The position numbers and the translations under genes are program-made. The notes below the pieces were generated by a model. The model was given only the letters and a program-made list of their open reading frames with translations. It was not told the DNA's origin and did not search any database. Shown here one piece after another: positions 1-64,000 of a DNA stretch of 64,000 bases. The first letter of the stretch is position 1. The number at the start of each line of letters is the position of its first letter. The stretch comes from Xestospongia bergquistia (taxonomy: Eukaryota > Porifera > Demospongiae > Haplosclerida > Petrosiidae): the NCBI GenBank assembly GCA_963965975.1, contig OZ014419.1:5483677-5547676 (forward strand), read 5' to 3'.

Positions 1-3000
1 TGTAGTACATATAGTCCTGACTGTACTGGTTCATGATCTTGTAAAGAAGCCACCTCAGCTGGAACAGGTGATTCATTAGCAGATAAATCACATTCTTCTA
101 GAGCAAAGTTCTGTTCTGTTGACTCCAGTAAAATATTTTCATCTAAATGTGACATTGGGTCAACTGATAAAATGCTGTCATTAGCATTTTCTGATATTTA
201 AGGATTGTTTTTCGCAGACTCATTTTCAATGGCAATAATGGCATCTGAGAGCATCTTCAATAGGTCAAGGCCTGTAACTGTTAACCAAATCTTGCCATCA
301 TTACATTCTGCCACTCTTTCTATTACACGAACTGGTCTCATTGCTAAAGCTGTACTATCATGAGCTTTAAGTGTAAGCCATTTGAATAATAAGGACTTGA
401 ACGATGTTTTTCCAACACAAGGAGGCCCCATTAGAACCAGTGACATGTTAGTAAGATGAACAACACCTTTGTGGAGATCATATTTCAAACGATTGCATGA
501 ACCAGGCGTAAGTCTACATTATAAAAGATACAAAGAAAAGCAAATTAAGTATAATTATTATGTGATCTTTGTTTGTATTAAATAATTTGTCATTTGTCAA
601 TATTAATGGAGTTAGACAAAACAGTATGAAATAAAATTGATGTCATGACTCCACAAACAATGACATTTTCTCTTTATGGGTAAAATAAAGACAATATGAA
701 TGTATTGTATTACTGTAGCAGTGGTGGATTCAATTAACTAACCAATGATCACTGCATATAATAATTATGATAGAACGCATGCACTAGTTACATAATAAAT
801 ACTTGTATCAGTTAACACTCTCAAAACATGATGATTAGGTGCCAAATCAAGTGCAGTTTTACAATCCTGTGATAAGAAGTTGAGACAATCAATAACACAA
901 TATCAAAACTAATATGCTGTCTATTATTTTGCAATGTAAAAGTAATACTTTGTTTTCACTATTATATTGCAGTATACTAGATTATGGAAATGATTGATTG
1001 TAGATTATATTCATATAAACTTGGCAAATATAAAACTTAGGCATAAATTTTTTTCTGCTCAAACAAGTTAACATTAACATTAATTACATTCACATAGCTT
1101 TTAGATGCTGTACTAAAAGGACCTCATGCTTATGTTCTTATTTATAAAATATATTTCTACTTAACACAATATTAGTCATATTTGGATTCTATGTCACAAA
1201 ACATTCATGTACTCCACTGAGTGTATATTAAACAAAAATTAATATTGTTACATATTTCTTAATTCAATATTTGACTATTAGCAGCAAAAATATATAAGTG
1301 TATATGTTTACTGCTAATAGTCCAATATAAATTAAGAAATATGAAGCACTATTAATTTTTATTATATATATATAAGAGAAACATGTACTTATTCTTATAA
1401 TTACAATGTGTTGATTTTACAATACATGTACCTGTAATAATATTGCATGCCACAATTATTTTGTGCTTGTTAAATGGATTATTTGACACAAGCAAAACAC
1501 ATAAAGCAAGTAATATAAAAGAATTTAAAGGATGAAAAAATGTAGGGATGATAAGGCTAAATACGAGAGAAACATATATGGATGAAAAAAAATCCATACC
1601 ATATCAAATCACAACATAATACCCAATGAACATCAATCTTAGAATTTATAAGTATAATGGTTCTGAAAACCTATATACCTGTATAAAAATAAAGGTCACC
1701 TGATTCTTTTCAATCTTGGATATCCACCACTGAAAGACTAATATATATCAAATTGTAGCTAAGAGTCCAGACTTTTTACTGTAAAATTCTGGTTACATAT
1801 GAAAGTTTTATTGCACTAATTTATTTTTCATCTCTACTGTTTGTTTCCTAGATCTTTCTTATTTGAAAAAGTTTCATTTTACTCGGTTGTCATTCTTTTT
1901 GGGTATTTATAACTTTGGTTTGACTTTATGAACCATTGCCAATACAATCATTAAAATAATATAGCAAATCTGTGGAGACTCAATCAACTTTTAACTGATG
2001 ATGATCATTGTTTTAAGCCATCCATTTACAAGACCTGTGTTTCATTTGTCATTTAAATGTGATAATTGTTATGTAAGATTTAAAAGACACTTTATCATTG
2101 TGTGAACACTACTTTTGAAATTTATACTAAATACTATTTTTCTAAAAGAATGATAAGTGAAGATTTTGCATTAAGTGTTGAAAATAAAGGCAGTGAAAGC
2201 AATGGTGATGAAAATTAATCTGGAATTTCATGCTACTGAGAGAATAATTCAATTCAGGATGAAGGGTTAGAGATAATTTTACTGGAAAACTTAGCTATAA
2301 TGAAATGTGAGCTATTGGAAAGTAAATAACAAGCTATACACATGTTTTTGTTGACAAGACTGCATGTAATATGGAGCTGGATAACCAATTAAAGAAAGTG
2401 AAGTAAGTGGATCTTCAAAAGAGGAGAAGATAAAGATACAAGAAAGCAGTAGGTGAGAGGGGAAATACTTTTTGACTTATCTAGAAGTCATATTAGCTGT
2501 GAAAACATTCATAAGGGAAAATAATTGTTTATAACTTTCCTTGTTATAAGAAACATAATTACTCTGCTTAATGATAAAAGCTGTTCTAAAGAACATACTA
2601 GCTAATATTACAATAAAGGGGGTGATCAAACCTGCTCAGAATTGTACTTTAAACTAGTAAATGACTTTTTCTAAAAAAGAACAAGTATTATATTTTCTAT
2701 GGTGTGTAGTTAATGCATTAACTGTTACTATGTTCTCCAACAGCACTCAATTGTGAATGAAAGATTGATACCATTAATTTCAGTAATTACAGAACGCAAG
2801 AAGATACAACTCTTCCCATCAGTACCCCTCTCTGACTCTTTGGGTATTCTTAAGAACTATAGTCAACTTTACTAGGTTCATGTATTTACAGTTAATGTTA
2901 AACAGAATGGTCAAGGGTGATAATGTCAACTAAAGTCAACCTGCAGTTTTTGTTATAATATGTTCTTGTGAAGTAAATTCTAGAATAATCCCAGACAGTA

Positions 3001-6000
3001 CAGGGCTGTTTTGCAAATGCAATTGCATGTTTTGTTTACAAGAAACATGCAAGTCAAGGACCATTTTAGATGTTATATCAATGCAAGCAAAAGCATAACA
3101 ACCACTAGGTGTCATATACGTTATAAAAACAAGAGTATTATTATTGTATATACAAGTACAACACTCGTAAAGAGAAGGTGCTACATCATGATTATAAGTA
3201 AATGACAACATTATATGTGATGTATGAATGAAATGTATATGGTACTAACTTTATCATCAGCATCTAGATTAGCTCCTCTGTTAACCAAAAGCACAGCAAC
3301 TTCAGTCTCTCCCTTACTTGCAGCATGATGCAAAGGAGTTCTCTTGTCCTAAACTATATAGACACCTTTATTAACACAACACAAAGTAATACATGTACAT
3401 AGGCTGTACTAGTACACTATGTCCAAATGTTGGCTATTCCTAATGTATCAGAGAAAAACTGTTAAATACTGTTACGTAGGTGTAGTAAGGTAGAAGTAAT
3501 ATACAACCAGTTTATTTGTATAATACATTTGCACAAAAAATAATTGTATAATAATGCTCTATGTTGACATAACATTAATCTGGAGTATACAAAGACAACA
3601 CTATCATGACATGTGTATGCAGATTGGAGAATAGCAGACAGGAGGGAACATACTCAGCAAAAAAATGTAAATTAACGAAAAATCCATTACAATCTCCATT
3701 ACAGTACTCATAAGAACTAGGAATCATTGAGTGTCATAAGAAAGTCAAATGGACAAAATATAATATCTGGATTGAGATAATATTGAGTAAAGTATGTAAT
3801 GTTTCTGTTTCTTTTCAAATGATTTTGAATGACACTACCATGTAGTTTTATAGTTTATACTGAAGTTATAATTCTTTGAATTGATTTACAATAAGAATTG
3901 TTCCTTTCATAAATGCCACAATTACTTTGTGTTATTAAAAGTATTTTTTATACAATTGAAATACATACTATAAGATAATATAAAGCAATTTAAAATGGAA
4001 ACATGTAGGGATGACAATCTCAAAAACAAAAGAAAAAGGTATGAATAAAGACAGAAACAATATAAAATCTCTACATAGGTAGCCAATCAGTGTTAGTTTT
4101 ACAAGAATTCTTAAGTATATGCTTCTTAGAAACTATATACCTGTAGGAAAATCAATGTCACATGGTCCTCTTCATTCCTGGATATTTGCTAGGTGATATA
4201 TCAGATTGTAGCAAAAGTCTTGGCCTTTAAACTATAATGTTCTGGATACTTATGTAAGTTGTAGTAACTAAAAGTAATGGTGATGAAAATACTTTACCAT
4301 TGCATGCTACAGAGAGTATAAGTCATTCATGATGAAGAGATTGAGACAATTTTAGTGGAAAATTTAGCTATGATGAAATGTGACCTATTGGAAGTAAACA
4401 AGGTTTCCTCATGCTATTGTTGACAAGACTGATTGTAATATACAATTGTATAACCAATTAAAGAAATTGAAGTAAGTGGATTATAAAGTGGAGAGTAGAA
4501 AGAATGAAGAAAGCAGCAGGTAGCCTATAAAATATATGCTACATTCTTGTAAATGTGAAGTATTTGCAACATTACTTCTCAATTTTCATTATAGAAATCA
4601 GTCAGCAAGTGAGACAGTATCAGAGTATTTGGATATATTAAAGAAACTGTGTATAAACAGTTCCTTTGAAGTGTATCTGAATAAAAAGTTATAAGATAGG
4701 TTCATGGAATTGTGGCATGGGTTTTAAAGTTAACGTTCTCTTTACTCAACCCATTGAAATAGGTGACAGCATTAAAGCTGCTGAGAAGGATATCCAATGT
4801 GTCAAAATTCAGGACACAGAGCAACAAGTTCAAATCTTCTAGCCAACTTCCTTTTATAACATCAAATGTATTGTCTGTGGGAAGAGCAACTGTTGCTCAA
4901 AACACTTGTTTTTAAAATCCAACATGCCTAACAAAAAGAGGTACATTGCTACAAATTTTTAACATTCACTAACATGGTAAAAGAAAATTTGCCATCTCTG
5001 TTGAGATCAAAGACTATATAATAAGAAATTATGTCAGTGCTAACTATAAGTACCATTCACTATATGTCATGTATGTAAGACACACAGGAGTATCATTAAT
5101 ATATATACAAGTATGTCATCTTGTAAAGACGAGTGCTACATCTTGATTTTATGTACATGACAATATTATATGTGATGTATAAAATAATTTATATGGTACT
5201 AACTTTATCAACTGCATGTAGATTAGCTCTGCTGTTGATCAAAAGTGTAGCAACTTCTGTCATTCCATAAAATGCAACAACATGCAAAGGAGTCCTCTTG
5301 TTCTAAAATATATAGAAAAAAATACAAAGTAATATATGTATATAGACTGTATTTTTACACTATAACAAACTTTTTGTTGGTTCTTTGTTAATGACAAGAA
5401 ATCCTGTCTGTAACCTGTTCTAGAACATCTTAATATATTTGTTTATTATTCATAGTTGATATAGTATAGTAATAATCTTTGTGATATTACAGGTTATATT
5501 GTATAAAAATTTCAAAAATGGGGATTAAGACTCAATTATAACATACACCTACATCAGACATGATACTGACTACTGATATAATGTATCATAATTAGCTTTA
5601 TTTGATGACAATAACCAAGGTGGTACATTATTCATTTGCAACCATTGATCAATACATATATACTGAAACAGTGCTATGTATTAGAATATCTAGAAGCCTT
5701 GTTACATTATATTCTTGTATAATTGGCATTTTTTGTGTTAAAGAGTGATTTTAATGAAAACATTGTAAGACTGCTTAGTGTTATACAACGTGTCTTGTTG
5801 ACTCCACCCACACAGAAATGTAAAGTACTTTGGATAATATCCTTGTATTATGACTGCTCATCAGACAAAAATCAATGAAGAATTGATGAAACAATGATAG
5901 ATAGAAGCAGCTAGCTATGAATTACATAACACAAATAATTAATGTTTGTTACTGAAGTTTTGAATGTTAGTTAACTCAATTTTGTGAGTAGTAGCAATTA

Positions 6001-9000
6001 TTTAAATAAACGTTATTGTCTTGTTACAACAAAAATGTACCATGCTGGTCATAATATTATGTTAAATGTGATGAGGATATATACATTGTGTTTTGTTTAG
6101 TTGGCATAATAATTAATGTTAGAACTTTATTATATGCAATTTAATTTTATCTTTCATTTTTAGTGTAGATTAAATCTTGTTCTGCTACAAATACTTGACT
6201 AGAGCTATGTTCAAAACTGCATTGTCTGAGGATGACTGATAGTATTTAATACTAAAAATATAGGCAAAGAAGCAGATAATGAGACACTTCAAGCATGATC
6301 AATCATATCAATCATTGTAGAACTAATGATTAATGTTAATAAATTTACTGGTTGCTATATGTGTCAGTCACTCTTCACTTTTAATTGTCACATACAACAA
6401 TATAACTTAACAAAGCAAGTTGAAATGCAGACATAAAAATATAGTTAACATATGATCCAAAGCCATTATTAATACTGTGTGTCCGGCAGCAAAAATGCTT
6501 ATAAGACTTCAAATGAATGAGAAACAATATAATGATTCATATTGAGCAGGTATTTTATTGGAAAGGTATGCATTATCATCAATTTTGACACACAGGTACA
6601 CAATAGAAGATGAAGATTAATCATATACTTTTGGTTAGAGTTTGTGTTATATCTTTCAAAGTAAATCCTAGAATATTCTCATACATGGATAATAAGGTTT
6701 TGAAATGGAATCGAATCGCTTGTTTAAAATAAGCATGCATGTCATTGATTTTTAGAATTCACTAACATGGAAAAGAATTTGCCTTCTCTACTGATATTAA
6801 AATTTATCTTATACGAAGTTGTATCAATGCTAACCTACCATTGCCAGTTAGTAATAACTGTATTTTTTAATATCTAGCCACTAAAACTTTCGAAGTTGCA
6901 GAGCAACAATTTTTATTAGGCAGTCTATGTGATTACATAAATATACCTATATTTAAGAAAATGTTGACATAATACTCTTCAAAGACTGCATGAGTAATGA
7001 TAATTTTAATTATAGAAAAGTAGTTGTAGTTGTGATTGATTGTTGTTTAAGCAAATGTAATGGTAATGTTGAAATGATCAAATAATTGTAATGTAAACTG
7101 ATAAAATTGAGACTGTAATGGCGATATCACTAGTATTTAGTATAGTAAATATTTGATAGTAACCTCATCAACAGTATCTAGATTAGCTCCATTATTAATC
7201 AAATGTACAGCAACTTCAGTTTCTCCATATTGAGCAGCATAATGCAAAGGAGTCAAGTTGATCTGAAGAGATTGGCACATTAATAACACAATACAAAGTA
7301 CACGTAATACATGTACATAGACTGTACTGGTAAAGTATGTTGACTAATGCTTTAAATTGTATCACAGTATAACTAATTATTAAAAAAATGTAGGTGTAAT
7401 ATGATGATATAAGTTTGATATTACTGATTTGTTATCATAGATTTATTTGTACCATACAGTAACATGATGATGATAACAGTTAATTATATAAGAAACATTA
7501 GACATTTAACATGAGCTCTACTAGTGTTGTTTTACTTGAAGTAAAAGTAATCTTAGTACTTCATTTTTATTTTAGTTCCAGTCAAACTAAAGGTACTAAT
7601 ACTGTATTAAAATGATTTCAATTCAATTTACTAAAAGTGTCAATGTTGAATCAGATATTTATTTCTGTGGTGCCTTAGTAGGTAGTGATTTGGGGCCTGT
7701 ATTTATCTAACCCTGTAGCAATTAAAGTATTTGTCCTGTACTGTAGTTGTAGTGGTTTATATTTGGACAAGGTGGTGTATCAAACAACGCTATACAGAAT
7801 TGAAGACAAATATTTAGCACATTATTGTGTTATTATATGTCTTGTGTATGATTACAATGAATTGTTGATCTGGTCTCTGTGTCTAATTTACTTTATATAT
7901 ATGCGCAAATTAAAGTATAGATGCATAATTAGTGAGATATACTATATACATAAAACTGGCTTGTCTCCAGAACATGCTAAAAAGTAGTACAAATATTATA
8001 TGTTTCTTGGCTAAGAAAGTTTTGAATTTTGTAGGAATACTATATTGAAGATATACTATTGTAATTGCATAGCTTTGTTAAGGTTACAATATCTCACTTT
8101 AGATCCGTCACTGACTTGACGTAAGTTTAATAAAGAAAGTATGTCAGTTCTAGAATGTATTTAGTCACTGACAGTAATAATACTTTTCATTTAAAAAAAT
8201 GCTTGAATGATAACTTCTATTGATACTTAGTAAATGAAGCTAGGCAACAAGATCATTATATACACTGTCAGCATGACAGTGAACTAACTTTACACTTTGC
8301 TATTGAAGAGCTAAATGTTGTCATTCAACAATATCAATTACTATTATTTAGTGACACTTTCAAACTTGTGCATTAGTGTTGATAGCTTTATTGTAATTGT
8401 TTATATCTGTTAATTGGTTTGTCATACAAAGCAGTTCTTATATTGTATTTCTACTACAGTTTTATGGTTATATCTATGTAATTGTAACTATTTTGTATCC
8501 TTTATCCGATTAACATATTGGACATCAAATAAAAAAGAATTAAATATAAAACTTGTATAATAACCTTCGTAACAAGTATTTTTTTATTGTTACTAAGAGC
8601 ATATTGATTGTGTGTGTAACTAATTGACACTTAAATGTACGTAAAGGCAATGTCCCTAACCAATCAAACATTTTTTCAACTAAGCAGTCTTGTACAATCT
8701 AAGCTGTCTATAGCAATGCTTGTACCATTGAAAGATTATTAGGATTATCTTTTTAGTTAAAAAGTTTGAATATGCAAAGTAAAGCTTAAATGGGTGCTAG
8801 TCATTTAGTACCATCAAGCAATATATTGATATCATATAACATCCTCCATATTACAAGTACTATATACAGTTGACTTGTTAAGAAATTAAATAGACAATTC
8901 CATCTTTGACTACTAATCAGAAATATCTATATTTGTGTGTGATCTTTCACTACTCTCAATATAACCTCCAATATAACCTAAGTACAGTGTATACATTATG

Positions 9001-11440
9001 TGGATTTATAAACATTATTTTTTGGTATTTGAACACTCACCTTATTGGTGGCAATTGAGTTACCACCACTTTGTAATAGGAATGATACAACCTCAATCTG
9101 TCCATATTGAGATGCAGCAATCAGGGGTGTTGCCTGCAATTATATAAGAGTAGATGATAATTTTTATTATTAACAATGATATTTTCAAAATGTAGATATT
9201 GTATAATTAATTATTGAAATTTGTTTTAAAGATTACATACAATATCACAATAGTATCCATACTACAGTAGTTACTCTTTTGAGAGACCACCCTCATATCC
9301 AACAAAATTAATAGTGGTTTCCCAAAAGAGGTGGTCTTCCACTAGAGGTGGGCAAGGTAATGGGTTGGATCAATTTTTAATCATGAGAAAAATGTATGTA
9401 CATTTATTTAGCTCTAATAATTCTACTTGGTAGTTCTACTTTAGTTAACTACAACTGTAAGTCATATGATATGCAATTATGTGCATGCATTGTATTTTAC
9501 ATGCAATTTACACTTCTAATGGTCTTAAAAATGCACAATGTTAGTGGTCTTTGGGCTCTCAAAAGATGTGGTCTTTGACTAGAGGTTGTTTTGTATTGCA
9601 ATGCATCCGTACACACAAATTGTGGTCTCTCAAAAGAGGTGGTCTTGCATGGGAGTGGTCTCTCAAAAGAGGGAGTACTGTATTAGTATATTACTGAAAT
9701 ATTAGTTGTTATAAACTATGTTGGTTATACTCAGGTAATAAATAATAATTATTAGTTAATGTTATTACAAATGCATAGTTCTCATTACATATCTATGAGC
9801 AACTTACAAGATATGGACCTAACATGATAGGAAAGATATGTGATAACGTTACTTTACATCCTTACTAATTACATTTAAAACATTTGTTAAAATTTTTCTA
9901 TATTGAGATCAAAACAACAATCATTCATCTGGGTGTCTAATAGTTGGTGACTCTTTAGCTGTTACTAAGGACTTATTATATGATATTTGATTAGTTGTTG
10001 CATTATAGATATTATTTGTTTTTTGTTGTGATCTTAAGTATTTGCTGTCCATACAAAAATAAAGTCTATTATGTCCTTTACCATTTGATAGCTATCTAGC
10101 TAATTCACTTCTAATATTATTTACTATACAATTATAGTTAGTCTGTGGATCTGTTAACATTAGAAGTTTTGATGTACAATTATTGGATTGGATTTGTATA
10201 TAAAAGATAACTTTTATATATGAAATTACAAACTTAATCATTTTAACTGTGATAAAAAATTATTCAAATTATTAGTAGGCTAGAATATTGCTATATTGAA
10301 ATGTGTGAACAAGCAAATAGATTTTTTGTGCAAATGTATACAACTATAATAAACACCTAATTATGATTCTCATACAAGATACTAAATAGTGGATAGTTTC
10401 GAAGTGAGATGATTGTTTATATGAAGTAAAAAATATACAACATTGTGAAACATTAATCAAATCATTAGTAACCTAACATGATATAGAAAACATGTGACTT
10501 TACTTTACATACTTTATAATTAAATACTTTTCAATTCATTTATTGAATTTATTGCAACTGCAGAAATTATTCCGAAGATTTTAACACAAGTCTATTATAC
10601 TATTGTTTTTGCTGACTATACTGGTTATGAATGGATAAAAAATAAAAAATAGTTTTGATTCTGAAGTATAAAGTTTGGAATACAGTAAACCTAAGAACAC
10701 TCTAAAAAATATTCATGATCTAGGCTTCTGTTCGGAATTTTAATAAACTACTCATACTAGACCTTTATCAGCATTCTGGTAGATTATGAATTTATAAGTA
10801 GAGTGAGTGTATGAATATGAGTGTGACATATTCTCTTGTAATGAATCTACAAATTGGCGAATTAATAATAATATTTCCATAATATAGTTCCTAGAACGTT
10901 TGTAGAGTCAGGAAAAATGTTTTTGAGGAGCCATTGTATAATAAAACTTCATTGACAAAACATTATATAATAAATTAATGCAAACATGTTTGGTAGGCAT
11001 AACCATTGCCACACCTACTTTTGCAGAAAATCAAAGTAAGCAACAAACGTGCTTATGTCATAGTACACACTTAGTCTGAACTATTCCTTCACAGTCAGTG
11101 TCTTTTAATTTAATCACACATCATAAGAGTTAGCTAATTACCATATCTGGATTATGATAGTTTACATCTGCTCCTTGCTCAATAAATAACTTGACTTGTT
11201 TGATGTCTCCAGCACTAGCTACCAAGTACAGCTGTTCATTCTATTATAAATACAGACATGTATCATCTACTTGTAGTATAGTGCTTATTCAGATGAGCCT
11301 TGTAAATAAAGAGCATTTTTAGAAAGATATTCTGTCTATACAATAATACTTTTATATGAGTTTAGTTAATATCAGAGATATATAGATATGATGACATAGT
11401 AATAGAAAGATGATAGACTTACAGGCTGTTTTTGAGACAT
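1..11440 (-). CDS. Ankyrin-repeat / P-loop protein, 3' end cut by window
   Basis: Multi-exon gene with exons at 11440-11423 (ATG), 11240-11142, 9133-9041, 7262-7164, 5302-5204, 3348-3250, 866-817 and 513-1. All junctions are GT-AG and phases agree. Residues 7-169 form five ankyrin repeats, each on one phase-0 exon (99 bp, one of 93 bp), with the usual TPLHxAA and LLxxGAN patterns; a short sixth piece follows. A Walker A motif (GPPCVGKT, about residues 215-222) starts a nucleotide-binding domain that I associate with sponge ankyrin/P-loop proteins of unknown role. Function is inferred as protein-binding repeats plus a nucleotide switch. An in-frame TAA at 200-198 (after about residue 290) interrupts the last exon, but the same frame stays open for about 65 more codons to position 1. 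So it is a nonsense allele, a pseudogene or a sequence error. Confidence 0.8.
1235..1360. repeat. Foldback inverted repeat (MITE-like) in intron
   Basis: Two arms of roughly 55 bp pair around a short centre near 1283-1308. Matching blocks include CATATTTCTTAATT and GACTATTAGCAG on the left, with their reverse complements on the right. It lies in the AT-rich intron between the 866-817 and 3348-3250 ankyrin exons. No coding capacity is visible. A small foldback/MITE insertion is the simplest reading. Confidence 0.6.
1500..7300. repeat. Diverged tandem duplications of ankyrin exon plus intron
   Basis: Intron sequence around 1680-2470 recurs at about 4140-4520 (for example the stretch around GATGAAATGTGA and TATTGGAA, and the block near TGTAATAT). 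A further block at about 4950-5050 recurs at 6745-6835 (AATTCACTAACATGG and following bases). Each unit carries one 99-bp ankyrin exon (3250-3348, 5204-5302, 7164-7262). The repeats in this protein therefore appear to have multiplied by genomic tandem duplication of exon plus intron. The copies are well diverged. Confidence 0.65.
4590..4990 (+). mobile_element. Decayed gypsy-type gag relic
   Basis: With stops and frameshifts, the plus strand reads as a Ty3/gypsy gag fragment. There is a segment like SASETVSEYLDILKKL at about 4600-4650, then DSIKAAEKDIQ at about 4765-4800, then a zinc-knuckle-like CIVCGKSN at about 4870. It is antisense to the host ankyrin gene and lies within its intron. No LTRs were seen. 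Identity rests on pattern resemblance only. Confidence 0.5.
9263..9682. mobile_element. MITE with CAGTA termini and TA target duplication
   Basis: The left end (CAGTAGTTACTCTTTTGAG, from 9265) is the inverted counterpart of the right end (CTCTCAAAAGAGGGAGTACTG, ending 9680), and each is flanked by TA. CAGT termini with a TA duplication are typical of Tc1/mariner-type elements. Internal copies of GGTCTCTCAAAAGAGG-like sequence also occur. About 420 bp, no transposase. It lies in the ankyrin gene intron between the 9133-9041 and 11240-11142 exons. Confidence 0.65.
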
Positions 11441-12120
11441 CTTTAAAGTGTATTTCCTTTAGCTGGCCACTATCTCTATTTTCAAGTTCCTAGGTACTAT
11501 AGTAATACGGGAAGAAAGTCAACTAGCTAGATAGTAGTAAGTACTACATTCAAATAGGGAACTCTACTAACTAAATCAACTGTAATCAAATTATAGGAAG
11601 ATGAGAGTATACTGTCTGTCAACTAACTCAAAAATGATTGGTTGATTTAAGCAGTACACATAATGATTCATGAAACTGAAAGTAAACATCATGCTTTTGT
11701 TATTGCTATCAGATCCAGTGGCTGATCAAGAAATTCCCAAGAGGGGGTGGAATTAAAGTAAAACTCTGAAACTCCATGAAGAAAAAAAATACATGTAGCA
11801 CTACACTTTTGATAATGCACTGCAGCAGTCAAGTTTACTGTTAACTTCAAAAATGATCATGTATTTACACTTAAGTTGACAATGACTTGCGAAAATTTAA
11901 CTGCATGCATGACTGCCTGATTGTTGGAACCTAGGACTTCAGTATACTTCAGGTTACTACATGTGTTTGTGCAGCTGTGACTAAGTGTCCTCAGTTCATG
12001 TCATTGTGTCATGGGAAAGTGGAAAATGAAAAGCAGCAATGGTACTAAAGACATCAGGTCTTTATTTACCAGTCAAGCTCAACATCAGTACATGTTGTAA
12101 TAATAATAGTTATGAATTGA
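11441..12120. other. Intergenic: 5' side of ankyrin gene, nothing recognised
   Basis: Upstream of the ankyrin gene start. AT-rich, with no convincing ORF, RNA gene or repeat identified. The promoter of the minus-strand gene should lie here, but no motif stands out. Confidence 0.5.
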
Positions 12121-12129
12121 TTATTATAG

Positions 12130-12650
12130 TCAATGATCTTCACAGGCCCATGATTCAGAGTTGCACTCATCTCGGTCTACTATTAATAATGACTTATCTA
12201 GTACTAGTAATTCACTGTCACAAGAGTTTCCACATGACAGTTTACAAGATGAAGATATATTAGTATTGGTAACAGTATACCTCAGAGTCCCCAGCAACAT
12301 AGGAATACAGGAGACAGTACATCCCAAATTCCCCAACAAGATACCAGTGAGGATGATCTTGGTACACCTATGATCACAGGTGATAATGATGTCATTACTG
12401 CATCAGGATCAGGAATGGCACAGTGTTCCAACTCATGTGAGGAAAATTCAAGCAATGTAATTGTTTCACCTTGCCACAATCATCCATTAAACCTAATAGA
12501 GGTAGCAATTCAAAAAACCAGTGCTAACAGAGTCTGAAAAGTACAAACTTCTTACTACATCACCGAATGAAAAAATTCCACACAATCAAACCTCAAGCTT
12601 GGATTACAGATATTTTCCTTATAAAAAGGGTAGGGTAAACGGCGATTAAA
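12130..12650 (+). pseudogene. Decayed coding-like stretch, possibly zinc-finger/hAT-type
   Basis: The plus strand carries a Ser/Thr/Gln-rich open stretch (about 12145-12260, then another frame 12264-12500), broken by at least one frameshift. A segment reading ESEKYKLLTTSP follows at about 12530. The last part resembles the region before TTF/MYM-type zinc fingers in hAT-like transposon-derived proteins, but this is weak. No start, splice structure or termini could be defined. It may instead be a lost exon of an unknown gene. Confidence 0.3.
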
Positions 12651-13949
12651 TGGACGGGTCCTTTTTTCAGACGCAATACATCAGATAATACATCAGATCT
12701 TCAACTAAAGACAACAGATACTCCAGTTTTCAATAAACAGATTGAGTTTATTGTATGTATATTAGGAACAAACCATGTCTATCTGTCAATTTCTATGATG
12801 ATGGTAAGTGAATAGATGGATGGACAGATGGACAGATTGATAACAGTCATATGAAAGAATAATCTACTTATAGCCTTATTCTGACTACTCCTTTGAGGAA
12901 TTGTGGTTCTATCACATCTATGTTCCTAAAGTATTAGGGTGAGTAGTACACATGTATATGTGTTACATCTAATGTATTTTCTCTTACTACAGGAGTGTAG
13001 ATTATATGCCTGTTACTTCACATAAGAATGGTACATATACTGTGACATGGGTACCAATGTTAGCTGGTTCTTATGATATACAAGTATGTATTAATGGATC
13101 AGTAGCAGTTAAAGCAAATAATTAAATATAATTGTCATTTTCCAAACTATCCCTAACAGTGTGCTAAGATTGATGGCTCCTCTCAATATATGTATATATA
13201 CATTGATTTACATGTACATGTTATGCACCAACTATCCCCTTCCACTCTTGTTATATGATTTACATGTCTTCTATTTTAACAGGAGATGGCCAAACTTATA
13301 ATGTCCTTCCTCTGGAGACATCATTTTAGGAGACCAAAAGAGAGAGTGAGAAAGTTCACAACAACCATAAATGATAAAAAAAAATAGTAGACTCATTGTA
13401 GAAGTTGTTAAAAGAAGATGTTCATAGGATTGAAGGCAGCTGGTCTGAGAATATGTATCTTTTGCAGCTCCTTCTATTGCACTGATCAAACCTGGAATGG
13501 TCTGTCATACTCAGAGAAGTAAGTCATGTGATAGTCAAATAACAAGATGTTGTTATGTTAACAACTTGATAGTTACATCATGATATCTCACAATGTCATG
13601 TGATAATCATGTAATCTCCTCTCTAGATGTACAATACATAGATAACTATCAGATTGATGGATAAGACATGCATGTTACTAATGGACAGAATACTTAACAC
13701 AGGAGTAAATGAACAATGCATTTTTATATTTACAGGACACATTAGTGGAGTTAATTATTAACATATTATCTGTTGGTAAACTCAAAGTCTCCTCTAATGA
13801 TTCTATGAGCAATGGCCTGACTACTGAAACCTTCTGAGAATCTCATGATGAACATGTACTATGCCTTATTTTATTACTGTGGTCTACGATAAAGCAATCA
13901 AGATATTTGCAGCCTTCATTCATATTGATAACCAGAGGACTCTGGAGTA

Positions 13950-14022
13950 AGAATGGATGAATAGATGGACGGATGGGTAGATTGATGGATGTATGGGTGG
14001 GTAGATTGATGGATGGATGGAC
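13950..14022. repeat. Degenerate GGAT/GATG tetranucleotide array
   Basis: Run of ATGGATGG/TAGATTGATGG-type units. Similar arrays occur at about 24780-24850 (mirror position in the other arm), 25680-25790, 26285-26410 and 27360-27490, always within the MYCBP2-like copies. Confidence 0.7.
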
Positions 14023-14968
14023 TTAGATTTTTAAAAAGAGGAATGGATTTATAGATGATTGGACAAAGAGATATGTAGATAAGTAGTTAGTATTTCTATC
14101 TACTAGTCATGATGTTTAAAAAACTCTCATTGTACTTGAAGTTGATGAACAGTGTAAAATTGTGCATTTAGATGGAGTTCAAAATAACATATGAGCTAGA
14201 CAAGTTAAAATAGTGGGTCAATCTGATGAACCTGTTATGAACATGAACTGATGAACCATATATATGCCTGTTCAACTACTACTGTTGCTATGCAAAAAGA
14301 GTGTGAAATTGAGGTACTTAGATTATTATTGATTTCAATGGTAAGGAAATAATTCATATAATTTATTCACTTACTTATCTATCCATCTATACATTCAGAT
14401 ATTTGGTGGTCTCCTTTGTCTATCACTCAATCCAAAGAAAGAGAAAAAGAGAGATTCTGTTAATACAAGATCTCATCTCTCTTCTACACACTGCTTCTGC
14501 TGGAATTAAACTTCAAGTAAGAAAGCAGATATGTTGAGTAGTCCCTGTTGTTCATTCATCTATCCATCAATTTATTCATTCATTTACCACTGTATTTAGC
14601 TGTTTATTTATTTTGCAGTTTATCTCCTGTACCATAACTTCCATTAAAAAATCCAATTATCACATACATATGCGTGTACTATTATAACATGTATTTATTG
14701 TTTCAATTTCCATTAGGTATATTCTCTATTACAACGTATTCTTTCATATATTAAACCAAGAAACTTTGTTACAGTGACTGACCACTCTGGATTACAGTGC
14801 TATAACTGAGGCAGTTAATTCAGGTGCTACTATCAATCAACTTGGTCTCCTAGACTGTTATTGATAAAGTGCTGTCTATACAAGTTAAATTGAAGGAACA
14901 GAGCTAAAATATATGCAGGTTAATATGCCAATTTATGCATTGAAACCACCACTTTTATATACAATGTC

Positions 14969-16174
14969 CTGTCATGGCAATTATTATCCTACCTAAAATT
15001 TGTCTGACCAGATAAAATATTGCAGAATTATTTTATCCAAGGATAAAATATTGCTGCACGATTTTGTCCTATCTGCACTAAATTTATCCTAGGATAATAA
15101 ATTGCTTGGAATATTTTATCCTAGGATAAAAAATGGTTTGCAATATTTTATCCTAGGATAAAAATGGTTTGCTAAATATATTTTATCCTGGGGCACTAAA
15201 TGACTTGCTATATTCTTGTCTAAAAAATATAACTTCTTATATTTTATATTATATTTTATGTTAACATAAACTTTTTTTGTCTTTGTTGGAGGGTTGATAA
15301 TGTCAGTATATTTCAAAAACTGTAATAAACTATTGAATTTCTCTGTTTTGGCCACTTGTCAACAATTTAGAAAGACTCATTCTCATAAAAATCTGTGGCA
15401 AATGTGACTTCTATGAATATTGTTCATAATTTTACTCAGTAATGATCATTACTTTGAATAGAGTTTCAGCAGCACCATAGGTAGGCATGGGAATGGCCTC
15501 CACGCATTTTGTAAAATTATCTGACACAGTGATGATTCTCATTTCTATATGTTGGAGATATTGGGCTGACAAAGTCAATTGCCACATGTTACCATGGAGA
15601 ATATACTGATATGGTATGAAGCTCATTGTTTTGGTGATTGGGTTTTGTTCATCCTCTGACATTTATTAGAAGTAGAAATCTACATATCTTGATATAAAAC
15701 AACACTAAATTTTAAACAAACCTAACCACTTTTTGGCATTAATTCATGTCCCTTTCTACATAAATCATTCCCTATTTCGTCTTACAGTTTTCTTAAGCCT
15801 CATATGTCCCAATGTTGGATCAATGTTGGAAAGTTTTCTGCCTTTTTACTAATTATTCTTTTCCTAGTTGAACTGGCTCCATCTGGATATGTCTTCTCTG
15901 ACACATAAAAAGAAGCTTCATCAATTATATATAGCTCGTTTCCTCAGACATACTTTCTTTTTCCAGCCAAATCTTGACAAATGTGAATCTCTGAGCAGTA
16001 TATCATGTGTCAAAAAGACTTGCATCACTTATTTTACTCAGCAAAGGACTCTTTGTTCAGTTTGGGGAGATATCGACGCACGCAGATATAACATTGCAGG
16101 GAAGGATAAAAAACAACAAGCAATTTTTAATCCTAGGACAATAAATTCCGTAGGATAAAATATTGCGTGACAGT
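14969..16174. mobile_element. Non-autonomous DNA transposon, left-arm copy
   Basis: Ends are CTGTCATGGCAATTATTATC and, inverted at the right, CTGTCACGCAATATTTTATCC, so short terminal inverted repeats are present. Near the ends lie several copies of the palindrome TTTATCCTAGGATAAA. The related locus at about 32085 lacks the insertion, which pins the boundaries and gives a 2-3 bp target duplication (TC or TCC). Inside is a minus-strand integrase-like fragment (15662-15432). There is no transposase of its own. Superfamily not determined. Confidence 0.65.
15432..15662 (-). pseudogene. Gypsy integrase core fragment inside transposon
   Basis: A 76-codon open stretch includes RIITVSDNFTKCVEAIP, matching the conserved strand around the second beta-strand of Ty3/gypsy integrase cores (DYFTKWVEAIPLP pattern). 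The mirror copy at 22983-23213 keeps the more canonical form. Too short to function; probably captured by the surrounding element. Confidence 0.55.
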
Positions 16175-17286
16175 CCAATAATGTTGTCAGTTAATTTGCC
16201 CAATGTCACTTAGATGAATAAAGTTCCACCATACCTAGTGACTAATGCATTGTTTGTACATGTACATAATATAAAAATTACACATACTAGTGATATATTA
16301 TAACTATTTGTTATTTGTATCATTACATTAGAAACTCACTGGTGATAATGCTGTGGCCGCAGTGAGACTAGAAAGGCTTAAAGATCGCAAACCTGTTGTA
16401 GGTGAGGCTCATGTTAGAGGTCAACATTGGTATCTACAAGGATCCATTGAACAAGAATTAGTGATAGATATAGTTAATCTAGTCAAAGATATGATGAAGG
16501 TATAAACATTAGCATGTGTACTTATAGATGTATAGGTACATGTACATTTTTGTACTTGTTACTAATGAAGGCCAAATAGCATGTAGTCCTTTAAAGACTA
16601 TTTCTATTTTGAAGAGCCTCTATTCCCTTATTCATAGTGATCTTTATCACTTTAATTGAAATTGTATAGAATATAATTATAAATATATAATAAGTAGTGT
16701 CTAATGATCTGTGAATTATATTATATTATATTATGACCTATCTCTTTATATAGTTTGTATTTAAAGGTCAATTGAAGGATTATGCTAAGTCAGCTATTGG
16801 ACAAGTTTTTATTAAAATTGACAAATGAAAATGAAGAAGCTTGTAATGCAGATTCTGGAATGTATCCCACACACAGATGACTATCAGACTATTAGTGGAA
16901 TTAATTATTAACATTATCTGATGGTTAAGTCAATGTCTCCTCTAATGATGCTATGAGCAATAGTCTTAGTAATGGATCTATTGAAACTTTCTAACAAGAA
17001 AATCACTCATTTCCACTTCGAAGTTATATATTTGCTAACATCTAATAAAGAGGATTGATTTACTGTTACATCATTCATTCATCTATCTATCCATTCAGGT
17101 ACTTGGTGGTTTTTCCTGTTATCTACCACTCAACCCAAAGAAGGAGAAAAAGAAGAGACAGATTTTAACTTAGAGCAAACAGAAGAATAACCGTCTTCAA
17201 TTACAAATGTTATCTTTAACAAGAGTCATCTCTGGTCTAATAAAGGCAGTCTGTCAACATATCATTGACTCTGTTTTACACAGAAT

Positions 17287-17399
17287 CCCTAAACCCTATA
17301 CCCTAACCCTAAATTCTAGCCCTAAATCCTAACCCCAAACCCTAAAACCCTAACCCTATCCCCTCAACCCCAAACCCAAAAACCCCAAACCCTAAACCC
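17287..17399. repeat. Telomere-like CCCTAA array (left)
   Basis: Degenerate CCCTAA, CCCTAAA and CCCCAAA units on the plus strand, so the G-rich strand points left, out of the palindrome. It sits between MYCBP2-like arm sequence and the minisatellite. Interstitial and imperfect, not a live chromosome end in this assembly. Confidence 0.85.
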
Positions 17400-18512
17400 A
17401 GCCATAATAGGCCAGCTTCTCCCAGCAACGAGAGCCCACCTTTCCCAGGCAAATAGGCCCCCTTCTCCCAGCAACGATAGGCCACCTTCTTCCAGCCACG
17501 ATAGGCTCCCCCCCCCTTCTAACGACGACGGGCAACCTTCTTCAAGAAACAATAGGCCCCCTTTCCCCAGCGACGATAGGCCCCCTTCTCTTAGGACGAT
17601 ATGTCCACCCTCTCCTAGGCGCAATAGGCCACCTTCTCAAGGCACAATAGTACCCCCTTCTCCCGGCGACGATAGGGCACATTCTCCCAGGCACAATAGG
17701 CCCCCCTTCTCCCAGCGACGGTAGGGCACCTTCTCCCAGGCACAATAGGCCCCCCCTTCTCCCAGCGACGATAGGCCACCTTCTCCCAGGCACAATAGGC
17801 CCCATTCTCCTAGCGACGATATGCCACCTTCTCCGAGCCACAATAAGCACACCTTCTGCCAGCGACGATAGGCCACCTTCTCTCAGGCACAATAGGCCCT
17901 ACTCCCAGTGACGATTGGCCACCTTCTCCCAAGCACAATAGGCCCCTTTCTCCTAACGACGATGGGCCACCTTCTCCCAGGCACAATAGGCCCCCCTACC
18001 CCCTGAGACGATAGGCCACCTTCTCCCAGGCACAATAGGCCCCCTTATCCCAGCGACGATAGGCTCCCTTCTCCCAGCGTCGATAGCCCGCCTTCTCCCA
18101 TGCACAATAAGCCTCCCAGTGACGACAGGCCACCTTCTCCACATCACAATGTGCCCCCTTCTCCCAGCGACAGTAGGCCACCTTCTCCCAGGCACAATAG
18201 GCCCCCTACTCCCAGCGAAGATAGGCCTCCTTCTCCCAGCGACGATGGGCCACCTTTTCCCAGGCACAAGAGGCATCCATTCTCTTGGCGACAATAGGCC
18301 ACCTTCTCCAAGGCACAATAGGCCCCCTTCTGCCTGCAACAATACGCCCCATTTCTCCCAGCCACGATAGGCTACCTTCTCCCAGAGACAATAGGCCCCT
18401 TCTCCCTGCAACACTTGGCCCCTTTTTCCCAGTAAGCCCCCCTTCTCCCAACGACGATAGGCCACCTTCTCCAAGTCACAATGTGCCCCCTTCTCCCAGA
18501 GACGATAGGCCA
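17400..18512. repeat. 24-bp GC-rich minisatellite (left arm)
   Basis: About 46 tandem 24-bp units starting CCTTCTCCCAGCGACGATAG, alternating with a variant CCTTCTCCCAGGCACAATAG. Because 24 is a multiple of three, all six frames stay open over long stretches. The sequence composition is quite unlike the AT-rich surroundings. It directly follows the telomere-like array. Confidence 0.9.
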
Positions 18513-18519
18513 CCATCAC

Positions 18520-19056
18520 AACTGTTCCATCTTATTATTAGCCACTGGTATATATTGTTTACAAGTTCACATTGAGAAGCATTGTTGAGGATTTTCCAAT
18601 ATATCATTTCAGATAATGTTTTTTATATATTGCTGTGTATAAAAGTAGATGATATTCTTATATCAATATTATTAGAATATTTTCAGATAACATCCATATA
18701 ATTCTCAGTCATGCATACAGAAATGATTTAGAATACTTTCAGGGTACTAGGTAATGTAATGATCTGTGACTGATGTTGTGTTTTCTGTAAACAAGTCTGT
18801 CCTGTTGATCAGATTTGGTGTGCTCAGGGGGTAGTTGTTACACACATTCAGTGTAGTTACTATGACAACAATTAATTCATTCTTGCACAGTGATTACAAC
18901 AGATACAAATGATCATGATAATTTACTATGGATACCTCTCATTAATCATTGCTATGGTTACCTTCTCTAGGATGACACAACTATAGGATCGCACAAAGGA
19001 TAACTTGATTGATTATTATATAAACAGAAACTTCATCAATTTAATGTTCCCAGAAT
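18520..19056. other. AT-rich spacer, inner left arm
   Basis: No gene or known element recognised. It is nearly identical, in reverse complement, to 20069-20610. It joins 28S sequence abruptly at about 19056. Confidence 0.6.
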
Positions 19057-19253
19057 GTGCCCGAGAGGGTGAGAGCCCGTAGGCGCCCAGGAACCTGGAT
19101 TGGCGGGACGAGGGTCAGGACTCGTGGAGTCGGGTTGTTTGAGATTGCAGCCCCAATCGGTTGGTAGACTCCATCCAAGGCTGAATACGTGCGCGAGTCC
19201 GATAGCGGACAAGTACCGTGAGGGAAAGGTGAAAAGCACTTTGAAGAGAGTTC
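19057..19253 (+). rRNA. 28S rRNA 5'-region fragment, plus strand (truncated)
   Basis: Contains the conserved eukaryotic large-subunit stretch around domain D1-D2: GTCGGGTTGTTTGAGATTG, the ACTCCATCCAAGGCT segment, and GACAAGTACCGTGAGGGAAA followed by TTGAAGAGAG. The sequence stops matching after GAGTTCG at 19253, where it meets the opposite-strand fragment. It is an inverted duplicate of the start of the minus-strand fragment and cannot form a complete rRNA. Confidence 0.85.
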
Positions 19254-20069
19254 GCCTCCGACGGGTCCACTTGCTCTCACTTCGCCTCCGACGGGTCTCT
19301 CGGGAACGCGAACGGACACAGCCGAACGTTCGCCACCCTCCAGACTCGCGTACCTCTTGCACTCCTTGGTCCGTGTTTCAAGACGGGGCACGGGGTGCAG
19401 ACTTGACGCCAGCAACCTAGTCAAGGAACGTGGACGAATCCAGTCGAAGTGCCTGTCGGTGAGGACGCGCCGAACGCTGAAAGTCCCTGAGAACACTAAG
19501 CACCCGGTCACATACCTTGCCCGAGACCCTTCGAACGGAAACAGCCTGAACCGTCACACAAAACGGCGACGGCCCGCACCTCACAACCTCGCCCTATGTC
19601 GCCCTAGACACATCACAGAAAAGCCACGACGCCCGAATCGGAGGGCTATATGTCCCTCTGAGTGCAAATGCCTCCGAGGTTACCTACCCGGCCGACCACT
19701 CTCGGCCATGAGCTACTCCGATGCTGAGGGTCACCGCAGGAACGCGACAATGCACGCCCGTCAGTGACAGACCCACTTAAGGGCCGTCGCCTCGACGGAT
19801 CGATGAACTGGCAGACCCACAGACCGCCTCGACACCCCGAGCTTCCCTTCCAACGGTTTCACTGTCTCTCGAACTCTCTCTTCAAAGTGCTTTTCACCTT
19901 TCCCTCATGGTACTTGTCCGCTATCGGACTCGCGCATGTATTCAGCCTTGGATGGAGTCTACCAACCGATTGGGGCTGCAATCTCAAACAACCCGACTCC
20001 ACGTGTCCTGACACTTGTCCCGCCGATCCAGGTTTCTGGGCGCCTACGGGGCTCTCACTCTCTCGGGCA
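19254..20069 (-). rRNA. 28S rRNA fragment (D1-D3), minus strand
   Basis: Read on the minus strand from about 20069: the same D1-D2 core as the plus fragment, then GTGAAACCGTTGG-type sequence, a variable D2, and CGTCTTGAAACACGGACCAA (the universal C2/D3 primer region) near 19360-19385. It ends in variable D3-like sequence at the fold-back junction. About 0.8 kb of a gene normally 3.3 kb or longer, so a truncated relic. GC content is far above its surroundings. No 18S, 5.8S or ITS was seen. Confidence 0.85.
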
Positions 20070-20610
20070 TGTTCTGGAAACATTAAATTGATGAAGTTGC
20101 TGTTTATATAATAATCAATCAAGTTATCCTTTGTGCGATCCTATAGTTGTGTCATCCTAGAGAAGGTAACCATAGCAATGATTAATGAGAGGTATCCATA
20201 GTAAATTATCATGATCATTTGTATCTGTTGTAATCACTGTGCAAGAATGAATTAATTGTTGTCATAGTAACTACACTGAATGTGTGTAACAACTACCCCC
20301 TGAGCACACCAAATCTGATCAACAGGACAGACTTGTTTACAGAAAACACAACATCAGTCACAGATCATTACATTACCTAGTACCCTGAAAGTATTCTAAA
20401 TCATTTCTGTATGCATGACTGAGAATTATATGGATGTTATCTGAAAATATTCTAATAATATTGATATAAGAATATCATCTACTTTTATACACAGCAATAT
20501 ATAAAAAACATTATCTGAAATGATATATTGGAAAATCCTCAACAATGCTTCTCAATGTGAACTTGTAAACAATATATACCAGTGGCTAATAATAAGGTGG
20601 AACAGTTGTG
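20070..20610. other. AT-rich spacer, inner right arm
   Basis: Mirror of 18520-19056 and almost identical to it. No gene recognised. Confidence 0.6.
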
Positions 20611-20611
20611 A

Positions 20612-21218
20612 TGGTGGCCTATCGTCTCTGGGAGAAGGGGGCACATTGTGACTTGGAGAAGGGGGGCTTACTGGGAAAAAGGGGCCAAGTGTTGCAGGGA
20701 GAAGGGGCATATCATCTCTGGGAGAAGGTAGCCTATCGTGGCTGGGAGAAATGGGGCGTATTGTTGCAGGAGAAGGGGGCCTATTGTGCCTTGGAGAAGG
20801 TGGCCTATTGTCGCCAAGAGAATGGATGCCTCTTGTGTCTGGGAAAAGGTGGCCCATCGTCGCTGGGAGAAGGTGCCCTATCTTCGCTGGGAGTAGGGGG
20901 GCCTATTGCGCCTGGGAGAAGGTGGCCTACTGTCGCTGGGAGAAGGGGGCACATTGTGATGTGGAGAAGGTGGCCTGTCGTCACTGGGAGGCTTATTGTG
21001 CATGGGAGAAGGCGGGCTATCGACGCTGGGAGAAGGGAGCTTATCGTCGCTGGGATAAGGGGGCCTATTGTGCCTGGAAGAAGGTTGCCCGTCGTCGTTA
21101 GGAGAAGGGGGGGGCCTATCGTGGCTGGAAGAAGGTGGCCTATCGTTGCTGGGAGAAGGGGGCCTATTGTGCCTGGGAAAGGTGGGCTCTCGTTGCTGGG
21201 AGAAGCTCGCCTATTGTG
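20612..21218. repeat. 24-bp GC-rich minisatellite (right arm)
   Basis: Reverse complement of the left-arm array with about 25 units, so about 500 bp shorter. Unit-number difference between arms is expected for a minisatellite. The open frames across it are a by-product of the 24-bp period. Confidence 0.9.
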
Positions 21219-21220
21219 GC

Positions 21221-21334
21221 TGGGTTTAGGGTTTGGGGTTTTGGGTTTGGGGTTGAGGGGTTAGGGTTAGGGTTTTAGGGTTTGGGGTTAGGATTTAGGG
21301 CTAGGGTTTAGGGTTAGTGTATAGGGTTTAGGGA
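21221..21334. repeat. Telomere-like TTAGGG array (right)
   Basis: Degenerate TTAGGG, TTTAGGG and TTTGGGG units on the plus strand, so the G-rich strand points right, out of the palindrome. Mirror of the left array with closely similar unit order. Confidence 0.85.
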
Positions 21335-22442
21335 TTCTGTGTGAACAGAGTCAATGATATGTTGACAGACTGCCTTTATTAGACCAGAGATGACTCTTGT
21401 TGAAGAGAACATTTGTAATTGAAGACGGTTATTCTTCTGTTTGCTCTAAGTTAAAATCTGTCTCTTCTTTTTCTCCTTCTTTGGGTTGAGTGGTAGATAA
21501 CAGGAAAAACCACCAAGTACCTGAATGGATAGATAGATGAATGAATGATGTAACAGTAAATCAATCCTCTTTATTAGATGTTAGCAAATATATAACTTCG
21601 AAGTGGAAATGAGTGATTTTCTTGTTAGAAAGTTTCAATAGATCCATTACTAAGACTATTGCTCATAGCATCATTAGAGGAGACATTGACTTAACCATCA
21701 GATAATGTTAATAATTAATTCCACTAATAGTCTGATAGTCATCTGTGTGTGGGATACATTCCAGAATCTGCATTACAAGCTTCTTCATTTTCATTTGTCA
21801 ATTTTAATAAAAACTTGTCCAATAGCTGACTTAGCATAATCCTTCAATTGACCTTTAAATACAAACTATATAAAGAGATAGGTCATAATATAATATAATA
21901 TAATTCACAGATCATTAGACACTACTTATTATATATTTATAATTATATTATATACAATTTCAATTAAAGTGATAAAGATCACTATGAATAAGGGAATAGA
22001 GGCTCTTCAAAATAGAAATAGTCTTTAAAGGACTACATGCTATTTGGCCTTCATTAGTAACAAGTACAAAAATGTACATGTACCTATACATCTATAAGTA
22101 CACATGCTAATGTTTATACCTTCATCATATCTTTGACTAGATTAACTATATCTATCACTAATTCTTGTTCAATGGATCCTTGTAGATACCAATGTTGACC
22201 TCTAACATGAGCCTCACCTACAACAGGTTTGCGATCTTTAAGCCTTTCTAGTCTCACTGCGGCCACAGCATTATCACCAGTGAGTTTCTAATGTAATGAT
22301 ACAAATAACAAATAGTTATAATATATCACTAGTATGTGTAATTTTTATATTATGTACATGTACAAACAATGCATTAGTCACTAGGTATGGTGGAACTTTA
22401 TTCATCTAAGTGACATTGGGCAAATTAACTGACAACATTATT

Positions 22443-23698
22443 GGACTGTCACGCAATATTTTATCCTACGCAATTTATTGTCCTAGGATCAAAAATTGCT
22501 TGTTGTTTTTTATCCCAACCTGCAATTTTATATCCGCGTCCGCCCTGCAATTTTATATCTACGTGTGTCGCTATCTCTCCAAACTGAACAAAGAGTCCTT
22601 TGCCGAGTAAAAAAACTGATGCAAGTCTTTTTGACACATGATATACTGCTCAGAAATTCACACTTGTCAAGATTTAGCTGGAAAAAGAAAGTATGTCTGA
22701 GAAAGACGAGCTATATATAATTGATGAACCTTCTCATTATGTGTCAGAGAAGAAATATCCAGATGGAGCCAGTTCAACTAGGGGAAGAATAAATAGTAAA
22801 AAGGCAGAAAAATTTCCAACATTGATCCAACATTGGGACATATGAGGCTTAAGAAAACTGTAAGACGAAATAGGGAATGATTTATGTGGAAAGGTACATG
22901 AATTGATGCCAAAAAAGTGGTTAGGTTTGTTTAAAATTAGTGTTGTTTTATATCAACATATGTAGGTTGCTACTTCTAATAAATGTCAGAGGATGAACAA
23001 AACCCAATCGCCACAACAATGAGCTTCATACCATATCAGTATATTCTCCATGGTAACATGTGGCAATTGACTTTGTCAGCCCAATATCTCCAACATATAG
23101 AAATGAGAATCATCACTGTGTCAGATTATTTTACAAAATGGGTGGAGGTCATTCCCTTGCCTGCCTATGGTGTTGCTGAAACTTTATTCAAAGTAATGAT
23201 CATTACTGAGTAAAATTATAGATCAATATTCATATAAGTCATACTTGCCACAGATTTTTATGAGAATGAGTCTCTCTAAATTGTTGACAAGTGGCCAAGA
23301 CAGAGAGTTTAGATGCCAACTCAAAATTCAAAAGTTTATTACAGTTTTTAAAATATACCAACATTATCAGCCCTCAAACAAAGACAAAAAAAGTTTATGT
23401 TAACATAAAATATTATATAAAATATAAGAAGTTATATTTTTTCAGACAAGAATATAGCAGGCCATTGTTAGTGCCCTGGGATAAAATATATTTAGCAAAC
23501 CATTTTTATCCTAGGATAAAATATTGCAAACCATTTTTTATCCTAGGATAAAATATTCCAAGCAATTTATTATCCTAGGATAAATTTAGTGCAGATAGGA
23601 CAAAATCGTGCAGCAATATTTTATCCTAGGATAAAATAATTCTGCAATATTTTATCCGGTCGGACAAATTTTAGGTAGGATAATAATTGCCATGACAG
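22443..23698. mobile_element. Non-autonomous DNA transposon, right-arm copy
   Basis: Mirror of the left-arm element, with the same terminal inverted repeats and TCCTAGGATA palindromes. It carries the integrase-like fragment on the plus strand (22983-23213) with DYFTKWVEVIPLP intact. Being present at the same place in both arms, it was inserted before the inverted duplication or spread by arm-to-arm conversion. Confidence 0.65.
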
Positions 23699-25080
23699 AA
23701 CATGTACATATAAAAGTGGTGGTTTCAACGCATAAATGGACACATTAACCTGCATATATTTGAGCTTTGCTCCTTTAGTTTAACTTGTATAGACAGCAAT
23801 TTATCAATAACAGTCTAGGAGGCCAAGTTGATTGATAGTAGCACCTGAATTAACTGCCTCAGTTATAGCACTGTAACCCAGAAGTGATCAGTCACTGTAA
23901 CAAAGTTTCTTGGTTTAATATATGGAAGAATACTTTGTAAAAGAGAATATACCTAATGGAAATTGAGACAATAATCACATGTTATAATAGTACACGCATA
24001 TGTATGTGATAATTGGATTTTTAATGGAAGTTATGGTACAGGAGATAAACTGCAAAATAAATAAACAGCTAAATACAGTGGTAAACGAATGAATAAATTG
24101 ATGGATAGATGAATGAACAACAGGGACTACTCAACATATCTGCTTTCTTACTTGAAGTTTAATTCTAGCAGAAGCAGTGTGTAGAAGAGAGATGAGATCT
24201 TGTATTAACAGAATCTCTCTTTTTCTCTTTCTTTGGATTAAGTGATAGACAAAAGGAGACCACCAAATATCTGAATGTATAGATGGGTAGATAGGTAAGT
24301 GAATAAAATTATATGAATGAATAGATGGTTGCCATTGGATGAATGAATGAATGATGTAACAGTACATCAATTTTCCTTACCTGTGAAGTCAATAATCTAA
24401 ATAATCTAAGTACCTCAATTTCACAGTCTTTTTGCATAGCAACAGTAGTAGTTGAACAGGCATAGTAGCAGGTTCATTAGGTATTTCAACTTGTCTACCT
24501 TGTATCTCAAAGTGTACAACTTTATGTTGTTCATCAACTTTAGGGACTATGAGAGTCTTCCAACCTTTATGAATAGTAACCAACTTACACCATAATTAGC
24601 TATTAAAAAGCATTTACAGTAGATGGAAATATTCAGGCTGTCTTTGTCAGGTCTAATAGAGGGAGATAACTATTTTACATGTTTTTATATGAGAGTAGAT
24701 AGAAACACTAAATACTTATCTACATCTCTCACTTCGTCTACTTATCTACAAATCCATTCCTCTGTTTCAAGTCTAAATCAATCTATCTATCAATCTACCA
24801 ATCCATCCATCAATTTACCCACCCATCCATACATCTATTTATCCATTCTTACTCCCAAGTCCTTTGGTTAGCAATATGAATGGAGGCTGTAAATAGCTTG
24901 ACTACTTTATGTCAATCTCATAGTAATAGAATGAGGTTTATCATTATCACATGTTCTTAATAAGATTTTCAGAAGGTTTCAGTAGATCCACTATTCAGAT
25001 TATTGCTCATAGTATCATCATGGTACATGTACATGCAGACAGAAGAACCATCTGTTGAGCTACAGAACCAAAAAGTAACT

Positions 25081-25128
25081 AGAGAGATAGATAGATAGAT
25101 AGAGAGAGAGAGAGGGAGAGAGAGAGAG
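25081..25128. repeat. GATA/GA microsatellite
   Basis: GATAGATAGATA followed by a GA run. A related GA run lies at 27190-27225 in the adjacent tandem copy of the same MYCBP2-like region, and a GT run lies at about 26963-26988. Confidence 0.85.
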
Positions 25129-26514
25129 TATTGTAAAGAATTTAGTGATATCATTACCTCTTCAACAGCAGCTAGAACAATTCTCATATCAGCTTTTTCA
25201 GTATCATTAGGATAAACAGGTAACTCTATTAAAAAAAGAGAGGTCAATCAAAGTACACTAGTCAATGGTAGCACATGGTACATGCAAACAATAATAACTG
25301 GCATCATGTATGGCTCTCATTATTTCACTGACCAGGATATGGAAGGTTAAAATCTTCTGTGAGGATTATACCAGTGCACATAGCTAACTAACTCTTTCTC
25401 CATCAGAGACAAACATTAAAAAGAGAAAACAGTAGTGACATATGTATTATGATCACATAATTCTCACATGACATCTCTATTATGATCACATGATTCTCAT
25501 ATGACATCTCTATTATGATCACATGATTCTCACATGACTATCACCTGTTTGCTATCTCTTGATCATTCTTAACCAATAAGTTGACATTTGATGATATAAT
25601 GATTGGATTTGTCTCTTTTCTCATATTCTGTTTCAGTATTAACTATAATATGTACTTCATTACCTAAATTAAATAAATATTATTATAGATTAATGGATAA
25701 ATGGATGAATGGCTAGATGGCTGGCTGAATGAACAGATAGATGGACAAATGGATGGGTGGTTATATGAATGGATGGATAGTGCTTGAATGAGTGGATAAA
25801 ACAGATAAGTCAAGAAATGGATTATTTTAGTGGTATAAGAAATCAGGAAATACCTGGTATGAGAACCAGTCTAGCAGGAACATCTAATCCAAAGTGTTGA
25901 AATCAGAAATATAGATTGTCTCAATTAATACTATGATACAAAAGTCTCTGTAGTGAGTGGAGCTTCACTATCACTGGCTTTCTTATGTAGAATTAACAAA
26001 CTGGCCACAGTTTGTCTTCTTGTACAACCACATTTAGGTTCAAATTCCAGACTTATCTTCTAAACCTGGTCTGGAAATTGGACTCTGAAATGTGAGGCTG
26101 AGGTTTGTTTGCAATTATAGTAAGATTCAACTAAAACATAATGAGTTAGTTTAGCATCTAAATAGCCATTTCTTTCCCCAAGAAGAATTTAAAGTTCTTA
26201 TACAGTTGAAGATACAACAGAAAGTGTACATTGTACCATAACCAATATTGATAATTATGACTAAATAAAGTAAGGACAAAGTACATTGGTAATTGATGGA
26301 TGGATGGACAGATGAATAAATGAATGAATGAACAGGTCACAGACTTGGATGGATGGATTAAATGATGAATGGATGAGAGGCATGTCACAGATGAACAGAT
26401 GGACAAACAGATACAATACCTTGGGTTGTAGTGAAGCTAAATGAGGTATAGTAGTTGGTAATAAATTAGAGACTAACAGTATCAGTGAATATTTATATTG
26501 TATATCCTTACCTC

Positions 26515-27960
26515 CTACAGTAATTTGAATTCAACCATTCCATTCAAAGTACAAGAGTCAGCTAATGATATAGTCCAATAGAGTTTGATATGACCACAGC
26601 CTTCATGAAGATCCATTTTCACAGCTTCTTTGAACATTTGGAGAAAGATGGAGGTCATTGTCACTCCAACAGCTATGTTCCACATGTCATTCATTGTTAT
26701 CAGTACATTTGTGATAATGTAGTACACGATCACATTCTCCACACAAGTTACCACAATGTTTACATAATATAAGAGCTTTATTTTCACCATCATCATAATT
26801 ATTATATAGAGGTTAAAAGGATGAAAATGACATTGTTATAAATAATTCTCTCTTCCTTAAACATATGAAGTTTGCCATCTTGTCTTACCCATTGTCCCTA
26901 GGAGATAGCAATAGTATGTTCTTCATCAATGACACACAGAGCAGTTAAACATAGCCAGAACTGTGTCTGTGTGTGTGTGTGTGTGTGTCAGATGATACAT
27001 GTATGTATTATATTAGTTACTACTCACAGTATGGAAATACATTCCAGAATCTTACAAGCTTCTTTATTGATCTTTGTCAAATGTAATACAACTTGTCCAA
27101 TAGCTGACTAGTCAACGTGAGATTCCTTTGCATTAAGTTTAGAACAAATATTATGACCACATTGAACAATGCTGTATGTACCAGGACCATCTATAGAGAG
27201 AGGGAGAGAGAGAGAGAGAGAGAATATACTCTAAAGAATTAAGTGATGTCATTACCTCTTGGGCAGCAACACATGGTAAATGTACATGCAGACAATAATA
27301 ACTGGCATCATTTTTCAGCATTAACTATAATACATACTTTGTTACCTAAATAAAATAAATAAATAAATATTATATAGATTATTGGATAAATGGATAGGTG
27401 GCTGGCTTACCAAATGAATGGATAGATGAGCAGATAGATGGACAAATGGTTAGTTGGTTATATGAATGGATGAATGGCGGTAGATAAATGGATAAACAGA
27501 GAAGTGAAGAAATCGATCATTTAGTGACACATGTAATTCAGGAATCAGGATATACCTGGTATGAAAACCAGTCTAGCAGGAGAGTTTAATTCAAAGTGCT
27601 GAAAATCAGAACATCCATCAATTAATACTAATCATTAATACTAATCAGTGGTAATCACTGATGATACAACAGTATCTGTGGAGCTTCACTATCGCCAGCT
27701 TTCTTATACAGAATGAACAAACTGGCCAGTTTGTTTTCTTGTTGTACAAAACCACATTTAGGACCAAATTCTAGACTTGTCCATTGCACCTGGTTAGCAG
27801 CTGAACTCTAAAATGTGAGACTAAGTCTTGTTTGTAAAAATGATCAGTTTCAACTAAAGGAAAATGAGTTAGTTTAGCATCTAAATAGCCGTTTGTTTCC
27901 GAAGAAGATTTCTTTTTTGAAGATACAACATAAAGCGTCCATTGTACCATATCCAATATT
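26515..27960 (-). pseudogene. MYCBP2-like gene fragment, copy 3 (with C-terminal motif)
   Basis: Reading down from 27960: GYLDAKLTHFPLVETDHFYK, an ARLVL-type segment (about 27560), a KGQ/SAIGQVVLHLTK exon (about 27110-27020), then KALILCKHCGNLCGECDR (about 26770-26710) and, after a frameshift, MDLHEGCGHIKLYW and LADSCTLNGMVEF (about 26620-26520). The CxxCGxLCGxCDR plus DLHEGCG pair is what I recognise from the region just before the C-terminal RING of MYCBP2/Highwire/RPM-1 ubiquitin ligases. The RING itself is not seen. The DOC part is missing and frames are broken, so a pseudogene. Confidence 0.6.
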
Positions 27961-28039
27961 GATAATGATTTAGTTTTGATAATTAATTTTTTATTAGTCA
28001 GTTTTCAATTGTTGACAAGGGGTTAATATAAATGTTGCC

Positions 28040-28312
28040 ATGACGACAGCATTGAACTTGGATGACCAAGCATGTCTAGAATACAATTATCTTCTTCACA
28101 CATACATACAGAACTATTTACTCTGTTAGAAAGGTAAGTTTAGCTCAATATATAACTAAAGACTTAACTTGATGTTTTCTTCATCTCTAGAGAGGTAATA
28201 GTTGCTGTCTTAAGAGATAGTATTGATCAGTTGTCTGTATTGAAAGCCATTACACCAACTGTTGGAACTTGGAAAGCCATCAGCTAATGTAGATGTAAGT
28301 ATGACAGATCCA
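28040..28312 (+). pseudogene. Unrecognised gene start, decayed, two exons
   Basis: An ATG at 28040 opens MTTALNLDDQACLEYNYLL. After a frameshift comes TELFTLLER, a good donor (GTAAGT at about 28132) and acceptor (about 28191), then EVIVAVLRDSIDQLSVLKAI and TPTVGTW, and a second donor after ANVD (about 28312). At least two frameshifts break it. It is head-to-head with MYCBP2-like copy 3. An X-box-like sequence (GTTGCCATGACGAC, 28034-28047) overlaps the ATG. I do not recognise the family. Confidence 0.35.
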
Positions 28313-28609
28313 TAATCATATTATATAGTGGTCTATAGTGGTCTAGTTAACAAGACTCCATTCCCCTGTTTGACATAAGGTACTCTATAAGTGAAGTCTG
28401 GTTTGTAAACAACTAATATATACAAATATACAAATGGTGCTATGTTAAGGACTATTTTAGAACCGCTAGCCATTTATAGACCTGACCAACCAACTTGTAA
28501 AGTTCCTAATATACATTACATTTTGGAAAGTATATTTGGTATATTATATTAGTTGCATATATACAACTGAGGTGTGTGATCAGGTGTTGCTACCCAGGTT
28601 ACTAAGAAC

Positions 28610-29640
28610 AACATACTTAAACCTGCCCACGACGAACTGATGGCAGGACATATGGGTCGTGAGAGAACCTTGCAGTGAATCAGGAAGCGATTCTGGTGGC
28701 TAGGAGTTGCTGAAGACATTCAGAAATATGTGCAATCCTGCCCGGAATGCCAGAAGATGGCTAAGAGAAATGCCAAAGCTCCCTTAATATCAATGCCAGT
28801 AATTGGCCGACCATTTCAACGTATAGCTATGGATGTAGTAGGTCCACTACCAATGACAGCTAGTGGAAATCAGTATATACTAGTCATTTGTGAGTTGTGA
28901 CTATGCTACTCGTTACCCTGCAGCCTATCCTTTACGAACCTTTACAGCATCAAAGGTGGCAGAAATTTTGCTGGAATTCTTCTCATTACACAGAACACCA
29001 CAGGAAATTCTAACGGACCAGGGCACCAACTTTACTTCAGCACTGTTATGAGAATTGTACCAGTCATATCACGCACAAACTGACGTGTTGGTTGAACGAT
29101 TCAATCAAACCTTGAAGCTCATGCTTCGTAAAACCCTCGAGGAAGCTAAATGAAACTGGGATAAAGTTAATACCACTGGTATTATTTGTATACTGAGAGA
29201 TTCCCCTGGAGACAACTGGATTTAGTCCCTTTGAATTGACCTGTTCTTATGATGTAAGATGACCATTTGACATATTGAAAGAAGCATGGTTGCCTGAAAG
29301 TGGAGATCTTGCTGCCTATGTGATGGATATTCGAACCAAAATGAAAAGAGATGAGTGACCTAGTTAAAGAGAACTTAGAAAAAGCACAACAAAAACAAAA
29401 AGAATTGTACGATCAGAAGCCATGAGACATAGAATATCAAGAAGGAGAGCAAGTATTGCTACTACTGCCAGACAATACCCATAAATTTCAACGACAATGA
29501 AGGGGACTGTATCGAGTACTTAAACGACTGGGAAAAGTCAGTTACAAAATTGACATACCAGAAAGAGGAACTACTAAAGTAATTTATACCAATCTATTAA
29601 AACGATGGCATACACGTGAACAGGAAGAAGTTTGCTATGT
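28610..29640 (+). pseudogene. Gypsy integrase domain (broken)
   Basis: Zinc-binding, DDE core and C-terminal parts are all recognisable. A short duplication near 28895 shifts the frame, and an internal deletion between TDQGTNF and the ERFNQ segment removes part of the core. In-frame TGAs occur at 28676, 29049, 29151, 29194, 29260, 29356, 29423 and 29498. It joins the RT region with no gap, as expected for a single Pol with integrase first. Confidence 0.8.
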
Positions 29641-29739
29641 AAATATTGCAAAAGAAAGTGAAGAATTAGAGGAATACCGATGGGAGCAAGACCCACCAAA
29701 GTTTGGAGAACAACTATCTGAAGAAGAATGACAAGCTAT

Positions 29740-31059
29740 TTATCAATTACTACAGCAGTTTCCAACCATCATTGCGAAACATCCAGGATGAACTAACCAG
29801 ACTCAGCACCGAATTATAACTGAAGATAGCAGACCTGTACGTCAATGACCATACAGGATACCTCTTGCATTCAAGAAGGAAGAGTGTGATGAATTAGAAC
29901 AAATGCTCTGTGACGGACTAATTGAAGAATCTAACAGTGAGTGGTCATCACCCATTGTAGTGGTCCGAAAGAAGGATGGAAGCAACCGAATCTGTGTCGA
30001 CTACAGGAAGCTCAATGCTGTAACAAAATTAGACGCATATCCTATGCCGAGAATAGATGAGATGTTGGATCAGATCAGAAATGCCAAGTACAAAACAGCT
30101 CTAGACCTTGCTAAAGGATATTGGCAGGTACCAATGGCAGACGAAGATCGTGAAAAAATTGCATTCAGTAGTCTGATGGGTTTATATCAATTTACAGTGA
30201 TGCCATTCGGTCTTAGCGTGGCACCCACAACATTTTAGCAAATGATGGATCAAATCTTCGTGGACTTAGTGGGTTTGTAGGAGTGTATTTGGATGACGTA
30301 GTCATCTACAGCTCTAACTGGACGGAGCACCTACAACACTTACGGAAAGTATTTGAACAACTATAACTGGCAGGACTTACGTTTGAGTTTGGAGCCAAAG
30401 AGTGCACATATTTAGGACATCGAGTGGGAAGAGATGGAATCAAACCGGAAGAAAGCAAAGTATTGGCTATTCAACGAATGGAACAACCAAAAACTAAGAA
30501 GGACATACGGACATTCCTTGGAATGACTGGATATTACCGATGTTTCATCCAGGAGTACGCTACCATAGCAGAGCCTCTTACCAACTTAACAAGAAAAAGA
30601 GAGCCTGACACAGTGAATTGGACAGTGAGCACTGAACAGGCTTTTCAGACCTTAAAGAACAAGCTTACTACCGCAACCGTTATGAAAAGTCCACACTATT
30701 CAAAGACCTTTGTCCTACAAACTAATGTCTCTCAAGTTGGTGTAGGAGCAGTGTTGAGTCAAGGAGATGATGATTACCCAATAGCATACTACAGTCAAAA
30801 ATTATTAGACAGAGAGAAACGATACTCCACAATTGAACAAGAATGTTTAGCTATAGTGCTCAGAATCAAAGCATTCCAAGTGCACCTTATAGGAAAACCA
30901 TTTATTTTGCAGACAGATCACAGAGCTTTACAATGGATACAGCGATGTCGAGATAAGAATGCAAGACTCATGCGATGGAGCTTGATGCTACGACCATATA
31001 ATTTCACAGTACAACACCGCAAAGGCAGTCACAATGGCAATGCTGATGTTCTGTCATGA
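29740..31059 (+). pseudogene. Gypsy reverse transcriptase and RNase H (broken)
   Basis: RT begins with SEWSSPIVVVRKKDGS and CVDYRKLN, continues through LDLAKGYWQVP and MPFGLSVAPTTF, and after a 1-nt deletion near 30255 through GVYLDDVVIYS. The connection domain has FLGMTGYYRCFI. RNase H has QTNVSQVGVGAVLSQ (first Asp replaced by Asn), ECLAIV and QTDHRALQW. Stops at 29729, 29789 and 29846 precede the core; TAG 30236, TAA 30364 and TGA 31057 lie within or at the end. Inactive. Confidence 0.9.
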
Positions 31060-31105
31060 CTACCATGAATAACCCATGCTTTGTACTGAAATAGGAGGAA
31101 GGAAA

Positions 31106-31401
31106 TGTGACAGGCAAACTGTCTAAGACTGGAGCTAGTGGATCAAATGAGAATGAATTTTGGGAAAGATCTAAGGAAGATCTGATTGGTCAATTCCAGC
31201 GTGATCCAAAGAATTTGATTGGTCAATCAGAAGAGATCCTTTAAAAGTGATCCAGATGAGAAACTATAAATAACTCAATTAAATTCATTTTATTAATTAG
31301 AAGGTTTGGTTATCCCTCCCTATTATTATTATTATTGTTAAAAGAGTGTAACTTTTTAACCCAAGACTGGGTATAAGTTATCATTGCATCTATGCGTAAC
31401 A
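31106..31401 (+). repeat. Probable 3' LTR of the gypsy element
   Basis: Begins TGTGACAGGC directly after a purine-rich tract (AGGAGGAAGGAAA, 31093-31105) and ends in ...TAACA near 31401. It contains a TATAAATAA box-like sequence at about 31266. No second LTR is present for comparison, so the 3' limit is approximate. Confidence 0.6.
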
Positions 31402-31653
31402 GATACATTATGAATTAGTGTAAATTAGTACTGTAGGCTGTTAACTTACACCCCCAGACTCTTTGCGATACTTGAGCCTTGATTGTGATGTCCAGTGATG
31501 CTGTAGAATTAGAAAAGAAATTACCATATAAACTATCTACTATCATATAGCAATGTTATCTCCCTTTGTTAGACCTGACAAAGACAGCTTGAATATTTTC
31601 ATCTACTGTAAATGCTCTTTTAACAGCTGTTTATAGTGTAAGTGTTCTACTAG

Positions 31654-33150
31654 TTACGATGGTTGGAAGACTCTCATAGATCCTGAAGTTGATGAACAGT
31701 ATAAAGTTGTTCATTTTGAGTTACATGTACTTCCAAATAATATACAGGCTAGACAAGTTGAAATACTGAGTCAACCTGATAAACCTGCTACTTTGCCTGT
31801 TCAACCACTGCTGTTGCTATGCAAAAACGTTGTAAAATTGAGGTACTTACATTTTGAGATTGTTGACTTCACTAGTAAAGTCAGTTGATGTACTGTTACA
31901 TCATTCATTCATCCACTCAATTCACTGAAGAAGAAAACAAGACAGGCATCTTCAATGTCCAATATTCTCTACAACGAGAATCATCTCTGTTGTCTACTAA
32001 AAGGCAGTCTATCAGGGGCTGGGTTCAAATATATGCAGGTTAATTTGTCCATTCATATGTTGGAACCATCTCCTTTACATGTACATGTCCAATAATGTTA
32101 AAGTTGTCCATTGGTACCTAGATGAATAAAGTTTCATCATACTTAGTCACTAATGCATTGTTTGCACGTTTATATAATATAAATGTTACCATATTAGTGA
32201 TATATTATAATTGTGTGTTATTTGTATCATTACTTTAAAAAATCACTGGTGATAGTGCTGTAGCTCCAATGACATTAGAAAGTCTTAAATATCCCAAACC
32301 TGTTTAGGTGAGGCTAATGTTAAAGGTCAACATTGGTATCTATCTACAAAGATCTATTGAGTGAGAATTAGTGATAGAAAATTAATAGTTAACCTATTCA
32401 AAGATATGATGAAGGTATAACATCACCATGTGTACTTGTACATTTATATGTACATGTACACTTTTTGTACTGGTTATTAATGAGGGCCAAATAGCATGTG
32501 ATCCTTTAAAGACTATTTTTGCTATTTTGAAGATCCTATGTGGCACCTATTCCCTTATTCATAATGATCTTTACCACCTTATTTGTATTTGTATAGTGTA
32601 TAATTATAAAATGTTTAATAAGTAGTGTCTAATGAATGATCTATGAATGATATAATATTATGTCTTATCTCTTTATATAGTCTGTAGTTAAAGGTCAATC
32701 AAAGGATTATGCTAAGTCAGTTATTGTACAGTTTGTATTACAATTGACAAAGACCAATTAAGAAACTCGTAAGATTCTGGAATGTATTCACACACTGTGA
32801 GTAGTAGCTAACATGATAATACATGTAACATCTTACCCACACACATGCAGTTCTGGCTATGTTTCACTGCTCTGTGTGTCACTGTTGAAAAACATACTGT
32901 TTCTGTTTCCTCTAGCAATGCCTATGACAAGATGGAAAACCTCAGACAAAGGTATGCTTGAGAAAGAGAGACTTATTAATAACAATGTTATTTCATCTTT
33001 TTAGCCTCTATGTGATAATTATGAAGGTGAAAATAAGGCTCTTATATTATGTAATCATTGCGATAACTTGATATGATTGTGTACATGGATTTTTCTTTCA
33101 CTTTGTGCAAAGCTTAAGGAGAAAAGTACAGAACATTCATTTAACAAAAG
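31654..33150 (+). pseudogene. MYCBP2-like gene fragment, copy 4
   Basis: The DOC-like exon 31654-31842 is the most complete of all copies (GWKTLIDPEVDEQYKVVHFE ... NIQARQVEIL). The next exon (about 32240-32414) has a deletion and a TGA. The KGQSKDYAKS exon (about 32690-32760) ends in a premature TAA. A remnant of the C-terminal cysteine motif follows (about 33005-33080). At about 32085 this copy lacks the transposon found in both palindrome arms, so it preserves the empty site. Not functional. Confidence 0.55.
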
Positions 33151-33254
33151 GTTACTGGGAAGATGATCTTATTGGACAATTCATTCTAATGACAGCAGCT
33201 ATATAGCAATTGTACCTCTTTGTACGAATAGCTTAGAATGACGTAATAGCACAC

Positions 33255-33540
33255 ATGTCAGACAATGATTGAGTGAAAGCATTTGCCGAATATTTCAAAA
33301 AGACTTGGATGAATAACCAATTCACATGAAAAGTGTGGAATTATTTTAATTACAAAGATCCATGAACAAAAACAGCATTGAGGGTTGGTACAACTATGGT
33401 CACATGAATAGCTCATCCTGATTTCTTTGAAGTTTTAGAATTGTCCCAAAGAGAACAGGCAGAAATAAGCAATTTTAAGCAGGCGGAGTCAGAAGATCTA
33501 AAAGAAAGAAGGTTGTCGAGAGAGAGAGGAAAAGATACAA
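33255..33540 (+). mobile_element. MULE-type transposase C-terminal relic
   Basis: The plus strand reads VKAFAEYFKKTWMNNQFT, then WNYFNYKDP, a frame change through EGWYN, then IAHPDFFEVLELSQREQAE, with TGA interruptions. This matches the C-terminal signature (YFxxTW ... EGWH ... AHPNIFE ... EQA) seen in MULE-like transposases and in the relic at 62.4 kb. No termini found. Confidence 0.6.
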
Positions 33541-33619
33541 CTTTGCAATCAGAATTCCAACCAACCAATGGTGAGAGGACCCTAAACTCTTACATATCTG
33601 CCATTAGGCATTGTGTAGT

Positions 33620-34132
33620 TTCTTAGTTAATAGTTGTTTAATAAAATTCACTCCTTACTACATTTAATTAACTTTAAGGGTTATAGCTATTATTAACAGT
33701 TTTAGACATTTGAGATTAGAATTTGACTATTTAATTAAACATTCTGGGATACATTCCTATAATTATAGTAGATCTCTCAGTGGATTTGTTGATAATTATA
33801 ATAATAGCAATAATAATAATTATAGCACAGTGAATTTATTATAATACTAATGCTTGTTACTATTAGCAGTAATAGCATAACAAATAGCAGATATGCTATT
33901 GCTATTAATAGCATTAAATCAAGGATAATGTTAACTTCGTTAAGAAAGTGGCATAGGCACGACGTCATTCACTCTGTTGCGCCTACTTCCTGCTTATTCA
34001 AAGTTGTGAGTGCACTAATTGGAAGTTGTTCCGGTCTTTGTCTCTTCTCTGTTTTCAAAGTTAATAGAGTGAGTGTACTGGTTGAATGTAGTCAAAAACG
34101 TCTTGTTGGCATTATATCTTCATCTAGTGTTA
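33620..34132. other. Intergenic / probable ICA1 promoter region
   Basis: AT-rich up to 33930, with a quasi-palindromic TA-rich stretch at about 33865-33920. Closer to the gene are a CRE-like GACGTCAT (33960-33967), an ETS-like CTTCCTGC (about 33987) and TTCCGG (34028-34033). These are plausible promoter elements for the plus-strand gene but are short motifs only. Confidence 0.35.
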
Positions 34133-37100
34133 ATGGAAGGGTTCAGTAACTTGGATATAGTGTCCTCTTTTAGTTATGGGTCTGTTGAAGATGGTTATAA
34201 ACAAAACCCAACGTTTGAGCACCGGTTGAGAAAACAGTATTGGAAAACAAAGCATACCGTTCGCCAAAAATTCAAGAAAAGTGAAGATGAGTATGTTGTG
34301 GCAAGTGATGCAGAAATTGACGTCAAGTTAGAGGTATTTTATATGTCATTACACAATTGCTTTTACAATCATGTACTCACACACTTACACACATTTACAT
34401 ACAGAAAGCTGAGCACTTACAGATGTCATGTCATATGTTACTGCAAGCACTGGATAGTTGTGGCTACCATATCCGAGGTATACTCATGTCTGACTGTACA
34501 TTAAGATCCTTTCTTTTGAGATAAAACTTCATTGATTATTGTTTGACCCTGCTTGCACAAACTTGTTTAGGTTCTACTTTAGAAATACCACATGATTTTT
34601 CAATGTAAATACATACTCGAAGATGTTGTATATAGCGTTGCCTGGCATGCTGTATATGCTAGGCTGACCTAAGATTACTTTGACTGTGTGGTATGCATAT
34701 AACCTGTCAACTTGTGATTTTGTAAAATATATCACAATTACATCTACAGCGCTGGCTCTCACATGATATATTTTATAGATTTTCTTGCTGGTTGGTTTAT
34801 ATAATGCATATTGACCTCTGCACCAGATATATATGACACATGTATGTTATATGTATGATTGTTTTGTGGTATTGTTATAAATTTGCAAAATTTCAAAGCC
34901 AATGAATGAGCATTAAATAACTGTCATTGCACATTGCATCCAATGAATGATATGCTCTCAATTGGGTATGACTTATTAAAACAAGCTTTCGAACCAATTT
35001 GGAATAGCAGCAAAATTTAACTTCAGTCTTGGCAAGTGTAAACCCCTGGCAGAAATAATAGTACCATCAAAATAGCCTTTAGATGATTTTTTACAATTGC
35101 AAACTTTGTTTTGCAGATTTACCTCTATCATGTTGATTGGAGCTATAGAAAGATCTTGTAACAGTTTTAGGTCTAGTATAAAGGACTATGTTAAGTTGTA
35201 GTGTTAGCATTCTAGCACAGATATTGCACATCTACTCAAATTTCAACTGCTCTCTTTCTACATATGTTTTGATTTAATACCAAACAGCTTTAGAAAATAG
35301 GCACTTGGTGCACTGTGCATGCCAGGTGTCCCTAAAATCGTTTTGGGCCATGTCTTCAGATGTATATATATGTGAATGTAACATATATACCACGGCTTCT
35401 CAAGGTATATAGTAGCAATATCAGAATTTAACCTCTCAATATTAGCCCTTGGCTTCACCTCAGGCTGATGTTAAGGTCTGATATTCCTTCTATACACCAA
35501 GAAGTTGTGGTACATATAATTATGGTTGTGTACCACAGAAATTTTTAGGAGCCTGTTGTCATGGTAGATTTATCATGACTTTCATGACAATCACCACAAA
35601 CATGATTTGAAGTAGGCGGACCATTGTCAATGTGGTTTAATATTGGCAACATACCAATTGAAAATAGTTTGATTTGATCAACTACAGAAAGGGACAGAAC
35701 AATCAGTTTGTATTTTTCCTGACATGTACACATGTGATATTGCATGTTTCTGATGTTTCCACTAAGGTTAATGTGCCTTACATATCACTGTTCTTAATTA
35801 TCCTGCCTGTATTACTGATTTATAAATGCCTTGCATTACTTTTGGTACCAGGAAGAAATACTAAAGCATCTCTTCACATGAATCCACCATATTTAGTTGC
35901 TTTATGACTAGAAAGTGCAAAATTCAAGTGTTTATACACTAACATGATGGTGGGAATTGTAATCTTGTTTCGATAATGTATAAGAATTGATCCAAGAAAT
36001 ACAGGTTGTTTTTTACTCCTTTGTATTACAGCATGTAGGTGACACATGTGCATTCAAACTCACAGAAAGTTATATCAATATTCATGACACTATTCTCTGT
36101 ACCTGGAGTTGATGCACAAAACATTACTAATCACTGACATGTTCATTGGATCCTATCACTACAGCAGGATTAGGAGGTGATCTGATATCTTGGACATGGC
36201 AAATGTGCTTTTCGAAGTTTGCATCATTGTAAATAGTTATTGACACCATTATTCTTGAAACTTGTAAGAATGTTTGTGTTAACCTTTCTTGTCATATAAT
36301 GCAGTTGTGTTGGAGTTCCTGCTTCCATCACACCAACAAATAAACCAGAGACAACTGCTTCCACATCTGTGGACCATGGTGCTTCATTTAATATTTGATA
36401 ACTTCATTGTGCTATCCTTTCTCTTACCCTGTTATATAAGCCAATATTCTTCTGAACATACTATTAGTGGGACGTTTACTGTATAGTCATCATAATGAGT
36501 ACGATGTGATGAAAAGCAATTCATTTTCTCTTAACCAATATGTGGTTAGGACATCCACTATGTTTCATGAAATGAGTTTTATTAATGGGAAATCCTTCTA
36601 ACATTAATAAAAGTAGAGGACAATTTTATAATATACTTGTTGTTAGTCTCCATTACTAATGTCATTTAACATCATTGTAGGTGAGTTTGACTGCTTTTTC
36701 TTTAAAGCAAACTCACTTGACTTATTAACAGTACTAAATTCAAAGGAAGTTTACAGAAATAAGAAAATCCAAATGCAGAGCTAAATTAAAGGTAGGGCTA
36801 ACCAGTGGTATGTGAAGTGCACCTTAGAATTTTGCTGCAAATAAGTTTTTTGCAAAGGTGTCGTCAACTGTTTGTGCTACGTCTCTACTTATGCAATCTC
36901 TGACTGAATGTAGAAATTGTGACATCCACATCTCTTTAGACATTGTACATGAGCTTTTGGCAAGTAAGCAGCCTTTAAGACTTTATTGTTGTGACCAAGG
37001 AATTCACACTGGTACAGATATGCAGTGTTGGTAGTATATTCTCAGGATTAAATAAAAGCTTGTAAGAGTGATAACAATCAGCTATTTATGAGAAACTTGT

Positions 37101-40022
37101 GTTTTCATTCCCACATTTTTCTTACATTTTGGGCATTGTTGTCCACACATTTCCTTCAATTTTTTTAAATGCTTTTATTACTTGTAGACTTGTGCTAAAC
37201 TTCTTTAACGCTCTAACGTCAATTATAGTGAATACGTTTGTAAATACCAACATCAACACTACTGAAACTACCCTATGACCATTTTGTGAAATATGCTTTT
37301 GTTTTAATTAATAGTTTCAGTTGATTCAAAGTGATTCATTAGTTTTAGTTCTTTTTATGTGTATCATTATGACTATGTTATGTTGCTTTGTGTAGCTTTG
37401 TCATCCAATGAGATTGGGCTGGGTGATTATCTTATTAGTCATGGTGAAAATGATTTTACACATGCTGGAGAGGTAATGAAGCAAGTGGGCAAGGTTCATG
37501 ACCAGAATGCAAAAATTAGGTTAGTAATTTGAAACACACTGTATATAAACCCTTGCTAATGAGATTCTTTCTCTATAAATTCAACCATGTGTATGGTTTT
37601 ATATCTATTCAAAATCCTATTACAATTTGTGGATGCAATGTGTAGTATTGTTATTATTCTTAGAAGAAGCCTTAAGTTTGATGTTTTGGGGCACATTATA
37701 TCACTATGATGTATCATTACCTATTCTATGAAAACCCAACAATTCATGAACAATTTGTTCCTAAAAATCATTTAGTCATACATTCATAACATAGTCATGT
37801 CCTTATTGTCCAGAATGCGAAGATGTAAGTGCATTAAGGCAATGTAAATGAATTAAATGGATTGAAAAACTGAAAGTACACTAAAGTTGATATGTTCCTT
37901 TTTATGGACACTATTATGAGTAGTCCCATCACTATTTGAATGCAACTCAACATTACTTCATTACATTACTCTAAGTTACTTCTTTACAGGCTAAAAATGG
38001 TAGAGCCAATAACACGTCTACAGCAAGAGTTCATAACATTTTCAAGTAGTGCGATTGGTGATCTCTCAGAGTCAATTAAACGACTTGAGAAAGCTCGAGG
38101 TGACTATCGGGCAGCTCTTCTTTGGATGAAAGATGTCTCAGAAAAGCTACACAATCCTGATGCCAGAGAGCAACTAACAAGATTCCGTGAGGTACAATAG
38201 AACAACATATTGTTATATTGTATTTATAAGTACATTGAGGTGTTCTATTCATTTGCACTATTATTAATTAAGCATTTTCAGTTATAATGAGAGGTAGTTG
38301 TCTCTTGTTTTGGCAATATTGTTAGTTAGTGCGTATGCTGACTGAACTTATTTGTTTACTAGTATCTTTTTCCTACAAAAAGTTACTGTGATTTTAACTG
38401 TTTGTCTTAATGACACTTTCTAATGTATAGGGTGTTTATTAGTTTTTGTTGTCATGTACTTAAGACTATGTATTGCCTGCATATATTCTTGAAGGAGTAT
38501 AAATTGACAGGAAAATGCCAGTTGTCTATAAAAGTTATGGAATGAAGTTTAGATGCTTGGAAGCATCAAGAAACAGATAAGACCTTATTAAAAGAGTCAT
38601 AAAAATACCAAGAAAAAAGTATATTTAGTGATAGTACTGTGTTAATACCTGTTTCTGTCTCATCCCTTTTATTGATTTTAACATTATAATACAATGTAAC
38701 AGAAGTCACACATAGGATGTCACATATTAGCACATCTACATACAGTTCATATCCACTTGTGCATATTATTATCTATGATAGAATACAATGAAGTTGGTTC
38801 ATTCAGACTAGCTTTATTCTTTGTACTAGGCACAGGCTACAGTGAAACGAAGTAAAAGCAGTTATGAGAAAATGAAGGATAATTTAATTGAGAAAATAAA
38901 CATGGTGGCTGCTAGTCGCTGTAACCTTCTCTCTTGCACGTTACCTTTTTATCAAACAGAAATGCTAGCATATCTAGACCAGTCTGCTAACAAGCTGCAT
39001 AAACTACTTTCTGTGCTAAGGTAAGTACACAGATTGATATTTTGACATGTAGATTGTGGATTGATGGATAGCACAGGCAGTTACTTAGTTCTCTAATATA
39101 CTCTTTTTTATTAAGGGGTCAAACTCAGCACCAATATAAGCTCAATAACCTAACAGAGGAAATACAAGAACTCCAAATGGATGAAGGTAGACTTGATACA
39201 GCAGAGGTACCACAAAAAGAATCACCTGGACCGTCAACTCAAAATGGTCAATCCAGTACTGATAATCTCTTTGGGTTACTGCAGCAAGAACTAGTAATGC
39301 CTTTTCACCCACCTCCATCACAGGAGAACACATTCAGTTCTAATCCAGTAGATGATGATTCTATATCAAAGACAGACACTTTAGGTCTTCCTCATGTGTC
39401 AGACTCACTTATTAAAGAAGAAATACCATCCAGTGAGTATCCTCATGATCTTTTAACCGAAGAGTGGGATCTGTACTCAGCTTTAGAGTCCCAGCCCCAT
39501 CTAAAGGAGGAAATTAAAGGAGAGAAAACAGGTTGGAGTGAAGATTTGTTAACAGGACAGCAAGGTCTATCAGATTTAACACAGGAGGTGAAACAGTTGC
39601 TACACCCAAAGGAAGTTCCATCCACTGCAACAGTCAGTGATTTTGATAGGACTTCTGAGGACTCTGTATTTGACCCTCTCTTATCAACATTGGATCATTG
39701 TGAAGAAAGTAGTTCCTCAAAGCCATTTTTTGATCAAGTTGAGAGCTTCGGCTTAGACTCTTCTTTATTTTTAACTCCCTCTGCTTGTCAGCCAATTCCT
39801 ATGCCACTTATTCCTGTTCCACTCCAACCATCTACTGGCACAGAAACACCTAAAGCGTTATTGTCAGCACAAACTGTGTCTACATTCTCCTCTACAAGTC
39901 AGAAGTCTGAAGCAAATCAACCAAGGCATGTTTCCAAGGGTAAAGGTACTGAGAATCCTAGTAGCAACAAATGGATGAACTTGTTTGCTCACTTGGACCC
40001 AATTGCAAATGAAAAGGCCTAA
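34133..40022 (+). CDS. ICA1: Islet cell autoantigen 1-like (arfaptin-homology BAR) protein
   Basis: Six exons: 34133-34333, 34405-34477, 37396-37519, 37990-38191, 38830-39020 and 39116-40022 (1698 nt, 565 aa, TAA). All junctions are GT-AG and in phase. The N-terminal half is the AH/BAR-like domain: QYWKTKHTVRQKFKKSEDEY, VVASDAEIDVKLE, GDYRAALLWMKDVSEKL and VAASRCNLLSCTLPFYQTE are hallmark ICA69 segments. The C-terminal half is acidic, Ser-rich and probably disordered, ending in the family motif WMNLFAHLDPIAN. ICA1 binds membranes and small GTPases (Rab2 in vertebrates and worm) at the Golgi and dense-core vesicle pathway. Presence in a nerveless animal would imply a general secretory role (inference). 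The ATG was chosen by homology and is near the start of its exon; an upstream non-coding exon is possible. Confidence 0.92.
34478..37395. other. ICA1 intron 2 (2.9 kb), nothing recognised
   Basis: Much longer than the other introns of this gene. Short ORFs on both strands look random, and no transposon termini or RNA gene were recognised. The flanking exons join in phase without any extra exon. Confidence 0.5.
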
Positions 40023-40060
40023 TCAAATAATTAATAGTATTCATTGTCATCCTTATAATT

Positions 40061-40066
40061 AATAAA
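40061..40066 (+). terminator. AATAAA polyadenylation signal of ICA1
   Basis: Canonical AATAAA 39 bp after the ICA1 stop and about 100 bp before the next gene's ATG. Confidence 0.6.
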
Positions 40067-40100
40067 ATAACGATAATTATTAAATACACACGTGATTGAT

Positions 40101-40114
40101 GTTACCATGGCGAT
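40101..40114 (+). promoter_or_regulatory. X-box-like (RFX) site upstream of TTBK
   Basis: GTTACCATGGCGAT matches 12 of 14 positions of the X-box consensus GTHNYYATRRNAAC. It lies 52 bp before the TTBK ATG. TTBK2 is a ciliogenesis kinase in vertebrates, which makes RFX control plausible; the mismatches fall in the right half-site. Confidence 0.35.
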
Positions 40115-40165
40115 ATGCACACAAACATACCTAGTAATCTTGCCTAACCATAATACTGAAGTAAC

Positions 40166-41710
40166 ATGACTGAAGAAACGTCGACGCCTCTTTTATCATT
40201 GGGGACTATTTTAAAGAAAAGATGGCAGTTAATTCAGAGAATTGGAGTTGGCGGTTTTGGAGAAATATACAGTGCAAAGGATCTGGTCACTGAGAAGGTA
40301 TATATATATATATATCTAGCAATTTTTAGGTAATACTTCAAATAGTATGTATGTATTTACAAGTTTCTGTCTTCTTAGATCTGTGCTATAAAATTAGAAT
40401 CTTGTAAGAATAACAAACAAGTCTTGAAAATGGAAGCTGTAGTTCTTAAAAGACTTCAAGGTGTTCGTCAAGTCTGTACATTACTTGACTGTGGAAAAAC
40501 TGAGAATGTCAACTTTATTGTTATGTCATTATTGGGCATGAACCTTTCAGAACTACGTAAGAAGCAACCAAACCATAAATTCTCAATTTCAACTGTGTTA
40601 ATTCTTGGAATGCAGATTTTTAAGGTGGTGCAAGATACTCACAACCGTGGTTTCTTACATCGAGATATAAAGCCTTCTAATTTTGCTATGGGCATTGGAA
40701 CAGATTCTGATACTTGTTATCTCCTTGATTTTGGACTCTCTCGTCAATACACAACACCAACAGGAGAGTTGAAACAACCTAGACCTATTGCTGGATTTCG
40801 AGGAACAGTTCGTTATGCATCTCTAAATGCTCATCTTGGACATGAACTTGGTAGACATGATGATCTATGGTCAGTTTTTTATATGCTTGTTGAACTAGGA
40901 ACTGGACAATTACCATGGCGACAACTTAAAGAGAAAGAGGAAGTGGCAGAAGTTAAGAAAGTTTGTGATCACAGGAAGCTGATTACTCCTTTTCCAAGAG
41001 AATTTGAACTGTTTTTAACTCACTTGCAAGAGCTGACATATTATGACAAACCAGACTATCAATACTTGATAAACCTTTTTGAAAAAGCACATAAACAATT
41101 AGATATGAAACAGTTTAAGTTGGACCAAGAAGTGAGTAATCCAGTAGTCACAAGCACATGTAGGTTGTCATCCCCAAAACTATCCCTCGTTCCTCCACTT
41201 AATGTCTCAAATAGCAATCATAAAACTTCAAGTAAAAGCAATCCTCCTTGTAAATGGGATCGTATCACTCACCAAACCAGCCATGAGAGTGGAGTTGTCG
41301 ATAATGGTGTTGTATACAACAATGAATCTAAAGAAGTTAATTTCTCCACTAGCAAATGGTACAAGACACATAATCAAAACTGTTGTACCAGTGATGTAAT
41401 TGATCAAGTAAAGAAACAAAGCCAAGTCCATAGAAGTTCATCAGAAGTAAAGGGCACTACTGTTAACTTTATTGGAAATACATTATCATCATTGCAATCT
41501 GATAATGTGATCATGAAGCAATCTAAATACAATTCTGTAGACAGAAAGAAAGGTTACTCTTTACTGGATAGTACCTCTCTAACTTACATTGTACCTCTTC
41601 CATCAGAACCCAAACCTCCACAACACTTCTGTGCTCCATCGCGTCTACGAAGGTATGTGAAAAGTAGAACTGGACACTTTAATATTGTAATTGTTAGAAG
41701 TCAGAAATGA
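40166..41710 (+). CDS. TTBK: Tau-tubulin kinase (TTBK1/2-like) Ser/Thr kinase
   Basis: Two exons, 40166-40297 and 40379-41710 (487 aa, TGA). CK1-superfamily kinase domain at about residues 18-280: glycine loop GVGGFGEIY, lysine in CAIKLES (K49), catalytic HRDIKPSNF (H138-R139-D140), DFG at 161-163, and the TTBK-specific FRGTVRYASLNAHLGHELGRHDDLW. All catalytic residues are present, so it should be active. The C-terminal 200 residues are Ser/Lys-rich and low in recognisable domains, as in shorter invertebrate TTBKs (vertebrate proteins are over 1200 aa). The family phosphorylates tau and tubulin, and TTBK2 triggers ciliogenesis at the mother centriole. It is only 143 bp downstream of ICA1 on the same strand. 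Confidence 0.93.
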
Positions 41711-43074
41711 TAGCTGAATTTATTTGAGAAACTATAAATATTTTCTTATTTTTCCATGATTTTATAATTATGCAGAACTGCATACATTTCATGTGCATGC
41801 AGACCAATTTTAATTTTATTCAATCTGTACACAAGGGTGTTTATCAGTAATAGTTTAATTATTATGATCCTGATAAACCATATCTTCAAACCTTGGTATA
41901 CCCAAAACAAATATTATCAAGAAAGCAAAGGATATGTGTAGTAACATAGCTTTAGTATACAACAGCCCTGCCCCCAACCCACCCTCCTATAGAATGGTTA
42001 TTACTGCAAATTGTGAGTACAATAGATTAGATATTTAATTTACAGTTATTCAACACTTTACTGGTACAAAAGGAAAGTAAGAGTTGTAGCATGTGTTAGA
42101 ATTATTGAAAAAGATTAAAAAACACTACGACTATAGAGCCAAAATATTTCCTTTGATATGGCTGAGACTTGCAAATAACTATAGTAAATTGAAACAAATA
42201 ACTGCAAACTTATCTCTGGCTTATATACTTTTTATAAGAAATACTAGAAGACAATCTTTGTTATTATGACGGATTAGTCTGGCCAGGTCAGCCCTTTGCT
42301 TAGAGAAGACAGTTGTAGAAAGTTAGTACATTTTAATGTCATCTTGCAAGCCAGCCTAGGCCTAGCCCCTTCCTCTCAATGTGTCTATGTTCTGTAACAT
42401 AACTGTTTTAGTGAGTATAAATAAACAAACACAAGCCCAAATGCAACAAGAAAGGACAAACAAGACCATTATCTAGTTTGGGCAAGAGTTACCTACCTAG
42501 GCTGCTATTAGCTCCAGTTTGCTTATTATGGAACCAGGTGTCTGTGGACATACCACTCATACCAGCATGTATGTGCCACGTGTCCTCATCACAGTGGGGT
42601 AAGAACCGCATGTATGAATAAACATTGTATCAATGATCTTCAATGAAAATGCTTCAAAACAGTTAGTCTGGTCGGGGCAGCCCCTTTGCTAAGAGAAGGG
42701 GCTGGCCTCACCAGACTACCCACTATTACTTGATGGTTGCAGTAATTACAACACTGTGTATACTATTCATACTATAGTTACCTGCTCCACTGCATATATG
42801 CAGTACTGTTGATACAGGTTCTACTTACTGCCTTGAGTACTTGTAAATATACATGGTTATACGCATGTTGCCATGAATCAGTGCTCATTAATCACATAAA
42901 ATTTTCACAAGAGTCAGACAAAGACTTACTAGTACCATTATGGCAATTTGATGTCCAGTGTTTACCCATTCAGTAATTGATGTAAAAGGTACATGTACAT
43001 TATTGAAGAGTAATACTGTTCACCTTTTGTTAATTAGTAGTCAACAAAAATATACAAAAATATGAATTTCGTGA
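41711..43074. other. Intergenic between convergent TTBK and kelch gene A
   Basis: Holds 3' UTRs of both genes and one MITE-like element (42275-42718). Nothing else recognised. Confidence 0.5.
42275..42718. mobile_element. MITE-like element with terminal hairpin
   Basis: The left end TAGTCTGGCCAGGTCAGCCC and the inverted right end TAGTCTGGTGAGGCCAGCCC form terminal inverted repeats of about 20 bp. The right end also contains its own compact hairpin (42664-42718), in which TAGTCTGG pairs with CCAGACTA and GCCCCTTT with AAGGGGC. About 445 bp, no coding capacity, GC-rich ends in AT-rich surroundings. Target duplication unclear. Confidence 0.5.
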
Positions 43075-46000
43075 TTAAAGGTGCTGAAGATCTAGTAGAA
43101 CACAACCTATTAATGGACGATCAGGGGGCTCTGCAGTTAGACATTTCCGAATTATCACAACCATTTCAGGCCAATTGATATGCTCTATTTGCTTGGTGCG
43201 TTCTCCTGATGAGCTGCCAAGAGCTTTGCGACAATACAACTCAATCAAGAGTACACCAAAGCTATACACGTCCAATTTAACAGAGTGAGAACAAGGATCA
43301 AACATCTCTGGAGCAGCATAAGTAGAAAGGGGATGTGACAACTGAGGAAAGAAGCCTGTGTCTGAAAGTTTTCCCTTCCATCCATTTTCTCTGGCTTCTA
43401 AAAGCACAGTCTGACTACTAACACTGCCGTGAACAACTGGACAGGGTTGTTGAAGATGAAGGTAATTCAAAGCAGAAGCAACATCTTTGGCAATAGAGAT
43501 CATGTGTCCACGAGAAAGGGGAGCACCTTCAAGGTGTACATTAAGCAATTTAAATTGTGCCATTTCTGTTACAATTAAAGGTGTTTCTCCTGTAGTAGCA
43601 CCCATAAAAAGAACCAAGTTGGGATGACGTAATTTGCTAACAATCTTCATACTTTGTTTGAAATCCTCCAATGATGATACTTTGTGTAGTTTCTTCACAA
43701 TCACCTTTGTGCTTCGAAAGAACCCAACATGTAAATCACCTGTTTTCATTCGCAAAAGTGCCTCTTTCTCAAATTCTATTTCATCTTCGTTAATCACCCA
43801 GTCTTGTTCAAAGTCTCTTCCTAGAGAGAAGCTTGAAGAGGAAGAGTATGCAATGGAAGAAAACATCAAAGAAGTTGATGATGACTGAACAGAAGCAAGT
43901 TCATCTCGTAACTGAGATAACTCTTCACGTGCTTCTTCTTGGACGTCTTCTAACTTTTTCTTTGCTTCAGACAATCTTTCTTCCAAATCTTTAGCTTCAG
44001 CTCTAGCTTTTTGGCACTCTTCTTGAGCTTGTCTTGCCTGTTGTTCAGCTAACAGAGCACGTTTTCTAGCATCAGAGAGGTCACCACAAAGAGATATTGA
44101 TTCCTTTCGTTCCTACATAATAAATAACACACACTAGATGCACAAAACAAGTATTTTCATTTCTTATGTTATTACAATTACTAATAAATCAATTTCTGTA
44201 AAACAAGATTATAATTGTGACGTTGTCCTAAAATTACTTTGATGATGCTTCTGTTGTAAGGGAGTGGATTATTGCTATATTATAAAATTGGGGATTTGGG
44301 AAAAGCTATGTACTGCTCAAAAAAAAGACATTTCTCAGGTAGTAGCTTTGATCAGTCACACCCAATTTAAAGAACTCGTGTTAAGAAATATTATTGGTTG
44401 TGTGGCAGTTTCTTTATGCATGTTAATTTCATTTGTTGCTCTTGACAATATGTTAAAACTTGTGAAATGGACACACAGGTGGTCTGAAACAATATTAGGA
44501 CCATGTATGTGCTAAAATTAATATTGGAATTCTTAGGCAAAATAAACAAGTTTAGAGACCTTTACTGCATTTTCCTTAGCTTGTAATACTAGCTGTTGAG
44601 CTACTTCTGCTAACTTCCTAGCTTCTGCTGCCTCTTGTTCTGCTGAATCAGCTCTCCTTTCAGCTCTCTCTGCTCTAGCTTGTTCCTTATCAGCTGGTAA
44701 CATAGAAAGAGTCTAAAATGTTTTTAAAAAGTTCAAATAAATATGTAGAAATTTTTGTTATTACTTTAGTGGTCACCCTAATCCAGTCCTTTCTTCCCTG
44801 ATAGACACGATCACCTAGCTTTCGGAGATACTCCTCTAAAGTAGCAGGTACGGGAGCAGAGTTATCCAAAATGACAGTTGCCACCCACTCCTCGCTTCCT
44901 CTCTTAACTAAAAGTAAGCAGTAAACATACAAAATACCCCATTTATTAAAACAAGTGTAAATAGCACAATTATTATAAAGTTCAGTGGCAGATCTAAAGG
45001 AGGAGGGGTAACCTATTCTTTCCAAATTTTTTTTTAACCTACAGACCTTTGATAAAGGATTCTATGTAACATTCAATTTTGTCACATGCATGTACAATGG
45101 CCCAAGGATACCAAGAAAGTAACATGCAGAAGGTGATGATGACAACATATCAATAACCAATTTGATAATGGCTTTGGGCTTCACATTACTGCAGTTGTTT
45201 TTTCTTCTATATAGGACCTAAGTTTCATGAATAATTACAATTGTATGTAAACAAAGCATAGACCTAGTTCAACAATACATAAGCAACGATTGCCAAAACT
45301 ATTTGGAGGTAGAATTTATCAATCACAGGTCACATAAATTCTTAATTAGACCAAAAAGTTGGAGCATACTTTGAGCACAATTCCCTTGCACTCACTTTTC
45401 CTTAATTTCTGAAATCTTTATGGAGCCACTAAAGCAACAATATATAGGGGTTTAAATCACCTAACCTAGCTCAACAACAGCAGTGTCAGCCATCATCTGC
45501 TGATCTTGCCAGTCTTTGAAGTCTTCCATTTCAGCCACACCCCCAAACAAAACTAACCATACACAATGAGGGCCAATAGTAAAAGAAGAAATGGTGTGGT
45601 AAACACGTCCTGCCACAGCTCCAGGAAGAGGTACCTATCAGTGAAATAAATACAGTCAGAAGAAGCTTGTAGATTCTAAACTGTTATGAAGAGTTTGCTA
45701 ATCAAACATTTTTCTAGTCAATGTTTATTATTCTTGCACTTCTTGTGGGAATAAAATAGTTATGACTGTCATTACTGAAAGCCATAATGATGGTAATAGC
45801 ACAAATGTTTATTATTTTACTACTACACTGTGAGTCATAATATTACTTTAAAAGCATCTATGAGGACTAATGGCATAACATAACATGAGTGCTCCTAATT
45901 ATACTAAATCAAAGAATCACAAGACATAAAACAAGACATAAAATATTAACAGGATTACAACATACTATTTAAAGATATCTCACCTGAGTCCATGTGGTAC

Positions 46001-49000
46001 TTCGTAAGTCCAATATCCAACAATCACTGAGGGTTTTACCCTCATCATTTTCTCCACCCACTACAAGAATACAAGGGCATGGCTCTGTTCCATATAAGCC
46101 AGGAACAAATGTCATAGAAGTATCACATGTTCCAGTTGGCCAAGGAAAAGTAGAGTCCACAGAAGAAACAATTTTGTTCCAGAACTATAAGAAACAAGAT
46201 TATAAGGAAGATGCCTATATCCACATTATATTAATAATAATATAATGTGGGTATGGAGAATTTAGTTAATGTAGTTTCAGTTTCTATTTATGGAATTACG
46301 ACCTTTTAATTCATATAAAGTCAATTATTAAAAGGTCAAACAGACAAATATCTTTCGACCAGAATGACCAAACATGAAAAGGCTATGTAGCCTCTTACAG
46401 GAGATAATCGTCAAACCATCCATTCTTGTATGAACTGAAATAAGAAGCCAGCTCTTAAAAAAATACACAAGGACTTCTCAAGGCTTAATCTGATCACCAC
46501 TAGGCTCTTTATACGAGTAGTTAATTTTTGCCTAAATCACCACCTTAAACTAAGTCATTTATAGTAGCAGAAGAAAATATACCTCACAATTAAAACGATA
46601 AAGATGACCATGTGGATCATGTGATATGTTATTTGTAAAATAATAGGGGATACAAAAACCTTTCAGAACATGTATTAATTGAAATTGCTATAACTTCAGA
46701 ACAAAATATTTTGTGAAAATACCCACATCACACATACTTGGAGATAATTGTATTTTGAACATACAATAATTTTTAGCAGTGATCAAGTCTATCATATTAC
46801 CTGTGATTTTTAACAGACAGATAAATAAAGCAAGTACTGTAACCCTCACCTATGCAGAGAGTGGTGAGGGTTAATGAAAACACAAGTTATATTTCAGATA
46901 CTTAGTTAGTACTTCTACTTTTATTGGTGTTTAAGTGATCTTCAGATGGCATTGAAACACATTTCCATCATTGGTATGAAATATAAAGATCATAATTGAA
47001 AAAATCATTCAATAATCGTTTTGAAAGATACAGACTTTACACTAAAACACTGACTAGAGCTACAAGATTAAATATTTAGTAGCAGACTGATTATCTGAGG
47101 AAGACTACAGTTATAGAATGCTAGAAATATAGGGAGAGAAGAGGGCAAATGAGAACTTTCAAGATGGTCAGTCAAACCCATTGTTGTAGTGCTCGTGGTT
47201 AGTATTAATGAAATTCAGTTGTTGCTATATGCACCAGCAGGTAAAGGATGTGATTTATTTCATTGTCACTTTCAATTGTTGCACACAATAATATAATTAA
47301 ATGAAGTGAGTGGACAAATAAATAAATATAGTTAACATGTAGTTCAAAACAATTATAGCACTGCCTAGCATGCTATGTGTGGTAGGCAAAAGAGTACAAA
47401 GAAATTTCCAACATCCATGAAATGTAGGGATAACAGCAAAGAATAGTGGCATGAAAATTCATAGATAGTAACCACACAGTGGAATCCCATAGCCACAATC
47501 ACATTTAATTAAACTTGCATTGCTTTTATCCTGATCTTTTTCTTATTAGAATTCTGTGGCCATTATGTGAGAATTTTTGTATATTTCATAGATTTAGAAA
47601 AATTTCACACATACCTATATAACAGGTTGCCAAAACAATTAGAAGTCTATTTAGTACAGAGAGACAATATAACAAATATACACAGCTTAAACATTTCTGC
47701 TTACATATATTGATTTAGACATGTGAACACACTCACTTTTCAACATGCCAACTTATTAAATTCATGAGTTTTGAAACAAAATTCCAAAGCAGGTAAACAT
47801 TTTACATCATTCTCAAATTAATGGACTGTACTGTATATCAATCCAGTGCAATTCTTACCACTGTCTCCTTCCCAAATTCTACAATGTACACATCACTAAG
47901 TCGATCTGCCTCAGGTTGAAACCCTCCAAAAACAACAGCTCGAGTATCACTGACTGATGTCATACTAAAGTTGCTACAAGGTGGAGGAGGCTCTCCAGAG
48001 ACTTTTGGGATCATCCAACAACCTGAGGAAGTAAGATTTTAAATTCATGATTACTTAGCAATCTTTTGCAAAATTCACTTGAAACCATTTCATAGTTAAT
48101 CACATACATGTAGTTATGTATTGAGAATAGGCATAATAATCCTACCAACACTACTTTTCTTAAAAATGAATTGTATATTTCCTCAAATTTTTTACTCAAT
48201 TAGGTAAGGAAGAGAATGTGATCACAGTCATCACATAATAATGTACAAAGTGAGAAAGTGGAAACCCCATAGGTGTCACTGATGAATAACAATGTAATGT
48301 TGACATCAACCTAATCTTGTTTGAATAACTGGATGCCATGGTATGAGCAGAAGAATGACATCAACCGTATTAGAACATTTTAAGTCTTTAATAACACACA
48401 ACAAATGTAAAAGCTGATACTAATTACCAACCAAATCTGATTCACTATGCCACATTTCCTCAGTTAAAAACATTCCATAGTAGGAGTATCTCTTAAACAC
48501 GAGTGAATGAAATGTTATAATTACGTTTTTCTTCAGTGTATTATTCTTGTTATTGTAACATTAATATGCTATGAAATAACAAGTTATTGCTATATCACAA
48601 ACTTTCACTGTTCCAAAACCTACAAACCTTAATCACATTATACTTACCTGACTGTAAAGCAAAGGTATGGACTTCGCTTGTCCATCCATACTCTGGTTTA
48701 CCTCTCTTAGGTACATACATAGCTTGAGGTTGATGACGAATTGGGAGGATACCGTATCCTCCAAATATGAAGAGAAAATCCTCATTGTGCCAGCGATATC
48801 CAACCATACCACATTGTGCTTTCTTCATAGGACCATCTTCCACATTAGCAATTGGTGTTAAATCTTTCCATTTCATGGTGACAGTACTTAAACGATGGAG
48901 GGTATTATGATGGCATGCATCGTGACCACATCTACCACCAAAATAGTAGAGATCATCTCCAATGTTAGCACAAGAATAGTAAGCCACACCCAGAGGAGGA

Positions 49001-49203
49001 ATACCACTGGTGGGGATCTGACACCACTCTCCTGTTCGTAAATTGTAGACTTCGATCAAAGAGAGGATTTTGATTTTTTCAGAACTGGAATGAATTTTGG
49101 GTACTGGTTTGTGCCATCCTCCCCACAAGTAAAGCCTATCTCCAACAACAATTGTCGAATGACCAAGTCGAGATAATGGCTGATATCTTTTATCTACAAA
49201 CAT
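43075..49203 (-). CDS. Kelch / coiled-coil / TKL-like pseudokinase protein A
   Basis: Seven exons: 49203-48648, 48022-47859, 46184-45984, 45634-45466, 44907-44765, 44712-44560 and 44112-43075 (807 aa, TAA). All GT-AG and in phase. Residues about 1-340 are kelch-type propeller repeats (LYLWGGW, LYYFGGRCGHD, AVVFGGF, LVVGGEN, LVLFGGV). Residues about 412-535 are a Glu/Ala/Lys-rich coiled coil. Residues about 566-807 resemble a tyrosine-kinase-like domain: the VIVKK lysine (about 602) and APE (about 729) are kept, but HRD is HGS (about 690) and DFG is DTG (about 713). Loss of the catalytic Asp suggests a pseudokinase scaffold. No vertebrate orthologue is known to me. Gene B is a paralogue. The start ATG at 49203 is the least certain part; TGTAG just inside it could be an acceptor for an upstream exon. 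Confidence 0.85.
46221..46250. repeat. Perfect hairpin in kelch A intron
   Basis: CCACATTATATTA and its exact reverse complement flank a 4-nt loop. No associated gene. Confidence 0.6.
47040..47400. repeat. Dispersed repeat (second copy near 6170-6520)
   Basis: In order, this segment shares GACTAGAGCTA, CTGAGGA, AAATATAGG, TCACTTT-CAATTGT, ACAATAATATAA and ATATAGTTAACAT with the ankyrin gene intron at 6170-6520. The copies are diverged with indels. No coding potential. Probably an old non-autonomous element. Confidence 0.5.
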
Positions 49204-49587
49204 AAAATTCAAAGACGAGTGACTAATACACTGGTAACTATAAACCTGGACTTCTTTATGTTAATGCTTTTATGCAAAGATGCATGTTCGCTCCCTCCCT
49301 TGTGTACATGAACCCAAACATTATCCTAACTCACTTTGGTGGAATTTGAAGCGATTTAACATCACAACAGCTGCACTAACAGCAACCAACTCAAGTCAAT
49401 GTGCAGCCGTTGTCTAGCCTTACCCACTACATCCGCTGCTGAAGGAAAGTAAACCCACCCCCTAGCCCCACAAGCGATAAATAATTCAAAATCAATCCAA
49501 TTTGTAGGCATATACAATGCATACATGTGTATGTGACTAATGTAGAAATAAAAGTACAGTTACATGTTCATGTCCCTTAATAAAGTT
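49204..49587. other. Spacer between DDX3 3' end and kelch gene A
   Basis: 384 bp, both neighbours on the minus strand. It must contain the DDX3 3' UTR and the kelch A promoter or 5' UTR. No motif stands out. Confidence 0.4.
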
Positions 49588-56807
<7,220 letters not shown>

Positions 56808-57026
56808 AACTTGTACTCAACTATTCCCTCTCCTTAAAAGTGCTTCCCCCCACCTATCTCTTTATAGAAGTATCAGTTTGTGAAGTTCTTTTCGCTAGCA
56901 ATAGTGAAAAGGACAAGAGAGGTCACCTCTAAAGCTTACGGTCAAAGATGGGTGGAGCTAAAGGCGTGGTAACCGCAGCGTCGCTATGGTAACTAAATCT
57001 TGGTAAACTACTTGAAGTTAAAAACC
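56808..57026. promoter_or_regulatory. Bidirectional DDX3-EFHC1 promoter
   Basis: 219 bp separate the two divergent ATGs, so both 5' UTRs and promoters share this space. It contains an exact X-box at 56980-56993 and a second GTGGTAAC half-site just upstream (about 56967-56974). No TATA box is obvious. GC content is slightly raised. Confidence 0.7.
56980..56993 (+). promoter_or_regulatory. X-box (RFX site) 34 bp before EFHC1 ATG
   Basis: GTCGCTATGGTAAC matches all 14 positions of the X-box consensus GTHNYYATRRNAAC used by DAF-19/RFX at ciliary genes. EFHC1 is an axonemal protein, so control by RFX is expected. The match to the consensus is seen; binding is inferred. Confidence 0.7.
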
Positions 57027-60000
57027 ATGGCTCTACCTTTCTTGCCAGGGAATTCGTTCGATAAAAACGTAAGACCTCGTTTATCTTTTTTTAATATTGA
57101 TTATTTTGTCCATTTCTGGTAGCTTGGCAAAACCCAGTTCCACAAATCCCACTTCTTTGACTACAATGCTGATATACCCGTTTTTGAAGGAACTACTAAA
57201 CCAGGAATAGGTCAGTGCTAATTAACATCTGTGTCAGCTTCTATGATAGCTTGCAATAGAGCTGTAAACGGTTATTAATATTAATTTTATGACTGTTATT
57301 GTGATTAGGTGGTCAACCACTCCCAAACCAATTAAGAGGCAATAATAGGAGTGTTTATCCTGATGGAGTGGGAACTGGACTGCCAGCTTGGGTTGCCTTT
57401 GACAGACAAGTACATTAACATTTATTATCTTAGAGTGGTCACACAAATGTACTGTACATATAGGTGTTGAGGTTTTATGCCTACTTCCAAGAAGCTATAC
57501 AAGAGAAAAGAGAAGAGCAATACCGTATTAGGAATTGTGTAATTCTTTTCTACTTAGAAGATGATAGCATACAAGTTAATGAGCAGAGTGTTGAAAATAG
57601 TGGAATCCCACAAGGTATATTGATGTCAGTTAGTTTTACAATTTATTTTTGTTTCAGGCACATTAATTCGTCGTCATCGTATCCCACTACCTCCTCCTGA
57701 TGATGACAAGTTTTATACAGTAGAACATTTTAATGTGGATCATCAAATACAACTTTACTCCAAGACATTTCAAATCACAGTAAGGGCTATGAAAACAGCT
57801 CTATATATGTGTAATTGTAGCACCATGAGTTCAAGTTTATAATTTACACATGTTCTTTTACATTAGGGATGTGATGGTTTCACTGTAAACTTTCTTCGAA
57901 AGTTAGGAATAAAAGTTCCTGTGTCTATGGAGACACCTCCTGATCCTTATTCACAACATAGGGATAAGGTGTCATTGGCAATGTATTTGTTTTTATTGTT
58001 TATCATTTTTGCAGATGTTAGGAGCGATGCAACCTCATCGTCCATATGAAAAACTGGACACTCTGAGGCAGTTCTTGGACTATGACAGAAATGTTTTGAG
58101 ATTTAATTGCTACTGGGATGACACTAACAAGTAAATTCCATTTGGCAAGTACTTACCTTAATCTATGCCAATTTTTAGTATGTTTGGTGATTTTCGTGAA
58201 CTAGTACTACATTATTTCCTGGCTGATGATACCATGGAGATCTTAGAAAAAGTCCCACCTAATTCTGGCCATGATTGTGTACCTATGTTTCTCAGAAGAG
58301 CCAAACTACCAAAAGTATTATATATGAATGTCTTACTAAATGCCATATAATTGTAGGAGTCACCTAATGTACCTCAACCAGGCGTACAAACAAAAAGAAC
58401 AGTTCTGAACGTGTTTGGCCCTACTGGTCATGGAGGGCGGTATATATTGGATGCATTAAAAGTATGTATCATGTTGTATTGCTATCACTTTCTTAATTGT
58501 CATATAGACTGGTGAAGTACATACTGACTACTATCATGAGAGCGATCTTGCCATTGGAGCAGTTATAAGAGTCTGGGGTAGAAATGTGATTCTGTGTGAC
58601 TGTGATGACTTCACCAAGGAATTTTATCGTACAAAGTATGGTATTGGTGAGTGAATTGTGTAGAAATGTGTGTCTTGAATGTTTACTAAATTTTATACAG
58701 AAAACTTTCAACCAATCAATTTCCCTCAAGTAACTCCACGGACAGATCAGCCAGACCTTCCACCTTATAATGGTTTTGGTTCCGAAGAAGATTCTCTAGC
58801 ATCATGTCTTCACCTTATTCCAAAGCCACCTCGTAGGGACTTTGCTAAGTTTATGAACCAAGACAGGTACTATAACCACCATTGTACTGAAAATGACTAA
58901 TGACTTCTTTTGTATTAAGGAATGGTTTAAACAGTAAGGTATTGCGCTTTGTAGCTCACGTTAATACTAGCAAAAGCTCTGACTCAGAGAGAGTGTTTAT
59001 CATTTTCTATCATTTATCTGATGATACTATTGGTATTTTTGAACCTCCTATTAGAAATTCAGGTTAATTCTATATCATTATTTACATATAATATATGTTA
59101 GTTATTAACAGGTATTATTGGAGGTAAGTTTCTGGAGAGGGGGAGAATTTCGAAACCTAAAACTAGTCCTTCTGATCCAACAGTTTATTATCAGGCAGAG
59201 GTAAAGAGACATGTTTTATGTGTACAATAAAGCTTTAAAATTATGCATTGTTTTTGTACCATTGAAAGTGAAATGCTTTCTTTACTGACGAATTAGGACT
59301 TGTACATTGGAGGAGAAGTTATTTTCAATAGTTTCCATTTTGTTCTTGTTGATGCTGATGAGTATGCCCTTCGATATATGGAAGCAAATGCTGACCAGTT
59401 CCCTCATGCCAACATCAACTTAATTCTAGCAAAGCTAAGAGGTCCAGCCACTGTTCATATTGATCAAATTAAGATGGCATTCATTGATGCTGATGTTGCT
59501 AGAAGTGGTTTTGTTCCTGATGATCAATTTAGGTACATCACATGCACAAGTAACATTTATTGAAATGACTATACTGACCATTATCTTCCAACCAGAACAT
59601 TGGTGAAAACATTATCACAGGGTCTTCTTAATGACCATGAGGTACTAACTCTTAGTCGTCAATATAGAGAAAAGAAGCAGCCTCCTTTGTTTTCTTTGAT
59701 AAGACTAGTACAAGCAGACTTAAAGAAACAAAATTTTTCCCAGTTCAGGTAAAGCATTTATACCTGCTGATCACTCTGTACAACAGGGTATTGTAATTTA
59801 TAATATTATCTTCTGTTTATAATATATTCTTTAGTAAATTACAGGAGGTATTTCAAATAACTGACACTACTCAGTGTGGTTTTGTACACAAGGAAGAGCT
59901 ACTGCACGTTTGTCATTCAGTTGGTCTTCCGCTATCTGATCAGCTAGTGGAGGCCTCTATAGAAAAGTAAGAATGTCACAACTTGTGCACATCTATCATT

Positions 60001-60273
60001 TGATTGTTTTTTAGCTGTAAGAAAGATGATGCTGGACGTATAAAGTATAGCCAGTTTGTTGAATTTCTGAATTGGGTTGACCATCCTGCTTCACAGGAAA
60101 AGAATAAGGTAAGTCTTCAAAGATCTACACTACAATGTGAATGTGATCACTCTTTGCTGTAGGCTGCAGCTGGATCAGCAGGAACATGGTTGTCATCAAG
60201 GAATGACCAAGACCTTGTCACTAAAGTGAACTACAATGCTCTAATTGAGGATCTGACTACCACAGGAAACTAA
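57027..60273 (+). CDS. EFHC1: EFHC1/EFHC2-like DM10 axonemal protein
   Basis: Eighteen small exons: 57027-57068, 57123-57210, 57309-57409, 57464-57614, 57658-57779, 57867-57968, 58015-58130, 58179-58314, 58357-58461, 58508-58646, 58701-58866, 58920-59062, 59112-59200, 59297-59532, 59596-59748, 59835-59966, 60015-60108 and 60163-60273 (741 aa, TAA). All phases agree. Starts [12 protein letters not shown], a family hallmark. Three DM10 domains are visible ([11 protein letters not shown]..., LRFNCYWDD...[29 protein letters not shown]...[19 protein letters not shown]). C-terminal EF-hand-like segments follow ([38 protein letters not shown]). The family (myoclonin, Rib72) lies inside the doublet microtubules of motile cilia; the length is near EFHC2 (749 aa). 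Its stop is 160 bp from the convergent stop of kelch gene B. Confidence 0.95.
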
Positions 60274-60432
60274 CATTAAGATAGTTTTGGAGTATGTACA
60301 CTGTATAATCTATCTGATTATGCATGATAATTGTATTATTACAGACAGGTTCTAGAGCTTTTGAATTCTAATACTATTGATTTCAAAAAGTATTATATTG
60401 ACATAATTATAAACCAATAATATTGCATTTTG

Positions 60433-63400
60433 TTATATACTCATTGTCTCAACATAATGTAGTATATTGGCAATGTCAAGAGTACTGTCATTGTTAGCAT
60501 TAACACATCTTGATACTACATCTGCTAAACTGGGCCAGTCAATTGACTTTATAACATCATCAATGTTGTCACCTCCATCCAGTGACAGTTGTAGTCCAGT
60601 TGCCATGACAGTCAACAGCAGACCAAACCTGTAAAGATCAGAAAAGTAATAGGGTTGAACACGAGCACTATAGCTACATTGATCCTCTTGCAGTGGCTTT
60701 GGAGTGGAGTTTGATTGCTTGTGAATTGTTAATTCTTGTGGTTTACCCATAAGTGAGATTAGTATATTCGCTTTCCATTTGGTGACTTTATCTTCCTTTG
60801 GTTCTAAGAGAATATGTGATGGATCTAGCTGTAAATGAAACAATGAACGAAGCTGTTGTTGATGAAGATAAACTAATGTAAAGGCTATATCAAAAGAAAT
60901 GGCTGCTATTTCTTGTCGTGTGAGCATTTTTCTTTCATATAGCTCTCTTTGTAATGTATGAGGTGTTGAAATTTGAGATGTAGTTATCTTTACTGCACAT
61001 AGTGAATGATCATCACTATCAGGCAAAGCCAATATTATATTGGGATGTTTCAGATCAGTGATAGCTCTCCAATATATTAACTGACAAGTTGGTAAGTCAT
61101 CATGCAGCCATTTTTCTCTACTGTTCTTCTCCTTGTCCTCCTTATTTATCAAGGTATTGTCAAAGTGCTGCTTCTCATTTAGTGCTTCTTTTGTCTCCAT
61201 TAATGTAGCAGTAGTGTCAAGAAGTTCTTTTTCCATTTTCATTGTCTAAAGTAAGGTGAAGCCATAGTTAATTTTTAAAGCTTTATGGCTAACCAATGTT
61301 TCAAGCTCATAAACCTTTTCTTCCATCTCTCTTTCTTTCTTTTCTGCTATTTTCAGTCTTTTTTTCTTTTCCTCTACTTGACACTGAGCTTCATTGAGAG
61401 ATATCTCGGCATTTATTGCTCTACTTTCAGATGCTAATACTTGCTGTTCCAATTGAAGTATCTATTAATACAACAGTATGTGTAATATCTCCATGATATA
61501 GACATACCTGCTCTGAATACTCCAATACTTCAGCATATGCTTTGTATACTTTTTCCTCTGACTGCTTTCTAGTGATTTCTAATATTTTGATCTGCTCTTC
61601 CAAGAGCAGAATATTTCTCTCAGCTGTCCTTGTTTTCTCTTCAGCTTTCACAGCCCTTTCCTCAGCATTCATGACAGCTTGATGGAGCATCTCCTCTATC
61701 TCTTCTCCTCGGCCTTGTGCAATTACTAGCTGCTTCTCTAATTCCTTGATAGCATCGCCATTATAGACAACATCCCTCATCAAATCTGTATCAGATGAAA
61801 ATTCCTCATACATTGATGAAAGTTGTACTGACTGACATTCGTTTTCTGTTTTTACTGCCTTATTTTTTACATTTATGGGTGACTGTGGTAAGAGAGGGTT
61901 ATCGCTAGTGTCTAATTCATCTCGGCCAACAGTAGAAGATATAGGCTTTGTTTGTGGAGGATGTTCTATTTCTCCTTTTTCCTCTCTACCATCTTCCCTC
62001 TCTTCTTTATTAAAGAATTGTTGTATTAATTGATAATAATCATTGGTGGGAATAGGGTCTGTCTCACCCATAACAACACGAAATGCCCATTCACCATCTA
62101 GAGAAGTAACTATGAAAAAATAGGGAATTAAGTTAATACATACATATCACAATTAAATAGTGTCTCATCAATCCTATGTTTTATGGAATTTAAGCAGATG
62201 TATCTGTCTACACGGTGTCATGCCATTTCGTCTAATCCCATTTTGTCTAACAAAATGGACTTTTGTCCCATTTTGTCTAATAGTGTAAAAGGTCTAAGAT
62301 AAGTGGATTAAGGCTAGTAAAGGTGATGGAATTCTAAAAAGGCTTTGATGTCTTTAAAGATAGAGTACTTAATGGAGCCATTTCATACATACAACATATT
62401 GAATCAATGGAGTTCAAGTTGTACATCCATCAAGTGATAGCAATTGCCTTTGTTCCCCCAGCTTTTGTCAAGTTAGCTTGGAGTGGATTACAAGAGAATT
62501 CTCCAGACTTTGACAACAAGGAGAGTTTTGTTCAGTACTTTGAAAGTACATGGATAGATGGCAACTTTCCTATTTGTTCGTGGAATGTTTATACACAAGT
62601 GACAAGAGGGTCCTTGCATTAATAACAATGCTGAAGGATGGCATAGTAAAATGAAGAAACTTGCTGGGAAATCACACCCAAACATTTACAAGGCAGTCAG
62701 CCTTTTCAAGTCTGAACAAGCTGCAACAGAAGTCAGTTTTATGCAGCTGGCTGCAAGAGGGCTTCCAAGAAGGAGAAGAAAGTACAGAAACCACAAGAAC
62801 AGAATGAAAACTATTAAGGAAAAGCATGAAGCAGGAGGTTATATGTTAAAAGAACTTCTTAGGGCATATAGCCATTGGATATCTTTGTAATTACTGTTAT
62901 TTAAATCAATTTAGTTTTTAGACGAAATGGGACAACTGTACATTTTGTTAGACGAAATGGGATTAGACGAAATGGCTATAAACCATCTACACATACCACC
63001 TTCCAAGATCACTGTAGCAGCCAAAGCAGGCTGCTGATGTGGTGGTTTTCCCCATAACCACTCTCTCACTCCTCCAAATAGTATGACTAATACATGGTCC
63101 ATTTTCAATTGAAAAGTAATAGCTGAGTGGAAATGGCGATGTGCCACTGATTCTAGTAAGAATATCTACATACAGTAAAGAAATATTAAGACAAGTAACC
63201 ATAAGTGACTTAGAGCTAGCTATGTAAAATATATTGTTTCATACTTGTGTCCATTTGCCATTGTCAGTATCCAATAGCCAGCAGTCATTAAGAGTGTTAC
63301 CCCCACGATCCCGACCACCTAATATGAGTAAATTTGTTTGGTTTTGTCCAGTCATTGGGCTAGAGATACAAACTGCTGCATGGTCCTGACGTCCTAATGG

Positions 63401-64000
63401 AAACTTTCTTTCCCTTTGTCCTTCTTCAGACTGATTTATATCTAATTTCTTCCAATGCTGGAGATAAAACAGTAACAAGGATCATTCTTGCCTTTGTAAT
63501 ACATTACTCACAATGCCATCACATGTCACTTGTATGATATAACAATCTTTAATACAAGTGCCATTTTGAGGGTTGTATCCACCATATAAAAGAGCAGATG
63601 TATGTGATATTTTGGTAAGAGTAAACCCAGCACATGGAGGAGGGAGTTCACCTTTCATTGATGGAGTACTCCATTTACCTGCAGTATAGATTAATACCAC
63701 TGTAGCAATACAACATAATTAATTATCTGTCTAAATATGGCAATGGACCTGATGAGTCAGTGCACACATAATTAAGAAAGTATTCTAAATATTGAGTGGG
63801 TATATGTTATCAATTATTACTATCATACTGAAACATCAACTGATACAAACACATCCACCTAATTGTTGTTTCATGATTATACCAATACAATAATAACATG
63901 ATCTCAGTGTTCTGTAGTAAGAAGTTTGCTTTGCAAATGCATACCAGTGTTAAAAGCAAAGATGTGAACTTCATTAGTCCAGCCCCAATCAGGGTTGTCT
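60433..64000 (-). CDS. Kelch / coiled-coil / pseudokinase protein B, 5' end cut by window
   Basis: Exons seen: 64000-63945 (partial), 63678-63512, 63457-63245, 63165-63000, 62097-61508, 61461-61294 and 61245-60433 (TAA). Phases agree. Kelch repeats include LLYGGYNPQNG, LLILGGRDRGG and VILFGGVREW. They are followed by an acidic linker, a long Glu/Lys-rich coiled coil (about 61750-61200) and a C-terminal kinase-like fold with KHPNIILALP and ISFDIAFTLVYLHQQQ but no HRD or DFG at all, so a clear pseudokinase. In the region that can be compared, kelch exon boundaries and phases match gene A (for example both exons end WTQ in phase 0). The pair therefore arose by duplication, with B more eroded in its kinase part. 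Function unknown; scaffold is an inference. Confidence 0.85.
62222..62976 (+). mobile_element. MULE-like DNA transposon remnant in kelch B intron
   Basis: Terminal inverted repeats made of repeated GCCATTTCGTCTAATCCC and ATTTTGTCTAACAAAATG modules at 62222-62284 and, inverted, at 62918-62976. Inside, on the plus strand (antisense to the host gene), is the C-terminus of a MULE-type transposase: PAFVKLAWSGLQENSPD, SFVQYFESTW, then after a frameshift NNAEGWHSKMKKLAGKSHPN, EQAATEVSFMQLAARG and a basic tail ending near 62890. The catalytic region is absent, so it is non-autonomous. No clear 8-11 bp target duplication was found. Confidence 0.7.

Follow-up and report, generated by a model that had tools for sequence, protein, structure and literature searches.

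What kind of event placed an inverted repeat around a truncated 28S rRNA gene inside a sponge chromosome? We addressed this question for a window of 64,000 nt (C9:5483677–5547676), from a genome of 146.5 Mb in 21 contigs. Judged from its sequence, the structure is probably a fold-back inverted duplication that was retained in the chromosome, resolved with another copy of the repeat forming its arms, and later modified by gene conversion.

The assembly does contain the inverted repeat that a first-pass annotation had placed at 13810..25015. A BLASTN self-comparison of the window returned inverted matches at 14352–18020/24318–20613 (92.6% over 3733 columns, E = 0.0) and 17884–19250/21222–19876 (94.2% over 1373 columns, E = 0.0), together with a weaker outer match at 13821–14104/24985–24694 (80.3%). 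When the arms were aligned in 100-column steps, their identity was 91–99% over 14349 to 16092 and 99–100% over both 16168 to 17167 and 18466 to 18965, with the alignment disturbed at 17.4–18.5 kb by a minisatellite that differs in length. The final three steps up to 19264 reach 96, 94 and 89%, and beyond this point the arms cease matching. Apart from the minisatellite, the inner arms are 97–100% identical.

Both arms are composed of dispersed repeats. The left inner arm (16150..19056, plus strand) and the right inner arm (20070..22469, minus strand) consist of a repeat termed E and are matched to each other as sisters. Farther out lie E copies with their flanks, on the left at 12686..16149 (plus; colinear with C9:4182014–4175522) and on the right at 22470..28531 (minus; colinear in pieces with C9:5438302–5444065). 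The mirror-ordered contents described by the annotation were borne out for the telomere-like tracts and the 24-bp minisatellite. A degenerate tract of the CCCTAAA type at 17287..17399 (plus), present in six of the seven aligned E rows including both arms, is mirrored at 21222..21333 (minus), and the minisatellite occupies 17407..18514 (plus; 1108 bp) and 20613..21224 (minus; 612 bp). The genome also has Wnt genes, which are not known outside animals and so point to an animal, and it carries TTTAGGG telomere-type repeats. The gene fragments and transposon of the same description were not upheld, none of the 5 of 61 arm reading frames scanned against Pfam scoring above cut-off; a frame at 15432–15662, taken by eye for a piece of retroelement integrase, was dropped as it has no Pfam support.

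The arms were said to meet inside truncated 28S sequence, and the centre indeed holds two head-to-head 28S pieces. Rfam detected LSU_rRNA_eukarya at 19371–20213 (minus strand, E = 1.1e-33) and, at its threshold, no further rRNA in the window, neither 18S nor 5.8S. By alignment, 28S homology covers 19057 to 19250 on the plus strand (F1, 194 nt) and 20069 to 19267 on the minus strand (F2, 803 nt), both fragments reading toward the centre. F2 extends ~610 nt deeper into the 28S gene than F1; its part at 20069–19876 is duplicated in F1, whereas 19875–19267 forms a single-copy spacer of ~0.6 kb between the arms. F1 and F2 are separated by a 16-bp insert (19251..19266, plus strand), an exact copy of 19281–19296 only 30 bp away, and no such match was expected in 100 shuffles.

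Compared with one genuine 28S copy from C9, F1 is equal at 188 of 194 aligned bases (6 mismatches plus one gap) and F2 at 740 of 803 (63 mismatches). Within the stretch common to both, F2 has 10 mismatches to genuine 28S, 4 of which also occur in F1, leaving 2 differences private to F1 and 6 to F2; the fragments differ from each other at 8 of 193 sites, plus one 1-base gap. CpG decay was considered as a cause of the lower central identity and accounts for it only in part, CpG-type changes making up 1 of 6 in F1 and 3 of 10 in F2 over the same stretch. The CpG ratio, 0.30 for the window, is 1.05 in F2 versus 1.13 in genuine 28S, so that CpG decay within the fragment has been slight.

Outward of both F1 and F2, the E repeat abuts one and the same 28S position. 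A query with the last 542 bases of E returned 40 matches; the six that span at least 500 bases all lie on C9 and comprise the two arms and four other copies (4175522, 3320637, 4705660 and 5830667). Past the junction point these four share a continuation other than 28S, and two more distant E copies also run on into non-28S sequence, which identifies the E|28S chimera as derived; among the E copies compared, it is restricted to the two arms. The notion that E is a transposon targeting 28S at 19057 was discarded, since the four other long copies do not end there but share their onward sequence, which is not 28S. The junction reads AATG in the left arm and AACA in the right where genuine 28S has CG, as expected if TG (left) and CA (right) were deamination products of one CG that decayed on different strands; F2, whose CpG ratio stays this high, lends that reading little backing.

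To place the arms among their relatives, seven E rows were aligned and five compared, namely the arms plus the E copies at 4.18, 5.44 and 4.71 Mb; the other two rows, from 5828 and 5871 kb, entered the alignment but not the site counts. Sites joining the left with the right arm were counted against all other groupings. When the 4.18- and 5.44-Mb copies served as references, the outermost segment (13786–14188) gave 0:64, all 64 sites pairing the left arm with 4.18 Mb and the right arm with 5.44 Mb, followed by 8:10 at 14189–16007, 3:2 at 16008–16167 and 21:0 at 16168–17400. Replacing the 5.44-Mb with the 4.71-Mb copy gave 1:3 at 13500–14188, 9:5 at 14710–16007, 4:0 at 16008–16167 (13:5 in favor of left–right for 14710–16167 pooled), 16:1 at 16168–17400 and 12:0 at 18515–19055. 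By these counts the arms are clear sisters from ~16.15 kb inward, and outward of ~14.2 kb their flanks belong to two different E lineages: the left flank is colinear with 4182014–4175522 from 12686, and the right with 5440131–5444065 up to 28531 (89.7% match over 24443–28531). The signal at 14.2–16.1 kb is weak, mixed and reference-dependent, which leaves the duplication without a firm outer limit, and part of this stretch may also be shared; the similarity of the left outer arm at 14352–16149 to the right arm is about equal to its similarity to other E copies. For the two inverted 5-kb arms of the annotation, descent from a single event is clearly traceable only through their inner portion.

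Similarity along the arms is mosaic. The arms differ at 1 of 1063 positions in one block (16149–17211) and at 0 of 497 in another (18531–19027), versus 8 of about 194 positions in the 28S fragments (Fisher P = 2e-6 and 3e-5, values that are indicative because both blocks were picked after viewing the data). Most simply, this pattern suggests that the arms later exchanged sequence by gene conversion. Such blocks, more alike than the oldest part predicts, are what a gene-converting palindrome displays, again with the proviso of post hoc choice. Conversion might even be asked to explain everything: two independent E copies would have come to lie inverted around a 28S piece, and inter-arm conversion alone would have spread the junction and homogenized the inner arms. 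The contrast between the blocks and F1/F2 speaks for such an origin, as do outer arms close to paralogue level. In addition, 17 of the 21 left–right sites fall inside the converted-looking block (16168–17166) and 4 outside, so conversion alone could have produced those 17. However, F1 and F2 lie outside the blocks and still agree in the junction and in 4 departures from 28S; fold-back accounts for the asymmetric spacer and templated insert, which conversion does not explain. We regard conversion without fold-back as an unlikely origin.

A product of assembly must also be weighed, whether from a chimeric or strand-switched read or from haplotypes joined in mirror image. Strand-switched Nanopore reads are a known source of false rDNA palindromes (PMC8559705), repeats abound in the region, rDNA units lie nearby, and a neighboring region contains a run of 200 N, taken for an assembly gap. 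The window itself has no N. Its arms differ in substitutions, indels and minisatellite length (1108 versus 612 bp), whereas arms made by strand-switched reads would, by inference, be alike; moreover, the outer flanks are colinear with different paralogues. The join of two haplotypes proposed by the annotation found no backing, as a mirror join would continue past the arms: no inverted match at E <= 1e-3 was found between 1–13820 and 24986–64000, and the flanks come from different paralogues. On this sequence comparison a haplotype mirror join is unlikely, and an assembly artefact of any of these kinds appears highly improbable.

The annotation's other proposal, breakage and fold-back, fared better. 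A fold-back duplication predicts a shared chimeric junction, a short spacer and a templated insert, and is supported because all of these were found: common ancestry next to the breakpoint (21 of 21 sites at 16168–17400 and the same E|28S junction in both arms), single-copy sequence between the arms (19251–19875, represented in F2 only) and a local 16-bp copy at the centre. We propose the following sequence of events, in which the order and timing of the first three steps are provisional. Comparison of E copies shows that one of them became fused, by an illegitimate join, with a broken 28S gene at ~19056/19057. To judge from the junction, the 28S end would then have re-broken, and the strand would have folded back onto a site ~0.6 kb distant to prime synthesis. 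This would have left the 28S spacer with its slip-back insert of 16 bp and copied the E|28S junction in mirror image. The change of relatives along the arm suggests that the new end next recombined with another E copy at ~14.2–16.15 kb, by which the right arm would have gained a different outer flank and returned to normal chromosome. Finally, the mosaic points to gene conversion that later evened out parts of the arms.

The wider setting offers a further possible origin. Ribosomal loci were located from 28S query matches and an Rfam scan of the loci, a procedure that yields a lower bound; at least 8 further 28S places were found, all on C9. Two rDNA pairs are convergent and the other four 28S places share one orientation. 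In pair 1, 18S, 5.8S and 28S at 5838.7–5842.7 kb (plus) are mirrored at 5862.6–5866.2 kb (minus), with an inverted match of 11,090 columns at 98.4%. In pair 2, 18S, 5.8S and 28S at 5659.6–5663.7 kb (plus) face a 28S at 5686.2–5687.4 kb (minus) that is seen in DNA matches only and is unlisted by the Rfam scan covering the locus. A 295-bp satellite lies between pair partners, in regions that were covered in parts, so that their continuity is provisional. The palindrome might accordingly be the shrunken relic of such a pair, its upstream parts deleted and its centre collapsed; genuine units stand in the same orientation as F1 and F2, and E-like repeats adjoin them. That account would require conversion or two identical deletions to place the same deletion junction in both arms, the window has neither 18S nor 5.8S according to Rfam, and sequence comparisons revealed no 295-bp satellite between the arms. 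We consider a relic origin extremely improbable. A broader scheme, in which rDNA exists as dispersed convergent pairs over several Mb of one chromosome, multiplied and moved by E-repeat fold-back and homologous resolution, and the window palindrome is a failed product, is doubtful; if true, rDNA here would not form one tandem array, and the 295-bp satellite would separate partners.

No sign of a function was seen. The fold-back palindrome looks like a scar left by repair within the duplicated zone that flanks rDNA on C9, and it points to a chromosome that carries rDNA and abounds in inverted structures. Most known fold-back duplications come from cancer, patients or mutant yeast. The present one seems to have persisted in an animal chromosome, where its junction, spacer, insert, partner switch and conversion can still be read. 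A literature search returned no title describing a 28S-centred fold-back in an animal, which does not mean that none has been published.

Palindromic amplified rDNA of ciliates and slime moulds, with which the annotation had drawn a parallel, is extrachromosomal and contains complete rRNA genes. The window palindrome resembles it in having rDNA at the centre of an inverted repeat, but here a truncated 28S piece lies inside a chromosome. The kinship did not hold up: in the window only the 28S piece passes the Rfam threshold, with no complete rRNA genes in either arm, the locus sits, in this assembly, at 5.50 Mb of a 7.485-Mb contig rather than on a free linear molecule with telomeres, and its telomere-like tracts are degenerate and internal, not terminal. 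The palindrome is not amplified rDNA. Caution is due over the annotation's view that no rDNA palindrome is known from an animal chromosome, given palindromic human rDNA units reported by fibre-FISH (Caburet 2005; cited and disputed in PMC8559705) and the inverted repeat of >100 kb that borders human NORs (PMC6942050). This NOR distal junction likewise places an inverted repeat on an rDNA-bearing chromosome, but its arms are >100 kb, conserved and transcribed, and lie beside rDNA rather than being centred on an rDNA fragment.

A close likeness is to human germline fold-backs (Hermetz et al. 2014, PMC3907307), in which inverted arms surround a short single-copy spacer, junctions carry local templated inserts (one also of 16 bp) and a second event terminates the copied arm. 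Spacers in 21 of 21 sequenced junctions measured 766–70,466 bp in that report, and the ~0.6-kb spacer here is slightly below this range. Those cases are patient rearrangements, mostly large and terminal, whereas the window palindrome has aged enough to show 8 differences in about 194 bases, and its centre is an rDNA fragment. In yeast, homology-mediated rearrangement is the usual way in which foldback structures are resolved (PMC7467729; similarly PMC3974649), the copied arm switching to another repeat copy and acquiring its flank. The changed flank of the right arm fits such resolution, the arm grouping with another E copy at all 64 informative outer sites and continuing with the flank of that copy (5440131–5444065), although the yeast events arose in mutant strains under selection and ours is read from one animal assembly. 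Set beside these systems, the palindrome is most likely a fold-back scar ordinary in kind and unusual for its location beside ribosomal genes.

Genuine rDNA units form convergent inverted pairs on C9, the contig that carries the window, at 5.66–5.69 Mb and 5.83–5.87 Mb (L023–L026 and L030–L034); one convergent rDNA pair on this contig has arms of 11 kb at 98.4% identity. The partners of such pairs are separated by an array of a 295-bp satellite, and a diverged monomer of this satellite, with a likeness of up to ~85%, lies in the left flank of the palindrome (window 12873–13155). Coding features of the window include a reverse transcriptase RNase H-like domain (window 30367–31059; E = 2.2e-32), together with two protein-kinase reading frames and one Kelch-repeat frame located outside the palindrome (window 40379–41710, 43075–44112 and 48595–49260).

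Whole-genome pattern searches returned 1125 and 778 matches to (CCCTAAA)3CCC and none to (CCCTAA)4. Near the start of contig C2, 70 CCCTAAA units occur in 500 readable bases (L045). The reading as a plant-type telomere repeat is weakened by the contig ends, since no array was detected in the four of the ten contigs C1–C10 whose first 300–500 bases were readable, and none was seen at the end of C9. Approximately 6 kb from the end of contig C1, CCCTAAA in the opposite orientation is followed by a TTTAGGG array (L054), an arrangement that possibly represents a head-to-head telomere array. A literature search for TTTAGGG in Porifera or sponges found no title reporting such a repeat. The classic animal telomere motif is given in TeloBase as TTAGGG; X. 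bergquistia, a Wnt-bearing animal, appears to have a plant-type telomere repeat.
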